Assembly: GCA_001603905.1 (NCBI GenBank) | Contig: LVAE01000057.1 | Span: 1 to 64,000, forward strand | Reading direction: 5' to 3' | Source of the DNA: Fibrobacterales bacterium Fibro_02 | Lineage (GTDB): Bacteria > Fibrobacterota > Fibrobacteria > Fibrobacterales > Fibrobacteraceae | DNA: 64,000 bases | Part shown: positions 1 to 64,000 of the stretch, piece after piece | Position numbering within the stretch: the first letter of the stretch is position 1 | How the letters are laid out: each line of letters starts with the position of its first letter | Notes under the pieces: generated by a model | Told to the model about the DNA's origin: nothing | Seen by the model: the letters and a program-made list of their open reading frames with translations, nothing else | The model's database searches: none | Translations under genes and position numbers: made by a program

Positions 1-144
1 CGGACTCATAACTCAGTTTTATCCTAACTTTAAACTGTCCAACTTTTTGGGTTCAGTTCAAAGTCCGGGGTATCTTTTTTTTACATCCCACAATGGGGTT
101 AAATTGCTAAATTTGGGCAAAACCAATTTACTAAGGAGTCTGGA

Positions 145-942
145 ATGTTCAAAAAAATCGCCCTTATCGCGGCTTTCGCACTCAGCGCCGCATTTGCAAC
201 TTGGGATTACTACCCCGTCCTCGAAGCAGGCAGGGGTTCTGCCGAAGCCGGCATGTACTACGACTGGTATCACAAGTGGTCCCAGGCAGGCCTTAAGGTC
301 GGTGCACGCTACAGCGTCATTCAGAACCTTGAAGTGTCGTTGCAGGGCTGGGGTTTCCAGTTCTGGAGCGAAGAAGACTGTGACGGCTGCGAAAATGGCG
401 GCGACGGTCTGCGCGACCTGACCATCGGTGGACGCTACCAGATTGACCCGATGGTTGCCATCTTCCTCGACTTGAACCTCCCCGTCGGCGGTGACGAAGT
501 CACGAGCGACGAAATCGCTTTCTACGTGGGTGGCCAGTTCAGCATGCCAATCAAGGATGCTCCGGGCCTCAAGTTCGGTACCGAAGCAGGCATCTTCTGG
601 GGCTTTGAACACAACAACAACGAACGCGGCCTCGAAATCCATCTTGCCGGCGAACTCGGCTACACCATCCCGGATGTCGGCATCACCCCGTTCGTCGGAC
701 TCCAGATCAAGTACCGTATGACCGAAAGCACCTGGACCGCTAAGGGCGAAGACGGCAAGGAACATGAATACGGCGCTAACGACGACGGCGACAAGCAGGT
801 CATCCTTTGGCTCGGCGCCGACTACTTTGTCATTCCGAACCAGCTGGACCTCAAGGCCAAGCTCTTCGTGCGTAGCGGCAAGCACTCCAACATGGGTGGC
901 GATGCCAGCGGCCTCTACTTCGGAGCTGAATTCTTCTTCTAA
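145..942 (+). CDS. Predicted outer-membrane beta-barrel protein with signal peptide
   Basis: ORF with N-terminal signal peptide (MFKKIALIAAFALSAAFA), alternating amphipathic strands and C-terminal ...YFGAEFFF ending in Phe, typical of OM barrels. Confidence 0.7.
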   Translation: MFKKIALIAAFALSAAFATWDYYPVLEAGRGSAEAGMYYDWYHKWSQAGLKVGARYSVIQNLEVSLQGWGFQFWSEEDCDGCENGGDGLRDLTIGGRYQIDPMVAIFLDLNLPVGGDEVTSDEIAFYVGGQFSMPIKDAPGLKFGTEAGIFWGFEHNNNERGLEIHLAGELGYTIPDVGITPFVGLQIKYRMTESTWTAKGEDGKEHEYGANDDGDKQVILWLGADYFVIPNQLDLKAKLFVRSGKHSNMGGDASGLYFGAEFFF

Positions 943-968
943 TTTGTAGAAGACGCAAAAAGAAATTG

Positions 969-994
969 AGCCGCGCAAACGCGCGGCTTATTTT
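969..994 (+). terminator. Rho-independent terminator after the OM protein gene
   Basis: agccgcgc-aaac-gcgcggct perfect 8-bp stem followed by tatttt. Confidence 0.8.
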
Positions 995-1009
995 GTATAG
1001 TGAGCAAAG

Positions 1010-1155
1010 AGATCCTTCGACACAGTCATCCTCGGAACGAAGTGAAGGGGATCCAGTACTGGATTCCGTCGGCCCCAAAGGGGCCTCCAGAATGACAGTT
1101 CAGGAAAATACTGTCACGAGTGATTGCTTCGTCACTACGATCCTCGCAATGACAT
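1010..1155. repeat. Intergenic short-repeat cluster (ccttcga.../ggatcc.../cagaatgaca family)
   Basis: Motifs such as 'ggatccagtactggattccgtc', 'ctccagaatgacag' and 'gtgattgcttcgtcactacgatcctcgcaatgacat' recur at other intergenic sites in the window. Confidence 0.6.
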
Positions 1156-1167
1156 ACAGACTACCGT

Positions 1168-2976
1168 CTACTTCACATCGTATTCAGGCACGGGCAGGCT
1201 TTCGCCGGCCTTCATGGCCTTGTCAAGAGCAGCGGACTTCGTAGGATCAAGCCACCAGTAAACGGGGATAGCATCTTCGCGGTTGAAGCGGTCGAATACC
1301 TTCTCCGGCGTACCGTAGCGGTTCCAGTAGAGAATGCGGTGATGATCGCACTGCCACATAAGTACGTAAGGCACGATTTCGGCGAGGCGGTTATCGAGTG
1401 CCTTCAGGATTTCGTTGCGCTTCGCGAGATCGAATTCAGTCTTCTGCAAGTTGATGAGACTATCCACCACCTTGTCCTGCACGCCAGCAAGGTTGTTCGT
1501 TCCCTTCTGGAGAGCCGTCGTCGAATTCCAGCTAGCTTCCGGGTCGCGGAGGCGGCCTGCGCCCCAGTTCACCCAATACAAATCAAAGTCGGCATCATCC
1601 AGGCGCTTGCGAAGCGTACTCTGCGACATCTGTTCGATGGTAGCGACGACACCCACCTTTTTCAAGTCTTCCTGGAACAGCGTGAGGTGACGCAAGTCTT
1701 CTTGACTTGTGATAAAGTTGATGGCGAACGGCTTGCCGTCCTTTTCGAGCACGCCCTGCGCATTCACCTTGTAGCCGGCTTCTGCAAAAAGGGCACGAGC
1801 ACTATCCGGGTTGAACTTGTAGAGAGGTGCCGTCGGATTCTGGTTGCCTTCCCACAGGTCGGGGTAATAGCTGTTGAGCAAGAAATACTGGTTGTACATG
1901 TACTTTTCGTTCATCGCTTCACGGTTCAAGAGCATGTTGAGGGCGCGGCGCACGCGGACATCCTGGAACTGCGGCTTACGCAAGTTGATGGCCATGCCCT
2001 GGAAACCAATCGGTTCCTTGTTGAAGATACGCTGCTTGACCGCCCAGCCCTTCTGAATGGCGTCGAAGTCAGTCTGTTTCATCCAGATGCTGCTGGTGTA
2101 AATGGCGTAGGCGTTGATATCCTGCTTCTTGAACGCTTCGAGCGCCTTCGTCTGGTCGTTCATAAAACGGTAGCGGATCTTTTCGAAGTTATACTTGCCG
2201 CGGTTCCAGTTCTTCTTGAAGCCCCACCAGTCAGCACGGCGCTGCAGTTCCACGTAGCGGTCTTCGCGGAAGGTCTTGATCTTGTACGGACCGGACACCA
2301 CCGGAAATTCGTAGCGGATCTGGTTGAAGTCCTTCCCCGCCCACGCATGCTTCGGGAAGGCGAGCATGCCTGCAGCTTCCCAGAAGTTACCCCAATGCGA
2401 TTCCTTGGCGGTCATCTTGATGGTCAAACTATCCACGACTTCGGGGCGGTCGAATCGGCTTAGCCCCACCTTGAAAATCGGCGTGAGGTTTTTCTCGTCC
2501 ATGATGACGTCGTAGTAGAACTGCACATCTTCGGCGGTCACCGATTTACCGTCGCTCCACTTCGCGCGCGGATCCACATGGAAAGTGAATGTCTTGCCGT
2601 CTTCGGACACACTCCAGCTGTCTGCGAGAATTCCCACTTCGCGGTCTTCGGTGCTATGCAGGCTCACGAGAGGTTCGAACATCATGCCCATGAGTTCCGC
2701 CGAGAAACTGTTGTAGTCTTCCCACATGTTAAAGGACTTAGGCATCGCGGAGCCCCACAAGGTAATCGCACCGCAGGGGCGGGCATCCTTCGAGGCAATC
2801 GGGTCGAACTCGCCTGTCGCTTCAGGATCCTGCGGCAACTCGGGGCAATTCAATTCGGCATTTTTAGTGGCAGCACCCTTGGATGCGCCGGACTCGTTAC
2901 AGGCAGAAAATAGAAACGCGGATGCAACAAGAACCGCACAAGAAACTTTAACAGAAAAATCTTTCATACTGAACAA
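1168..2976 (-). CDS. ABC transporter substrate-binding lipoprotein (SBP_bac_5, peptide/oligopeptide type)
   Basis: Lipobox LFSAC at N-terminus; SBP_bac_5-type motifs (EPLVSLHSTEDREVGILADSWSVSEDGKTFTFHVDPRAKWSDGKSVTAEDVQFYYD). Confidence 0.9.
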   Translation of the reverse strand: MFSMKDFSVKVSCAVLVASAFLFSACNESGASKGAATKNAELNCPELPQDPEATGEFDPIASKDARPCGAITLWGSAMPKSFNMWEDYNSFSAELMGMMFEPLVSLHSTEDREVGILADSWSVSEDGKTFTFHVDPRAKWSDGKSVTAEDVQFYYDVIMDEKNLTPIFKVGLSRFDRPEVVDSLTIKMTAKESHWGNFWEAAGMLAFPKHAWAGKDFNQIRYEFPVVSGPYKIKTFREDRYVELQRRADWWGFKKNWNRGKYNFEKIRYRFMNDQTKALEAFKKQDINAYAIYTSSIWMKQTDFDAIQKGWAVKQRIFNKEPIGFQGMAINLRKPQFQDVRVRRALNMLLNREAMNEKYMYNQYFLLNSYYPDLWEGNQNPTAPLYKFNPDSARALFAEAGYKVNAQGVLEKDGKPFAINFITSQEDLRHLTLFQEDLKKVGVVATIEQMSQSTLRKRLDDADFDLYWVNWGAGRLRDPEASWNSTTALQKGTNNLAGVQDKVVDSLINLQKTEFDLAKRNEILKALDNRLAEIVPYVLMWQCDHHRILYWNRYGTPEKVFDRFNREDAIPVYWWLDPTKSAALDKAMKAGESLPVPEYDVK

Positions 2977-3000
2977 TATAGATAAATTGTTCAGAAAGAT

Positions 3001-3051
3001 TGTCTTCCCGGGTTTATCCCGGGAACAACGGTCCCTTTTGCGGACTCGGTG
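3001..3051. repeat. 51-bp repeat copy 1 (cccgggtttatcccggg palindrome)
   Basis: tgtcttcccgggtttatcccgggaacaacggtcccttttgcggactcggtg; near-identical to 3214-3264. Confidence 0.9.
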
Positions 3052-3078
3052 TTATTCCAACGGGTGCAGAATAAAAGG

Positions 3079-3115
3079 TGATGCCGGAACAAGTCCGGCA
3101 TGACAATTGCGAGAA
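3079..3115. repeat. Palindromic short repeat (gatgccggaacaagtccggcatgac)
   Basis: Same core at 3591-3628 and 3634-3674. Confidence 0.9.
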
Positions 3116-3185
3116 ATAGTTCGCTATGGCAGAAGATGCCCGGCATGACAGCCGCAGAGAACAATCGGCTACGGCGGGACAAGGC

Positions 3186-3569
3186 CTAGATCGACGGAAC
3201 TGCGGATGGGTTTTGTCTTCCCGGGTTTATCCCGGGAACAACGCTCCCTTTTGCGGATTCGGTGACTTCTTTAGTTATTCCTATAGATGCGGACAAGTCA
3301 TTCCATTCAGGATTCTTTGACATCACAAGGTTACACTTCCAAACCCGTGGATACCTTTTCAGTTGTTTTTCTCTTTTTATGGCGTCTTCAATATTAAAAA
3401 ACAACTCATAATACACAAGCTTCGATACATTGTATTTACTCGTAAAACCTTTATTCCTATGAACCTTATGCTCTACAACCCTTCGAGCTAAGTCATTTGT
3501 TACACCTGTATAGAATACGGAGTTGTCACTCGTTGTTAGCAGATAAACATAATAGTTATAGGATTGCAT
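3186..3569 (-). CDS. GIY-YIG nuclease family protein (UPF0213-like), C-terminus running into a repeat
   Basis: MQSYNYYVYLLTTSDNSVFYTGVTNDLARRVVEHK: GIY-YIG core (YYVYLL...FYTGVTNDL.RR). Start at Met 3569 preferred, because the longer ORF start lies inside an upstream repeat. Confidence 0.85.
   Translation of the reverse strand: MQSYNYYVYLLTTSDNSVFYTGVTNDLARRVVEHKVHRNKGFTSKYNVSKLVYYELFFNIEDAIKREKQLKRYPRVWKCNLVMSKNPEWNDLSASIGITKEVTESAKGSVVPGINPGRQNPSAVPSI
3214..3264. repeat. 51-bp repeat copy 2
   Basis: Matches 3001-3051 with 2 visible mismatches. Confidence 0.9.
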
Positions 3570-3590
3570 AGAAAGAATGTACAAAAAATT

Positions 3591-3628
3591 GTGATGCCGG
3601 AACAAGTCCGGCATGACAATTGCGAGAA
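3591..3628. repeat. Palindromic short repeat (gtgatgccggaacaagtccggcatgac)
   Basis: Identical core to 3079-3115. Confidence 0.9.
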
Positions 3629-3633
3629 GTGTG

Positions 3634-3674
3634 GTGATGCCGGAACAAGTCCGGCATGACTGCTGCGAAGAACG
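3634..3674. repeat. Palindromic short repeat abutting the rnc stop codon
   Basis: gtgatgccggaacaagtccggcatgactgctgcgaagaacg. Confidence 0.9.
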
Positions 3675-4514
3675 TTACGGCAAGCCGACGTGGCGCTGTT
3701 TCTGTTTCTTGGGCTTGGGGGCGGCAGCTTTGTCGGTTGGTGAGCTTGCCGAACCATCGGCTTCGGCCTTCGCGGCTTCAGCTAAAAGCATTTCGAGCGA
3801 CACGCGGGAAGCTTCCTGCTCAGCCTTCTTCTTGTTGCCGCCCTGACCGCGACCGTACACGCGACCATCCACGCGAACTTCGACCGTGAACACCTTCTGG
3901 TGTTCCGGTCCCGATTCGTCGACCACGACATATTCCGGCACCGTACGGAGCTTGCCTTGCAGGTATTCCAGCAGTTCGCTCTTGTGGTTCGCGAAATCAT
4001 CGGCAGAAATAATCTCCTGCACGCGCGGGAAGTGGAACTTGTTCAGAATCGCGCGGACTTCTTCGAGGCCACCATCCAAATAAACCGCACCGAGCACAGC
4101 CTCGTAAGCGTCAGCCAGGATGCTTTCCTTGCCGCGGCCACCGAGCTTTTCTTCGGCCTTGCCCACCTTCACGTACTCGCTCAGGCTCCATTCCTTGGAC
4201 GACTGTGCGCAGGCATGTCCCGACACAATGGCGCTCTTGCGCTTGGAAAGTTCACCTTCCGGATCGTCGGGGTAAGTCTTGTAGAGGAATTCCGTCGTAA
4301 GCATGTTCAGCACGGAATCGCCCAGGAACTCCAGGCGTTCGTTGTTGCTCACGTAGGGCAGGTCCGTACCAGTCAGGAAAGAGCGGTGCACCAATGCGTG
4401 CGCCAAGAGTTCAGGATCCTTGAACCGGTACCCGAGCTTCGCCTCAAGCCCGCCATCGGACTTCTGGCGAAACCAGAGTTTAAGCACTTTGTGGAGAAGA
4501 GTTGTTTGTTCCAT
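3675..4514 (-). CDS. rnc: Ribonuclease III
   Basis: NNERLEFLGDSVLN signature, dsRBD at C-terminus; adjacent to acpP/fabG/fabD as in many bacteria. Confidence 0.95.
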   Translation of the reverse strand: MEQTTLLHKVLKLWFRQKSDGGLEAKLGYRFKDPELLAHALVHRSFLTGTDLPYVSNNERLEFLGDSVLNMLTTEFLYKTYPDDPEGELSKRKSAIVSGHACAQSSKEWSLSEYVKVGKAEEKLGGRGKESILADAYEAVLGAVYLDGGLEEVRAILNKFHFPRVQEIISADDFANHKSELLEYLQGKLRTVPEYVVVDESGPEHQKVFTVEVRVDGRVYGRGQGGNKKKAEQEASRVSLEMLLAEAAKAEADGSASSPTDKAAAPKPKKQKQRHVGLP

Positions 4515-4650
4515 AAGTTATACCATGAAGTCATTCTGGAACGCGAAGCGTGACGGAATCCATCATTGAAATTCAAATTATGGATCCCCTCCCTAGCGGT
4601 CGAGGATGACGTATGGAGGAAAAGTTGATAATGACATAATAGGAAAAATA

Positions 4651-4682
4651 AAGAGGCGGCACCTGATGGTCCCGCCTCTTTA
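4651..4682 (-). terminator. Rho-independent terminator downstream of acpP
   Basis: aaagaggcgg...ccgcctcttt stem, T-rich on minus strand. Confidence 0.8.
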
Positions 4683-4707
4683 AAGCTCTATCGAAAAAGG
4701 CTAATAA

Positions 4708-4947
4708 TTAAGCCTTCTTAGCTTCGATGAAGGCAACCACGTCGGCAACCTTGGCAAACTTTTCGGCGTCGGAGTCGAGGATTTCGACTTCGAATTCGTC
4801 TTCGAGGGCCATCACGAGTTCCACGCGGTCGAGGGAGTCGGCACCGAGGTCGTTACCGAATTCGGATTCCGGCTTGACATCTTCAGCCTTAACGCCGAGC
4901 TTGTCAACGATAACAGCGGTGACCTTCTTGAAAATTTCTTCGTTCAT
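4708..4947 (-). CDS. acpP: Acyl carrier protein
   Basis: [20 protein letters not shown] phosphopantetheine site; start at MNEEIF preferred over the longer ORF. Confidence 0.95.
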
Positions 4948-4999
4948 TGTAATCTCCATTTGGATTTGATTGTTTGAGTTCAAATTTAGTAAAAAATGC

Positions 5000-5740
5000 C
5001 TAGGCGTTCAACCCACCATCGACACCAAGAATCTGGCCGGTGATGTAGCAGGCGTCGTCAGATGCCAAAAATGCGACTGCATTGGCCACATCTTCGGGTT
5101 TTCCGATGCGGCCGAGCGGAATCTGGGCAGCATACTTTTCCTTGGTAGCGTCATCCATGGCAGCGGTCATGTCGGTACCGATAAAACCAGGGGCAATGGC
5201 ATTCACGGTGATACCGCGAGAAGCGAATTCCATGGCGTTGGAGCGGGTCATACCGATAATGCCAGCCTTGGCAGCGGCATAGTTGGCCTGACCGGCCTGG
5301 CCGTGCAGGGCGTTGATGCTCGAAATATTGATGATACGGCCGGTACGCTTGCCCATCATGGTGCGGGCAACAGCGCGAGTGCAAAGGAACACGGAACGCA
5401 GGTTCGTAGCGATCACGGCGTCGAAGTCTTCGTCCTTCATGCGCATCAGGAGACCATCGCGGGTAATACCGGCGTTGTTCACCAGGATGTCGACCGTGCC
5501 CATGTCAGCAATGATCTGCTTGAACACGCTCTGCACCGTTTCGGAGTCGGCCACGTTGCAAGCATAGCTCTTGACCTGCACCCCAAGTTCGGCGGAAAGT
5601 TTGGCGGCCAAATCTTCCTTGACCGAGGTGGAAAGGATGGCGACGTCAGCACCTTCGCTGGCGAGCTTGGTTGCAATGGCAAGACCGATACCGCGAGAAG
5701 CGCCCGTCACGATTGCCTTTTTACCAGTAAGTTTACCCAT
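5000..5740 (-). CDS. fabG: 3-oxoacyl-[ACP] reductase
   Basis: SDR motifs [19 protein letters not shown]; fab cluster. Confidence 0.95.
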
Positions 5741-5779
5741 GTTTGTATTCCTATGATTAAAAATTTCAACGCTGCGGTG

Positions 5780-5853
5780 TCATCTTGAGCGGAGCCGCCA
5801 GGCGTAGTCGAAAGATCCTTCGATGCGCTTCGCTTACTCAGGATGACACTCTA
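5780..5853. repeat. Intergenic short repeat (gtcgaaagatccttcgatgcgcttcgcttactcaggatgacac)
   Basis: Shares the 'tcctTCGAc...ctcaggatgacac' frame with 30055-30102 and others. Confidence 0.6.
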
Positions 5854-5857
5854 AATG

Positions 5858-6778
5858 TTAGCCTTTCAATGCCTCAAATGCTTCGATCGTTTCGACCGGA
5901 GTGACCTTCACGTCGCGGCTGATCTTACGCATCAGGCCCATGAGCACCTTGCCGGAACCCACTTCGACACCCTGCGTCACGCCCAAGGACATGGCCTTGT
6001 TCATGCAATCATTCCAACGGACCGGAGATACCAGTTGCTTCACCAAAAGTTCGGCAAGTTCGGCACCCTTCGTGACCGGTTCGGCAATCACGTTAGCAAT
6101 CACGGGCTTTTCGACATCGTTGAACTTGGTCTTGGCAATCGCTTCGGCAAGGCCTGCCTGAGCGAACTGCATCAGCGGGCTGTGGAAGGCGCCAGACACG
6201 GCGAGCGGAATGGCCTTGATGCCTGCAGCAGCGCAGTTTTCGACGAGCTTGTTCACACCGGCGACGGCACCGGACACCACGATCTGGCCCGGGCAGTTGA
6301 TGTTTGCCGGAACCACGGTACCAGCATCCTTCACGGCTTCGCAAAGTTCAAGAATCTTGGCTTCGTCCTGGCCCATGATAGCAGCCATGGCACCCGGATT
6401 CTTGGAACCGGCGCTGGCCATGAGTTCGCCACGGGTACGCACCAGGCGGAGGCCGTCTTCGAAGCTGAAACCGCCGGCAGCGTAAATGGCGGAGTATTCA
6501 CCAAGGGAGTGGCCCGCCACATAGTCAAAAGCAAAACCTTCGGACTTGAGGAGTTCCATCACCATGGCAGACACAGTAAAGAGAGCCGGCTGGGTGTTGT
6601 CAGTGCTCTTCAGGACATCTTCGGGACCTTCGGCCATCAGCTTGGAGAGCGAGAAACCGAGAATCTCATCGGCCTGCTGCATGAGCTTCTTGGCCGGTTC
6701 AAAAGTAGAAGCGAGCGTCTGGCCCATGCCCACATACTGGGCACCCTGGCCCGGGAAAAGCAAAATCGTCTTAGACAT
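5858..6778 (-). CDS. fabD: Malonyl CoA-acyl carrier protein transacylase
   Basis: MSKTILLFPGQGAQYVGMG, GHSLGEY; start at 6778 preferred. Confidence 0.95.
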   Translation of the reverse strand: MSKTILLFPGQGAQYVGMGQTLASTFEPAKKLMQQADEILGFSLSKLMAEGPEDVLKSTDNTQPALFTVSAMVMELLKSEGFAFDYVAGHSLGEYSAIYAAGGFSFEDGLRLVRTRGELMASAGSKNPGAMAAIMGQDEAKILELCEAVKDAGTVVPANINCPGQIVVSGAVAGVNKLVENCAAAGIKAIPLAVSGAFHSPLMQFAQAGLAEAIAKTKFNDVEKPVIANVIAEPVTKGAELAELLVKQLVSPVRWNDCMNKAMSLGVTQGVEVGSGKVLMGLMRKISRDVKVTPVETIEAFEALKG

Positions 6779-7004
6779 TATATACATACCTCTGCGGATG
6801 ACCGCACTTTCAAAGTTTCGCCCACAATTTAGAAAATACAGAACCTGTAAAAAGCCACCCGAGGAGATCCTTAAGCAAAAATCAAAATGTAAGAATTTGG
6901 GGAGATTTTCGTAAAGTTCGGAAGAGAGGTGTGAAATATGCAAAAAAGATCCCTCCAGCGGAGAGATCTTCACAATTCATAGACTTTCTTTTGTAATTAG
7001 CCCC

Positions 7005-10000
7005 TTACCATCCAGCACACCAAATATTCGTTACCGTTCCAGTAACCGTCAAAACATCACCCACAACAGGTTTTGGGGAAAGAATGTTATTCGAACTATT
7101 CATCTCTCCCGAAACAGCTGTATTTGCATTCACCCCAATAGAGCATCCCGTATTGGTAAAATTATACTCACAATTAAAGCGAACATTTGAACAGGACGCA
7201 ATAGCAGTCACTTTATAACTGCCTGTAGTTAAGGGACCACCCGAGTTATTTTCAGTATTTGTCAAAGCCACCGTCGGCATACTTGCACTACTGCTCGCTT
7301 CAGCTTCACTACTCGAGCTTTCCTCACCAGTAGAATAAGTCACGCTAAACGTACAAGAATGACTTTCCCCACCAAGAGAAATGGTCAACGTATAATTTTC
7401 CGTATCACTGGCTCCCGCATCAGCGAAAGAAATAGAGCCTCCATCATACGTCGAACTTGTCTGCGCAGGCGAAATCGTATGACTTTCAGCAACAATCGAA
7501 TATGAGCATCCACTACTATTACACCCCGATACTGTATACGGAGTCACCGATATGGAATCACCAACCGACTTTCCTGATTGATTACTCATTGTCGAAGCAT
7601 TTCCAACGGAACAAGTTACAGACAGCAAGCTTTCAGACGAGCTAGACTCCTCGGCTTCACTTGAAGATGAAGAACTTTCGCTGCTGCTCGACTCCTCCGC
7701 CACAGATTCGCTACTGGTTTCGGTAGAATTAGAACTTGCAGCAACGACATCAAACGATTTCGTATCACAGGTGAACAACGCCGGATCAGCCTTACTAATC
7801 ACAGAATATGTATAGCCTGTACCCACAGCAGTTTGAGCAGAGCCCGATTTCGAAGCACTACATCTGGGGCCTGTTTCACAAGTTCCAGTAAATACGGTTT
7901 GACTGCCAAGCTTTATTTCATACTCACCACATCCTCCAGCAGGACAATGATCCAATACAAAAGTAAACGTGGGAGAATTAGCACCTAATTCTACGCTATT
8001 CTTTTCAATTGTTGTTGTACAAGACACATCATCTTCAGCTTCACCTCCGGAGCATTGTTTAGTATACCCAGTAGACGATCCTTCAGGAATTACCGTTAAC
8101 GACAGACTACAAGTATGTTTAGGCGGAATATCAGTACCATTGGCTACATCCGACAACGTGATAGAGCCGTCACTATTATTGCTATAACCATCTGTCATCG
8201 TTTTGCTCACCGTTTTGTCATCACTACCAGGGCCTGGATCAGTACAGGTTCCCGAAACAACAAAAGAGCCAACCAATTCAAGATTTGTAATCATAGCATC
8301 AACATTCAACGTTGCTGTTGGACCATGGCCACTTCTACTGACATTACAACTTTCAACCCCAACCGCCTGCGAACATACAGATGTAACGGACTTTATAACT
8401 ACCACTCCTGTATTCTTACTCTTAAAAGCAATCTGCACAACTTTTTCAGGGTCAAATCCGCCAGAACCACCCAACAGGCTTGACACATCAATCGTACCTA
8501 CCGTACCACTAAAGGAACTTGCCAAACTTGGGTAATTATCTTCACCATAGCCATCACTTTCACTAAAGAGCCAAACTTCCACTTCGCTATTATCAGGATT
8601 TTCAGCTTCAATTCTTAATGATGCTGATCTCAAATTCTCTTTAGTAAAAGTAGCAACCTGTTCATCACCTATATCACTTAGATACAATTCTCCAGAGAAC
8701 AAATCCGCATGATGAGTACATTCCGTATAATTACCAGTCCAGAATGTGCCACAATGAGCCCGATAAGACTCACCCGTTTCAGCATCTTCTGGATCTGCAG
8801 CCCACATGCCATCGGTTCCATCCAACGTACATTTCAAGCCAGCCTTAGCAGTTTTTTGTCCATCATAGCCATGTTGCCCAGCACCATCATTGCTAAAGTT
8901 ATAGCTGCCATTACAAGCAACCACCCCCGTAGAAGACCCGCCACAGGCATCTGTTCCATTATAGTAATAGAATTTCTTTTCACAATTGTATTTACGTGAG
9001 TCGAACCAACCAGAATGTCCAACCCAAGGTTCAACATCCTGTTGGGTGGGAATGACTCCATTTTCGGCTTTCGCTGCAAAAGAACACTTCACAATAGGAG
9101 GTGTTTCATGACACTCGGACGCATATTCTTCGCTAATCCAGCCAATACCGTATAATTTGAGATCAGAATTTTCCAAGCGATATCCCACATACACGTTATT
9201 AACGGTGTTATTGCTCGAAGTCAATTTTGAAAGGTCAAAACTCTTAGTATACACATTAGGTGTGCCATAATAATTACCTTCATAAGCGGACACAATCAAT
9301 TCATCAGTCTTTGTAATAATAGCAGAAATCATGACCATATTACTAGCAGATGTGTAAAGAGGAGAACTATTGCGAGTCAAAATATCCGACAAGCAGCTTC
9401 CGCCATTTTTACAAATTTGCGCAACCACCCTATTAGAATTATCCATATACACATTTAACATCAAATAACTTGACGCATCTGCATTTGAACGCAACAAGAA
9501 GCCCGTATTGCGAACTTTGTCAGAAGAACTTCCTAGCGAAGAAGACACACGTGGAAGTTGGACGAGAGCTTTCAGCGTTCCAGCACGGCCTGCATCTACC
9601 GTACTCATGACCGTTACGCTCTTATCCTTTTTCACATAAATTTTTCCACTATACGCATCAAGATGAATATCATTGATAGCTCCGCTAATCAAATGCCACT
9701 TTGCATTTGCATAGACACTTCCCGTAGCTTCAGCCGAGGCGCACACATTATTGTTTTCAGACAGGCAATCGTCTATGCAATACTTCTTTTCTTCCACAAC
9801 CAAGCTAGCACAATTAACCGAGCCATTTTTGAATTCATCAAAGAAACAATGTTTATCAGACTCTCCAAAATGAGCATAGACCGTCGTATTGTTATCTGTC
9901 ACATAGAAGCTTTCATATTTTGACGATGTAACTGCATAATCCGTCGGGCAACTACTTCCCGAGCACTTCCAATAGCTGAAGTTTCTATTGTCGCTCAAAG

Positions 10001-13000
10001 TTGTATCAATTGTCAAAGAAACAAGTTCTCCGCTAAACACAGTTATCGTACAGGATTTCGTTGTTGAAGCAGATCTATATCGACACGAAACAGGATCATG
10101 TCCCTCAACATTCACATACACGACGGGTTCTTTATCACTATCAATATTACCTGCAAAGGAAACCGTCAAATCCCTCTTACGAGCCTTGGCAGTAGCCTTA
10201 AGAGAAATCGCAGTACCAGGAGTCACATCAGCCAAAGTTCTACTTTCATTAGGAATAATAGTCACACACTTATTGGAAGTAGACTCCAAATTTACAGAAC
10301 TTCCACCACTCAATGAAATCGTCCAAGAGTCATTCTTATAGTTTTCAATATAACTAGTTCCATGCGGAACAACCCATGTTTCTGTCGAAATACAATTCGG
10401 CCAATCATTGATATTGTCCGGGCAATCATCCGAATGGGACTGACAATAAGCTTGAATATCTGCAGCCGTAGCATTCACGCGATTCAATGTTGCCGTAGAC
10501 GCAATATTAACAACAGTGTACGGGATATCGCCAACGTTATAGCCCTCACCTGCCATAACCTGGAATGCTAAAGTTCCATGTGTAGCACCCGAAGTCGAGA
10601 CGCTGAATATATTTATTACAGTATCTTTTTCTGGTTTAGCATCTATTGCAAACGAACAATTGGGAGCAGTTCCATTATTTGTCAACAGAGGGCTATATGT
10701 CCAATTTTCAACGGTTTCTTGAGGGCATGCAATATTTATATTTAAAGGCAGCTCATGCTTTGTAACTAAAACACCAATCATTTTGGTATCTATAGAGCCA
10801 ATCTGCTGATAATCAGCTGTGAACGAAACGGATGGCACAGACCGTTGGCTAGCACCAACAACCACCCAAAACGGAACTTCCTGATTATAGCCAGATACAT
10901 TTGCCTTTACTACACACTTATAATTACCTCTAGTCAGTTTAGCATCTCCTGCCGTATACAATTTCGCAGTCATCGACGTCGGCAAAACACCCGTTCCACC
11001 ATAAAGAGCGGAACATCTATCTATTTTCATATCTGATTTTTTCAGATGTGATCCATTCAAGGGAATAATATTGATATAATCCCCCAAAGAACCATAGGGA
11101 TCATCAGGCAACGAAACTACTCGCGGAAAAACGATAAACGACGAATCTACATCAGACTTGTCTGCGTTTTGCCTTACAGGAGGCAAAGTTTCGCTGCTTT
11201 TTGTTTGCGACTCCAGAGAAACCCCTAATTGCGGAGCCATCGAAATAAAGTAACGATCCTTAAAATTAACGACATCAACATCGCTTTCTGTACTGGACGA
11301 ACTTGAAGACGGCGTTGCCGAAGCAGTTCCGCAGGCAGCAGCAGTCACCGAAGCATCACAAAGAATCGACGCTTCAGACAAAGCTTTTATCAATCGAGAG
11401 TTTGTATCAAGATCTGCTTCCTGGAAAGACATATGAATACAGCTTGCAGCAGGAGAATAGATATTGCCTTTCAGGTGGATCTTACTCTGTTGAGGCATTT
11501 CTCCTTCTGTATAGATAAACATGTTATTAACTTCATTGTTATTCCCCATAACAAGGGCATCTGCAACACCTTGTTCCAAATACAAGAAAACATAATTATT
11601 ATCGGCATCACTATCGGCACTATATTTGGCCGTAGGCAAACCATTCTGAGCATGAATAGGAACAGTGGCTATAATAATGAAATTTCCATTTAAAGTTCCT
11701 GTAATTGACCCTGTACTTGAAGTTATCCTTACAACGACAAAACCATTGTAGAAATTCTGTTTTACATATTCTTCATCATTTTTATGATCGTTATAGCAAG
11801 CATTCAAGCTCTCCACTAAATTTTCATCCCAAGATGTAATTGATGCCGCGCACCCCTTTTGAGCATATCCTTGGAACTGATTTTTCGCAGTAACAATCGG
11901 ATCCGGGATGACAAACCTGGATCCGTCGCATCCGGTCGTTTCAGTCCATATTTTACTACACTTATCCAATGCAGAGTTTCCTCCCGCAATTTTTTCAGAC
12001 GGCAACGTACCGACAACATCACCTTCAGTCTGGAACCATGAAGCAAAATGGCATTGAGGTTGGGCATTCTGATGATCCGAGGAAAAAATCCCCTTAAACT
12101 CTCTATGCGGTGTACAATAGGGAGAACCTGTTATTGTTTTTATAAAATGATCCGCTTCCCACATATTTTGTTTTCCCCACAAACACGTAGCATTATAGCA
12201 ATCCCATTCATTAGAATTATCATAAAACGGAGTAGGCGTCTGATAATGATCGTCTATAAAGTAAGCATAAAACATATACTCATCACCAGAATGAGTTTTC
12301 CAATAATTATTTTCATATTCCCTAAAAGTTATAGTCGGCCCATCACTAGAATGCAGATAATATCGATCATCCTTTACCTGTTCCGAATAAATTTTAAATG
12401 TGCCATAATTTGCATCTTCAGGCCATTTATAGCCACAGGCATGAGCACTATTATTGCATCCTCTATTAGTCTCTCCAATTTGTCTTATTTTTTTCGATGC
12501 AGAAAAGGTCTTATAAGACGCATCTGAACGAGCCTTCGCACTGTAAACTTTTGACTCGCTACTTGTACCCAGAACAAGTTTATTGTATTTACTAGCATCG
12601 TGATTATCCCCTTCCGTTGTATACATTGACACATTCGCGCCCAACCAAACATCGTTGTATACACTGAAAGCATTATTTCCACCAAATCCCGTCAAGAGAC
12701 TATTTCCATCCATTACCAGGTTACCTTCAATTCGTCCATTATCGCAATCACCTACATTGAAGGTTCCATTCGCAACCGTCATATTTCCTAAGACCTTAAA
12801 GCCGCCCTTGTCCTCATTACTGCATTTTGACGAAACCATAAAATCACCATCAACATATACATTGCCAGCAACTTTTCCGTTAAACGGGTCAACATGCCCT
12901 CCCACATAAAGATCGTCACCACCCACAAAACCGTTATCGGCACCGAGATTTCCCCCAATGCAAGTCAACTGTCCCACTTCAATATAATCACCTGTCAAAA

Positions 13001-13646
13001 TAGCATTACCAGTCACAATCCAATCACCCTTAGTTTTAGGCGGGTTTGCATTCCAATTACCATTAATCGCAGCAGAAGCATACGTTGTCTGAGTACCTAC
13101 AACTTCACCACCGTAATAAGCATAGTTGAGATTTACGCTTTTAGACTCTGTAATATGCGGAACAGTAACCTGATACAAACCATCTACATTAAAAATGGCA
13201 GTTTCATTATGCCGTGTATTACCTCGAGCCTCTCCGGAAGACAATATTTTTACTTTATATGTGCTTTTTTCTGTATTAACACCAGTAATCCACACCTTGT
13301 AGGTTTGATCAGCCCTTTGGAACGGACGTAAACGTTCAGTAATATTGATAGGCTGATGAGTTTCATCTTCCACAAACTGTTTTATCACCGCACCTAAATC
13401 ATTGGCATGGAACGTCATCCACGCACGCGCATTTTCTATACCCGCCTGTGCCCCCTGCAGAGCTTCTCGTTGCAGCATTCTGCTTGCACTAGACTTACCC
13501 TCGCTCGTTATCCATTTCCAGGTTGCAGTTGCGGCAATGGTTGCAATCAACATAAACAAAAGCACGGCGATTAAAGAAACACCGGCTTTCATAGAACTCT
13601 TTGAGGAAAAACACCTCACCATTACTTTGTAGAAATTCGTACGCAT
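7005..13646 (-). CDS. Giant PilX/GspK-like minor pilin with very large multidomain ectodomain
   Basis: N-terminal KAGVSLIAVLLFMLIATIAATATWKW pilin-like helix; follows three prepilin genes; Ser-rich linkers (ESSSSESSSSSSEAEESSSSES), InlB-like and Cys-rich Ig-like domains. Start at 13646, just downstream of the preceding gene's stop, preferred. Confidence 0.75.
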   Translation of the reverse strand: MRTNFYKVMVRCFSSKSSMKAGVSLIAVLLFMLIATIAATATWKWITSEGKSSASRMLQREALQGAQAGIENARAWMTFHANDLGAVIKQFVEDETHQPINITERLRPFQRADQTYKVWITGVNTEKSTYKVKILSSGEARGNTRHNETAIFNVDGLYQVTVPHITESKSVNLNYAYYGGEVVGTQTTYASAAINGNWNANPPKTKGDWIVTGNAILTGDYIEVGQLTCIGGNLGADNGFVGGDDLYVGGHVDPFNGKVAGNVYVDGDFMVSSKCSNEDKGGFKVLGNMTVANGTFNVGDCDNGRIEGNLVMDGNSLLTGFGGNNAFSVYNDVWLGANVSMYTTEGDNHDASKYNKLVLGTSSESKVYSAKARSDASYKTFSASKKIRQIGETNRGCNNSAHACGYKWPEDANYGTFKIYSEQVKDDRYYLHSSDGPTITFREYENNYWKTHSGDEYMFYAYFIDDHYQTPTPFYDNSNEWDCYNATCLWGKQNMWEADHFIKTITGSPYCTPHREFKGIFSSDHQNAQPQCHFASWFQTEGDVVGTLPSEKIAGGNSALDKCSKIWTETTGCDGSRFVIPDPIVTAKNQFQGYAQKGCAASITSWDENLVESLNACYNDHKNDEEYVKQNFYNGFVVVRITSSTGSITGTLNGNFIIIATVPIHAQNGLPTAKYSADSDADNNYVFLYLEQGVADALVMGNNNEVNNMFIYTEGEMPQQSKIHLKGNIYSPAASCIHMSFQEADLDTNSRLIKALSEASILCDASVTAAACGTASATPSSSSSSTESDVDVVNFKDRYFISMAPQLGVSLESQTKSSETLPPVRQNADKSDVDSSFIVFPRVVSLPDDPYGSLGDYINIIPLNGSHLKKSDMKIDRCSALYGGTGVLPTSMTAKLYTAGDAKLTRGNYKCVVKANVSGYNQEVPFWVVVGASQRSVPSVSFTADYQQIGSIDTKMIGVLVTKHELPLNINIACPQETVENWTYSPLLTNNGTAPNCSFAIDAKPEKDTVINIFSVSTSGATHGTLAFQVMAGEGYNVGDIPYTVVNIASTATLNRVNATAADIQAYCQSHSDDCPDNINDWPNCISTETWVVPHGTSYIENYKNDSWTISLSGGSSVNLESTSNKCVTIIPNESRTLADVTPGTAISLKATAKARKRDLTVSFAGNIDSDKEPVVYVNVEGHDPVSCRYRSASTTKSCTITVFSGELVSLTIDTTLSDNRNFSYWKCSGSSCPTDYAVTSSKYESFYVTDNNTTVYAHFGESDKHCFFDEFKNGSVNCASLVVEEKKYCIDDCLSENNNVCASAEATGSVYANAKWHLISGAINDIHLDAYSGKIYVKKDKSVTVMSTVDAGRAGTLKALVQLPRVSSSLGSSSDKVRNTGFLLRSNADASSYLMLNVYMDNSNRVVAQICKNGGSCLSDILTRNSSPLYTSASNMVMISAIITKTDELIVSAYEGNYYGTPNVYTKSFDLSKLTSSNNTVNNVYVGYRLENSDLKLYGIGWISEEYASECHETPPIVKCSFAAKAENGVIPTQQDVEPWVGHSGWFDSRKYNCEKKFYYYNGTDACGGSSTGVVACNGSYNFSNDGAGQHGYDGQKTAKAGLKCTLDGTDGMWAADPEDAETGESYRAHCGTFWTGNYTECTHHADLFSGELYLSDIGDEQVATFTKENLRSASLRIEAENPDNSEVEVWLFSESDGYGEDNYPSLASSFSGTVGTIDVSSLLGGSGGFDPEKVVQIAFKSKNTGVVVIKSVTSVCSQAVGVESCNVSRSGHGPTATLNVDAMITNLELVGSFVVSGTCTDPGPGSDDKTVSKTMTDGYSNNSDGSITLSDVANGTDIPPKHTCSLSLTVIPEGSSTGYTKQCSGGEAEDDVSCTTTIEKNSVELGANSPTFTFVLDHCPAGGCGEYEIKLGSQTVFTGTCETGPRCSASKSGSAQTAVGTGYTYSVISKADPALFTCDTKSFDVVAASSNSTETSSESVAEESSSSESSSSSSEAEESSSSESLLSVTCSVGNASTMSNQSGKSVGDSISVTPYTVSGCNSSGCSYSIVAESHTISPAQTSSTYDGGSISFADAGASDTENYTLTISLGGESHSCTFSVTYSTGEESSSSEAEASSSASMPTVALTNTENNSGGPLTTGSYKVTAIASCSNVRFNCEYNFTNTGCSIGVNANTAVSGEMNSSNNILSPKPVVGDVLTVTGTVTNIWCAGW

Positions 13647-13659
13647 AGGAAACTCCGTG

Positions 13660-15081
13660 CTAATCTCTCGGACCGTTGCTAGGGGTTGCAACAACTAAAT
13701 CAACATTGCCTGTTTCGCCTTTTCCGCCATTCTTGGCACCCCGGCTAACCTGCAATTTCAATTTAAAAGCCTTTACATTTTTCTTTTCTTTTTTATTAGC
13801 ACCCAATTCAGGGTCAAACCCATTAAACTTATAATTCGCCGTAGCCACTTGATGGATTTTAACGTTCTTAATTATAACCTTACCTTGTGACACTAACGGA
13901 GAAAAACTTGCAAAGGTAAATGCCAAGCAAACATTATCAACAGCTTCAGGCACAGTAAAACGCATAGAGCGTTTTCCAGTACCACGCGAAGCATCCATTG
14001 GCGGGAAGAACATAAAATCTTCTATAACAATTTTTCCATCTTTCTTCGCATAATCCCCGGACCCAGCCTTTCTGAAGCCAACCGACATATGATCCATTCC
14101 AGGAACAAACATCAAGCTCTTGTCATATTCGCCCACATACCCCAAATCAAATGACACTTCATAAACCGTATCAGGATGCAAGGTCATTTTGCCATACGAA
14201 TCACAAAGTGTGCTCCAATTATCTTCGGCAGATCCAGATTCATTTTTTATAGCAAAAGCCTGATTTTTCTTTCTATATGTAGCCTCTAAAATTCCACCAA
14301 TGCCCTCATCATCACTATTTCTGTAGTTTGAATAAAAACCCGAAAGAATAATAGCAGTTCCTCCGACATTTTCAAAACCCGCTGTATTTACAGCGTTAAA
14401 GCCAGCATAGCCTTCATCACCTACACGAGGAACTAACCTAAAAGAATCCATATCATCCGGTGGAAACAATTGTGATTTTTCAACCTTCACACCAGGATTC
14501 GCAGCTTCGACATTAAACACTGTTACGCCAGAAGCCATTTGAACAGGTTGGCTCCCTTCCTTACAGGGGTCATCATCACTAATAGTCACCCCTTCAGCAA
14601 CATCCTTAATAGAGCAAGAACGCAACAGAGTCTTGTTTTTCGCATCCATATACCAACGGACTTCTTCAACGGCCAAAAAATAACCGTTATCATCATAACG
14701 AATTCGACGTAATGTCAAATCACTAAAGCCGTCATCATTCGTCAATAAAAAGGAGGAGGAATCTTTTTTGTCCGGGTCATAATCTTCAGGGTGCATGTAA
14801 ACATTCTCGTTTACGTCCTCAAATTTCACACCATACTCCGTGCCTAAGTCAGCCACACCTGTTTTTCTGGCACTCTTTGCACCCATTTGAGCAACATCTT
14901 CTCTAAACAACATTGCCACATTCTCGGCTTCTTGTGAAGCCTTGATCATGTTATCGGTACGGATACGGAACTTGGTGGAATTGCTGAAAGCCTCACCGGC
15001 AATAACAACAACAATGCCCACAATACCCATATAGACCATAAGTTCCATAAGGGTGAAGCCAGATTTTTTCAAGCTTTTCAT
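13660..15081 (-). CDS. Prepilin-type N-terminal cleavage/methylation protein (PilW-like)
   Basis: KKSGFTLMELMVYMGIVGIVVVIAGEAF type IV pilin signature; 4-bp overlap with upstream gene. Confidence 0.9.
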   Translation of the reverse strand: MKSLKKSGFTLMELMVYMGIVGIVVVIAGEAFSNSTKFRIRTDNMIKASQEAENVAMLFREDVAQMGAKSARKTGVADLGTEYGVKFEDVNENVYMHPEDYDPDKKDSSSFLLTNDDGFSDLTLRRIRYDDNGYFLAVEEVRWYMDAKNKTLLRSCSIKDVAEGVTISDDDPCKEGSQPVQMASGVTVFNVEAANPGVKVEKSQLFPPDDMDSFRLVPRVGDEGYAGFNAVNTAGFENVGGTAIILSGFYSNYRNSDDEGIGGILEATYRKKNQAFAIKNESGSAEDNWSTLCDSYGKMTLHPDTVYEVSFDLGYVGEYDKSLMFVPGMDHMSVGFRKAGSGDYAKKDGKIVIEDFMFFPPMDASRGTGKRSMRFTVPEAVDNVCLAFTFASFSPLVSQGKVIIKNVKIHQVATANYKFNGFDPELGANKKEKKNVKAFKLKLQVSRGAKNGGKGETGNVDLVVATPSNGPRD

Positions 15082-15602
15082 CTGATCACCCCCGATACGG
15101 TAATTGATTGCGTAGAACTTTTAAATCGCCAACTAACCTTGACGTCCAGTCGTTTTGCAAACACATGCTTGATGCTATCCTCACCTAAAAGAACTGATGA
15201 CGTCTTCGACATATAATCTGCATCGGGAGAAACAGTAATTTCTGCATTGTAGTAGACCGTCATAGTATTGGTGATAATCCCAGGTTGTCCCTCCCAAGTA
15301 CGCTTAATGGAATCTATCACAATCGGATTAAGGTTACCATCTTCATCCATTCCGATTTTTTCATCGGACAAACTTGCAAGTCCTAGCGAACCTAGAGAAT
15401 CTATCAAATTTTGAGCCACTTCAGTCGCTCCATCGCGACCACGGATACGCAACAGTGCATCACGGTTTCCAGTCTGCAAATTAAGGACCGCCATATAGAG
15501 GAATCCTAATACAGCAGCAGCAATCAGAACTTCAACTATGCCAAAACCACGCTTTAAGCGCGCCTTTTGACATTCAATCACTTTGTCACACACCGTCACC
15601 AT
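15078..15602 (-). CDS. Prepilin-type protein (PilV-like)
   Basis: KRGFGIVEVLIAAAVLGFLYMAVLNLQ class III-like prepilin N-terminus. Confidence 0.85.
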   Translation of the reverse strand: MVTVCDKVIECQKARLKRGFGIVEVLIAAAVLGFLYMAVLNLQTGNRDALLRIRGRDGATEVAQNLIDSLGSLGLASLSDEKIGMDEDGNLNPIVIDSIKRTWEGQPGIITNTMTVYYNAEITVSPDADYMSKTSSVLLGEDSIKHVFAKRLDVKVSWRFKSSTQSITVSGVIR

Positions 15603-15610
15603 AACACCAC

Positions 15611-16198
15611 CTACAATTCAGTCCAGTTGTTCCAATTATTGTTTGACGTACGATCATTGCCAACCTTCCACATCGGAACAACCCTATTTTTATTTTTATC
15701 TTTGCGAACAGCACCGTAAACATCGCGACCCCCATACTGAATGCAAATTCCACCCTCTGGAGGTGTCGCAGCAAGGCCAATACGAGGTTTAAAGGGAACT
15801 TTCGCTTCATTTCCAATCCAATCACGCATCGTCGTAGGGCAGCCACTACTAGCTTCACTATTAGCAATAAATTTCGCCGGAGCGTCAATAGTAAATTCGT
15901 CTATAATACCTTCGTTGGGCGACTCACAATCCCTCGTTCCTTTATCACGAACCACAAAAAGACGTTGAGGATCCCCAGAAGCAATCCTCAAGCACAGCAC
16001 TTCATTGCGCTGGCTAGACAAATTCGCTACACGTTCGACAAAGGCTGCAGTGTTCACTGCGGCATCCTTGACTCGGGCATTCGCGACGGCCTGTTGCAAA
16101 CCAGCCACGCCCATAGCAGACAAAATTCCCAAAATGGAAACAACCACCAGGACTTCGACCAGGGTATAGCCCGCTTTCAAACGCTTAGCAAATAACAT
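15611..16198 (-). CDS. Prepilin-type protein (FimT/GspH-like)
   Basis: LKAGYTLVEVLVVVSILGILSAMGVAGLQQAVANARVKDA. Confidence 0.9.
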   Translation of the reverse strand: MLFAKRLKAGYTLVEVLVVVSILGILSAMGVAGLQQAVANARVKDAAVNTAAFVERVANLSSQRNEVLCLRIASGDPQRLFVVRDKGTRDCESPNEGIIDEFTIDAPAKFIANSEASSGCPTTMRDWIGNEAKVPFKPRIGLAATPPEGGICIQYGGRDVYGAVRKDKNKNRVVPMWKVGNDRTSNNNWNNWTEL

Positions 16199-16570
16199 AA
16201 TTCAATCCTTAAACAACTTCGCCACAAAGATAGTTCAAAGACGCAGGCGACATTCAAAAACGCGTTTCAACAACACGCAAAATTGGATATCGCCAACATC
16301 CCGAACTTAAAATAACTTTTTTTTTACAAAACGGCTCAAAAAATTTCAAAAAACAGCTTTTTCTTGCGAAAATGGGCGAAAAACGACAATTTGGGGCCAC
16401 AAAAACGAATTATGTAATATTTTTGTAATATGTTTTCGGTTTACGACTTCCTGACAATGCCGCTGGGACATTTTTTCATCAAAATCCATTTATAAAAATG
16501 GGTCTATAATGAAAATAACTATATTTGCGCTCGCTTGGCGCATGTTGCGCCGCATTAAACGGAGGCTAAA

Positions 16571-18025
16571 ATGGCTCTACAGTTCTACAACACCGCATCG
16601 CGCAAGAAAGAAGTTTTCACTCTCCCCGAAGGCGTCCCCGCCGTGCGCATGTACTGTTGCGGCCCGACGGTGTACCATTTCGCCCATATCGGCAACCTCC
16701 GCACCTACATTTTCGAAGACTTTTTGGTCCGCACGCTGAAGTACTACGGCTACAAGGTGAACCACATCGTGAACATCACCGACGTAGGCCACTTGACCAG
16801 TGACGCAGACTCTGGCGACGACAAGATGGAAAAGGGCGCCGCCCGCGAAGGCAAGTCTGTCTGGGACATTGCGAAGTTCTACACCGACGCGTTCATGGCC
16901 GACTGGCATCGTTTGAACATCCAGGAACCGACACGCTGGACTCCTGCCACGCAGCACATCCAGGAACAGATCGACTTGGTGAAGACCTTGGAAGAAAAGG
17001 GTTACACCTACCGCACCAGCGACGGTATCTACTTCGATAGCCTCAAGTTCCCGCGCTATGCCGACTTTGCGCGCCTCGACGTGGAAAATCTCCGCAAGGG
17101 TAGCCGCATCGACATGGGCGAAAAGCACAACGCCACCGACTTCGCTTTGTGGAAGTTCAGCCCGAAGGACAAGAAGCGCGCCATGGAATGGGACAGCCCG
17201 TGGGGCGTTGGATTCCCCGGCTGGCACATTGAATGCTCCGCTATGGCCATGAAGTACAATGGCCCGACGCTCGACATTCACTGCGGCGGTACCGACCACA
17301 TCCGCGTGCACCACACCAACGAAATTGCCCAGAGCGAATGTGCTAACGGCGTACAGTTCGCCCGTTTCTGGATGCACGGTGAATTTCTGCGCACCGCAAG
17401 TGAAGAAAAGCTTGAAGACGGCACGACCGAAACCAAGTTCGGCAAGATGAGTAAGTCCAGCGGCGAATTCCTGACGGTCACGCTTTTGATGGACCGCGGT
17501 TTCAACCCGCTCGACTACCGCTTCTTCGCCATCGGCAGCCACTACCGCAACTACCTGAACTTCACGTGGGAAGCCTTGGAAGGCGCCAAGGAAGGCCTCA
17601 AGAGCTTGCACAAGAAGACGGACCCGCTGATCGGTAAGGCTACTGCTATCACTAGCGAAGCTGCCAAGGCATTCCAGAACGAGTTCAAGGAAGCTATCGG
17701 TGACGACCTGAACATGCCGCGTGCTCTGGGCATCATGAACACGATGCTCAAGAGCGATATCGATGACGGCGAAAAGGCAGCGCTGGTTGCCGATTTCGAC
17801 CAGATTTTCGGTTTGAAGCTCGATGAACCTCGTGAAGAATACGCCAAGAAGGGTGCGAACGACGGTGTGGATGTCGCAAAGATTGAAGCGCTGATTGCCG
17901 CCCGTAAGGAAGCCCGTGCAGCCAAGAACTGGGCCGAAAGTGACCGCATCCGCGACGAACTCGCCGCGATGAATGTTGTCATCAAGGACAGCAAGGAAGG
18001 CACGACCTGGGAAATCAAGGGTTAG
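16571..18025 (+). CDS. cysS: Cysteinyl-tRNA synthetase
   Basis: YCCGPTVYHFAHIGNLRTYIFEDFL; KMSKSSGEF class I KMSKS. Confidence 0.97.
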   Translation: MALQFYNTASRKKEVFTLPEGVPAVRMYCCGPTVYHFAHIGNLRTYIFEDFLVRTLKYYGYKVNHIVNITDVGHLTSDADSGDDKMEKGAAREGKSVWDIAKFYTDAFMADWHRLNIQEPTRWTPATQHIQEQIDLVKTLEEKGYTYRTSDGIYFDSLKFPRYADFARLDVENLRKGSRIDMGEKHNATDFALWKFSPKDKKRAMEWDSPWGVGFPGWHIECSAMAMKYNGPTLDIHCGGTDHIRVHHTNEIAQSECANGVQFARFWMHGEFLRTASEEKLEDGTTETKFGKMSKSSGEFLTVTLLMDRGFNPLDYRFFAIGSHYRNYLNFTWEALEGAKEGLKSLHKKTDPLIGKATAITSEAAKAFQNEFKEAIGDDLNMPRALGIMNTMLKSDIDDGEKAALVADFDQIFGLKLDEPREEYAKKGANDGVDVAKIEALIAARKEARAAKNWAESDRIRDELAAMNVVIKDSKEGTTWEIKG

Positions 18026-18051
18026 TAATTAGTCCTAATTACTAACATCCG

Positions 18052-19332
18052 ATGTTTTTTCTTCTAATCGTTATTTATGTCGCATTCGTTGCGCTAGGCC
18101 TCCCCGACACAATCCTCGGTGCAGCCTGGCCACTAATGCGACTGGACCTAGCCGCTCCCCTTTCTGCGGCAGGGATTCTTTCGATAATCGTTTCTATAGG
18201 AACGATTATTGCAAGCCTCATTACTCCGAGACTCATTCGCTTTTTTGGAACAGGGAAACTTGTCGCCTACAGCATAGCCCTGACGGCATTTGCCTCGGTT
18301 GGTTATGGTTTCGCAAATTCATTTACATTCCTTTGCCTATGTGCGATACCCATGGGAATCGGCGGTGGTGCGGTCGACGTGGCAATGAATAACTTTGCCG
18401 CCATTTACCTGGAATCAAAACACACAAATTGGCTGCACGCCAGCTGGGGAATCGGAGCAACTCTCGGCCCTGCGTTTCTGTCACTTTCAATCTTTGCGGG
18501 CAAAGATTGGCGGGGAGCCTACGAAATCGTAGCGATTCTTTTGGCAATTATTTTCGTGATGACACTTGTTTCTCTTCCCCTTTGGAAAAAGACAGAAGCA
18601 GGAAACAGCATTCAGGGAAACCCAAGTACTGAATCTAGAAACGATAGTACGCCCAGACTACGAGAAGTTCTCCGTATTCCCGGAATAAAGCTCTCGTTCA
18701 TGACCTTCTTCTTTTACTCCGCTCTCGAAATTTCGACGAGTCTCTGGTGCGGAACCTACCTGATTGCATGCGGTTTCAAGCCCGAAATCGGCGCCATCTG
18801 CGTTTCGTTGCTATTTGCGTCGGTGATGGTGGGCCGAATCATCAGCGGATTTTTCGCAATCAAGTTCACTGACCATCGGCTGATTTATGCAGGGATATTC
18901 ATTGTCATCGCAGGATGTTTCGTTCTTTCAATGCCACTTCCGTTATGGGTCATGCCCATCTGCATTTGTCTACTCGGACTCGGATGTGCTCCCGTCTACC
19001 CATCTCTTATCCATGCGACTCCAGCTCGTTTCGGTGAAGCCATTTCAAGCCAAGCCATCAGCATCCAATTGGCGGGATCCTATGTGGGCTCAATACTGAT
19101 GCCCCCTGCATTCGGTGTTATCGCCGCTAAATTTTCGGTTCACCTTTGGCCGGTTGCACTTTCCATTTTTGTTGGATTATTACTTTTGTGCGTGTGCCTG
19201 CTGGATTATGTCACGCACCGTAAGCTCAACAAGTCGTACGCTCGCGAGCGCGTCATGGACATACTCCATGAGATTTCCATGGAAGATCTCAAACGTATCC
19301 GTCGGATGCACAAGAAGAAAAAGAAACATTAG
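18052..19332 (+). CDS. MFS transporter
   Basis: About 12 hydrophobic segments; MFS-type family layout. Confidence 0.85.
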   Translation: MFFLLIVIYVAFVALGLPDTILGAAWPLMRLDLAAPLSAAGILSIIVSIGTIIASLITPRLIRFFGTGKLVAYSIALTAFASVGYGFANSFTFLCLCAIPMGIGGGAVDVAMNNFAAIYLESKHTNWLHASWGIGATLGPAFLSLSIFAGKDWRGAYEIVAILLAIIFVMTLVSLPLWKKTEAGNSIQGNPSTESRNDSTPRLREVLRIPGIKLSFMTFFFYSALEISTSLWCGTYLIACGFKPEIGAICVSLLFASVMVGRIISGFFAIKFTDHRLIYAGIFIVIAGCFVLSMPLPLWVMPICICLLGLGCAPVYPSLIHATPARFGEAISSQAISIQLAGSYVGSILMPPAFGVIAAKFSVHLWPVALSIFVGLLLLCVCLLDYVTHRKLNKSYARERVMDILHEISMEDLKRIRRMHKKKKKH

Positions 19333-19359
19333 AGGACAATAATCCTCAGGAAGGACGCC

Positions 19360-20016
19360 ATGAAACTCAAGCCCTTTGTGTTCAATCCGTTCGGAGTCAA
19401 CGGTTTCGTTTTAAGCAACGTTACCGGCGATGCTATTCTGATTGACCCGAGTGTCAGCAACGAACGCGAGGAAGCGGCGTTAGCGAACTATATCGCCACA
19501 AACAACCTGACCGTGCGCCACCTGCTGAACACGCACCTGCACCTGGATCACGTACTGGGCAACGCGTTTGTCGCCAAGACTTATGGGGTGCAGCCCGAAG
19601 CGCACGAAAAGGACGCATTCCTTTTGGATTTGCAAGAAGAGCAGAGCCAGATGTTCGGGCTTCCGCTGCGGGAACCGTCGCCCGGACTCGGCAATTACCT
19701 TGCCGAGGGCGATGCCGTCGAGGTGCCCGGCATTCGCTTGCAAGTGATTCATGTGGCCGGGCACTCCCCCGGCGGCATCGCGTTTTACTGTGAAAACCCG
19801 GGCGAAGTCAACGGCCAGAAGGATGTACCGCCGTTGCTGTTCCCCGGCGACATCCTATTTGCGGGAAGCCGCGGACGCAGCGACTTGTTCGGCGGCGATG
19901 AAGATGCACTCGTGCGTGGAATCAAAAGCAAGCTCCTGACGCTCCCGAAAGAGACTGTCGTATTTCCCGGACACGGGCCAATGACGACCATCGGCGACGA
20001 AGCGAGATGGTATTAA
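19360..20016 (+). CDS. MBL-fold metallo-hydrolase (glyoxalase II-like)
   Basis: NTHLHLDHVLGN (HxHxDH), HVAGHSPGG, PGHGPMTT. Confidence 0.9.
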   Translation: MKLKPFVFNPFGVNGFVLSNVTGDAILIDPSVSNEREEAALANYIATNNLTVRHLLNTHLHLDHVLGNAFVAKTYGVQPEAHEKDAFLLDLQEEQSQMFGLPLREPSPGLGNYLAEGDAVEVPGIRLQVIHVAGHSPGGIAFYCENPGEVNGQKDVPPLLFPGDILFAGSRGRSDLFGGDEDALVRGIKSKLLTLPKETVVFPGHGPMTTIGDEARWY

Positions 20017-20019
20017 TAG

Positions 20020-20047
20020 GTGATCCCGGCTCAAGGCGGGGATGACA
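20020..20047. repeat. Short palindromic repeat (gtgatcccggctcaaggcggggatgaca)
   Basis: Same layout as the gtgatgccgg...ccggcatgaca elements. Confidence 0.7.
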
Positions 20048-20074
20048 AAGAGTCCGGCAGGACAATCAAACGGC

Positions 20075-21286
20075 ATGAGCGACAAGGCAACAAGAATCGG
20101 GTGGATTGACGAATTCAAGGGATTCGTGTTGTTACTCGTCTGTTTATTCCATATCGAACAAGGTTTCTCGAATGTAAGCATGGGAATGTTGCACTTGAGC
20201 GCGCTCCGCATGTCGGCATTTTTCTTCATATCGGGAATACTTTTCAGCACGCGACGTTTTTCCGACTTCAAAAGTTACTTTATCCATAAAACGCGCGTCC
20301 TGCTGATTCCCTATATTTTGCTTTCGTTGCTGTTCCTGGCACTAGATCCCGTTCTATACCACTTTGAATGGTTTCCGCGGGCACCGCGCATGACCATCAT
20401 GAACATCAAGCCCGAAATTGCGGGCGTGTGGGATTACCTCTACTGGAACCTCGCCAAAATTTTCATTGCAGGTAAATCTTCGATCGGATCGGGGCCTCTC
20501 TGGTTCGTGTTCACGCTGTATAGCGTAAGCCTGATGTTTTACGGGGTGCAGAAAATCGCGAAGTTCCTTTTCAAGCAACGTGAAAAGGAGATCCCGGCAC
20601 AAGGCCGGGAAGACACTCTCAAAGCAAAAATCGCTATCGCGGGAGCAGCTATCACAAGCCTTATTGCAGGTTGGCTCCTGTACAAGAATCATATTCGCCT
20701 GCCGCTTGGTATCGAGCGCGACTTGACGGTGCTATTCTTTTTTACGTGTGGTTGGATTTGTCGCGAGCCGATAAAGAATTTATCCGGGTTCCTGCATAAC
20801 AACAATCAAGGTACGGCCCTTCGGCGCTGCTCAGGAGTCTTATTGACAGCAGGCATCGTCCTCATTTCATTCGTTCTCTATGCATTCATAGAAATTCCGG
20901 ATCCGAATTTCAGCATCATGAACAACGACCTTGGAAAGAGTTTGGGAATTTTCCTTGCCAGTTCCTTTTTCGGCATCGCTGGACTTGTCGCCACGTTCAT
21001 ACTTGCAGACAAACTACCGAATATCGCGCCCATACGAATCGCCAAAGGGATTCTGCGAAACATTTCCAGGAACGCGCTCGTAATCCTCGCGGTTCACTGG
21101 TGGATTCTACTAGTTTTGCGGATTGTATTCAAGAGCGAACTTGACAAACCTGGGACGGCCTACCTTTCAGCAATCATCGTTACTGTTGGCGTCACCATCG
21201 CCATCCCGATTTTCAGATGCAAGCTCTACAAGTTGCTCGGGAAAGAAAAAGTAAGCGTTCGCGAGAGTCTGCGCATTCGCGATTAA
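20075..21286 (+). CDS. Acyltransferase family protein (acyltransferase-3 type, membrane)
   Basis: RIGWIDEFKGFVLLLVCLFHIEQGF and multiple TM segments; in-frame ATG at 20042 lies in a repeat, so 20075 preferred. Confidence 0.8.
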   Translation: MSDKATRIGWIDEFKGFVLLLVCLFHIEQGFSNVSMGMLHLSALRMSAFFFISGILFSTRRFSDFKSYFIHKTRVLLIPYILLSLLFLALDPVLYHFEWFPRAPRMTIMNIKPEIAGVWDYLYWNLAKIFIAGKSSIGSGPLWFVFTLYSVSLMFYGVQKIAKFLFKQREKEIPAQGREDTLKAKIAIAGAAITSLIAGWLLYKNHIRLPLGIERDLTVLFFFTCGWICREPIKNLSGFLHNNNQGTALRRCSGVLLTAGIVLISFVLYAFIEIPDPNFSIMNNDLGKSLGIFLASSFFGIAGLVATFILADKLPNIAPIRIAKGILRNISRNALVILAVHWWILLVLRIVFKSELDKPGTAYLSAIIVTVGVTIAIPIFRCKLYKLLGKEKVSVRESLRIRD

Positions 21287-22131
21287 ATTTCCAAGAAGGC
21301 CTTTAAATCGTCCATTCGCTTTTTAGCCATTTCAACGCCATGTTCATAGGATTCGTTCATCTTATCCATATTGGTGTCAAACTGGTCGCACAGCTCAATC
21401 AGCGGACGAACAAGGAACAGGCGGCCTTCCTTTTCAAGCTTCTCAATCTGCACAAACATCTTGTCATAGCGCTTGAGGCGAATCATAAGCGCACGGAACA
21501 AGTCCGGATACTTGCGCTTGTACATCGGATTTAAAATCGCACGGTACTTGCGGAAATCCGTCACCGCTTCACCGGGATAATGCGTCGATATCGCAACAAC
21601 CTTGTCGCAGCCCCTCTCAAATGCGCGTTCAAAGGGAATAGGCACGGTAATGCATCCGTCTGCATAATGTTTCCCTTCAAGGGAGGCCATCGGGAAAATC
21701 ATCGGAAGTGCGCAACTGGCGCTGATCAAATCCAAGAGTCTTTTCTTGTCGGCTTTTTCGGACTTGAATTCGGCGCGTCCCGTTTCGCAGCAAGTGAGGC
21801 CTATTTCAAATTCAGTTCTAGAATTGCAGTAGGCATCAAAATCCAGCGGCATTTCACCGTCGGCGGCGAGGTAGTTGAGCGCATGGAATTCTTTTTGGAT
21901 CCCTATAAACTTGCTCGCCCACTTTTTGCCTTTCTGCAAGCGCGTCGGGAGTACGATAAAGCGGAGGCGCCCCTGCTGACGAGTGATAAAGTTGACGGCA
22001 GCATGAGCACCAGCAGAAACACCGGCTACATAATTAAAATCGATGCCACCTTCTTCAAGCCAAGTGTCAATCACTCCAGCACTGAACATTGTCTGGCGAG
22101 ACCCGCCTTCTAACACAAGCCCCGTTTTCAC
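21283..22131 (-). CDS. Patatin-like phospholipase family protein
   Basis: KTGLVLEGGSRQTMFSAGVIDTW...GVSAGAHAAVN (GxSxG), DGCITVPIPFERA; GTG start overlapping upstream stop (GTGA). Confidence 0.88.
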   Translation of the reverse strand: MKTGLVLEGGSRQTMFSAGVIDTWLEEGGIDFNYVAGVSAGAHAAVNFITRQQGRLRFIVLPTRLQKGKKWASKFIGIQKEFHALNYLAADGEMPLDFDAYCNSRTEFEIGLTCCETGRAEFKSEKADKKRLLDLISASCALPMIFPMASLEGKHYADGCITVPIPFERAFERGCDKVVAISTHYPGEAVTDFRKYRAILNPMYKRKYPDLFRALMIRLKRYDKMFVQIEKLEKEGRLFLVRPLIELCDQFDTNMDKMNESYEHGVEMAKKRMDDLKAFLEI

Positions 22132-22832
22132 TCCACAACCTCCTCTGGAGTTTCGGCCGCTACCGGCAACACCGGGACATCGGCCACACCTAGCGCACGC
22201 TGTTTCAAGCCCCAAACCTTCTGCCTGAAGTATTCACTGCGTTCAGCCAAATGCTTTGACGAAGGAATCCCCTTGACGCGTTCAATCTTTTCGGGTTCAG
22301 CAACTACCACGTGGGTTCGATGTCCGAACTTATAAATTCCGTCAAGTCCCACCGAAAGAACCGGGGCGCCCGTACTACGCGCAAGGAAAGCGAATCCCGT
22401 CTTGAACTCGTTCAACAAACCGTCGTAGCGACACTTGCCTTCGGGGAAAATGATAACGGAGTTGCCCTTTTCCAACTCACGTTTCGCAAGCAAGGCCCAT
22501 TCGGTATCCATATTGAAACGGTCGCAAGGAATCACGCACTTTGCACGAGTAAGCGCCCAGCTAAAATGCGGGTCCTCAACCTGGTCCTTTGCCACCACGA
22601 TGCTATGGTTGTAAAAGAACACAGCCAGCATCATGATGGGGTCCAGCATCGAGGTATGATTCGCGATAATGACCGAGGGAGTCTTGAGGTGAGCCGACTT
22701 TACCGTATTCCCCGTCCATTCCACCTTCGGACGGAACCAGGCGAACATAAAAACTCGCACCGTGTAAATCACCACGACGACAACCAGACGCATCAAAATT
22801 TCAAACAACGAATTTTTTTTCTTTGTACTCAC
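22128..22832 (-). CDS. 1-acyl-sn-glycerol-3-phosphate acyltransferase family (PlsC-like)
   Basis: NHTSMLDPIMM (HxxxxD), FPEGKCRYDG. Confidence 0.88.
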   Translation of the reverse strand: MSTKKKNSLFEILMRLVVVVVIYTVRVFMFAWFRPKVEWTGNTVKSAHLKTPSVIIANHTSMLDPIMMLAVFFYNHSIVVAKDQVEDPHFSWALTRAKCVIPCDRFNMDTEWALLAKRELEKGNSVIIFPEGKCRYDGLLNEFKTGFAFLARSTGAPVLSVGLDGIYKFGHRTHVVVAEPEKIERVKGIPSSKHLAERSEYFRQKVWGLKQRALGVADVPVLPVAAETPEEVVE

Positions 22833-22976
22833 TTAACTAAATATAGAAAAGACTTCGTAAGATAAAAATATGCAGGTCAGTCTAAACAAACAAGGATTTC
22901 TATTTTATCGTTTCTCTGACTGATTTTTTTGCAGCGCCATTCGTTGTTGGCAAAAAAAAATGCGACATTGATTAGG

Positions 22977-23663
22977 TCACTTGACTTTTTTTGAACGGCC
23001 GAAACTGCCTAGGGGGTATTTTGCCACTAGGGCCGCGGCCTTGTTGCCCAGGAACTGGATGACCTCTACCATAACGATAATGATAACGACCGATTCAATC
23101 ATCACATCGGTGCGGAATCGCTGGTAGCCATAACGGATGGCAAGGTCGCCAAGGCCTCCCCCGCCAATAGCCCCCGCCATCGCAGAATAGCCAATCAGCG
23201 TAATAATCGTCAAGGTAATACCCGAAATAATTGACGGAAGCGCCTCGGGAATCATCACCTTCCGCACCACCTGCCGCTTGGAAGCGCCCATGGCAACCGC
23301 CGCCTGAATGACACCCTTGTCCACCTCGTTCAACGCGGTCTCGGTAAGGCGCGCAATAAAGGGAGCCGCCGCAACAGAAAGCGGAATGATCGTCGCCTCC
23401 GTCCCAATCGCCGTTCCCAGCACCACGCGCGAAAGCGGGAACATTACAATCATCAGAATCACGAAAGGGAAAGAACGTAGCGTGTTCACGATACGGCTAA
23501 TCAGCTGGTACGGAACAATTTTGGGAGCGATTCCCCGCGGAGACGTCACGAACAGGAAAATGCCCAGCGGGAACCCGAGAAGCACCGCAAACAAAGTCGA
23601 AAAGAAAACCATGACCACGGTTTCCCATGTAGACTGCAACACCAGTTCCGTTATCGGGCTCAT
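22977..23663 (-). CDS. metI: Methionine ABC transporter permease
   Basis: MetI-type permease sequence (LRSFPFVILMIVMFPLSRVVLGTAIG); adjacent to metN/metQ. Confidence 0.92.
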   Translation of the reverse strand: MSPITELVLQSTWETVVMVFFSTLFAVLLGFPLGIFLFVTSPRGIAPKIVPYQLISRIVNTLRSFPFVILMIVMFPLSRVVLGTAIGTEATIIPLSVAAAPFIARLTETALNEVDKGVIQAAVAMGASKRQVVRKVMIPEALPSIISGITLTIITLIGYSAMAGAIGGGGLGDLAIRYGYQRFRTDVMIESVVIIIVMVEVIQFLGNKAAALVAKYPLGSFGRSKKVK

Positions 23664-24469
23664 CTTTTACTCACCTCGTAACCGTTATCCTGCAAATAGG
23701 CGATTGCCGACTCGACAGAAATTTCGCTACGACGAATATTCGAAAGGAACTCGCGGGTAATTTCGTGCTTGGGCGAACGGAACACATCCGACACCGCGCC
23801 TGTCTCTACCACACAGCCCTTGTCGATGACCGCCACGTATTGGCACGCATCCCGCACCACTTCCATCTGGTGCGTAATCATGACCACCGTCAAGTTCATG
23901 TTCGCGTGGATTTTCTTGATCAGGTCCAAGATTTCGTGAGTCGTCTGCGGGTCAAGCGCACTCGTCGCCTCGTCGCAAAAAAGAATGTTCGGCCTCGGAG
24001 CCAGGGCGCGCGCAATTGCCACGCGCTGCTTTTGACCGCCCGAAAGCGTTGCGATCGGAGACTTTTCGCGGTCTTCGAGTCCCACAAGCGCAAGCATTTC
24101 GTGAACGCGCTCATCGATATCGCGACGATTCCAGCCCGCAAGTTCCAGCGGGAAAGCCACATTCTTGCCCGCCGTACGCGAACTGAACAGGTTGAAGTTC
24201 TGGAAAATCATCCCGATTTCGAGCCTGCGGCGGTTCAGTTCCTTTTTAGGCAAATGGTCTACGCGGACTCCGTCGTAATAGACCTCGCCCTGGTCGGGAG
24301 TTTCTAGCAAACTCGCAAGCCGCAATAGCGAAGACTTGCCCGCTCCGCTCTTGCCGATAATGCCGATAATCGCATTATCAGGAAAGTCAAGGGAAATATC
24401 CTTGACTGCCGTGACGCTTGCGCGTTTTGTCGTATATGTCTTATTCAGATGTTCGAGCTTAAGCTGCAT
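23660..24469 (-). CDS. metN: Methionine ABC transporter ATP-binding protein
   Basis: Walker A GKSGAGKSSLLR, LSGGQKQRVAIARAL, LFCDEATSALDP. Confidence 0.93.
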   Translation of the reverse strand: MQLKLEHLNKTYTTKRASVTAVKDISLDFPDNAIIGIIGKSGAGKSSLLRLASLLETPDQGEVYYDGVRVDHLPKKELNRRRLEIGMIFQNFNLFSSRTAGKNVAFPLELAGWNRRDIDERVHEMLALVGLEDREKSPIATLSGGQKQRVAIARALAPRPNILFCDEATSALDPQTTHEILDLIKKIHANMNLTVVMITHQMEVVRDACQYVAVIDKGCVVETGAVSDVFRSPKHEITREFLSNIRRSEISVESAIAYLQDNGYEVSKR

Positions 24470-24477
24470 CGCGCAAC

Positions 24478-25281
24478 CTAAAAAACGGGAACCACTTCGC
24501 CCTTGGGGTACTTGCCCTTGATCCAGTTCTTGACCTTTTCGCTCTTGAGCGCATTCACCAAGGCCTGAATCTTTGCTGACTTTTCGTTACCCGCCTTGAC
24601 GGCAACCACATTCACATAAGGCGAGCTCGCATTTTCGACAAACAGGCCGTGAGTCGAAGCGTTAAGCCCCGCCGGAATCGCGTAATTGCCGTTGATGGCC
24701 GCCGCATCGACATCCTGCAAAATGCGCGGGAGCGAAGCCGCCTCCAGTTCCTTGAACTTCAGCTTTTTCGGGTTATCGACAATGTCGATGGGAGTCGCCG
24801 TGATACCCGCCTTGGGGTCAAGCTTGATAAGTCCCGCAGACTGCAGCAAAAGCAAGGCACGGCCTTCGTTGGTGGGGTCGTTCGGAATCGCAATCGTGCC
24901 ACCCTTCTTCAGATCCCTAAGAGACTTCACCTTCTTTTTGGAATCCTTCGACGGATAAAGCGCGAAAGGTTCCACATGGATACCGCCCGCATTCACAAGG
25001 TGCGTCCCCTTTTCCTTATTGAAACTTTCGAGATAAGGCAAGTGCTGGAAATAATTCGCGTCCAGTTCGCCCGATTCCAAAGCCTCGTTCGGTGTAACGT
25101 AGTCGGTAAACTCAACCACCTTGAGTTCGTATCCCGCCTTGGCGAGGTCCTCTTTTACCAGGTTCAAGATAGAAGCATGCGGCTCCGGGGTTGCACCGAC
25201 CTTGATGACTTCGGCAGAAAACGCGGCAGCGGCAGCAATCGCCACAGACAAAATAACCTTGCTGATTTTTACAATATTCAT
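24478..25281 (-). CDS. metQ: MetQ/NlpA substrate-binding protein
   Basis: IKVGATPEPHASIL, EFTDYVTPNEALESGELDANYFQHLPYL. Confidence 0.93.
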   Translation of the reverse strand: MNIVKISKVILSVAIAAAAAFSAEVIKVGATPEPHASILNLVKEDLAKAGYELKVVEFTDYVTPNEALESGELDANYFQHLPYLESFNKEKGTHLVNAGGIHVEPFALYPSKDSKKKVKSLRDLKKGGTIAIPNDPTNEGRALLLLQSAGLIKLDPKAGITATPIDIVDNPKKLKFKELEAASLPRILQDVDAAAINGNYAIPAGLNASTHGLFVENASSPYVNVVAVKAGNEKSAKIQALVNALKSEKVKNWIKGKYPKGEVVPVF

Positions 25282-25395
25282 TTTACTCTCCTATTTTTTG
25301 CACGCGAAAGATAGGATTGGCAAGAGTTATCAGCAAGATATATTTAACTATAGCGTTTTATAGGATTTTTCTATACGTATTTTGTGCAAAACGCT

Positions 25396-25845
25396 TTACG
25401 CTTGTTTCCAATGCTTTAGTTGCGAGAGGTGTTTGTCGAAAAAGGCACGGCGTTCTGCGTCGGAAGTATTGTCGGGATTGGGCATGTGCGAAAGCAGAAA
25501 ATCGAGGAGGACCGACTTGTCATTGTAAACAAACTTACCGTCGGTATAGCACCACTTGCAATAATCTTCGTTGAATTCGCCGCTGGGTTCACGGCTGATC
25601 ATGGAATCTTCGCTGAGAGGCATTCCGCAGCATTGGCAGAAGAGTTGGCGCGGAGCGCCGAGCAACGTGTTGATGGACACGTCGAATTCACGGGAGATGA
25701 CTTTGAGCATTTCGGTATTCGGCTGGGTTTCGCCAGTTTCCCAGCGGCTCACAGCCTGGCGCGTTACATGCAAGCGTTCGGCCATCTGGTCCTGGGTCAG
25801 GTTTTGATTCGAGCGCAACTTAAGCAAAACTTCTCGTACTTCCAT
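25396..25845 (-). CDS. XRE-family HTH regulator with C-terminal zinc-ribbon-like domain
   Basis: LLKLRSNQNLTQDQMAERLHVTRQAVSRWETGETQPN plus CQCCGMPLSED...YCKWCYTDGKF; start at MEVREV preferred. Confidence 0.9.
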   Translation of the reverse strand: MEVREVLLKLRSNQNLTQDQMAERLHVTRQAVSRWETGETQPNTEMLKVISREFDVSINTLLGAPRQLFCQCCGMPLSEDSMISREPSGEFNEDYCKWCYTDGKFVYNDKSVLLDFLLSHMPNPDNTSDAERRAFFDKHLSQLKHWKQA

Positions 25846-26003
25846 AATATTCTCCTTTTGCAAATAAAATATTTTTAATCGTTTATCATTTCTTTTGACG
25901 AGTATAATATAGAACCAAGCTATAGCAAAAGCAAGCAACAGGCTGTTGCTTTTTTACGAGAGACGCGCAACCGAGAAGCGCGCGGCCCCCCGGTCCACAA
26001 ACA

Positions 26004-26042
26004 AAAAAAGGCGACCCCGCACTAGTGCGAGGAGCGCCTTTT
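26004..26042 (-). terminator. Rho-independent terminator downstream of alaS
   Basis: Minus strand: aaaaggcgctcctcgcactagtgcggggtcgccttttttt. Confidence 0.85.
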
Positions 26043-26065
26043 GAAATGGTGATGCTGCGCGTTAT

Positions 26066-28711
26066 TTACGCACCCAGTTTAGCTCTAATCCAGTTGTTGG
26101 CGTTGGCAATAGCACCGGCAATCTTGTCGACTTCCTTGGTGCCGGCCTGAGCGCGGTCCGGGCGTCCACCGCCGCGGCCACCGCAAGCAGCGGCGAGATC
26201 CTTGACCAGGTCGCCGGCCTTGATGCCCTTGGCCTGAACGTTCTTGCCGACCATCACGGCGATGCTTCCGTTGCCTTCGCCCTTGTTCGCAATCACGGCG
26301 ACGCTGTCGGTGTCGAGCTTGTTCTGAACGCCGTCCAGCAAGTCCTTGTACTTGTCTTCGGGCATGTTGAGTTCGCGTACAAACAGGTTCACGCCCATCA
26401 CGTTGATGCCACCGTTCAGGAGGTCGGCAGCAGCGAGGGTCGCAAGTTCAAGCTTCACGGACTGCAGGCTCTTTTCGAGGTTCTGCGTCTTGGCAAAGCT
26501 CTGCTGAATGCGGTCGAGAACTTCGGCATCCTTGCAGCGCAGCTGTTCGCGGAGAGCCGTCAAAATCTGCGTACCGGCACGGAGCAGCGAGAGAGCGCCA
26601 CGGCCAGAGACGGCTTCGATACGGCGCACGCCAGCGGACACGCTAGATTCAGAGATAATCTTCACGAGGCCGATGTTACCGGTGTTCTGCACATGCAAGC
26701 CACCGCAAAGTTCCTTGGAGAATTCTTCGTTTGCACAGCCCATCTTCACGACGCGGACTTCGTCGCCGTACTTTTCGCCGAACAGTGCCATGGCACCGCT
26801 GGCCTTCGCTTCATCGACGCCCATCACCTGGGTGTTGACCGGCAGGCATTCCATCACCTTCGCGTTCACGATGTCTTCGACCTTCTGGATTTCTTCGGCG
26901 GTCATCGCGTTGAAGTGGCTGAAATCGAAGCGGAGGAGTTCGTTCGAAACGAAGCTACCCTGCTGCTGCACGTGAGTACCGAGCACCTGGCGAAGAGCGG
27001 CCTGGAGCAAGTGCGTTGCGGAGTGGTTCTTGCGGATGTCATTACGGCGTTCGTTATCGACGGTTGCCATGAACACGGCGCCCATCGTCTTTTCGTTTGC
27101 CGTACCCTTCTTCACCTTACCGCGGCAGAGGGCCGTATCGTTCACCTTCACGGTGTCGAACACGTCAATTTCGAGGTCGCCAGAAACGAGCGTACCCTTG
27201 TCGCCGACCTGGCCACCCATTTCGGCGTAGAACGGAGAGGTTTCGAGCACGATGCTGAGCACGCCCTTGTCTTCGCGCCAACGCACAACCTTCGTTTCGC
27301 AAGCGGAGAGTTCATAGCCCACGAACTTGGTGCTTTCTTCGCTGTACTGCGTCCAGCCTTCGGTACCCATCGTATTGATGCCCTGCTTCATGTTGGCGCG
27401 GGCGCGGGCCTTCTGTTCTTCCATGCACTTGTTGTAGCCTTCTTCGTCAATCGTAAGGCCCTTTTCTTCGGCGAGAATACCGGTGAGGTCCGGCGGGAAT
27501 CCGTAGGTATCGTAAAGCAGGAACACCTTGTCACCCGGCACGGTCTTTGCGTCACCGAGTTCAGCCACGATGCCGGCAAAGCGTTCGAGACCGGCGTCGA
27601 GCGTGCGGATGAAGCTTTCTTCTTCGCTCTTGATGACGCTTGCCACGAATTCCTTGCGTTCGCGGATTTCCGGGAAGGCATCGCCCATCGTGTCGGCAAG
27701 CACCTGCACGAGCTGGCAAATGAACGGTTTCTTCTGACCGAGCAGGCGGGCAAAGCGGCTGGCGCGGCGGAGGATGCGGCGGAGCACATAGCCACGGCCT
27801 TCGTTGCTCGGCAAAGCGCCGTCGGCAATAGCGAAGGAGATTGCGCGGATGTGGTCGGCAATCACGCGGTGCGGAGTACCGGCTTCACCGTCGTTGTAAG
27901 GCACGCCACTGAGTTCAGCGATTTTAGCGATAATCGGGGTGAACACGTCGGTGTCGTAGTTGCTGGTCTTGCCCTGAAGAATAGCGCAGATACGTTCGAA
28001 GCCCATACCGGTATCAACGTTCTTGGCCTTCAGCGGAATCAGGGAGCCATCGCTCACGCGTTCGTACTGCATGAACACGTTATTCCAAATTTCAATATAG
28101 CGGTCGTTTTCGCCGTTCACGCCCTTGATGGGGTCCTTGAACGTTTCGGCCTGCGTAGCGAGGTCGCCGCGGTCGTAATGGATTTCGGAGCAGGGGCCGC
28201 ACGGACCGGTGTCGCCCATTTCCCAGAAGTTGGAGTGAGCATCAAAGCGCATGATGCGGTCATCCGGAAGACCGGACACGTCCTTCCAAATCTGCCAGGC
28301 TTCGTCATCATCCTGATAGACAGTTGCGAAGAGACGTTCCTTCGGGAGCTTCCACACTTCGGTCAGGAGTTCCCATGCCCAGGCGATGGCTTCTTTCTTG
28401 TAGTAGTCACCGAAGCTCCAGTTACCGAGCATTTCGAAGAAGGTGTGGTGGTAGTTGTCGCGGCCCACCACGTCGAGGTCGTTGTGCTTACCGGACACGC
28501 GGAGGCACTTCTGGCTGTTGCATACGCGCTTCCAGCCCTTCGGATTGTCGCCCAGGAAGATAGCCTTGAACTGGTTCATGCCCGCGTTCGTGAACATGAG
28601 CGTCGGGTCGTCATGCGGAACCACCGGCGAAGAACGCACAAAGAGGTGGCCCTTGGATTCGAAGAACTTGATAAAGGATTCGCGCACTTGCGCAGAAGTC
28701 ATAGTAGGCAT
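26066..28711 (-). CDS. alaS: Alanyl-tRNA synthetase
   Basis: TSAQVRESFIKFFESKGHLFVRSSPVVPHDDPTLMFTNAGMNQFK; CGGRGGGRPDRAQAG. Confidence 0.98.
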   Translation of the reverse strand: MPTMTSAQVRESFIKFFESKGHLFVRSSPVVPHDDPTLMFTNAGMNQFKAIFLGDNPKGWKRVCNSQKCLRVSGKHNDLDVVGRDNYHHTFFEMLGNWSFGDYYKKEAIAWAWELLTEVWKLPKERLFATVYQDDDEAWQIWKDVSGLPDDRIMRFDAHSNFWEMGDTGPCGPCSEIHYDRGDLATQAETFKDPIKGVNGENDRYIEIWNNVFMQYERVSDGSLIPLKAKNVDTGMGFERICAILQGKTSNYDTDVFTPIIAKIAELSGVPYNDGEAGTPHRVIADHIRAISFAIADGALPSNEGRGYVLRRILRRASRFARLLGQKKPFICQLVQVLADTMGDAFPEIRERKEFVASVIKSEEESFIRTLDAGLERFAGIVAELGDAKTVPGDKVFLLYDTYGFPPDLTGILAEEKGLTIDEEGYNKCMEEQKARARANMKQGINTMGTEGWTQYSEESTKFVGYELSACETKVVRWREDKGVLSIVLETSPFYAEMGGQVGDKGTLVSGDLEIDVFDTVKVNDTALCRGKVKKGTANEKTMGAVFMATVDNERRNDIRKNHSATHLLQAALRQVLGTHVQQQGSFVSNELLRFDFSHFNAMTAEEIQKVEDIVNAKVMECLPVNTQVMGVDEAKASGAMALFGEKYGDEVRVVKMGCANEEFSKELCGGLHVQNTGNIGLVKIISESSVSAGVRRIEAVSGRGALSLLRAGTQILTALREQLRCKDAEVLDRIQQSFAKTQNLEKSLQSVKLELATLAAADLLNGGINVMGVNLFVRELNMPEDKYKDLLDGVQNKLDTDSVAVIANKGEGNGSIAVMVGKNVQAKGIKAGDLVKDLAAACGGRGGGRPDRAQAGTKEVDKIAGAIANANNWIRAKLGA

Positions 28712-28760
28712 AATGTGTCCCTTTTAATTTTTTTCGGGGAACAATATAGAAAAATGCCGA

Positions 28761-29321
28761 CTATATCACCTTCGCCTTTTTAGGGTTGGTGAGGTTTTTC
28801 ACCTCTTTCAGAAGTTTTTCCGGGCCTACTTTCTTATATGCCAGTTTTAGGATTTCAGCCGCGGCCATCGCATCGTCCAGCGCACGATGATGGTTAAATT
28901 CAGGCAACTCCAGCGACTGCGTTAATTTGTGCAAACTATAGCTCGGGAGCCCCGGAAAAAAACGACGCGACACCTTCACGGTGCAAAGTCTCGGAGGGTC
29001 AATCTTGATACAGCAACGGCGAAGTTCCGTACGCATGAACTTGATATCGTACTGCACATTATGTGCCACGAAAATACGATCCTGCAGGAGCTCCGACACT
29101 TCTTCGGCAATCGAGGCAAACTGTGGCTTTCCATGGACCATTTCATCCGTGATGCCCGTCAGGTTCTGCACGAAGGGCTGAATCGGCATACCGGGATCAA
29201 TCAAAGCCGAATAAGTCTTCACGACTTCGCAATCGTCGAGCAAGACAATGCCGACTTCAGTGATACGCCCTTCTTCGGCCGTACCACCCGTCGTTTCAAG
29301 ATCTACAACCGCGAATTTCAT
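28761..29321 (-). CDS. 3'-5' exonuclease (DnaQ/PolC epsilon-like)
   Basis: FAVVDLETTGG...GRITEVGIV...FVAHNVQYDIKFM...HHRALDDAMA (DEDDh). Confidence 0.9.
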   Translation of the reverse strand: MKFAVVDLETTGGTAEEGRITEVGIVLLDDCEVVKTYSALIDPGMPIQPFVQNLTGITDEMVHGKPQFASIAEEVSELLQDRIFVAHNVQYDIKFMRTELRRCCIKIDPPRLCTVKVSRRFFPGLPSYSLHKLTQSLELPEFNHHRALDDAMAAAEILKLAYKKVGPEKLLKEVKNLTNPKKAKVI

Positions 29322-29950
29322 TTTACCGGGATATCAAACTCCAGAGTCTGCTTGGCTGATTCGCTCACAACCTTAGCCTTGAGCACCTTTGACTTGGGCT
29401 TTGCATACAGCGGCACCACCATCAAGTTTGACACCTTACTGCTTTCGACAGTCGGCTTGGCCTCGCTATCGCGCGCCGTCTGCGAAAAAATCGGCTTTTT
29501 GCCCTTGTCATAAATGTAATAAGTCAGCTCTCGCGTAAAGCCTGGCTTAATCTGGCTCGTGGGCACCTGGAAGTACACAACACCACCCTTGGGAACCTTG
29601 CGCAAGCTGTCCCGAATTTCCTCTTCGGTCGCAAGTTCGCCTTCAAGCATCATGCGAACATCTTTCTTAATCTTATCGACACTTTCGTACTGGATTGTAA
29701 TCTGGAACTTGGCGTCTTCGGGAATAGCGCTCGGGCGCACATCGCGAATCTTGGCGTTATTTTGGTAGTATTCCCAGCGGCCGTTATCGTGCAAAAGCAC
29801 CGTCGAGCCATTCGACGTTGTCGCGATAATATCTTCGGCAAAGGAATTCGTTGCGGACAACAATAAAATGATGCCCAAAACCCACAAAAAGCCGAGTCCA
29901 CCACAAAGCCAGAAGTTTAATTTCATTAAAGCCTCAATCCTATGTTCCAT
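29318..29950 (-). CDS. Uncharacterised secreted/membrane-anchored protein
   Basis: N-terminal hydrophobic segment then a short 'LLHDNGRWEYY' motif; 4-bp overlap with the downstream exonuclease gene. Confidence 0.6.
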   Translation of the reverse strand: MEHRIEALMKLNFWLCGGLGFLWVLGIILLLSATNSFAEDIIATTSNGSTVLLHDNGRWEYYQNNAKIRDVRPSAIPEDAKFQITIQYESVDKIKKDVRMMLEGELATEEEIRDSLRKVPKGGVVYFQVPTSQIKPGFTRELTYYIYDKGKKPIFSQTARDSEAKPTVESSKVSNLMVVPLYAKPKSKVLKAKVVSESAKQTLEFDIPVK

Positions 29951-30010
29951 AATATATACGAATCCTTTTTAAAAAGATAAAATGCAAGAAAAAAAGAGTA
30001 TTTTATAAGA

Positions 30011-30047
30011 AACACCCCGGCTCCCTATAAGGAGTCGGGGTTGTTTT
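30011..30047 (-). terminator. Probable terminator downstream of the nfn-like operon
   Basis: aacaccccggctcc-ctataa-ggagtcggggttgtt hairpin. Confidence 0.65.
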
Positions 30048-30100
30048 TAGAACTGGATCCTTCGACTACGTCACTACGTGACTTCGCTCAGGATGACACC

Positions 30101-31600
30101 TTACTTCTTCAGGAATTCGTTGATGCCGGCTGCAGCGCGACGACCTTCGCCCATGGCGAGGATTACGGTTGCAGCGCCGAGCACGATGTCGCCACCTGCG
30201 TAGACCTTTTCCATGAAAGTCTTGTTGGCGGTTGCATCTTCGAGAAGGATGTGACCCTTCTTGTCAACGGAGAGTTCCGGCGTGGTGTTGCTGATAAGCG
30301 GATTGGAACCGTTACCGATAGCAACGAGCACGGTGTCGCATTCGATTTCGAAGCTTGCACCTTCGACCTTGACCGGACGCGGACGGCCCTTTTCATCGGG
30401 TTCGCCGAGTTCGTACTTGTCAACGAGCATGCCGCGCACGTGGCCGGCTTCGTCGCCAAGGATCTTGGCCGGGTTCTGCAGAACGCAAAATTCGACACCC
30501 TCTTCCTGGGCATGGAGAACTTCTTCCTTACGGGCCGGAAGTTCGTTCATGCTGCGGCGGTAAATGATGCGAACCTTTTCGGCACCGAGACGGAGAGCCA
30601 TACGGGCAGCGTCCATAGCGACGTTACCACCACCGAGAACGACCACGTTCTTACCGGGCCACATCGGAGTATCGGCATGTTCCTTGTCGTAGGCGCGCAT
30701 GAGGTTAGCGCGGGTCAGGTATTCGTTAGCGGCGAACACACCGACCAGGTTTTCACCTTCAATGTTCATGAAGAGCGGGAGGCCTGCACCGGTACCGACG
30801 AACACGGCATCGAAGCCATCCTTTTCAATCAAGTCCTTGAGCTTGCGGGTACGACCGATGACAAAATTTGTCTCAAACTTCACGCCCATGGCTGCGAGAG
30901 ATTCGATTTCGTTGTCCACGATCTTCTTCGGGAGACGGAATTCAGGAATACCGTAGCGGACCACGCCACCGAGCTTGTGGAAAGCTTCGAAGATGGTCAC
31001 GTCGTGGCCTTCGCGGCGAACGTCAGCAGCGACAACCAGGCCGGCAGGACCGGAACCGATCACGGCAACCTTCTTGCCAGTAGCGGGCTTCACGGCCGGA
31101 ACCGTAGCGCCACCGTTGTTGCGTTCATAGTCAGCAGCAAAGCGTTCCAGGCGACCGATAGCCACAGCCTGGTTCACGTCCTTGTGCATCTTGCCCATGG
31201 TGCAGTTCATCTGGCACTGGCGTTCCTGCGGGCAAACGCGGCCGCAGATTGCCGGAAGCAAGCTGGTTTCCTTAATCTTGGCGATAGCGGCCTTGAAGTC
31301 ACCTTCGGCAATCTTCGCGATGAAGGCCGGAATGTCGATGTGCACCGGGCAGCTTTCGACGCAAGGCTGGTTCTTACAAGCGAGGCAGCGGTTAGCTTCC
31401 ACGATAGCCTGAGCTTCGGTGTAACCCTGAGCCACTTCTTCCATCACGCGGGCGCGGTAGGAGGGTTCGAGCTGCGGCATCGGCTGTGCCGGAATGGCAG
31501 TCTTGTCCTTGGGCTTCAAGGGCTTCGGGAGGGCGTTAATCTTTTCAAGTTCCACCTTGGCGGCGGCGTCCAACTGTTCACGAGTCAAATGTTCAGACAT
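30101..31600 (-). CDS. NADPH-dependent glutamate synthase beta-like / NfnB-type ferredoxin-NADP oxidoreductase subunit
   Basis: CLACKNQPCVESCPVHIDIP cluster ligands, two Rossmann motifs (VAVIGSGPAGLVVA; VVVLGGGNVAMDAAR); directly adjacent to an NfnA-like gene. Confidence 0.88.
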   Translation of the reverse strand: MSEHLTREQLDAAAKVELEKINALPKPLKPKDKTAIPAQPMPQLEPSYRARVMEEVAQGYTEAQAIVEANRCLACKNQPCVESCPVHIDIPAFIAKIAEGDFKAAIAKIKETSLLPAICGRVCPQERQCQMNCTMGKMHKDVNQAVAIGRLERFAADYERNNGGATVPAVKPATGKKVAVIGSGPAGLVVAADVRREGHDVTIFEAFHKLGGVVRYGIPEFRLPKKIVDNEIESLAAMGVKFETNFVIGRTRKLKDLIEKDGFDAVFVGTGAGLPLFMNIEGENLVGVFAANEYLTRANLMRAYDKEHADTPMWPGKNVVVLGGGNVAMDAARMALRLGAEKVRIIYRRSMNELPARKEEVLHAQEEGVEFCVLQNPAKILGDEAGHVRGMLVDKYELGEPDEKGRPRPVKVEGASFEIECDTVLVAIGNGSNPLISNTTPELSVDKKGHILLEDATANKTFMEKVYAGGDIVLGAATVILAMGEGRRAAAGINEFLKK

Positions 31601-32487
31601 TACTTGCTCTCCTTGGCCTTTGCGTCAGCCATCTTGTCAATGTTGCACTTGTGGCCATCGTTTGCACCGAAGCGGTGCAGAGATTCCTGTTCCTGGGGCT
31701 TGAAGGCGCCCATACGCTGGAGCATGTTGTTCCAGTCGACTTCGTGACCGTCGAATTCCGGACCGTCGACGCAGACGAACTTGGTCTTGCCACCGATAGT
31801 CACGCGGCAGCCACCGCACATGCCGGTTCCGTCCACCATGATGCTGTTGAGGCTCACCACGGTCTTCACGCCGTAGGGCTTGGTGGTGAGGGCGCAGAAC
31901 TTCATCATAATCGGAGGACCGATAGCGATCACCATATCAGGCTTGCCCTTGGTGTCTTCGCAGAGTTCCTTAAGCGGTTCGGTCACGAGACCCTTGCGGC
32001 CATAAGAACCGTCGTCGGTCATGAAGATGATGTTGTCGGCGAGAGCTGTCATTTCGTCCTTCATGAGGAACAGGCTTTCGTTACGGGCACCCATGATGAT
32101 GGTGACCTTGTTGCCTGCAGCCTTGAGGGCCTGAACGATCGGGTGCATCGGGGCGATACCCACGCCACCGCACACGCAAACCACGTGGCCAAAATTCTCG
32201 ATGTGGGTCGGAGAGCCGAGCGGGCCCACGAGCACGGGAATATCGTCACCGACTTCGAACTTGGAAAGTTCGGTGGTGGTCTTGCCAACCGTCTGGAAAA
32301 TCAGGGTGATAGAGCCTTCAGTCGTGTCGGCATCGGCGATGGTGAGAGGCACGCGTTCGCCGTTGTCCTTGTTCGTCTGGAGGATGATAAACTGGCCGGC
32401 CTTACGCTCTTGAGCGATCAGCGGGGCCTCGACGCGGAACATGTAGACCGCGGAAGACATTTGTTTTTTAAAGAGAATTTTTGCCAT
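31600..32487 (-). CDS. Sulfide/dihydroorotate dehydrogenase-like FAD/NAD-binding subunit (NfnA-like)
   Basis: VCVCGGVGIAPMHPIVQALK, CGGCRVTIGGKTKFVCVDGPEFDGHEVDW (2Fe-2S-type Cys pattern). Confidence 0.88.
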   Translation of the reverse strand: MAKILFKKQMSSAVYMFRVEAPLIAQERKAGQFIILQTNKDNGERVPLTIADADTTEGSITLIFQTVGKTTTELSKFEVGDDIPVLVGPLGSPTHIENFGHVVCVCGGVGIAPMHPIVQALKAAGNKVTIIMGARNESLFLMKDEMTALADNIIFMTDDGSYGRKGLVTEPLKELCEDTKGKPDMVIAIGPPIMMKFCALTTKPYGVKTVVSLNSIMVDGTGMCGGCRVTIGGKTKFVCVDGPEFDGHEVDWNNMLQRMGAFKPQEQESLHRFGANDGHKCNIDKMADAKAKESK

Positions 32488-32582
32488 AGTGGGCTGAAAA
32501 ATAGAAAAAAGGCACCCCGAACGAGGTTACCTTTTTAGTAAAAAGATGTTCCAAAACGGGCAAAAACAGCCCGACTAGGCAA

Positions 32583-34016
32583 TTAGAAGTAGATGAATCC
32601 GCCGAAGCTTACGAACACACCTTCGCCATTGAAGATGGACTTGGTGTCGGTGAAGAAGGAATCGCCAAAGGCAAATTCGCAGGCGGCCCAATCCTTGTAC
32701 TGGTAGCGCAGTCCCATCGTAGCTTCCACCTTATCCGCTACACTCCGCTTAACCTTCACATCGGCGTAAGGGGTCTGGTTATCGACATAGCGGAACGCCT
32801 CCCATGTATAGCTAGCTTCACCAAAGAGCATCAGCGACTCCGTCAAGAGGACCTCGCCCAAGATATTCGGAGCCAGGTTCACGCCCACGGTCCAGAGAGA
32901 AGCTTCCTTGTACTTGCCAGACGTAGAATCGCGCATATCAGCCTTGTCGTAAACAGTCACAGGAACAGACGCGTTCAAGCCCATATAGACATTAGCGTAG
33001 TTTGCACGGAGCACCGGAGTGCCGTAATTGAACAAGGGAACAACCGTGAAGTTCGACGTCAGAGAATCGCCAATCAGGGTTCCACCAGATTCCAATTCAT
33101 CTTCGTGACGATTAAACGCGACTCCCGCCGACCAGAAATGCTTGCGGGCCGAAGGACCGTCCGTCACAATCAAGGATGCGTCCAAATCCCGGTAGCGCTG
33201 CTCCGTCTTAGGTCCCCTGACAGGATCCACATTCGTTTCCTTGGCAAAGGTTATCCAATCACCAGACAAAGTCACGACATAACCACCCAAGGTCTTAGAC
33301 AAGGTAAGGCCCCAGTCATCGCCTTCCACCGTTTCCTTGATGTCGGCACCCTTGGTTTCGGTTTTAATTTGTCCTAAACCAAGGCGAGCTTCGATTGCAA
33401 AGCCGGGCGTTGCGTAACCGGCCGTGGCACGACCCAATTCACCCGAAATATCCATGGCGCCAAAGAAGCCGCCCAACGAGACAACTCCCTTTTCACCTGT
33501 AGGTTCGATATAGAAGAACTTCTGATAGGCAAGCTTGGTCAAGCGCTTGTTGAGCAAGGCATCCACATTGTCGCCAGCAGCTTCGTTAGCGACGCGGTTA
33601 TAGGCATTGCCATGAAGAACAGTAAACGGAGTCTTGGGCGGGCCCATACGAACAGGGGCTTCGCCAGGAGCGGCCTCGGGTGCGGGACCCTGGGGAGGAA
33701 CCGCCTCGGCAACCTTGGCTTCCGGTGCGGGCTGGGCGGGAGCGGCAGTCTTCGCCGGTTCAGCGGCAGGAGCAGGTTCTACAGCAGCGGGAGCGGCGGT
33801 TTCTGTCGGCTGGGCCACTTCAGCAGGAGCTTCGGCGGGAGCGGGTTGCACCGATTCTGGAGCGGCAGGTGCAGTCGCAGCAGGCGCGGCGGCCGGCTGT
33901 TCCGCCACGGCGGGAGCGGGGGCTTCAGCAGCCGAGGTTGCAGGTTGGGCAGCATCTTGCGCCATCGCAAAAGCAACGGAAGCAAGAGTCAATGCAAGAG
34001 ACGTCTTAAGATTCAT
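32583..34016 (-). CDS. Predicted outer-membrane protein with Pro/Ala-rich N-terminal linker
   Basis: Signal peptide, about 100 aa of PA-rich sequence, then barrel-like C-terminus ending FGGFIYF. Confidence 0.7.
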   Translation of the reverse strand: MNLKTSLALTLASVAFAMAQDAAQPATSAAEAPAPAVAEQPAAAPAATAPAAPESVQPAPAEAPAEVAQPTETAAPAAVEPAPAAEPAKTAAPAQPAPEAKVAEAVPPQGPAPEAAPGEAPVRMGPPKTPFTVLHGNAYNRVANEAAGDNVDALLNKRLTKLAYQKFFYIEPTGEKGVVSLGGFFGAMDISGELGRATAGYATPGFAIEARLGLGQIKTETKGADIKETVEGDDWGLTLSKTLGGYVVTLSGDWITFAKETNVDPVRGPKTEQRYRDLDASLIVTDGPSARKHFWSAGVAFNRHEDELESGGTLIGDSLTSNFTVVPLFNYGTPVLRANYANVYMGLNASVPVTVYDKADMRDSTSGKYKEASLWTVGVNLAPNILGEVLLTESLMLFGEASYTWEAFRYVDNQTPYADVKVKRSVADKVEATMGLRYQYKDWAACEFAFGDSFFTDTKSIFNGEGVFVSFGGFIYF

Positions 34017-34119
34017 ATCATCCTTCTTTGTTTACATTCTTTTTCAATTATAATCTAAAAAAGAAGGAAAGGCAAGCTTTTCTTTACAATCTTTACGTTT
34101 TTTACAATAAATTACGCTT

Positions 34120-35241
34120 TTATCGCATCATATCGCAGATTTCAGCGCCGATTGCCCCATTCTGGATAGTCGTCATCAGAAGCTTCTGCTCAAGTTCTTC
34201 AGGAGGATCCTGCGGTCCCTTGAAGGGAACGTTCCCGTCCGCATCAGCAAAGTCGCACAAAAGGCGCTTGCCCAGAGCGGCATGGAGCGCAAGGCTCGCA
34301 TCGATATACTTAAGGTGCGTCGGTTCGTCGAGCATAAAGTTCAACGGGGCCTTCGCATTCAGCACACGCCCCTTGGCAACCATCTCGCCAAATTCATCTT
34401 CGACACCCATATTCGCGGCGACGACTCTCGAATTCGCCATCAGGGCGGAAATAGCGGCCCAGGTCAAGGCATTCTTCACGCCCGTCGCCGTTACCAGAAA
34501 ATCCGCCTTGGAAACGGCTGCGGTAACCGATACATCGTCCAGATAGCTCACGATGCGAACGTCGTTATTCCTCAGGACATGGCTAAAATCAGTCGAGGAA
34601 TTTTCATTGCCCGTATTCGTTATAGTGCAGACGTTCATGCCACGGCGCACCCCTTGCAGCGCAATTCCGCAGCCAACCTTTCCACTTCCGATTACAACCA
34701 GATTCTTTCCTTCGAAACAGGAATAGCCTAGCTTTTCGAGAGCGCGGAAATATCCGTCGCCCGTACCAAGAACAGTCTCAATTCGTTTGACAATTCCACT
34801 GTCGGCCACATAAACCGGATGTTCCGACTTTTCAAAGAACTGCACCCCGCTACGGGTCAGTTCCACGAAACCCTTTTTCGGATGGCAGAAGGAAAACTGC
34901 CCCGCGCAGTCCAAAATCAAATCAAAGTCATCTGCGACTTTTCCGTTGCGGATATCTTCATCCGTCACCACCGGAATACCGCTTTCCTGAATCAAGCTGA
35001 CAATTTTCCTGTCGCACGGCATCGCGGCGCCATTCTTTCCGCTCGCATAGCCAACATACAGGTCAGCACCACCTGCCAACAGGGCCTGATACTGCACCAA
35101 GGTGTTCCTGAAAATCGGAGTCGCCGCGAGGACCTTCACCCCTTCGAAAGGACGAAGGGAAATCCAATAGTCCGCCAGCAAAGACAAGGCGGGATATTCC
35201 CTAGGATCGTAGGCCTCGTTGATGACTTCAGAAAAAATCAT
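34120..35241 (-). CDS. Adenosylhomocysteinase-like NAD-binding protein (divergent)
   Basis: GKNLVVIGSGKVGCGIALQGVRRGMNVCTI NAD-binding fold; overall SAHH-like layout. Confidence 0.6.
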   Translation of the reverse strand: MIFSEVINEAYDPREYPALSLLADYWISLRPFEGVKVLAATPIFRNTLVQYQALLAGGADLYVGYASGKNGAAMPCDRKIVSLIQESGIPVVTDEDIRNGKVADDFDLILDCAGQFSFCHPKKGFVELTRSGVQFFEKSEHPVYVADSGIVKRIETVLGTGDGYFRALEKLGYSCFEGKNLVVIGSGKVGCGIALQGVRRGMNVCTITNTGNENSSTDFSHVLRNNDVRIVSYLDDVSVTAAVSKADFLVTATGVKNALTWAAISALMANSRVVAANMGVEDEFGEMVAKGRVLNAKAPLNFMLDEPTHLKYIDASLALHAALGKRLLCDFADADGNVPFKGPQDPPEELEQKLLMTTIQNGAIGAEICDMMR

Positions 35242-35278
35242 GGCGGCAAATGTAGAAAAATAATTTGCAAATAAAGGA

Positions 35279-35307
35279 ACGGCTTCCGGAATTAATCCAG
35301 AAGCCGG
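35279..35307 (-). terminator. Rho-independent terminator downstream of cysK
   Basis: ccggcttctggattaattccggaagccg hairpin on minus strand. Confidence 0.65.
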
Positions 35308-35344
35308 TACCTATGAACAAAGATGAGGTCTTTCTTTGTAACTC

Positions 35345-36271
35345 TTATTCAGCGAAGAGGGCGGTAGAGAGGTAACGGTCGCCAGTATCCGGGAGGAGTG
35401 CGACAATCGTCTTGCCCTTGTTTTCCGGGCGCTTCGCGAGTTCCTTGGCGGCCCAGAGGGCGGCACCAGAAGAGATACCCACGAGCACGCCTTCCTTCTT
35501 GCCGATTTCACGGCCGGCTTCGAAGGCGGCTTCGTTTTCGACAGCGATGACTTCGTCGTAAATCTTGGTATTCAGGGTTTCAGGAACAAAGCCTGCGCCA
35601 ATGCCCTGGATCTTGTGGGCGCCTGCAGTGCCCTTGGTGAGCACCGGGGAGCTTGCCGGTTCCACAGCGACAATCTTCACGTTCGGGTTCTTGCTCTTGA
35701 GGAATTCACCTACGCCAGACACCGTACCACCCGTGCCAACACCAGCGACAAAAATGTCGACCTTGCCATCGGTGTCTTCCCAGATTTCGGGACCGGTGGT
35801 AGCCTTGTGGGCAGCCGGGTTTGCCGGGTTCACGAACTGGCCCGGAATAAAGCTGTTCGGAATTTCCTTGGCGAGTTCGTCGGCCTTTTCAATAGCACCC
35901 TTCATACCCTTGGCGCCTTCGGTGAGCACGAGTTCTGCACCGTAAGCCTTCATGATCTGACGGCGTTCCACGCTCATGGTTTCGGGCATCACGATGATGA
36001 TGCGGTAACCGCGGGCAGCGGCGACAGAAGCGAGACCGATACCGGTATTACCCGAAGTCGGTTCAATAATCACGGAGCCGGCCTTGAGCTTGCCGCTCTG
36101 TTCGGCGTCATCGAGCATGGCCTTCGCCACGCGGTCCTTCACAGAGCCGGCGGGGTTGAAGTATTCGAGCTTGGCAACAATCTTGGCACCGAGGCCTTCT
36201 TCGATGTGGGTGAGTTCAAGGAGCGGGGTGTGACCGATAAGCTGGTCGGCAGAGGAATAAATCTTTGACAT
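35345..36271 (-). CDS. cysK: Cysteine synthase A
   Basis: [16 protein letters not shown] (PLP Lys), [20 protein letters not shown]. Confidence 0.96.
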
Positions 36272-36478
36272 GTTGAAGTCCTTTTTGTTTTATGGAAAAT
36301 TAGCTAAATCAACCGACAAGCAACTTTCCTGTTTTCGTTTGACTTCAAATTAGAAGTTTATTCATACAAAAACAATAGGAAACACAGAAAACCACCCTAA
36401 TTTCGCTTACATTTTACTTACTAATAGATTTTAACTATACCTAGACGGCGACAAAAATCTATAGAAAAAGAAAGAAGG

Positions 36479-36755
36479 CCCTTCGACAAGCTCAAGGACC
36501 TTGGTGAACTCCGCTCTGGATCCCGTCTCCCCTCCGCCTTGCTCCGAGGATGACACGCTCCAGGATGACTTTAGTAGTTGCGTCATCCTCGACCGAAGGG
36601 AGGTCGGACAGCACTTGGCAAGTGGACGCCTTTGGCGTCCGCAATTTCGGCTCAACCATGCCAGAATGTAAACATTCTGTCGCGGCGTTCGCCTTATATG
36701 CTTTTGTTGCCTTAGTGCGCATGATCCCCGAATGGGGAGGATCCAAGATGACTTT
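36479..36755. repeat. Cluster of intergenic short repeats between the HD-GYP gene and cysK
   Basis: 'cttcgacaagctcaagg', 'ggatcccgtctcccctcc...gaggatgaca', 'gtcatcctcgaccgaagggagg'. Confidence 0.6.
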
Positions 36756-36766
36756 CTTAATTCCTA

Positions 36767-38980
36767 TCAAGACTTCGGGGCATTTGAGCCGAGATCGATG
36801 CTTGCCTCGGAGCCCGACTGGTCGAGCCTAGTACGCTCGCTGTAGAGCTTTTCGGAAATATGCGTGAACGTTTCGACGATTGTCGGGTCGAAATGTTTGC
36901 CAGCCCCTTCGGTGATAATCGCCATCGCCTTTTCGTAGGTGAAGGGTTTCTTGTACACACGTTCGGCCACCAGCGCATCGAACACGTCAGCCACCGCCAT
37001 GATACGAGCCGAGAGCGGAATTTCTTCGCCCTTGATTCCCGTCGGATAACCGGAGCCGTCCCACTTTTCGTGGTGGTAGTGCGCCATGTCAATCGATTCG
37101 TTCAAGTAGTTCGCATCGATCGTGTCGCCGGCATCTTCCACCATCTTCGTAAGAATCTTCCAACCTTCGGTGGTATGACTCTTCATGATAGCGAATTCTT
37201 CATCCGTCAGCTTGCCCGGCTTGTTCAGAATCAAGTCAGAGACGGCGATCTTTCCAATATCGTGGAGCGGGGCTGCACGTTTCAACTTTTGAACAAAGTC
37301 ATCGGTCAAGACATCGGCGAACTTGCCTTCCTTCTTGAGCTGTTCGGCCAAAGCCTCCACATAGGCGGCAGTTTTCTTAATGTGATTACCGGTGCTCTTG
37401 TCGCGCGCTTCAACGACTTCAGCGAATTCCATAATAATCACTTCCTGCATCTTGCGAATTCTTTCCGCCTGCCCTTGCACTCGAGCAATAAAGTTATAGG
37501 TATCGGAGGCCATGGACGAAAGCGAATCGTACAGGTTGCCGATTTCGTCAAAGGAGGTTATCTTCAGGTCCACCACTCGGTCTGCCGCATTCCTAATCTT
37601 TTCCAGGTTCACCTTTTCGGTATCCATGGTGCTTGCAATCATTGTCGTTCCAGAGAACTTCATCGCAGCAAACGCCATACGGTTCACCGGAATCACAATA
37701 CCGCGATTCACCAATTCGATGACAATACTCATGATGATAATCGAAAGACCGAAGAACAGCGAGAGCATCTTGATAAAGAACATCGCCTCGTCAGAAGATA
37801 CCTCGTCCATCGAGATGTCGGCGGCCGCATAGGCAACAGTCCTTCCCGACGAGTTCCTGATAGGCGTATAAACGGTCAGCAACCAGCCAAACTTGTCATC
37901 CGAGATAATCGGTTCAATTTCGCCACCGGCAAGCAATGTCGGAAGGTAAGGAACAAATGACGGATCGAACTCAACCACGCTTCCCGGTTCGCCCGCCGGC
38001 TCGCCATCGGTATCCAGGTCAAACACCACATGGCAGCCATCCTTTTCGATCTTGTACACATAAAGGTACTTCGTCTGCGTGAAACTCCCCCGAATTCCGT
38101 AGAGGGCATCCTCAATGTCCTTATACCCCTCGGCACTATCGCCTTTGGCAATAAACTCGTCGATACGGTCCGCATCTACCACATACGCAACAGAATTGGT
38201 CACGCCCTTCGCAATAGCGACAAACCTCTTGATGGAGTTGTCCCGGTACAGGAAAAAGCCGATTGAACTCGCCAGGGCACCCAGCAGCACCTCAGCCACG
38301 ATCACCATCACCACGACCTTACGGAGCAGGGAATGCTTGACATTCTTGTTCGCATCCCTGTTGCTTGAATCACGCAGGAACACCTGATTCAGATGGTTCT
38401 TGAGTCGCCTAGAGACGAAACGGAACGCGAACATCGCAAGCACCACGACCGCACCCTTGTCGAGCATGTCGATAATGATATCCGCCAGCAGCTGTGAAAA
38501 GAACTTACTATAGCCCAGCGCATCGTGGAAAGCATGGGCGAACGGAGCCGTGATGCCCTGCCCAAAATTGAGACCGTACAAGAAATAGGTAAACAGGGAA
38601 CCGATGCCGCCACCAATCAGGGCAAACGTAAAGATGACAACAAACAGCCGCGGGATATTCGTAAAGAAGCGCTGGTGATAGAAGAAGGTCGCCGCCACCG
38701 CAATCATGATGCTGATGACTCCGTAATACATCGTCTCGGGTTCAGAAATACCGTTGATAGCATTCGACGCAAACCCGACAATCACCGCAGGCAGGTTTCC
38801 ACCGAGCATTGCCGTGATAATGGTTCCGGTACAGTCCAGATACAGCGGAATTCCCAAGGCAATAGCCAGACGCGCGGGGATAATATTTAGAGCCAGGCCA
38901 GCAAGAATCAGGAGTATGGCCGACACGATGGTCTGATGATTTTTAAAATCAAACATCTTCATAACACGCCCACTTCTCAA
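36767..38980 (-). CDS. HD-GYP domain phosphodiesterase with N-terminal multi-TM module and periplasmic sensor segment
   Basis: HDIGKIAVSD...HHEKWDGSGYPTG...ARIMAVADVFDAL; N-terminal ~200 aa polytopic segment; HAMP-like region after the second TM. Confidence 0.92.
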   Translation of the reverse strand: MRSGRVMKMFDFKNHQTIVSAILLILAGLALNIIPARLAIALGIPLYLDCTGTIITAMLGGNLPAVIVGFASNAINGISEPETMYYGVISIMIAVAATFFYHQRFFTNIPRLFVVIFTFALIGGGIGSLFTYFLYGLNFGQGITAPFAHAFHDALGYSKFFSQLLADIIIDMLDKGAVVVLAMFAFRFVSRRLKNHLNQVFLRDSSNRDANKNVKHSLLRKVVVMVIVAEVLLGALASSIGFFLYRDNSIKRFVAIAKGVTNSVAYVVDADRIDEFIAKGDSAEGYKDIEDALYGIRGSFTQTKYLYVYKIEKDGCHVVFDLDTDGEPAGEPGSVVEFDPSFVPYLPTLLAGGEIEPIISDDKFGWLLTVYTPIRNSSGRTVAYAAADISMDEVSSDEAMFFIKMLSLFFGLSIIIMSIVIELVNRGIVIPVNRMAFAAMKFSGTTMIASTMDTEKVNLEKIRNAADRVVDLKITSFDEIGNLYDSLSSMASDTYNFIARVQGQAERIRKMQEVIIMEFAEVVEARDKSTGNHIKKTAAYVEALAEQLKKEGKFADVLTDDFVQKLKRAAPLHDIGKIAVSDLILNKPGKLTDEEFAIMKSHTTEGWKILTKMVEDAGDTIDANYLNESIDMAHYHHEKWDGSGYPTGIKGEEIPLSARIMAVADVFDALVAERVYKKPFTYEKAMAIITEGAGKHFDPTIVETFTHISEKLYSERTRLDQSGSEASIDLGSNAPKS

Positions 38981-38982
38981 AC

Positions 38983-39204
38983 CTATTTGATAACCTCTAC
39001 AACTTTTTTATTGTTCGTTGCACCAGTCACAACCGACACGTCCCTCTTGTGTACACCAAAATGTTCTGCCAGAAGCGCACAGATGGCCTCGTTCGCAGCC
39101 CCGTCCACAGGGGGAGCCTTGACTTCCACCTTGTAACTACCGTCCGGCAGTTCCACGACGCTTTCGCGCTTGCTTCTCGCATGGACTTTTATATTGATTT
39201 TCAT
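38983..39204 (-). CDS. DUF167 (YggU-family) protein
   Basis: INIKVHARSKRESVVELPDGSYKVEVKAPPVDGAANEAICALLAEHFGV. Confidence 0.9.
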   Translation of the reverse strand: MKINIKVHARSKRESVVELPDGSYKVEVKAPPVDGAANEAICALLAEHFGVHKRDVSVVTGATNNKKVVEVIK

Positions 39205-39223
39205 GGGACATTCCCAAGCTTAA

Positions 39224-39736
39224 CTAGGCAAGGACATTCCCTGCGACCGGTGCGGCAGGGCGCCTAAGCTCCTCTTGCATACGCTGGTCATTTTCCATGG
39301 CCGAAAGAAGTTCCTCTTGTCCTTTGATAAGCGCTCGGCAACGGATGAAGTAGTTGGTCCGCAGCTGTTTGAGCTGCTCGATTTCCATACGGAGTTCTTC
39401 CGCTTCCTTCTTGGTGGATTCCACCTCGCGCACGGCGCGGGCCTTGGCTTCGGCCACGATAATTTCTGCTTCCTTTTCGGCGGTCGCCTTGACCTCATCC
39501 ACGGTACGCTGCATGGTCACCACGGCATCCTGGATGGTCTTTTCGATCTGGCGGTAGTAATTCACGCGTTCTTCGGCAACCTTTAGCCTCTCGGTCAGGT
39601 CGGTCTTGTCCCTGGACATCTGTTCAAAGGCACCGGCAGCCGTTTCCAAGAACGCCTTGACCTCTTCGGGATCGATCCCACCGAAATTTTTCTTGTGGAA
39701 GGTCTGATTACGGATATCCAAAGGTGTAAGTTCCAT
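39224..39736 (-). CDS. DivIVA domain-containing protein
   Basis: LTPLDIRNQTFHKKNFGGIDPEEVKAFLETAA then coiled coil. Confidence 0.9.
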   Translation of the reverse strand: MELTPLDIRNQTFHKKNFGGIDPEEVKAFLETAAGAFEQMSRDKTDLTERLKVAEERVNYYRQIEKTIQDAVVTMQRTVDEVKATAEKEAEIIVAEAKARAVREVESTKKEAEELRMEIEQLKQLRTNYFIRCRALIKGQEELLSAMENDQRMQEELRRPAAPVAGNVLA

Positions 39737-39895
39737 TCTAAACCTGCAATAAAAAAATTTGACCGGCCCATGCCGCTATCCGAAATATAACAACTTCAAA
39801 TAGGGCTGTTTCATATCATAAAAAAATATGAATTAAAAAATGCAAATCGTTCTTTACATTTATTTTCTTTCTACTATATTTGAAATTAAGTACTT

Positions 39896-40978
39896 ATGCT
39901 AAAGATTATCAAGGAATTTTGGGCAAAACAGGATTCGCTAGAACGCAAACTGTTCTGGTCTATCATTGTCGTTGTTACAGGCGTAGCAACCTTTTCCGCC
40001 ATTTTCACGATTATCGAAGGGATCAACTCCGCAGCATCCCTCAGCAGCGTCGGCTGCTCCGTCGTCTGCATCATCATCGCAGCTATAGCCGTCAAGACGG
40101 GCCTATATAACCAGTGCTACTTGATCATGTGCTGCATCCTCAGCTGTTTTTTGATGCCCCTCCTGTTCCTGTTCTGTGGCGGAATCACGAGCGGCATGCC
40201 CCTCTACTGTATCACATCCATTTCACTGATAGCTTTCGCCCAAGGCCGCCTCAAGCTGCCGGCATTCATCCTGTCCCTGTGCATCCAATCCGCGACAATC
40301 GCCGCCACCTGGGCAAACCCCAACCTGCTCATCACCCAGCTCGACCACGACGCCGCCTATCTGGACATCCTGGTGACACACCTTTTGACGGGCTTCACCC
40401 TGTTCGCCATCGGAACCTTTTCACTCTGGGCCTACGCCAAGGAACGCGACAAGACAACCAAGCTCGTCTCGCAGCTGGACTTTCTTTCGATGCACGATTC
40501 CCTGACAGGCCTCTACAACAGGCGACACCTGCTGAACTACCTCGAAAATTCTATCTGGGCCCGCCGCAACGACTTCTACCTGGCCATGCTGGACATTGAC
40601 GATTTCAAGAAAATCAACTACACATACGGGCAGGATTTTGGAGACGAAGTCATCCGCGCTGTTGGACACCTGTTGCAGAAGAACGAAGACGAAATGAGCG
40701 GCGAATGCGTCGCCAGGTACGGTTGCGAAAAGTACATGTACGTCATCAATGCAGGCTCCGAAGTAGAAGCCTATGCAAAGGTGGAATCCTTCCGTAAGTC
40801 CATCCGCAACCTGACATTCGAGAACTACCCCCAGGTATCGCTTACCGTGAGCGGAGGTTTCGTTCCCTGCTTTAACCGCGGATTCGCCGATGTCAAGCAG
40901 ATGCTGATCAAGGTCGATTCACTTCGTGTTGCGGCCAAGCAACAAGGCAAGAACCAGATTAGAAATATGGTGGAATAG
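39896..40978 (+). CDS. GGDEF-family protein with degenerate active site and N-terminal TM region
   Basis: DFLSMHDSLTGLYNRRHLLNYLE, LDIDDFKKINYTYGQDFGDEVI, but RYGCEKY in place of RYGGDEF. Confidence 0.88.
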   Translation: MLKIIKEFWAKQDSLERKLFWSIIVVVTGVATFSAIFTIIEGINSAASLSSVGCSVVCIIIAAIAVKTGLYNQCYLIMCCILSCFLMPLLFLFCGGITSGMPLYCITSISLIAFAQGRLKLPAFILSLCIQSATIAATWANPNLLITQLDHDAAYLDILVTHLLTGFTLFAIGTFSLWAYAKERDKTTKLVSQLDFLSMHDSLTGLYNRRHLLNYLENSIWARRNDFYLAMLDIDDFKKINYTYGQDFGDEVIRAVGHLLQKNEDEMSGECVARYGCEKYMYVINAGSEVEAYAKVESFRKSIRNLTFENYPQVSLTVSGGFVPCFNRGFADVKQMLIKVDSLRVAAKQQGKNQIRNMVE

Positions 40979-40982
40979 GAAA

Positions 40983-41984
40983 ATGCTACTTCCTTTACCA
41001 GACGATTTTCACGCACACCTGCGCCAGGGCGACCTCATGCCCGCTTATGTGCGCGACCTAGTTTCTCAATTCGGTCGTGCAATCATCATGCCCAATACGA
41101 TTCCCGCCATGACAAGCGCCAAGGCGATCGCCGAATACAGGGCTCAAATCCTTGACGCCGCCAAGAGCGGACGCCCCGACTTTGTTCCGCTGATGACCTT
41201 CAAGCTGAATCCGAACTATACGGAACAGGACCTGAAGGATATGATGGCTGAAGGAGTCGTCGCAGGCAAGTATTACCCCGCTGGCGTCACCACGAACAGC
41301 GCCGACGGCATCAGCGATTTCGAAGCGGTATTCCCTGTAGTCGCGATGATGGAAAAGCTTGGACTTGTCCTTTGCGTACACGGCGAAGAACCGGGTGAGT
41401 TCTGCCTGGACCGCGAACCCGCCTTTATCAAGCGCGTCGAAACGCTCGCCGAAAAATTCCCGAAACTGAAAATCGTATTCGAGCACCTGAGCTCCGCAAA
41501 GTCGGTCGAAGCCGTCAAGAGGCTCCCGGCGAACGTGGCGGCAACGATTACGGTACACCACCTGATGATGACCCTCGACGATATCGTCGGGGACGCCCTC
41601 AGGCCGCACCATTTCTGCAAGCCGTTGCCGAAGCGGCCTGAAGACCGTGCCGCCATCCGCGAAGCCGCCTTCAGCGGCTCTCCCAAGTTCTTTCTCGGCA
41701 CGGACTCCGCTCCGCACCAGCTGAGTAAAAAGGAATGTCCGTGCGGAGCGGCGGGCGTCTACAGCGCCCCAGTGGCAGTTCCGCTGCTGCTCCAGGAATT
41801 CGAGCGCGCGGGTCACCTTGACAAGCTTCCGAACTTCATCGCAGGATTCGGCGCCGACTTCTACGGTCTTCCGCGCACCACGCAGCAGATCGAAGTGGTC
41901 AAGGAACAGTGGACCGTTCCTACCGTCGTCAATGGAGTCGTTCCGCTCGCCGCGGGTCAGACCCTCGACTGGAAAATAAAGTAA
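40983..41984 (+). CDS. pyrC: Dihydroorotase (PyrC type)
   Basis: PDDFHAHLRQGDLM; FFLGTDSAPH; AGVYSAP. Confidence 0.93.
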   Translation: MLLPLPDDFHAHLRQGDLMPAYVRDLVSQFGRAIIMPNTIPAMTSAKAIAEYRAQILDAAKSGRPDFVPLMTFKLNPNYTEQDLKDMMAEGVVAGKYYPAGVTTNSADGISDFEAVFPVVAMMEKLGLVLCVHGEEPGEFCLDREPAFIKRVETLAEKFPKLKIVFEHLSSAKSVEAVKRLPANVAATITVHHLMMTLDDIVGDALRPHHFCKPLPKRPEDRAAIREAAFSGSPKFFLGTDSAPHQLSKKECPCGAAGVYSAPVAVPLLLQEFERAGHLDKLPNFIAGFGADFYGLPRTTQQIEVVKEQWTVPTVVNGVVPLAAGQTLDWKIK

Positions 41985-42068
41985 GCCACAATCTTTTTAC
42001 AATTTTTCTGTTCCACCGCCCATAAAAAATATACATTATGGGTGTAAACTCATATTATATGGATTATT

Positions 42069-42806
42069 ATGGCTTTTATTCGCGCAATTCTCTACTATTT
42101 GAATATCGCAATCTGTCTGTTCGTTATCGGTCTCCCGTACATGTTCTACAGGGGCGTTCTCTGTCGCCGTTGGGCCGACAGCACCCGCGTGTGTATTCCC
42201 TTCTTTAACACCACCTTTAAACTGTTCGGCATCAAGGTCGAAATCGAAGGCAAGGAAAATATTCCCGATCACAAGCAGTTCGTCATTGTCGCAAACCACC
42301 AGAGCTTTTTGGACATCAACGTTATTTGGCCCACCATCACGATTACCTCGTTCATTGCGAAAGCCGAACTTTGGAAGATTCCCGTATTCGGCTGGGTGCT
42401 GAACAAGATCGGCTGCATACCCGTATACAAGAACCCGCGCAAGAATCTGGGCATGGGCGCCACCGTGAAAAAGCGCCTCGAAGACAACGTGACCATTTCA
42501 GTATTCCCCGAAGGGCATCGCAGCAACGACGGCCACATGCTTCCGTTCCAGAACGGCATTTTCCGTATGGCCAAGGAAAACAAGTTCCCGCTTCTGCCCG
42601 TAACGATTGTCGATAGCGGCAAGCGACTTTCCAAGACCAAGTGGGCGCAGACTCCGGGTGTGGTCAAGATCGTGGTCCATCCGCTCCAGACCCCAGAAAG
42701 TTTTGAAAACAAGTCCGCCACTCAGTTGCGTGACGAGATTCACAACATGATTTCATCGGCACTGCCTTACAGACAGGCCGCCACCGCGGCAAACAAGGAG
42801 GCCTAG
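42069..42806 (+). CDS. plsC: 1-acyl-sn-glycerol-3-phosphate acyltransferase
   Basis: NHQSFLDINVIWP (HxxxxD), VFPEGHRSNDG. Confidence 0.92.
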   Translation: MAFIRAILYYLNIAICLFVIGLPYMFYRGVLCRRWADSTRVCIPFFNTTFKLFGIKVEIEGKENIPDHKQFVIVANHQSFLDINVIWPTITITSFIAKAELWKIPVFGWVLNKIGCIPVYKNPRKNLGMGATVKKRLEDNVTISVFPEGHRSNDGHMLPFQNGIFRMAKENKFPLLPVTIVDSGKRLSKTKWAQTPGVVKIVVHPLQTPESFENKSATQLRDEIHNMISSALPYRQAATAANKEA

Positions 42807-42807
42807 C

Positions 42808-45210
42808 ATGGCTCAGCATTTACCTAGCGAAGAACAGATTATTGCAATTCTGCGCGACGAACCGATGGTCGGTAGCCGCCTGCGCAGCGCACTCGGGCTG
42901 CCCAAAAAGCAGAAGATGGCCTTTAAGCAGATGCTCGCCGACATGGTGGACCGTGGCCTCTTGAAGCGCACCAGCCACAAGGAATACCAGCTGGGCGATG
43001 GCGAAACCGTCGAAGAAAAGCGCGAAAAACGCGTGAAGAAGATTGCGGAACAGTACCCCGAAGACAACCGCCGCCTGGGTGCCCGCAGCCGCAGGCAGAC
43101 GGGCAAGGAAAACGAGACCCGCGTGAAGCGCGGCATTCTGCACCAGACGGGCGAAGAAGAATGGGAAGTGCACGAACTCGATACCGGAAAGGTGTACGAG
43201 ATGTGCCACCGCAGGCAGGCCCCGGGCAAAGAAGGCGAAACCATCAGCTTTACGCTGTACCCGCACCCGAAACTCAAGCACAGCTACTTGGCAAAGGTCG
43301 ACCGCACCGCCGAAGCCATGAACATCAGCTGGGACGAAGTCAAGACCAAGTTCATGGAAGACGCGAACTTGCCCAAGGACTTCAGCCCCGCCATCAAGAA
43401 GTATGTGGACGGCGTCAAGGAGCCGTGCGGCAAGGACTTCAAGGGCCGCGTGGATTACAGGCAGCTCACGATTCTCTGTATCGACCCCGAAGGCGCCATG
43501 GACCACGACGACGCCATTAGCGTGGAACGCACTGCAAAGGGCTACAGGCTGGGCGTGCACATTGCCGACGTAAGCTACTACGTGCCCGAAGGTTCCGAGC
43601 TCGACGAAGAGGCTTTGGAAAGGAGCTACACGCAGTACCTGCCGTGGACCGCCGTGCCGATGCTCCCGGACAAGCTTTCGAGCAATGTTTGTAGCTTGCA
43701 CCAAGGTGTAGACCGTTGCGCATTCACCTGCATGATGGAACTCGACAAGCACGCGAACGTGCTCAGCTGGGATTTCCACCGCAGTATCGTGAAGATTACC
43801 AAGTCCATCACCTACGAGCAGGCGATGGAAATGATGAAGAACGGCGACGACGACATCAAGGCGCTCGCTGAAGTGACCGCACTCTTGAAACAAAACCGCA
43901 CCAAGGACGGCCTCCTGGAATTCCAGAGCACCGAATTTGGCTGCAAGTTCAACGAGAAAGGCGAACCGGAAAAGATTTACCCGCGCACGACCGACGAATC
44001 GAATTCGTGGGTGGAAGAATGCATGCTTATTGCGAACAACTGCTGCGCGAAGGAGCTCAAGAAGCGTAAGCTCCAGGGCATTTACCGTATCCATGAAGCG
44101 CCGGATACTAAGGACATCATGGAACTGTACTACATGTACCCGGACCTGTTCAAGGATTCTCCGGTGATGTTGCGCGACCTGGGCAAGCCCCGCAGCGGCG
44201 ACACGAACCTGAACCCGACGGCATTCAAGCTGTACGAACATTTGGTGAAGCGTGCCCAAGGCGACGAAACGCTCACAAACCGAATTCTCCGCAGCATGCA
44301 GAAGGCACATTACGACAGCAATAGCTTCGGCCACTTCGCCTTGAACTGGCAGGACTACGCGCACTTTACCAGCCCGATCCGCCGTTACGCCGACTTGTGG
44401 TGTCACCGTGAACTCGCGCGCAAGGGCGCCGAGATTACCGCCGAACGCAAGAACAGCGTGATTGAAGTCTGCGACTTGATTTCGGCAAACGAAGTCAAGA
44501 ACCAGAAGACCGAACGCATCGCTATCAAGGTGTGCAGCTGCTGGATTTTGAAGAGCCACATTGGCGATGACTTCGAGGCAACTGTCTCGGGCATCGAGGA
44601 ATGGGGCATTTACGTTTCTATCGCCGACCCAATTGCCGAAGGCCTGGTGCGCTTCCGCGATATCGCCGGTGACGACTTCTACGTATTCAACCCCGATCAG
44701 GGACTTGCCTTCGGCAAGAAGAGCGGGCGTACGTTCCGCCGCGGCGACAAGGTGCTGGTGCGCCTTTTGAGGGTGGACCCTCTGCGCGGTCAGGCAGACT
44801 TCAGCATTATCGAGAAGCTCTCTAGCGAACCGAAGAAGCGCCGCCGTCAGGGAGAAGATGACTACCGCAACCGCGACGTTCATGAACGCGCTGACCGCGC
44901 CGCCGCGGCGGAAGCCCTCGGTTACGTGAGCCAGCCCGATGAAGATTTCGACGATGACGTTCCAGAATACGTTTCGGCACACAGCCACATGAACCGTGGC
45001 GGTCGCGGAAAATCTCGCGGCGGCAGGTTCGATTCCGACGCTCCGAGCTTCGAACGTTCTGGCCGCAGTTCTCGCGGCAAGGGCGGAAATTCCCGTAGCG
45101 CATCCCGCGATGACCGCGAAGGATTCCACGTAGCAAGCAAGCCGCGTAAGGGCGGCTCCCGTAAGGGCGCTGGCCGCAGTCAAAGCCGCGGACGCGGCGG
45201 CAGAAGGTAA
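42808..45210 (+). CDS. rnr: Ribonuclease R with RG/RS-rich C-terminal tail
   Basis: DPEGAMDHDDAISVE, HIADVSYYV, S1 domain (FEATVSGIEEWGIYVSI), basic Gly/Arg tail. Confidence 0.95.
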   Translation: MAQHLPSEEQIIAILRDEPMVGSRLRSALGLPKKQKMAFKQMLADMVDRGLLKRTSHKEYQLGDGETVEEKREKRVKKIAEQYPEDNRRLGARSRRQTGKENETRVKRGILHQTGEEEWEVHELDTGKVYEMCHRRQAPGKEGETISFTLYPHPKLKHSYLAKVDRTAEAMNISWDEVKTKFMEDANLPKDFSPAIKKYVDGVKEPCGKDFKGRVDYRQLTILCIDPEGAMDHDDAISVERTAKGYRLGVHIADVSYYVPEGSELDEEALERSYTQYLPWTAVPMLPDKLSSNVCSLHQGVDRCAFTCMMELDKHANVLSWDFHRSIVKITKSITYEQAMEMMKNGDDDIKALAEVTALLKQNRTKDGLLEFQSTEFGCKFNEKGEPEKIYPRTTDESNSWVEECMLIANNCCAKELKKRKLQGIYRIHEAPDTKDIMELYYMYPDLFKDSPVMLRDLGKPRSGDTNLNPTAFKLYEHLVKRAQGDETLTNRILRSMQKAHYDSNSFGHFALNWQDYAHFTSPIRRYADLWCHRELARKGAEITAERKNSVIEVCDLISANEVKNQKTERIAIKVCSCWILKSHIGDDFEATVSGIEEWGIYVSIADPIAEGLVRFRDIAGDDFYVFNPDQGLAFGKKSGRTFRRGDKVLVRLLRVDPLRGQADFSIIEKLSSEPKKRRRQGEDDYRNRDVHERADRAAAAEALGYVSQPDEDFDDDVPEYVSAHSHMNRGGRGKSRGGRFDSDAPSFERSGRSSRGKGGNSRSASRDDREGFHVASKPRKGGSRKGAGRSQSRGRGGRR

Positions 45211-45213
45211 TTT

Positions 45214-46146
45214 ATGTCTAGTAACGGCAAGGTCATTCTCTACGCAAGCTACCAGACCGGGGAAAATCTTCCCGGGTATGTGCAGTTTGCGCTGAAGCAC
45301 CTCGCCGAGACCGACTTTACCGTCGTACTGCTCACGAACAACCGCCCGCTTTCGGCAGAGACAATGAAGTTCCTGGATGACAACGGGATCAAGCTTTACC
45401 TCACCGAAAATCACGGGTTCGATTTCGGCATGTGGCGCAGGTTCCTCAAGGACGTCGCCAATGGCCGCAACAATTTCGTGGAATTCAACAGCATCACTCG
45501 CCTGTTGCTCGTAAACGATTCCATCGTATACTTCCAGAACAACTTCGCCGACTTTATCCGTCGCGCTGAAGCAAGTTCCGCGGACGCCGTATCGCTCACC
45601 GAAAATGACGAAGTCCGTCCGCACCTACAATCATTTTTCCTGTACCTAAAGCAAGAAGCACTAGGCGCATTCTACCTGCACCTACTCGAGACTCCCGAAC
45701 AGGAGACCTTCTACGAAGTCGTGCATCGCCTCGAAATCGGTATGTCGCGAGCCTTCGAAGAAGCCGAGGTACAGACCGCATCTCTTTACCGCACCCATTT
45801 GCGCGCTCTGTTCGCCTACCCCGAACTGATTGCGCAGGGAGGCGGATTTATCAAGCGCAAGCTATTGCAGCGCCGTTTCAATTTCATGGAAAAGGTCCAC
45901 TTCATCCGCCACGGGGCCTACAACGCCCTGAACGCGGACTACCACAAGATGGTCACCGACGCCGGTCTCGCACCCGATTTTAAGAAGGAATGGTTGCCGA
46001 AACCCGTCGGGAACGCCGCATCCCATGTGGCCGACAAGATCTGGCAAAAATCGTTCGACAAGGTCGGCTGGCCTCTTCTCCGCACCGCCATCAAGACGAA
46101 ATACAAGCTTCTCAAGAAGGAACTCGTCGGCGACGAGTACAAGTAA
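45214..46146 (+). CDS. Rhamnan synthesis F (RgpF)-family protein
   Basis: ENHGFDFGMWRRFLKD...RLLLVNDSIVYF...DAVSLTENDEVRPHLQSFFLYL. Confidence 0.85.
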   Translation: MSSNGKVILYASYQTGENLPGYVQFALKHLAETDFTVVLLTNNRPLSAETMKFLDDNGIKLYLTENHGFDFGMWRRFLKDVANGRNNFVEFNSITRLLLVNDSIVYFQNNFADFIRRAEASSADAVSLTENDEVRPHLQSFFLYLKQEALGAFYLHLLETPEQETFYEVVHRLEIGMSRAFEEAEVQTASLYRTHLRALFAYPELIAQGGGFIKRKLLQRRFNFMEKVHFIRHGAYNALNADYHKMVTDAGLAPDFKKEWLPKPVGNAASHVADKIWQKSFDKVGWPLLRTAIKTKYKLLKKELVGDEYK

Positions 46147-46224
46147 ACTCAGCATCAAAATCCGCAGTTTTTTTTGCCTCTGGATTCCGCTAAGCAGACT
46201 GAAAGTTTTTTGGGAAAAGCAATT

Positions 46225-46266
46225 CTGGACCCCCTCCCTTCGGTCGAGGGAGACTGATCCAGAAAG
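46225..46266. repeat. Intergenic short repeat
   Basis: ttctggaccccctcccttcggtcgagggagactgatccagaaag. Confidence 0.6.
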
Positions 46267-46316
46267 ATTTTAACCGTTATTTTTTCGAGCGATCCTCGGT
46301 TTTCCAAAAAGCACAA

Positions 46317-46346
46317 ATGCGGCAAACTCACGAGTTTACGCCGCAT
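46317..46346 (-). terminator. Rho-independent terminator of the giant surface protein gene
   Basis: atgcggc-aaactcacgagttt-acgccgcat hairpin, T-rich downstream on minus strand. Confidence 0.75.
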
Positions 46347-46357
46347 CGCAATTAAGC

Positions 46358-49300
46358 TTACCGCACCACGATTTTAGCAGCCTGCTGCTGTGAGCCTGCG
46401 CGGACGCGGAGCATGTAGAGGCCGGACTTCGGAGCGTCCAGCACCAATGCGTTCGTGCCCTCGAGGGTCTTCGCATTCACGGTCGACATCACGTGTCCCT
46501 TCATATCCAGCAAGTCGACGCGCGCATTGGTGCCCGCAAGGCCCGTCGCCTCAAAGGACACCTTCAACTTTCCGCCGAGCCTTGCGGAGCGCAGGCCCTT
46601 GAGAGAGTTCTGTGCAACGACCTTCGCGGCAGGAGCCACACGAACCGTAGCAGTCTTCGCATTCGACTTCAGGAGCACCTGGAGCGGAACACCGTCCTTC
46701 ATTTCGGTCGTGTTGCCGTCCACCGTCACGAACACGCGGTAGCCGAAGGCATTCACATCATCAATACCGACAAGCGTCAGGTAACCCACACGGTCGTTAG
46801 ATGCAGACAGGGCCACGGTCCATTCCATTTCGTCGCTTGCGGACTTGATGGACTTGGCGAGAGCGCGCTTGCCTTCCACGATCGAGAGGTTCACATGGTC
46901 GCCCATACTTTCAGGAGGTTCTTCGGCGCTGAACGGGTTGTTGCCCGCACCCAGAATGTTCCAGGCATCCTGCTTGCCGTTCTTGTCAGAGAGCACGGCC
47001 TGCAAGACCCAGCGATCCTTGGTAGAAGCCTTCGCGAGCACGCGCTTCAGCAACATGCGACCACCTTCAGGCTTTTCCGGCTGAGGTTCACGTTCCGTTG
47101 CCTTGGCAAACACCGGTGCGGCAGACACCTTCCAGTTCTTCTTCTTGCCCACCTTGGCCCAAACGGCTTCGTAAGGCTTCAGGTACTTGGTTTCTTCGTA
47201 ATCAGCCGTTTCCGAATTATAACGGTAGAAGCTGATTTCCGATTCCTCGTCCACATCCTTTTCTTCATCCGCATGGCCGGCAAACAGGCTGACTTCCCAA
47301 CCATGAGTATTTGCCACCAGGTTCCAGCCGCTGTGAACGCTATCGAGTTTCCAGACAGCATCCTCGCCGTCATCTTCGATATCGCGCTTCAGCACCAGCG
47401 GGAGGCTATCCAGCGAGCTGTACCAGGCACCACGGGTAGCAACCACCGAGTCACCGCGGTTATACCGCTTGTACTGCCAGTAGTCACCGCCGTTGCCAAA
47501 TTCATCCCACCAGTAGAAGACCTGGTCGTCGGACGTCCAGTTGACCGCCGAGGTATCCACGGCTGCAAGGGAAACCATCTGCCAGCCATCCTTACCCACC
47601 GAGGCAATGGAGGACTTGACACCAAATTCCTGCTCGAACGCATCCGATTCCTTCTCGTCTTCGAGAGTGAGGACCACCTTGTAATCACCCGTGCGCTTCA
47701 TGCGGAGAACCACTTCGGATTCGAAGCCCATCGCCACGGAATCACCCAGCAAGGAATCGAGCACCACCGAGTCGCCCTTCACATCGAAGACACGTACTCT
47801 AGCTTCCACGCCGCGGGTCACTTCGAACTCGCTCGCCTTGATGTTCAGCTGGATAGCGTTTCCACTCTGGGCAAAATGCCTTTCAACAATTTCGACCGGA
47901 GTCTTGTTCGCCTTGCTGAAGTGGGCCTTAAAGACAGCATTATCCATATTGCCCGGCAGGTTACCGCCTTCACGCAGCACCGCCAGCAACTTGTCGTTGC
48001 GGACAATGGTAAGCGAATCCAGAGCGTAGCTCGAATCCGGAGCAGAACGCAGCGTCCATTCGGCACTCACGATGTCGGACGGAAGCATCATCGAGCCCTT
48101 TTCGTTGAACTTGTGGACAACTTCGGTGGATTCGCCAGTCTTTTCGACAAGCATCACCTCACCCTTGTCCTGTTCCACGGACACGCGGGTCATCAGAGCA
48201 GAGCACTGATCCGGAGAGTCGCTCCAGAGAGCATACATATTGATCTTTGTCGTATCCGTGAGCTTCGGATACTTTTCATACAGCTTGTTCGCCAGTTCGT
48301 CCTGCATCTCCGTATAGGCGACGGCATCGTTCTTCAAGGTCCAACCGACAAGGCAACGACTTGCGCTGTAGACCATCGTCGGGAACTGGGAAGCACTGGT
48401 GCCCTTGGCGATAACCTTCTTTCCAGAGGTCCAGTCGTCACCATAGAACAGCGTTTCCTTCGATTCCGCGTTGAACGCCAGGTTGAAGCCAACCACCTTG
48501 ACGAGAGCATCGAAGCTGGTCGCTTCAGAGACGAGCACGAATTCGTCATTCTTTGTAGTATCGGCAGCAGCCGCATTCCAGACGAGCGACTTTCCGCTAT
48601 TCAGCAAGTGGGATTCGTTCGCTTCGAAGTGGGCACGGAATTCCAAGCCGCCTTCAACATAAGGCACCTTGAGACCCTTTTCACCCACCACGAAGGTGAA
48701 TGTAGAATCGTCCACAAGCTGCTGCAATGTCAACGTTCCCTGTCTCAAGCTATTGGACTTGACCGATACGGTTTTGACATTAGCCTTTTCCCACACGGCG
48801 TAGAGGACCGGGCCCCTAGACATCTGAGCGAAATCCATACCGTACATTTCCTGAATCTTGGACAGGTCGAAATCACCTTCGGAAATATCACCGATAAGAC
48901 CTTCACCGTAGTGTTCCATATAGGATTCAACAGCTTCGTTGAAGGCATCATCGATTTCCTTGAACGCCTTGTCAGGAGTTGCATTCTTGTCGAGGCTCCA
49001 ACCCACGAGCTTGGCATCGGTACGGTAGATTCCGGTCGGGAGATTCTGTCCGTAAGAAGAGGCCCACCACTTGAATCCAAAGTCGCTTTCGTAGAACACA
49101 TCTGCATTGCCCGCATTCACGTCAAGCGCAAATTCCATAGTAGGCATATAACTTATAGCCCTGAGCATCACATCCTTACGGAACGTATACTCATCGCCCA
49201 TCTCAATGACCGCGATCTGCGTACCCGTCGTAGAAATCACACTGATTCCTTCATACTCGGCCGTTTCGGAAGCCGAAACGAACGACACGGTGAACACTAG

Positions 49301-52300
49301 ATCATTTTCAGCAGGGATCACGAGCATCGTTGTCGCATCCACCAGGAATTCATTCGAAAGGCCACCCGAAGCATTCGTCAAGCGGAACTTGCCTTCGGAA
49401 GCCTTATTACCAACGGTCACCGTGTAAATTTCCCTATTCGGAGCAGATTTCCACACGGCGTACAGCGTATCCGGCGTATCGAAGTTTTCACGAGTTTCAG
49501 CATGATTCTTGAAGGCCTCATAGAAGTCATCATCAATCTTAGTGAAGTACTTGCTACCTTCGGCAACGCCACTCATCTGCGTGAAGGACCAGCCCACGAA
49601 TACGGCGTCGTTACGATAGATTCCAGACGGAAGATTGTCGTTATAGAAATCTCCGTTCATGAGGTTTTCGAACCATTTCGGATCGTAGCTTGTGCCGTAG
49701 AACACAGTTGCGTCATCCGCATTCAGAGCGAACACGAGACCCTTGCTCTTGGGTTCCACATTGGCCTTCAGGACCGTATTCATGTCGAAGCTGTACTCGG
49801 CTCCGTTTGCAAAGCCAGAATAGCTGTTCAGATCATCGTCGAGAAGATCAATTTTTTCCAGCTCATAGGCATGTCCTTCGTGGAACGTAACCTTGAAATC
49901 AACGACGTGAGTCGGAACCGCCATCAGCGAACCAGCAGACAATTCGTAGCTGTTGACAGCATCGCTAATCGTGAACGAACCTTCAGCTTCCGTATTGCCG
50001 CTACGCAAGACTACATAGCCATGGTTGCAGTCCTCGGTAGTCCATACGGCATAAAGTGTCGTCGGCTTTACTTCAAGAGCCTTGTAGGCCTTGATGAATT
50101 CAGTGCCAACTTCCTGGAACGCTTCAGATTCCGTAGCAGTCTTCGAGAAGGCGAAACCAGCCAGGCACTTGCTCGTCTGATAAGCTGTCGGGAAATGATA
50201 GTCGAATTCTTCGTCGGCAAGGTCATACGACTTTGTTGCAGACCATTCCAAGTTGTAGAACACGGTATCGTTTGCAGCCTTGTTCGCATCGAAGGCGAAG
50301 GTGAGGTCCAACACAGAGGCTACAGCCTTCAATTCAGAATTCTGACTGAAGGAAACCGTGGCACCGTCGGCAACCGTCGCAACGGTTTCGTCACCGGCGA
50401 GTACGCTCACTTTGTTTTCATAGTCAACGGTAACATTCTCGGCAAAGGTCACAGAGAATGTCAGGTCTTCTGCAGCCGGAATAACCAAGGCTTCTGAACC
50501 CACTTCAAACTCGTTGGCGATTTCGCCATACTTGTTTGTCAAGGTGAATACGCCTTCGGATGCATCCTTCGCAGCCACCGTGTAGTTTGCGTAAGTTTCC
50601 GGGCAATTCTTCCATACGGCCACGAGAGTTACCGGAGAAGTCAATTCGCGTTCCTTGAATTCCGTGATGAATTCATCGCTGATGGACTTGTAAACCACAG
50701 ACTCATCGGCATTGAAGGCGAAGCCGTCGAGACACTTGTCGGTGCGGTAGAGCGAAGTCGGGAAGTTCAGATCTTCTTCGGCATCGGCAGGGCTATAGGT
50801 CTTGCCGCTGAACCAGTTGTCACCGTAGAACAGCGTAGCACCATCGGCATTGGCATCGAAGGCAAGCACATAGACATCGTTTTCGGTAGCAACCGTAATT
50901 TCGGTATTGCCCGCCAATACGAAATCTTGTCCAACGAATACATTCGTAACTTCACCATCTACGTCAAGGGCGACAGGCAAATCTCCCACTACAGAATGAG
51001 TATTGAGAGGTTCAAAGTAAGCCCTGAAGATCAAGTTGTTTTCGGCAGGGACCTTGAGTCCGTCAGCACCGACGGCGTATCCGATGGAATCTGCGAACGC
51101 CCACTGGGCAACAACTAGGTTACCGGCACCGAGAGTTTCTTCGGTAGACGTAATCGTGTAGGTTGCGCGTTCGGCATTAGTCTTCCACACGGCATAGAGC
51201 GTCGTGGGAGCCGTTTCCTGGGCTACATAGGCGTCCATGAAGTCCTTGTCGAACTTGGTGAACCAGACTTCAGCAGCATCATCTTCGATAGCCTCAAAGG
51301 CCCAGCCCAAGAGATTTGCATCGGTACGGTAGATGTTCTTCGGAAGTTCAGCACCGTACGCAGCACCCTCCGAGGTCCAGGTCTTTGCATATTCCTTACC
51401 GTAGAACACGCTAGCTTCGCCGGCATTGGCATTCAAATCGAACGCGACAGCCTTCAGAGTCGGAGTTGCCTTAAGAGTAGCATTCTTCGCAAAGCTATAG
51501 GTCTTCGCATTGACCAGGGTGTAGTCGTATCCGTCAACCAACGAGATCGTAATTGTTCCTGTTTCTGCATCAAAGTCATAAGCGCTAGTCGGGGTGAACG
51601 TGACCGTAAATTCAAGGTCATCGGCAACCGGGACTTGAACAGCAGCAGATTCTTCGCTAGCGGGCAGCTTAATTTCCATGTCCGCATTTGTCAAGGTAAA
51701 CTCACCTTCTTCAGATGCATTCAAAGCGCTGATCATTACATTGCTGGTAATGGCAGAGCAATGCACGCCAGGCTTCAGCCATACGGCATACAGAGTCGTA
51801 GGCTTTTCTTCGAGAGCCTTGTAATCTGCAATGAACGCAGAATCGATTCCCGTATAGAACTTGACATCCGGCATCGTGATAGTGTAGCCGTCTTCCAGCG
51901 GTTCCATCGCAGTGAAGGCAAAGCCACCCAGGCAGTTCTGCGTCTGGTATGCGGAAGTCGGGAACTTAGAATCAAGCTCTTCTTCGCTCATATCGTAAGA
52001 CTTCGTGGCAAACCAGTCCTTTCCGTAGAAGACCTGGTCGTCTTCACCCACATTGATATCGAAGGCGAATTCGTAAGAGTCCACCTTGGTCGCCACGTTA
52101 ACCATTACGGTTCCTGCCGCACCAAGGGTTTCTGTATGAACAACCACTTCGTCACCAGTTGCATACGAACCAACCGTTTCATCCGTGATGAAGCTCTTCA
52201 GGGTAATCGGGGTTTCACCATCAAAGCTATGGGCCGTATCGATAGCGAAGTTCACGGTCAGCGCAAGGTCTTCGACCATGGGGACATCGAGCATACCATC

Positions 52301-55300
52301 TTCAAAGACATGCACAATGGTCGAATCGCCAATCGTCTGGCTGAGCGTCAGTACACCAGCGTTCTGGTCCAGAGTTTCCTCTGTCAGCTGAAGACTATAA
52401 GCAGGAATCACCCCAGAAACAGTCCAGACGGCATGGAGCGTATCCGGATAATTTCCTTCATGAGCTGCGGCATAGGCATTATAGGCCGCGACAAAGTCTT
52501 CGTTAAGATTCAGCATCGGAGTTTCTTCGTTGTCAAACTTCCAGCCTGCAAACTTATATCCTGCGCGGTAGAGATTTGACGGCAGTGCTGCACCAAAGGA
52601 AACACCTTCCGAGCTCCAATTCCAGCTGAAACCCGGACCGTAGAACACATCGTCGTAACCGGCATCAAGGGCGAAGTTCATCTCAATCAGATTAGCTTCG
52701 ACATTGAGCTTTACGTCAGGCTGTTCAGCGGCAACGGTAAAGGATTCTCCATTTTCAATTTCAAAGAGTTGTTCGGCATTTTCGGCATCAGCTTTGACAC
52801 CTGTAATGACATCACCTGTTTCATAAGTATCAGCCCCCGTGAACTTAACCGCAAGGGACAATCCTTCAAGTTCAGGAATAACCAGGCCTTCTTCAGGGAC
52901 ATCCATCCAAACAGCATTTTCTGCATCAGGATTCTGTGATACCTGGAATGTTCCCTGACCTTCTGTCATACCCGAGAAGACCTTGAATGTTTCCGGTGTA
53001 CAATTGCTATTCCACTGGGCAGACAGCGTATAGTAAGTATGATCCACGGATTCACCTTCGTCATTCTGAACCGTTTCAACGGTAGCCATGACATCCTTCA
53101 AGGCATCAACAACCTCATCAAAGTTGCTATAAATTTCCGGTTCCTCTATTCCAGGAATAACCCAGCCTTCAAAGCAGGCGTCCGTACGGCGTAAATCCTG
53201 CGGGAAAGCCTTATCTTCATCGCCGGAGTCCAACGTCAAAGTTTTTTCCTTGACCCAGTCCGTGCCATAGAACACAGGGGCATCACCTGCATTGACATCA
53301 AACACAATCAGGTAACTCATCATTTCGACATCTGTCGTGAATGTATAAGTCGGCGTACTCGGAATACCGACAGAAGTCAGGTGCCATACGCCACCCTTTT
53401 CGGCATCCGGCTCAACCTCCACCGTTTCAATGTCAGGATTAGAACCTTCCGTTACCGGCAGCGTATACTGGTAGCTGAGTTCGTATTTAGCATCTGCAGC
53501 ATAGTGATAGCCAGACTTCGGAGCGCTTCTGACAGGATCAATGTAGACATCGAAAGAATCACCTTCAAGAGTCAATCCGCGACGATCTAAAACTTCGTGG
53601 AACAAGGTGTCGTCACCGAACAGCTGGTACAGCACGAGTGTCGCGTTCATCTGGCCATTTTCCACAGTCCACAGATTACGATTTTCGGAACAGTCATCAC
53701 CCCAGATGGCATACAATGTCGTGGGGTTGTCCGGGTTCGTGCTAAATTCCGTGAAGTTGCCCGCATTAAAGGTCGTGTAGGCACTATCGTCAGCAGTATA
53801 ATTTGCGGCAGCCGTCGTAGACCATCCCTGGAAACAGGTGCTCGCACGGTACGGTTTCCAGAAGACAACCGTATCGGCGTTGTTTGCCAGTTCAAGCTTT
53901 TCCGACTTCGTCGCATTCGTCGGCAAATAAGTATCCGCGGAATCGGTTACACCAAGAGACAAATCGTAGGTCACATAAATCGGGGCAAGAGACTTGAACT
54001 TGACGGTCCACGGCAAGGATTCCATCACGTTCACTTCAGCACTATCTTCCACCGTGACCGTCATCACGTTGCCGTTCTTGGCCGTTTCGTAGGAAATCTT
54101 GTCCAACGTGTAGTTTTCAGCAGGTACGGCCACAACCCTGAACTTGACGCCAATCTGTTCAATCAGGAAATCCGGTCCCACTTCATTGTACGCGGCAGGT
54201 ACATTCAGGGTCAGAACGCCAGTTGCTTCATCTTCAACAAAAGAATGCGCAAGCACAACCTGGGCAGGATCTTCCGGAGATTCAGGAGCATCCCCAATCA
54301 CCTGTTCCAGAAGAATCGTTCCTTCACCTTCAACCGTCAAGGTCTGCTTATAGGTTTCTGCATTATCGCAGTTTCTATTTGATTCATCGGTATCCGGAAC
54401 GAGCACGTTAATCGCCGTCTCCAACGTTTCGGTTGAAGTCATATAGACGAGTTCGCCAACAATACCGGTATCGATATGCGCTTCGGAGTCTTTAACTTTC
54501 CAGTAGACTTGGCAGCCATTTTCATCGTAAAGAATCGGGGTCTTGATATTGTTCACGGTCACATCGGTTTGAGACTCAAACCAGTCAACTTCATATTTAT
54601 TGTCAGAGACCCACTTGCTCGCCACAAACACTTCAGCATCTGTAGGCCTAGAGAATTCAACATTGTAATGCAATACGGTAAACGAAACATAAGCTTCGTT
54701 GGCCCAGCTACTCATTCTACTCGGTTGAACTTTCAAAGTCATGACTTCGGGATCCAAATTGTAACCCCAATCTTCACCTTCAGGAAGATCAGCAGAGCCA
54801 CCGTCATCATCAGACCAGCCAAAGGCCGTATGTTCAGGATGACCCTCAATATAATCTTTCAACGTCATCGCATAACCCGGATCCGGTTCCAGCGACACAT
54901 TGTACACCAAGGTATCATCGGCTTTGGGGATAAACAATCTATGTAGATATGTATGTGCATCCGCGGCAGTGAACTGCGATTTCTGCTTATAAGTCTTTCC
55001 ATTCCATGTTTGCGAAATGACGACACTTCCGTGATAAGATTTAGGGTCACTATCATTATCGGATCTAAACCAAATAGGCCAAGCATCTCTAGCATCATAT
55101 CCGTTAGTCAATTCCGAAACAACCATCGGATAAGCCGCCATAGCAGTTTCAGTAGAATTCTCTCCAAAATATTGCGTGACGAGATCCGAATTAAACGGTT
55201 GCTTCATTGAGGAACTAATATAGGTGCCGTACCAAGCATTCCATTCCGTTTCATCTTCAGGAGCCTGTTCCTTAGCCCAGTACACTTCGTTAAAAGAGTA

Positions 55301-58300
55301 AGGACCATAGGTACCAGAGCCATGGAATGCATACAAATTCGGGAACTCATTAGCTGTACCCACGTTCATGACAGCCGTTCCATTCCCTGCGTCAACCTTA
55401 TCATACCAGCTTTGTCCAAACGCAACAATTTCGCTATCCAACGAGCTGATATCGAAAGCGATGGTATAGGGGGTAAACGAAAGGGTCGCAGGAACAAACT
55501 TCGCGTAGAAATACCTATTCTGCAGGTGGAGTTTTCCATCCGTGAAAGAAGCATACTCCGAACCCGTCAAGTCAGTATCTTCAAGTTTAATGGAACCGAC
55601 TTCGTAACCGGGATTCGAAGTGAACGACACGTCCAGCGTAAAGTCAGAGAACGGAACGCGATACTTCTGCGGGAAAGCAATTGCTTCATCAGAGCTGTGC
55701 GTCAGGGTAACTTCCTTGCCCGCAATATTAAAGGTTTGCGAGAGGGTTACGCTCATCGGATGGTCATTTGAACCACAACCTTCCGTTTCGTTAGGACAAC
55801 CAATCTTGATCTTTGTGATTTCGTCATACGATTCACCCCACACAGGATAGAGAGGGACGGTATTTTCTTCAATAGTGAAACCACCTTCGTCAACAGCTTC
55901 CTGAATAGCAACAACCATATCTCCCGAGAACTCCTTGAACAGGTTCTTGCTGTCGCTTTCAATGCAGTCCTGGCCATCCGATTTAACCTGATCCACAACA
56001 CAATAGGCGCTATCCGCATAAATGGTCCAACCAACAAGAGCAAAAGATTGGTTCGCATTGCCTACGAAAGACGGATTCACTTTCATAGTCGTTGCATACA
56101 GCATAGGCAACTTCAGCGCTGTTTCGCCAAGGACATAAGATTCAGGCAAATCGAGGTCCGCATCGGCAACATAGAGTTCATATTTGACATTGTAATACTC
56201 ATCCCCCCATTGGGAGGAGATATAGTCCCAATTTTCGGTATCGAAGGCATAGTTATAGGACTCGCCACCAATCAGGTCAACATTGAATTCGTAATTGCCG
56301 CTCACCGAGAACTTGCGGTCACCAAAAACCAAACGGGTTTCAACAACTTGGCCGCCTTCTCCTTCAGATGTCATTATCGCATAGTACGAATTGCTCGTAA
56401 CGGCATACCCCTCAGCAGGCACCGCATGGGCTTCAAAAGTGAAGGAAACCGCAGATTCATCACCCGTAGTAGCATCTGTATAAGTTACCTTCGGAATTTC
56501 CAGAGTGAACAGAGTCTGGTTCTGATCATCCTGCGTCATCACATGTTTGATGGTATCGGCATGGGAATTTTCACCTTCAGCACCAATAATCTGCCAAAGC
56601 TCCATACGGGTCAAATGAGCCGCATTAAGCTTTGCGTGCGCCGTAACTGTAAAGGATTCCGTCGGAGCATCACCACATTTAGAGTCCCAATCACTATACG
56701 TAACTTCATACTCGCTCTTGGTAAAGTAGACTGGATAAAGATCCATGGGGCTTTCAAAGTTCTGCACAGCAAGATTATCAAACTCACTATAAACAGGTTT
56801 TACAGCATCATAGAAATTGACGTCAGACCATGCAATACATCCTCCTGCAGCATAAAGCACAGGCATCCGCGTATCCGTGTTATTGAGAGAATAAGTCTTA
56901 GAATCTTCCCAAGAAGCACCAACGTAGCTATCGGGAATATAAACATCAACCGGAGAAACACCATTCTTTGGAGAATTATCCCCTATTGGGCGGATAAAGT
57001 TTACCAAATAATCAACATAATCAAAAGACGGAGTAATCTTCATCGTGAAGTTCGTCAAATTAAGGCTGCGCAAAGCATATGCCTTATAAATGGAATCCAA
57101 ACGAATGGTATCGGCAGTCGTGAAAGTCCACACCTTCGTCCCGTAATTTTGAATAAGGTCTTGCGATGTCACCAAGTAATTATTAGTCGACGAAACCATA
57201 ACAGGATCATTAGCCATTGTAGAATAACCGAATTCTACCACATATTCATCAACCTTATAACCAGCTGGAGCTTTCACTACAAAACCCGCTGTCAATGTGG
57301 CCGAAGGAGGCTCCGTATCGACACTCATTTTGTACGCTGACTTTTCATTTCCATTGACATCAAATGCGACAGCATCATAAGTAAACACCGGAGTAATCCC
57401 CGTTTCCGGGTCAGGGTCCAAACCATTTCTAAGCACATAAGCCAAATAAGAATCTTGTTCAAGATCATAATACAAATGCAAAGTATCATAATACTGATCA
57501 GGATCACTATACGGCAAAAGATTCGTTCTAAAATAATCAAAAGACCTTTCAGCCAGGTAAGACGAGACAAGGCTATATTCATCTGTTTTCGGCTTAATTT
57601 GATAATTATGAGGTAAAACTGTTTTTGCACCAGAAGAAGAAGTCACGACCATTGGAGGAATGAACAAGCCATATTCACTCGTTTCAAATTTCTTTACAGG
57701 GTTAAGAAGGAAAGAAATGTCATAGCCATCAATATCTTGATCCGGTTTTACTTCGTATTCGGTTCCCACACATACATACCCCTCTGCCGCCTCGGAATAT
57801 TCGAGCAAACCGGTACATAAATGATAAACAACATTCATCTTGATGTTTTCGAAATAAGCATAATAAACATCACTACCGAAAATAGTTGATTCGTTTAATT
57901 CCTTATCACCATACCAGTAAGAATCTTCATCCAAAAGACTATTTACAAATTCTAAATCCTCGGATTTCAACGTACCAGTATAATCCGTATACACATTCAA
58001 GCCATAACAACCAGAGCCACAATATTCAATATCATACTTACCAGCATTGACAGCAGCATCTAGGATTGCCTTTTGGTCTTCATAAGCGGGATTACTTTGG
58101 AGAATGTCAACTTCAAAAGCGACTATATGCAAAGCATGATAGTTCGCATCGGCAAAGAACGGTAGATCTTTATTTACACCATCAACACGGGTCCAAGCTC
58201 CGTCCCACATATTAAGGATAACAGCGAGCTTCCCCCTCTTCATAGAGTTTCCACTAACAACACCATTATTCCAATCTACATCAGTCCCTACATCTATAGG

Positions 58301-60856
58301 ATAAATACCGAACACCAAGTCACCATCTGCATCAAGTCCGCTGACAGCATTACGAATGTTCCTATTTATGTAGCGACCATTCACATCATTTTCGTCCCAA
58401 AGAGTGGGTTTATGCCAACCATTCACCGTGAAAGAACCAATACCCAAACTCGCCTGAGCATCTTTTGTACCATAGTGATAGTTGTACTGGACGCTATAAA
58501 ACTCCGTAGACAAGCTATCTAGGGATCCAATCAAATAACCGATTTTAGCATCGTTTGTTTCCGTGGTAATATCACCGATTGAATAAGTATGTCTCAGATT
58601 CAGGCTAACCTTAGAACCATCCGCATTTCCATTTTCAATACGTCCAACAAAACCTCCCACATAAGCACCCTTAGCAACATCACCCGTCAAAAACGATTTT
58701 TGGATTTTCAGGGACGAAGCATAAGCATATCCCACCAAGCCACCAACAACAGCGGCATCAGAACCGGTAACATTACCGTCAAAAGAAGAATTCTGGACAT
58801 CAACTAAACCAGCAGCGTTTCCAACAAAACCACCAACATTGGCAGCACCAATGACAGTCGCATTTTCAACCTTGACATTTTTAATCGTGACATTGCCGCC
58901 AGCCTTGCCAGCAACAACACCAACATCATTCGACCCCGTAGCATTGACATACGCATTCGTAAACGTAACATTACTTATAGTCAACGGTTTTGACTCGGCA
59001 TTAACAAAGCCAAAGCTAGATGATCCAATCTGGCAAAGGCCATCGATGGCATATCCATTACCATCGACAACAACGGCTGTTTCCGTAGCAGTACTCCAAC
59101 TATTTTCTGCATATGCATCAGGAATAGGATTAAACTGCATGGAGCAAGCGCCATTTTTGTAACCGCCAAAGCGAAGAGTATCCGCCAATTTCAATGTATA
59201 ACTGGGGTAATGAGATTTAAACATATCAACAAGGCCAAACTCACAAGATCCAGAAACAACAGATGAACCATACGGACCGGTCACTTCGCAAACCTGGCTT
59301 TCATCCATTGTTCCACGGTACCAATACTTGAAATCTTTCCACTCGCTAAGATTATTATGGTCTCGATAAGGATCTTCCACAACCTTCTGCGAAATAGTAC
59401 AAACACTGTTTTCGCACTCCATATGGAAATAGACGTGATCTTTCAAGCCACCATCTTCATCAAACGCAACATTTTTCGGATTAGCAAAATAATACGACAC
59501 AACAACATCGTCATCCTGAACTTTAAAAGTCCTTACACTTTCGGAAACCTTTGTTACTTCAACTGATTTTCCATCTTGCTTCCTGACAACCTTGAGTTCA
59601 CCCAAGAAATATCCTTCATCCGGCGTAATACTCAAAGTAACCAAATCACCATATTGGGCTGTCGATTTGTCAATAGATACACTTCCTCCGGAAACGGTTC
59701 CCGAAGCATCCGTAATTGACCGATTTTCCTCAACATCCACAACATACACTGTAAAATCAATATTTACACCACCCCACTGTTCTCCTTCCAAAGCAACAGC
59801 AACAACATTGCTACCGCTATAAACATCTTCTACACTACCAAAATTCATGGAATGAAGAATTGAAGCCTCAGAATTTTCCCCATCATAAATATTCAAGCTT
59901 TCCAAATAGCCATTTGCGGATCCCGCAAATTTCAAGATTTTTCCTGTGGGAGCATTCAATACAACGGTTCCACTCGCAGAAACACTTCCATCACTATCGG
60001 CTCCACCATCATCATACAGCTTAAAGGACGTAACCCCATTGGGTATCGTTATCGTCTTAGGGGTCCCCGATACAGGAATATTAACGAACAGACCACCATC
60101 TGCAGTCAAATCATTGGTATAGAGAGGAGTAATAGTCGCATCCCCATAAGGCATAGAAAATGTGGCAGCGTTATCAAACGACGTGGAAAAGTCCACCTTT
60201 ACAGGAACTCCATCAGAGGATACCACATTAAGTCCGGCAGGCAAATAACCTGCATCTGGTTGTAACTCCAAGGAAATCTGAGTATTTATCGTAGCAGAGG
60301 TCACTCCACCGACCACGGTCACATCGCCATTCTCGATAACAGAGCCCTTCTGAATTTCATGAGGGACGGAAGGATCTAAAACAGTTACTTCAAGCTCCAA
60401 ATCGGAATTTCCACCGGACAGAGAGACTGTCAAAACATTCTCTGTGCTACGAACTACTGCAACGGGATCATTCGTTCCATTGCCGGAAGTTATTACATAA
60501 AGCAATTCCGAACCGGAAAGGGTTCCGTCATAAATATACAGATGTCCCGTAAGGGACTCCCTACCAGTAACAGTTCCCGCGACCTGGATTATACGTCCAG
60601 TGGGAGCGGTCATCTTAAGTTTTCCACTACAATTATAGGTAGAGCCACCTTCACCGTCGGAATAACCTCCGTCATCGTACAGCTTGAACGAGGTAATATC
60701 ATCAGGAATTGTTAGTTCATCTGTACCACTTACGGGCAGATTGATGTAATAACCATCCCCATCATTTTCGAGAGACCTTGTTGCAGACCAAGCTACAGAA
60801 ACAGCAAACAGGGCCGTTAGAATAAAAACCGAAAGATTGTTTATTTTCGTTTTCAT
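46358..60856 (-). CDS. Giant secreted surface protein: CUB-like domains, GLUG-like segment, List/Bact-type repeats, T9SS type A-like C-terminal tail
   Basis: Signal peptide MKTKINNLSVFILTALFAVSVAWSA; repeated LYAVW/VFYG/IYRTD motifs; C-terminal VDLLDMKGHVMSTV...GLYMLRVRAGSQQQAAKIVVR. Confidence 0.9.
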   Translation of the reverse strand: MKTKINNLSVFILTALFAVSVAWSATRSLENDGDGYYINLPVSGTDELTIPDDITSFKLYDDGGYSDGEGGSTYNCSGKLKMTAPTGRIIQVAGTVTGRESLTGHLYIYDGTLSGSELLYVITSGNGTNDPVAVVRSTENVLTVSLSGGNSDLELEVTVLDPSVPHEIQKGSVIENGDVTVVGGVTSATINTQISLELQPDAGYLPAGLNVVSSDGVPVKVDFSTSFDNAATFSMPYGDATITPLYTNDLTADGGLFVNIPVSGTPKTITIPNGVTSFKLYDDGGADSDGSVSASGTVVLNAPTGKILKFAGSANGYLESLNIYDGENSEASILHSMNFGSVEDVYSGSNVVAVALEGEQWGGVNIDFTVYVVDVEENRSITDASGTVSGGSVSIDKSTAQYGDLVTLSITPDEGYFLGELKVVRKQDGKSVEVTKVSESVRTFKVQDDDVVVSYYFANPKNVAFDEDGGLKDHVYFHMECENSVCTISQKVVEDPYRDHNNLSEWKDFKYWYRGTMDESQVCEVTGPYGSSVVSGSCEFGLVDMFKSHYPSYTLKLADTLRFGGYKNGACSMQFNPIPDAYAENSWSTATETAVVVDGNGYAIDGLCQIGSSSFGFVNAESKPLTISNVTFTNAYVNATGSNDVGVVAGKAGGNVTIKNVKVENATVIGAANVGGFVGNAAGLVDVQNSSFDGNVTGSDAAVVGGLVGYAYASSLKIQKSFLTGDVAKGAYVGGFVGRIENGNADGSKVSLNLRHTYSIGDITTETNDAKIGYLIGSLDSLSTEFYSVQYNYHYGTKDAQASLGIGSFTVNGWHKPTLWDENDVNGRYINRNIRNAVSGLDADGDLVFGIYPIDVGTDVDWNNGVVSGNSMKRGKLAVILNMWDGAWTRVDGVNKDLPFFADANYHALHIVAFEVDILQSNPAYEDQKAILDAAVNAGKYDIEYCGSGCYGLNVYTDYTGTLKSEDLEFVNSLLDEDSYWYGDKELNESTIFGSDVYYAYFENIKMNVVYHLCTGLLEYSEAAEGYVCVGTEYEVKPDQDIDGYDISFLLNPVKKFETSEYGLFIPPMVVTSSSGAKTVLPHNYQIKPKTDEYSLVSSYLAERSFDYFRTNLLPYSDPDQYYDTLHLYYDLEQDSYLAYVLRNGLDPDPETGITPVFTYDAVAFDVNGNEKSAYKMSVDTEPPSATLTAGFVVKAPAGYKVDEYVVEFGYSTMANDPVMVSSTNNYLVTSQDLIQNYGTKVWTFTTADTIRLDSIYKAYALRSLNLTNFTMKITPSFDYVDYLVNFIRPIGDNSPKNGVSPVDVYIPDSYVGASWEDSKTYSLNNTDTRMPVLYAAGGCIAWSDVNFYDAVKPVYSEFDNLAVQNFESPMDLYPVYFTKSEYEVTYSDWDSKCGDAPTESFTVTAHAKLNAAHLTRMELWQIIGAEGENSHADTIKHVMTQDDQNQTLFTLEIPKVTYTDATTGDESAVSFTFEAHAVPAEGYAVTSNSYYAIMTSEGEGGQVVETRLVFGDRKFSVSGNYEFNVDLIGGESYNYAFDTENWDYISSQWGDEYYNVKYELYVADADLDLPESYVLGETALKLPMLYATTMKVNPSFVGNANQSFALVGWTIYADSAYCVVDQVKSDGQDCIESDSKNLFKEFSGDMVVAIQEAVDEGGFTIEENTVPLYPVWGESYDEITKIKIGCPNETEGCGSNDHPMSVTLSQTFNIAGKEVTLTHSSDEAIAFPQKYRVPFSDFTLDVSFTSNPGYEVGSIKLEDTDLTGSEYASFTDGKLHLQNRYFYAKFVPATLSFTPYTIAFDISSLDSEIVAFGQSWYDKVDAGNGTAVMNVGTANEFPNLYAFHGSGTYGPYSFNEVYWAKEQAPEDETEWNAWYGTYISSSMKQPFNSDLVTQYFGENSTETAMAAYPMVVSELTNGYDARDAWPIWFRSDNDSDPKSYHGSVVISQTWNGKTYKQKSQFTAADAHTYLHRLFIPKADDTLVYNVSLEPDPGYAMTLKDYIEGHPEHTAFGWSDDDGGSADLPEGEDWGYNLDPEVMTLKVQPSRMSSWANEAYVSFTVLHYNVEFSRPTDAEVFVASKWVSDNKYEVDWFESQTDVTVNNIKTPILYDENGCQVYWKVKDSEAHIDTGIVGELVYMTSTETLETAINVLVPDTDESNRNCDNAETYKQTLTVEGEGTILLEQVIGDAPESPEDPAQVVLAHSFVEDEATGVLTLNVPAAYNEVGPDFLIEQIGVKFRVVAVPAENYTLDKISYETAKNGNVMTVTVEDSAEVNVMESLPWTVKFKSLAPIYVTYDLSLGVTDSADTYLPTNATKSEKLELANNADTVVFWKPYRASTCFQGWSTTAAANYTADDSAYTTFNAGNFTEFSTNPDNPTTLYAIWGDDCSENRNLWTVENGQMNATLVLYQLFGDDTLFHEVLDRRGLTLEGDSFDVYIDPVRSAPKSGYHYAADAKYELSYQYTLPVTEGSNPDIETVEVEPDAEKGGVWHLTSVGIPSTPTYTFTTDVEMMSYLIVFDVNAGDAPVFYGTDWVKEKTLTLDSGDEDKAFPQDLRRTDACFEGWVIPGIEEPEIYSNFDEVVDALKDVMATVETVQNDEGESVDHTYYTLSAQWNSNCTPETFKVFSGMTEGQGTFQVSQNPDAENAVWMDVPEEGLVIPELEGLSLAVKFTGADTYETGDVITGVKADAENAEQLFEIENGESFTVAAEQPDVKLNVEANLIEMNFALDAGYDDVFYGPGFSWNWSSEGVSFGAALPSNLYRAGYKFAGWKFDNEETPMLNLNEDFVAAYNAYAAAHEGNYPDTLHAVWTVSGVIPAYSLQLTEETLDQNAGVLTLSQTIGDSTIVHVFEDGMLDVPMVEDLALTVNFAIDTAHSFDGETPITLKSFITDETVGSYATGDEVVVHTETLGAAGTVMVNVATKVDSYEFAFDINVGEDDQVFYGKDWFATKSYDMSEEELDSKFPTSAYQTQNCLGGFAFTAMEPLEDGYTITMPDVKFYTGIDSAFIADYKALEEKPTTLYAVWLKPGVHCSAITSNVMISALNASEEGEFTLTNADMEIKLPASEESAAVQVPVADDLEFTVTFTPTSAYDFDAETGTITISLVDGYDYTLVNAKTYSFAKNATLKATPTLKAVAFDLNANAGEASVFYGKEYAKTWTSEGAAYGAELPKNIYRTDANLLGWAFEAIEDDAAEVWFTKFDKDFMDAYVAQETAPTTLYAVWKTNAERATYTITSTEETLGAGNLVVAQWAFADSIGYAVGADGLKVPAENNLIFRAYFEPLNTHSVVGDLPVALDVDGEVTNVFVGQDFVLAGNTEITVATENDVYVLAFDANADGATLFYGDNWFSGKTYSPADAEEDLNFPTSLYRTDKCLDGFAFNADESVVYKSISDEFITEFKERELTSPVTLVAVWKNCPETYANYTVAAKDASEGVFTLTNKYGEIANEFEVGSEALVIPAAEDLTFSVTFAENVTVDYENKVSVLAGDETVATVADGATVSFSQNSELKAVASVLDLTFAFDANKAANDTVFYNLEWSATKSYDLADEEFDYHFPTAYQTSKCLAGFAFSKTATESEAFQEVGTEFIKAYKALEVKPTTLYAVWTTEDCNHGYVVLRSGNTEAEGSFTISDAVNSYELSAGSLMAVPTHVVDFKVTFHEGHAYELEKIDLLDDDLNSYSGFANGAEYSFDMNTVLKANVEPKSKGLVFALNADDATVFYGTSYDPKWFENLMNGDFYNDNLPSGIYRNDAVFVGWSFTQMSGVAEGSKYFTKIDDDFYEAFKNHAETRENFDTPDTLYAVWKSAPNREIYTVTVGNKASEGKFRLTNASGGLSNEFLVDATTMLVIPAENDLVFTVSFVSASETAEYEGISVISTTGTQIAVIEMGDEYTFRKDVMLRAISYMPTMEFALDVNAGNADVFYESDFGFKWWASSYGQNLPTGIYRTDAKLVGWSLDKNATPDKAFKEIDDAFNEAVESYMEHYGEGLIGDISEGDFDLSKIQEMYGMDFAQMSRGPVLYAVWEKANVKTVSVKSNSLRQGTLTLQQLVDDSTFTFVVGEKGLKVPYVEGGLEFRAHFEANESHLLNSGKSLVWNAAAADTTKNDEFVLVSEATSFDALVKVVGFNLAFNAESKETLFYGDDWTSGKKVIAKGTSASQFPTMVYSASRCLVGWTLKNDAVAYTEMQDELANKLYEKYPKLTDTTKINMYALWSDSPDQCSALMTRVSVEQDKGEVMLVEKTGESTEVVHKFNEKGSMMLPSDIVSAEWTLRSAPDSSYALDSLTIVRNDKLLAVLREGGNLPGNMDNAVFKAHFSKANKTPVEIVERHFAQSGNAIQLNIKASEFEVTRGVEARVRVFDVKGDSVVLDSLLGDSVAMGFESEVVLRMKRTGDYKVVLTLEDEKESDAFEQEFGVKSSIASVGKDGWQMVSLAAVDTSAVNWTSDDQVFYWWDEFGNGGDYWQYKRYNRGDSVVATRGAWYSSLDSLPLVLKRDIEDDGEDAVWKLDSVHSGWNLVANTHGWEVSLFAGHADEEKDVDEESEISFYRYNSETADYEETKYLKPYEAVWAKVGKKKNWKVSAAPVFAKATEREPQPEKPEGGRMLLKRVLAKASTKDRWVLQAVLSDKNGKQDAWNILGAGNNPFSAEEPPESMGDHVNLSIVEGKRALAKSIKSASDEMEWTVALSASNDRVGYLTLVGIDDVNAFGYRVFVTVDGNTTEMKDGVPLQVLLKSNAKTATVRVAPAAKVVAQNSLKGLRSARLGGKLKVSFEATGLAGTNARVDLLDMKGHVMSTVNAKTLEGTNALVLDAPKSGLYMLRVRAGSQQQAAKIVVR
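47900..53330 (-). repeat. About nine consecutive ~600-bp coding repeats (List/Bact-type, ~190-220 aa)
   Basis: 'F.xD.N...VFYG' motif recurs near 53290, 52660, 52050, 51425, 50850, 50280, 49715, 49110, 48450; each followed by a '(R/Q)T(D/S)..L.G(W/F)' and 'TTLYAVW' motif. Confidence 0.85.
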
Positions 60857-60949
60857 ACCATTATACCATTTTTACATACGAAATTTAGAAATCGCAAACA
60901 ACTCTTTTTATGAAAAAATAAAAAAACAGTCCATAATTCATCACAAAAA

Positions 60950-60980
60950 TATAATTTACGCAAAAATTGCGTAAATTATA
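60950..60980. promoter_or_regulatory. Perfect 14-bp inverted repeat between divergent genes (candidate operator)
   Basis: tataatttacgcaa-aaa-ttgcgtaaattata. Confidence 0.7.
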
Positions 60981-61014
60981 CAATTAATGTCGTTATAGTG
61001 AAAAAAAACCTAAA

Positions 61015-62544
61015 TTGATAGTTAAAATGAAAAAAATAATCCGTTCAGCTATATACTCATTTCTGCTATTCCTTGAGGTGTTCTTCATCAAGGCGGTTTT
61101 GTTAATAGCAGAAACTTTTCCATTGGACAACACAGAAGCTGTAACATACACCTTAACGCACAATATTTCCGGAGCAAAAGACTATTCATACACACTCATT
61201 TACGAGATTTTAACAAGCTCCATATTCATCACATTACTTATCATCATCGCAATATCTGTTTTCTTGTTCACATTCAATCTTATCAACAGGCACCGGCAAA
61301 CCCCATCTCAAAGGCGACCATCATTCAAAAAGATTATTGTAATAACAGACCTCATTTGTCTAACATTACTCATTCATTGCATTTACAGAAACATTCCCCT
61401 ACTGGACTACTATAAACATTGGAATAATTCAGACAAAATTTCAAGCGACATAGATTTTTACACAAAAGAATACATTGATCCAGATTCTCTGAAAATTTCA
61501 TTTTCAGAAAAAAGAAACCTTATCCTCATTTTACTTGAATCAATCGAATACAACTTTCAGGATTCCGCCAACGGAGGAACACTTCCCCAAAATCTAATCC
61601 CCGAAATCACAAACTATATAAAAACAGAACAAAGCTTTATACCCGGCGGGACACAAATTACAGGGACCGGCTGGACAATGGCTGATGTCGTGGCGAAAAC
61701 TTGCGGAATTCCACTTATGCTTTCACCTAGCCAGCCCGATCACCCTACACCACACGGGAAATTCATTCCCGGAGCCTCATGCCTTACCGACATTCTGCAT
61801 CAACACGGATACGTTACCATCGTATCGAAAGGCGCCGACCTCAAATTTTCAGGAATGGAAGCGTTCGTCAAAACACATCTCGTTGACGAAGGTTATGGTC
61901 GTAACGAATACTTGCAACAAGGGCTAATAGACCAGAGTATATTAAACGAATGGGGTGTCCCTGATTCTGCGCACTACGCACTAATAAAGAAACATATTGA
62001 AAGACTTTCTGCAACTAACAAACCTTGGGCTGTATGGATGATTACACTCAACACACATACACCTTACGGAGCAAACGACCCAGCCTGTCACATACCCGAA
62101 AACGCTCTAAATTGGGAACGATTACACTCCAACATACATTGCTCATCACAACAACTAGACGATTTCATAAAATGGGCCAAGAAACAAGAGTGGTTTGAAC
62201 ATACTACCATCGCCGTCATGGGAGACCATGCAACAATGGCTCCATCACATGTTATTGGATTCAACGGCATGAAACAGACGCATTATTGGCTTGATTTTTT
62301 CATCAATTCCGCAAAAACTCCTATAGCAAATAAGCGAACATTTACATCACTTGACATGTTTCCAACTATTCTTGAAGCCATGGGAGCCAAAATTCCGGAG
62401 AAAGCACTCGGACTCGGGCGCTCACTCTATTCCTGGTCACCTACACTTCTTGAAAAATACGGACTAGATTCCTTAAACAAATCGCTCAACAAACACAACA
62501 GAACATATTCAAAATTCCTTTACTTTGACAAAAAAGCAGAATAG
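61015..62544 (+). CDS. LTA synthase/sulfatase-family (alkaline phosphatase superfamily) membrane protein
   Basis: N-terminal TM helices; NLILILLESIEYNF, GTGWTMADVVAKTCGIPL, TLNTHTPYG, AVMGDHATMAP. Confidence 0.87.
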   Translation: MIVKMKKIIRSAIYSFLLFLEVFFIKAVLLIAETFPLDNTEAVTYTLTHNISGAKDYSYTLIYEILTSSIFITLLIIIAISVFLFTFNLINRHRQTPSQRRPSFKKIIVITDLICLTLLIHCIYRNIPLLDYYKHWNNSDKISSDIDFYTKEYIDPDSLKISFSEKRNLILILLESIEYNFQDSANGGTLPQNLIPEITNYIKTEQSFIPGGTQITGTGWTMADVVAKTCGIPLMLSPSQPDHPTPHGKFIPGASCLTDILHQHGYVTIVSKGADLKFSGMEAFVKTHLVDEGYGRNEYLQQGLIDQSILNEWGVPDSAHYALIKKHIERLSATNKPWAVWMITLNTHTPYGANDPACHIPENALNWERLHSNIHCSSQQLDDFIKWAKKQEWFEHTTIAVMGDHATMAPSHVIGFNGMKQTHYWLDFFINSAKTPIANKRTFTSLDMFPTILEAMGAKIPEKALGLGRSLYSWSPTLLEKYGLDSLNKSLNKHNRTYSKFLYFDKKAE

Positions 62545-62551
62545 CGAACAT

Positions 62552-62700
62552 GACCATGGATTCCGTCACTACACTTCGTTTCGTTCCAGAATGACGGGTG
62601 GGAGAAAATGCAAAAAACCGGCCCTGGGGACCGGTTTTACGAGACTTTCTGATTTCTTCTCTGGATCCCGTCGGGCGTTGCACGCCCTCCAGGATGACAA
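62552..62700. repeat. Two intergenic short-repeat copies flanking the terminator
   Basis: 'ggattccgtcactacacttcgtttcgttccagaatgacggg' and 'ctggatcccgtcgggcgttgcacgccctccaggatgaca'. Confidence 0.6.
62614..62638. terminator. Bidirectional terminator between convergent genes
   Basis: aaaaccgg-ccctgggga-ccggtttt. Confidence 0.8.
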
Positions 62701-62706
62701 ATTGCG

Positions 62707-64000
62707 TTACTTCACGACTTCGGCGTCAACAACCTTCTTGCCGTTCACGGTCTTGGGGCCGTTGTTGCCGTTGTCGCGGCGGATGATCTTGTACTGAATG
62801 ATGCTCCAGAAGTTGGACACGATCCAGTAGAGCACAAGGCCAGAGGGCATCACCGCGCTAAACAGGAACATCATAGCGGGCATCATCCAAGTCATCATCT
62901 TAGCCTGAGCGGGATCCATGGCGCCGTTGCCGCTCATGGTCACCTTGGTCTGGAAGTAGGTGGTAACCACCATAATCCACGGGAGGAGAGCGAGTCCATC
63001 GGGCATGAGGAACGGAATGCTGAATCCGTGGAAGATTACGTCGCTACGGCTGAGGTCGGTAATCCAGAGGAAGGCCGGCATGCCGCGGAGTTCGACAGCG
63101 CGGCCGAGCACGAAGAAGAGGCCCATGAAGATCGGCATCTGGATAATCATCGGGAGGCAGCCGCCGGTGCAGCTGGCGAGCGGGTTCACGCCGTTCTTGG
63201 CGTAAAGCTCCATGATGGCGGCCTGCTTCTTTTGCGGATCGCTACGGTACTTCACGTTGATTTCGTCGAGCTGCGGCTTGAGCTTGCTCATGGCAGAAGT
63301 CGACTTGAGCTGCTTGATGGTGAACGGGGTCGTAATACCGCGCACGATGAAGGTCACGAGGATAATGGCGACGCCGTAGTTCGGAATGATGGAGTAGAAG
63401 AACTTGAGCAGCTTGAGGAGCATGGCGCAAATCCACACGAACCAGACGCTGGAACCCGGGAACCACTTGGAACCGGTCACGATAATCTTTTCGTAGCCCT
63501 GGCCGAGCGATTCGACTTCGGACCATTCCAGCGGGAGCACCATGAAATTGTAGGCAACGGAATCACCGCGCACGGCGTCTGCAATGGAGAGGCTGTAGGT
63601 ACCCGGATCCGGGTTGCCTTCGGTCGCCAAATTGATGTGCTTGGCCTTGACCTGGGCGGGCACCGGAGAATCGAACTGCACCGACATCGCTACGTACTTA
63701 CGGCGCATGCCGACCCAGTAGTAGTTGGCGTTGTCAAACGTCATGGCGTCGTTGAATGTTTCGCGTTCGGTGATTTCGTTGTTCTTGAAAATCACTTCGC
63801 TAAAGAAGTAGCTGGTACCGCCGAAGCTCTTGCCCTTCGGGAATTCTTCGGTTTCACGCATGCCGCCCTTCCAGGAGAGCTCGTACTTGTCGACGCGGAA
63901 ACCCTTGAACTTGTTCACCTGACGGACAGCGACGCCCGACTTGGTGAAGCCGTAGCTACGCACCAGCTGGTTGCCGTTGGCGTCGGTAAAGACGAACTGA
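62707..64000 (-). CDS. yidC: Membrane protein insertase YidC (5' end outside window)
   Basis: FFYSIIPNYGVAIILVTFIVRGITTPFTIKQLKSTSAMSKLKPQLDEINVKY; frame stays open to the window edge. Confidence 0.95.
   Translation of the reverse strand, partial: QFVFTDANGNQLVRSYGFTKSGVAVRQVNKFKGFRVDKYELSWKGGMRETEEFPKGKSFGGTSYFFSEVIFKNNEITERETFNDAMTFDNANYYWVGMRRKYVAMSVQFDSPVPAQVKAKHINLATEGNPDPGTYSLSIADAVRGDSVAYNFMVLPLEWSEVESLGQGYEKIIVTGSKWFPGSSVWFVWICAMLLKLLKFFYSIIPNYGVAIILVTFIVRGITTPFTIKQLKSTSAMSKLKPQLDEINVKYRSDPQKKQAAIMELYAKNGVNPLASCTGGCLPMIIQMPIFMGLFFVLGRAVELRGMPAFLWITDLSRSDVIFHGFSIPFLMPDGLALLPWIMVVTTYFQTKVTMSGNGAMDPAQAKMMTWMMPAMMFLFSAVMPSGLVLYWIVSNFWSIIQYKIIRRDNGNNGPKTVNGKKVVDAEVVK

Follow-up and report, generated by a model that had tools for sequence, protein, structure and literature searches.

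A giant gene closes a minor-pilin operon

The window, a stretch of 64,000 nucleotides from a member of the Fibrobacterales, carries on its minus strand an open reading frame that runs from an ATG at 13646 to a stop at 7005 and encodes 2213 amino acids with zero internal stops. A GGAG stretch lies just 5' of the ATG; starting instead at M19, a later Met in the same frame, would shorten the leader to MKAG. Once the leader is removed, the mature protein would have a mass of about 235 kDa. The original prediction placed this gene at the end of a FimT/PilV/PilW/PilX-type order, and the reading frame and the profile matches of the three preceding genes confirm it. The features of the operon and of the giant protein are as follows.

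15611..16198, minus strand: FimT/GspH-like minor pilin, 195 aa (N_methyl E 4.6e-7; GspH E 5.7e-7)
15078..15602, minus strand: PilV/GspI-like minor pilin, 174 aa (TIGR02523 E 0.0023; gspI E 0.0024)
13660..15081, minus strand: PilW/GspJ-like minor pilin, 473 aa (N_methyl E 4e-6)
7005..13646, minus strand: giant K/PilX-type minor pilin, 2213 aa (reading frame, PilX_N, relatives, AlphaFold)
13581..13646, minus strand: leader to Gly22 (-1), from the sequence and compared with the leaders of relatives
13368..13580, minus strand: pilin alpha1 and next helix, residues 23-93, no Glu at +5; PilX_N at residues 21-71 (Pfam; AlphaFold helices 25-49, 54-79 and 81-93)
13164..13304, minus strand: probable pilin head of antiparallel strands, residues 115-161 (AlphaFold, pLDDT mostly 86-94)
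12642..13118, minus strand: beta-helix-like region of short, evenly spaced strands, residues 177-335 (AlphaFold; the fold name is inferred)
11268..11318, minus strand: Ser-rich linker, residues 777-793, predicted disordered (pLDDT < 50 at 777-791)
10479..11264, minus strand: Ig-like beta-sandwich region, residues 795-1056 (all-beta model; tentative assignment)
8322..9863, minus strand: best-conserved distal ectodomain, residues 1262-1775 (alignment and model)
7008..7733, minus strand: variable C-terminal tail, residues 1972-2213, with beta domains and two Ser-rich linkers (pLDDT, alignment)

The N terminus has the class III prepilin features typical of K/PilX-type minor pilins: the leader is short and basic and has Gly at -1, and the 21-residue hydrophobic stretch behind it lacks Glu5. 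The hydrophobic helix is KAGVSLIAVLLFMLIATIAA, in which Gly22 is the -1 residue and +5 is Ala, so that the pilin-like helix without Glu5 described from the sequence alone proved correct. Pfam PilX_N (PF14341) matched the protein with an E value of 4e-5; the score of 23.9 bits fell slightly short of the cut-off of 25.5, and in the genome search it reached 29.9 bits, above the cut-off. The only other match in Pfam and NCBIfam was a nonsignificant one to GspK (NF037980; 10.6 bits where the cut-off is 130). The helix ends in an A-x-A motif (AATATWK), where signal peptidase I might cut, which counts against the tip-pilin reading developed below.

The giant is conserved across the genus and pairs with PilW

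Of 25 genomes of the genus, 24 carry relatives of 1500 to 2970 aa; the sister genera have them as well, and there is a single occurrence at the level of the order. The 56 distinct homologues, of 1500 to 2964 aa, keep the frame, the N terminus and the position behind pilW, which rules out a frame artefact or a chance frame; a fusion created during assembly is likewise ruled out by the same length class occurring in many assemblies. The grafting of a domain held in common with the cellulases of the genome was rejected as well, since its own genome holds no second match to the giant at E <= 0.001.

Gly at -1 is present in all 55 aligned relatives, behind leaders of mostly 4 to 13 residues with two or three Lys/Arg, while the +5 residue is Thr (37), Ala (12), Val (5) or Met (1) and never Glu. 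PilX_N was matched in 14 of 20 relatives. The N-terminal helix region has the top mean identity of the whole protein (51 to 54%), residues 51-100 being the most conserved, and both occupancy and identity are low past residue 2110. Other families of the phylum have the same quartet with a PilX of 680 to 790 aa.

The order of the quartet is kept across the genus and sister genera, and a pilW gene directly precedes every complete giant copy; pilW and the giant duplicate as pairs. Across 63 such pairs, with spacings of -70 to +50 nt, the pilW and giant distances correlate (r = 0.79). Swapping partners in any of the eight two-pair loci worsens the fit, and only 7 of 2,000 shuffles reach the observed fit. 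It seems likely that PilW is the cognate partner of the giant, although the covariation could come from linkage alone.

The ectodomain is predicted to be a chain of beta domains

AlphaFold predicts a long N-terminal helix and a beta head followed by a chain of beta domains (mean pLDDT 84 and 80), with pLDDT below 50 at residues 1-24 and 46-52 and low values again at about 1972-2006; the Foldseek matches listed include no pilin. For the beta-helix-like region next to the head, sequence searches gave only weak matches to beta-helix folds. Foldseek of the proximal half returned nothing at E <= 0.001, its Ig-type matches being weak, while the distal half matched alpha-2-macroglobulin, complement and other Ig-like strings. 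Over the query, the TM-scores of these matches did not exceed 0.14, and we read them only as a chain of beta-sandwiches.

Within the distal half, residues 1262-1775 form Cys-rich beta modules with invariant Cys, Trp and Gly, followed by a possible jelly-roll (1655-1775). For this region no Pfam or PDB family was significant and no solved structure was matched; profile searches with the distal modules yielded no credible match in the PDB, the CBM30-type entries 1wmx and 2c24 appearing only at an E value of about 0.8. Module-by-module Pfam scans gave scattered weak matches, such as CBM65 at E 0.015 in 1 of 51 members, which we did not use as evidence. Pfam and the module scans placed no known adhesion, carbohydrate-binding or cellulose-binding domain in the giant at threshold, and NCBIfam gave no match to the fibro-slime domain (TIGR02148).

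Among relatives, F5/8-type carbohydrate-binding-like domains occur in the PilX of the two phylum relatives scanned for domains (E 5.6e-18 and 1.5e-34). A weak PA14 match was seen in the PilX of two phylum relatives only, and a weak CBM5/12 match, scoring under the Pfam cut-off, in the order-level relative.

The Ser-rich linkers noted in the original prediction are real in this protein (residues 780-793, 1983-2011 and 2108-2122) but do not define the family, many homologues lacking any run of four serines. Elsewhere in the genome, the frame L081:19231-19998 has a Ser-rich linker of like type.

The giant probably caps a type IV pilus tip complex

The genome encodes PilM, PilN, PilO, the secretin PilQ, PilT, PilC and one prepilin peptidase (PilD). 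A separate secretin operon carries pseudopilin-like genes and its own GspK-like protein of ordinary size (346 aa), and each genome has two secretins against a single platform protein. The quartet, the PilX_N match, the pilus machinery and the second operon with its own GspK-like protein together make the tip of a type IV pilus the likeliest location. The assignment to the PilX/GspK type with a likely tip position is well supported, by PilX_N, by Gly at -1 with no Glu5 in 55 of 55 relatives, by the quartet, by the predicted helix and head, and by the machinery.

H-I-J-K complexes are located at the tip and capped by a subunit without Glu5 (PMC10191384), and minor pilins of modular build that carry a lectin or vWA module are adhesins (PMC9934059, PMC8179133). 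We consider it probable that the giant is the K/PilX subunit of such a four-protein tip complex of the type IV pilus and that its beta chain binds a surface. For the processing, tip position, PilQ passage, adhesion and any polysaccharide ligand we infer the following course. As the K of FimT-PilV-PilW-PilX (H-I-J-K), the protein would carry about 2,000 residues of extracellular beta domains fused to its pilin part. The single prepilin peptidase would remove the leader, and alpha1 would then dock on the other minor pilins. Because the protein lacks Glu5, it would be unable to neutralize the N terminus of any subunit above it and would thus cap the complex. PilC and the ATPases would assemble the filament starting at its tip and so drive the beta chain through PilQ to the outside. 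There the chain may bind a surface, probably plant polysaccharide, and PilT retraction would draw the attached cell to the substrate. Cellulose as the ligand is a guess.

Adhesion, which the original prediction had proposed, is the likeliest role. The long beta ectodomain supports it indirectly, as do the carbohydrate-binding-like domains that phylum relatives have in their PilX, and the modular pilins of Streptococcus sanguinis offer a precedent. Most likely the giant is a very long sticky head on a pilus tip that helps these plant-fiber degraders hold on to a surface. The F. succinogenes cell-envelope proteome, in which only two pilin proteins were reported (PMC6851124), counts against the tip-pilin reading.

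Other explanations are less probable. The tip pilin might bind a target other than plant polysaccharide, such as DNA for uptake or other cells, and the beta-helix-like region beside the pilin head does recall the module with which ComZ binds DNA, a beta-solenoid (cited in PMC8179133), with no plant-polysaccharide module identifiable in the giant; but its size, the expansion of its paralogues and its variable distal end speak for surface recognition rather than for a conserved DNA receptor, and the F5/8-type domains sit in the PilX of the same quartet in phylum relatives, so we regard this as unlikely.

We think it rather improbable that the giant sits at the tip of a type II secretion pseudopilus, with an ectodomain that works in the periplasm by heading a piston, receiving cargo or plugging the secretin. 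Type II secretion systems and type IV pili have K subunits of the same kind (PMC10191384), and two secretins with one platform protein mean that the systems might share parts. However, a chain of about 2,000 residues with a fast-changing distal end fits an outside role better than a piston, the GspK score lies far below its cut-off, and the second secretin operon is furnished with its own GspK-like protein and pseudopilin-like genes. It is because of this ordinary-size protein that, of the pilus or pseudopilus left open originally, we favor the pilus.

Least of all do we expect a conventional surface or secreted adhesin, whose helix would be a plain Sec signal or an anchor in the membrane, with the pilin genes as mere neighbors: the A-x-A close to where the hydrophobic stretch ends and the same type of Ser-rich linker at L081:19231-19998 would suit it, but conservation peaks downstream of any signal-peptidase cut, at residues 51-100, PilX_N matches residues 21-71, the quartet order is preserved beyond the genus, and PilW and the giant duplicate as pairs.

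Comparison with known pilins and adhesins

The giant resembles PilX of Pseudomonas and Myxococcus, PilK and GspK in its prepilin N terminus without Glu5, in PilX_N and in coming last after FimT-PilV-PilW. Those proteins have a few hundred residues, whereas the giant has 2213 (1500 to 2970 in its family) and an all-beta multidomain ectodomain, and in its family pilW-pilX pairs multiply within genomes. Like PilB and PilC of S. sanguinis (PMC8179133, PMC9934059), it joins a pilin part to extra modules and is expected at the tip, but they are of about 50 kDa, have Glu5 (stated for PilC) and carry recognized vWA or lectin modules. Within the modular-pilin class (Raynaud et al. 2021), extra beta modules are clear in the giant, and named carbohydrate-binding-like modules are found only in relatives. 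The giant is an extreme, newly seen variant of the modular minor pilin, itself a known kind.

The survey of modular pilins used the N_methyl signature IPR012902, and the most extreme multidomain case it named has 860 residues (PMC8179133, PMC9934059). Such a survey would not collect most K-type pilins, which suggests that K-type modular pilins are missed by N_methyl-based surveys; the giant would add the K position to those known for modular pilins, at several times the size of that extreme.

Fibrobacter is a major rumen cellulose degrader without cellulosomes, and how it holds on to fiber is an old question. Fibro-slime and other cellulose-adhesion proteins of Fibrobacter are large proteins of the surface for which, as here for the giant, a role in fixing the cell to the fiber is proposed, but the NCBIfam fibro-slime match is absent from the giant. 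Pili have been implicated in the way Fibrobacter attaches to cellulose (PMC3079729, PMC4668043, PMC4704652), and this literature names no pilus-tip adhesin. In F. succinogenes S85, an orthologue of the giant would first be sought at Fisuc_0251-0253, a cluster of three pilin genes (PMC3079729). The giant offers a defined, genus-wide adhesin candidate with a likely cognate partner in PilW and conserved, expressible modules.

The giant can also be likened to PilY1/PilC, the tip adhesin of type IVa pili, a large modular effector proposed to sit atop the PilX subunit. PilY1 does not belong to the pilins and contains a C-terminal beta-propeller, whose family, PF05567, has no match in the giant; a search of 138 phylum genomes found no match either, but the control genomes gave none, which leaves this negative uncontrolled. 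We tentatively entertain, without expecting it, that a single giant chain replaces the PilX and PilY1 pair, the K subunit itself being the tip adhesin, and that PilW-giant cassettes have been duplicated and diversified as alternative heads on one pilus machine for different plant polymers. Several minor-pilin clusters per genome have been described in Myxococcus (PMC13190605).

Gene order and N-terminus of the giant pilin

The giant pilin gene, whose ATG has a GGAG near its 5' side, is the last of a same-strand quartet, in which the first three genes were assigned by profile matches:

16198-15611, minus strand, FimT/GspH-like pilin gene
15602-15078, minus strand, PilV/GspI-like pilin gene
15081-13660, minus strand, PilW-like pilin gene
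13646 (ATG) to 7005 (stop), minus strand, giant pilin gene, open frame of 2213 aa

The window comes from contig C42 of a draft genome of 3.2 Mb (89% complete). Translations judged by eye place fabD-, fabG-, acpP-, and rnc-like frames downstream of the giant and a cysS-like frame upstream of the quartet on the opposite strand. The cysS neighborhood (window region 5858-18025) recurs in one other genome (L054), whereas in sister genera (L087 to L090) the quartet adjoins a dnaA-like frame, also judged by eye; because these neighbors differ, the quartet has moved in evolution.

PilX_N matches residues 21 to 71 of the giant, slightly below the Pfam cut-off in a single-protein scan and above it in the genome search, and was also matched in 14 of 20 relatives. 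In an alignment of 56 relatives, position -1 is Gly in all 55 that have it, -3 is Lys or Arg in 53, and Glu is absent from +5, where Thr, Ala, Val, or Met is found; the leaders, counted from the nearest Met, mostly comprise 4 to 13 residues, 2 to 3 of them basic. By sequence, this is the pattern of a K-type minor pilin. The alternative that the hydrophobic stretch is a discarded signal peptide would be odd, because mean identity peaks (54%) just past it, at residues 51 to 100. The giant is very probably a K-type minor pilin.

Distribution and shorter relatives

Relatives found by name were nearly all Fibrobacter assemblies. A homologue of the giant occurs in 24 of the 25 genus genomes searched, with two or three distinct frames in ten; one genome of the same order carries a 1500-aa relative, and none turned up in the remaining 15, more distant genomes searched alongside. 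Among 138 phylum genomes, PilX_N frames measured 1567 to 2973 aa inside the window's own taxonomic family, except two (167 and 277 aa) that apparently hit the start of a contig; in other families they reached no more than 98 to 803 aa. The quartet is intact in sister genera (L087 to L091), and other families have the same quartet (complete at L093 and L094, partly recognizable at L092 and L095) with a final PilX of about 680 to 790 aa. Three relatives carry candidate binding modules:

L092:1745-3958, minus strand, PilX-type pilin of another family with F5/8 type C domain and weak PA14
L093:4007-6214, plus strand, PilX-type pilin of another family with F5/8 type C domain and weak PA14
L080:5275-9774, minus strand, order-level 1500-aa relative with a CBM5/12-like stretch

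The two F5/8 type C matches have E values of 5.6e-18 and 1.5e-34, and the CBM5/12-like stretch (about residues 821 to 844, E 3.6e-4) is weak and below the Pfam cut-off. Because of these modules, fusion of binding domains to the PilX position seems to be a long-standing trait in this phylum, and the giant form looks limited, within the genomes searched, to this order and mostly to this family.

Pairing with PilW

A PilW gene lies directly upstream of every complete giant, with gaps of -70 to +50 nt (63 pairs), and extra pilW-giant pairs in several genomes (L051, L053, L068, L070, L072, and L073) have no detectable FimT or PilV of their own. PilW distances correlate with those of the giants' N-terminal 150 residues (0.79); swapping partners lowered the correlation in 8/8 two-pair loci, and 7 of 2000 within-locus shuffles reached the observed value. 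A cognate PilW-giant interaction would explain this co-variation in sequence, and duplication of pilW-giant as one linked unit would explain it too.

Ectodomain

AlphaFold was run on two overlapping parts with 56 and 55 homologues, giving mean pLDDT of 84.2 (residues 1 to 1150) and 79.7 (1060 to 2213). The model has helices at 25-49, 54-79, and 81-93, then strands at 115-161 that are likely the pilin head, short regular strands at 177-335 that look like a beta-helix, and mostly beta structure from there to the C-terminus. Two Ser-rich linkers (about 777-791 and 1972-2006) are among the stretches predicted to be disordered. None of the ectodomain could be assigned to a known domain. Foldseek returned nothing at E <= 0.001 for the proximal half. 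The distal half, which has several invariant Cys, Trp, and Gly residues, matched other chains of Ig-like domains but did not superpose meaningfully on them as a whole.

Pilus machinery and proposed function

The same genome has PilM, PilN, PilO, and a secretin clustered at L081, PilT and the platform protein PilC at L083, and one prepilin peptidase. Published inventories list these pilus genes in all phylum members examined (PMC4704652); the S85 genome paper judged the pilus gene set incomplete (PMC3079729). PilY1 had no match in the 138 phylum genomes, but control genomes gave none either, so this negative does not establish its absence. The rival location is the pseudopilus of a type II secretion system; the genome also has a second secretin operon:

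L082:7103-11471, minus strand, second secretin operon with a 346-aa K-like (GspK-like) protein and at least 2 pseudopilin-like frames

The 346-aa protein matches no Pfam family and is K-like on our reading of its N-terminus. No platform protein belonging to this operon was found; its system may use the type IV pilus PilC, and a single platform protein common to both is conceivable. Because the operon owns K-like and pseudopilin-like genes, the pilus is favored for the giant quartet, and we consider it quite likely that the giant belongs there.

In the established model, the H-I-J-K minor pilins both initiate assembly and occupy the tip, the subunit without Glu5 forming the cap (PMC10191384), and Myxococcus models place PilX beneath PilY1 (PMC13190605). 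By analogy, the giant would cap the pilus tip, a position we regard as likely, and its long beta chain would emerge from the cell via PilQ. In Streptococcus sanguinis, minor pilins carry additional modules that can act as adhesins (PMC8179133, PMC9934059). An adhesive function is reasonably probable for the giant; a plant polysaccharide is a tentative ligand. A role in plant-fiber attachment would agree with the lifestyle and with previous studies of pili in the genus (PMC4668043, PMC6851124).

Modular tip pilins are already known as a kind. In the literature searched, which many subscription-journal papers lie outside, neither a modular pilin at the K position nor one of 1500 to 2970 aa, neither such genus-wide conservation nor multiplication of PilW-giant cassettes was described, and priority for position, size, conservation, and cassettes is not firm.

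Elsewhere in the window, a 4832-aa open frame (46358-60856, minus strand) begins with MKTKINNLSVFILTALFAVSVAWSA, an ordinary Sec-like signal, and is probably another very large surface or secreted protein.

Follow-up and report, generated by a model that had tools for sequence, protein, structure and literature searches.

An all-or-none cysteine pair marks a putative on/off disulfide in the repeats of giant Fibrobacter proteins

A giant repeat protein and its domains

The window, by which we mean the whole stretch of 64,000 nucleotides that was analysed, comes from a 3.23 Mb draft genome that is 89%-complete. Its minus strand carries the gene of a giant, putatively secreted repeat protein, here called P0001.

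46358..60856, minus strand: gene of P0001; ORF of 4832 aa with an N-terminal signal peptide (MKTKINNLSVFILTALFAVSVAWS) read by eye
46361..46537, minus strand: C-terminal T9SS type A sorting domain of P0001 (NCBIfam TIGR04183)

The sorting domain lies at residues 4774-4832 and scored 28.7 bits for TIGR04183, above the cut-off of 23. Judged from these sequence features, the best explanation is that the type IX secretion pathway delivers P0001 to the cell surface. Cargo proteins of this pathway in Fibrobacter succinogenes, a member of the same genus, share the TIGR04183 sorting tail; the paper on them deals with cellulases and adhesion proteins, and its passages searched here make no mention of these giant repeat proteins (PMC6851124).

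From residue ~1281 to residue 4233, P0001 alternates between two domains, D2 and D1. The D2 sequence follows the frame FYGxxW ... FPxxYRTDxCLxGW ... TLYAVW, and D1 is strand-rich. Using self-search, segmentation, and alignment, we delimited 14 copies of D2, ten of which are well formed. Searches for tandem DNA repeats, Rfam families, and tRNAs found none; the lack of tandem DNA repeats indicates that the repeats of P0001 are old at the DNA level.

Pfam returned weak matches of P0001 to Flg_new_2, Glug, and Flg_new, every one below its cut-off. D2 nevertheless resembles the InlB B-repeat/Flg_new family (PF09479, the Listeria-Bacteroides repeat) in having an N-terminal strand followed by GYxFxGW and LYAxW strands, but differs from it in a helix between strands beta-3 and beta-4, in a Cys pair, and in its alternation with D1. 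P0001 scored 10.3 bits against PF09479 (curated cut-off 27 bits), and two of 30 units matched that family (best E = 2e-5). Canonical Flg_new repeats in the source genome are without the Cys pair. A PDB sequence search with the repeats gave no match.

The cysteine pair in P0001 and in homologous repeats

Repeats were classified by two positions, C1, the Cys before the xGW/GF motif, and C2, the Cys after LYAVW. Class A repeats have both and class B repeats have neither. The array contains the following features, listed from the N-terminal side:

56660..57016, minus strand: r1, diverged, with the pair C1340/C1394
55772..56266, minus strand: r2, diverged; its four Cys (1619, 1631, 1687, 1694) lie outside the canonical positions
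55004..55477, minus strand: r3, diverged, no Cys
54335..54673, minus strand: r4, diverged, with the pair C2115/C2163
48158..53986, minus strand: the ten well-formed D2 repeats r5-r14, alternating with D1 (self-search, segmentation, alignment, profile matches)
53636..53986, minus strand: r5, class A; C1 codon 53834-53836 (C2341), C2 codon 53690-53692 (C2389)
52946..53323, minus strand: r6, class A; C1 codon 53174-53176 (C2561), C2 codon 53000-53002 (C2619)
52358..52690, minus strand: r7, class B, no Cys
51713..52084, minus strand: r8, class A; C1 codon 51932-51934 (C2975), C2 codon 51758-51760 (C3033)
51119..51457, minus strand: r9, class B, no Cys; first half of the B-A tandem structure model
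50546..50881, minus strand: r10, class A; C1 codon 50732-50734 (C3375), C2 codon 50603-50605 (C3418)
50315..50611, minus strand: example of D1 between r10 and r11, all-beta; mostly strands in the model
49976..50314, minus strand: r11, class A; C1 codon 50165-50167 (C3564), C2 codon 50027-50029 (C3610)
49385..49747, minus strand: r12, class B, no Cys; groups among class A relatives in the tree
48725..49147, minus strand: r13, class B, no Cys
48158..48496, minus strand: r14, class A, the last of the array; C1 codon 48353-48355 (C4168), C2 codon 48203-48205 (C4218)

P0001 has 31 Cys in total, each of which was mapped. Residues 2290-4233, which hold the ten well-formed repeats, contain 12 Cys, and all of them fall in the C1/C2 pairs listed above; six of the ten repeats have both Cys and four (at W2811, W3224, W3802, and W4022) have neither. 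The concordance is perfect (6/4, Fisher p = 0.005), a p-value that overstates the case because the repeats share ancestry, and inside P0001 taken alone it is only suggestive.

The original prediction described an all-or-none Cys pair that divides the repeats into two classes, and this division stands for the well-formed repeats of P0001 and is also strong in relatives, as reported below. Its statement that no repeat has just one Cys of the pair is accurate for the ten well-formed repeats, but the diverged r2 breaks the simple rule, having one Cys after LYPVW and none at the C1 position, with an even total (four). From r5 to r14 the classes run A A B A B A A B B A; the order first given, A B A B A A B B A, is right from the second well-formed repeat and left out the first A. 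The association of an 'FPT' form with the Cys and of an 'LP' form with their absence separates the classes in P0001 but fails across the family, where class A comprises 59 FP and 41 LP repeats and class B 16 FP and 28 LP repeats. We rejected FPT/LP as a class marker for the family.

We then turned to homologous repeats. A profile built from the ten repeats had matches in 59 of the 80 genomes of the genus, and a search of 16 genera of the class at E = 1e-4 gave no matches outside the genus of P0001 itself. A narrow profile matched two named loci of relatives, one from Fibrobacter sp. of sheep rumen and one from F. succinogenes, and we accordingly take the genus of P0001 to be Fibrobacter. Our main set consisted of 194 repeats with the LYAVW column, taken from 33 other loci of the same genus and from the P0001 window. 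Both Cys were present in 143 of these repeats and neither in 47, with four being one-sided by strict column. When these four were read individually, the partner Cys proved to be displaced by insertions in all of them (TCPSFVGW; GYCSDREW; a Cys 9 residues earlier; C2 at W+21). Of 46 held-out repeats from other genomes of the genus, 40 had both Cys and six had neither, with none one-sided; six further held-out matches that had been removed by a filter all had both Cys by eye. Among about 240 repeats there was no true one-sided case, and the expectation that the rule would extend to homologues, with both Cys kept or lost together, was borne out.

The two Cys are separated by 41-62 residues (median 47), and the linker past LYAVW is ~2 residues longer in class A than in class B. 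D1 is nearly Cys-free, with 6 Cys in 154 segments. Some of the held-out repeats have two extra Cys, the count still being even.

Repeated switching of both cysteines

The history of the two classes was evaluated on an unrooted tree built from 190-column units after every Cys had been masked, a 95-column tree being too poorly resolved. The best tree has 13 changes of class label, at least four of them forced by starred branches. Forcing class B into one clade (95 repeats from nine arrays) costs 119 log-likelihood units (p-AU = 0.0002). Only five independent starred pairs were available (four concordant, none opposite), which gave a sign test too little power.

Orthologous positions mostly retain their class, and a switch could be followed at one syntenic position, the second-last repeat of four orthologues. 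Loci L049 and L052 read NDACLLGW or NDACLQGW ... LYAVWKECEVETYTV (WKECEVETY), and loci L060 and L061 read ADAKLVGW ... LYAVW(MP/EP)AEVETYTV (WMPAEVETY or WEPAEVETY). Both Cys differ between these two pairs of orthologues, with the length unchanged and the flanking D1 closely similar. The C1 codon differs synonymously (TGT/TGC) between L049 and L052. The pairless class arose more than once, and the coordinated switching of both Cys was repeated.

An alternative history would have two old repeat subfamilies, with and without Cys, originating in one event and spreading by duplication of A-B pairs. The class labels do cluster strongly on the trees, the near-strict ABABAB order at locus L046 is what duplication of an A-B dimer predicts, and the four class B repeats of P0001, taken alone, are compatible with a single origin (p-AU = 0.45). 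The rejection of a single class B clade over the larger set, the changes forced by the starred branches, and the switch at one syntenic position argue against it, and as the whole story this ancestry is already disfavoured and, in our view, unlikely.

Under repeated switching, a direction can also be suggested. The deepest groups of the tree, formed by last and first repeats and by short arrays, are almost all class A, which makes loss likelier than gain; we infer from this unrooted tree that class B more probably arose by loss of both Cys. Half-cystines are generally lost in pairs in protein evolution.

The putative disulfide and its possible role

Structure models were computed with AlphaFold2 from 27-30 aligned units of the P0001 window and two relatives, with a mean pLDDT of 95.7 and a pTM of 0.87 for a class A unit and of 92.7 and 0.79 for a B-A tandem. 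In the A-unit model, strand beta-3 (residues 50-55) starts at C1, and C2 (residue 93) follows strand beta-4 (residues 84-91); in r10, C3375 opens beta-3 and C3418 lies two residues past beta-4. Both strands extend further at those ends in the B-unit model (47-53 and 86-93), and backbone pairing may replace the bond there, which is only suggestive from one pair of models.

Mean-field residue coupling over the 194 repeats agreed with this arrangement. Six of the top 40 pairs join beta-3 and beta-4 (p = 1e-5), five of them in the antiparallel register 147-149, and a rerun on A-only data gave four such pairs, all in the antiparallel register 148-149. In the register 148-149, column 50 (C1) faces columns 98-99, the commonest columns for C2. 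The corresponding two strands of the solved InlB B repeat are presumably antiparallel neighbours in its beta-grasp fold. The strand order of the D2 model fits the solved repeat, and a Foldseek comparison with the PDB gave low TM-score matches with no B repeat among those listed. In the solved structure, the InlB B repeat has a beta-grasp-like fold (PMC8900821).

Computation established the all-or-none rule, the antiparallel coupling, and the positions of the two Cys relative to the strands. C1 and C2 come to lie at the facing ends of neighbouring antiparallel strands, and the best reading of this placement is that they form one predicted intradomain disulfide in class A units. The earlier proposal of an intra-repeat disulfide that comes and goes as one unit keeps its core, being consistent with the co-occurrence of the Cys, the strand geometry, and the repeated switching; its link to the FPT and LP forms fails as a general rule, and its further suggestion of a fibre whose stiffness the mosaic tunes is speculative.

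Two other readings of the pair were considered. Metal binding, or a reversible redox thiol pair within the domain with no disulfide, would give identical covariation, and it would suit an organism whose habitat is anaerobic and in whose 89%-complete genome DsbB or VKOR was not found. We consider it very unlikely for a probably exported protein whose domains have two Cys each; the near-invariant columns include no conserved His/Asp/Cys partner, and the source genome encodes a candidate oxidant, a DsbA/Thioredoxin_4-like lipoprotein with CPYC. Bonds that join neighbouring units or separate chains into a cross-linked fibre are conceivable because C2 sits in the linker to D1, where it could make a domain-domain contact, but are highly improbable given the placement of C1 and C2, on facing ends of two adjacent strands, and the fact that the pair is kept or lost per repeat whatever the class of the neighbour, including lone A units between B units (ABABAB, L046).

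An intradomain disulfide is thus the reading that we develop here. It is likely, in our judgement, that P0001 is a T9SS-exported giant in which class A units carry a C1-C2 intradomain disulfide and class B units have repeatedly lost (less likely gained) both Cys. The protein would be a chain of ~190-residue units, each made of a Flg_new/InlB-B-repeat-like alpha/beta domain (D2) and an all-beta domain (D1). In class A, C1 would be the first residue of beta-3 and C2 would lie just past its antiparallel neighbour beta-4, at the D2-D1 joint, so that the disulfide would close a loop of about 41-62 residues and anchor the exit of D2 to that domain's own sheet. We infer that the bond forms in the native protein through a DsbA-type periplasmic oxidant. 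Class B units would have lost (less likely gained) the two Cys together, more than once, presumably because a lone leftover Cys is useless or harmful. Each staple would withhold ~47 residues from extension upon unfolding, or ~17 nm by an estimate of 0.36 nm per residue. Stapled units might then resist proteolysis and unfolding and add less length under load, with class B units serving as more extensible links. This mechanical and protective role of the mosaic is speculative, though we take it as the most likely one, and the sequence may fit stiffness tuning, protection from rumen proteases, or plain domain stabilisation alike.

Disulfides distributed over the domains of giant chains are known from other systems, and it is expected that disulfide Cys are lost as pairs. 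In the I-band of titin, some tandem Ig domains have disulfide Cys (about 40% proposed), and the disulfides shorten the extensible length (PMC5766482). Titin resembles P0001 as a giant chain in which only a proportion of domains has disulfide Cys, but the comparison concerns how the chains may work, since fold and organism are unrelated and the Cys triad of titin can isomerise, unlike the strict pair of P0001. The giant Ig-repeat adhesins of Mobiluncus contain ester, isopeptide, and disulfide bonds (PMC10619420). They are likewise giant bacterial surface proteins with cross-linked repeats, including a disulfide that joins adjacent strands of one sheet, but they are Gram-positive and Ig-like and rely mainly on isopeptide and ester bonds, whereas P0001 combines putative T9SS export, predicted disulfides only, and an on/off mosaic. 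We found no paper on the InlB B-repeat and Fibrobacter together. What appears to be new is the exceptionless, putative on/off staple in T9SS-tagged Fibrobacter giants, which is undescribed in the literature that we found.

The classes are also unevenly placed along the chain. In mixed arrays, B units lie nearer the C-terminal side, with a mean relative position of 0.63 versus 0.50 for A units (p = 0.0008 by shuffling within arrays, the orthologous arrays not being independent of each other). Every mixed array fetched as far as the end of its gene finishes with a class A repeat, and at L046 the two classes alternate almost strictly over 20 repeats. The C-terminal, presumably membrane-proximal, position of B units, the stapled last unit, and the conserved or alternating order are the grounds for a further idea, which we consider possible but doubtful, that the order of units is itself selected and the array encodes a mechanical or hinge programme that is graded along the tether and set by the on/off disulfide. 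If true, one repeatedly used on/off disulfide would encode such a programme along a giant tether.

Fibrobacter is a major gut genus of plant-fibre degraders, and its T9SS giants are for the most part undescribed. They would offer a natural experiment in which the same domain occurs with and without one predicted disulfide, many times per chain and between orthologues, so that the effect of a single staple on tether stability, protease resistance, and extensibility may be measured without design.

Cysteines of the diverged repeat r2

Within the array of P0001, the giant secreted repeat protein, all cysteines were located, and one upstream repeat has an arrangement that differs from every other, with its cysteines grouped as two close pairs:
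Window 55772-56266, minus strand: r2, diverged repeat with four cysteines

Candidate disulfide oxidant

The genome that supplied the window encodes a candidate:
L085:1219-1953 (contig C10), plus strand: DsbA/Thioredoxin_4-like lipoprotein with a CPYC motif
Neither DsbB nor VKOR, either of which could re-oxidize it, was found in this 89%-complete draft.

Pilin-like reading frames

Two adjoining ORFs have pilin-like features:
Window 7005-13694, minus strand: 2229-aa ORF, type IV pilus PilX N-terminus (score slightly below cut-off)
Window 13660-15081, minus strand: prepilin-like ORF with an N-methylation motif
This sub-cut-off match is its sole family match, and, with its prepilin-like neighbor, the 2229-aa ORF is a candidate giant minor-pilin-like protein.

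Repeats in relatives

Stapled (A, both cysteines) and unstapled (B, neither) repeats alternate near-strictly in one relative, L046 (G058:C2; ORF of 20 repeats, AAABABABABABABABABBA). In shorter relatives (L091, L095, L096, L100, L102, and L104-L107), the last repeats carry two additional cysteines beside the C1/C2 pair, which suggests a second disulfide there.
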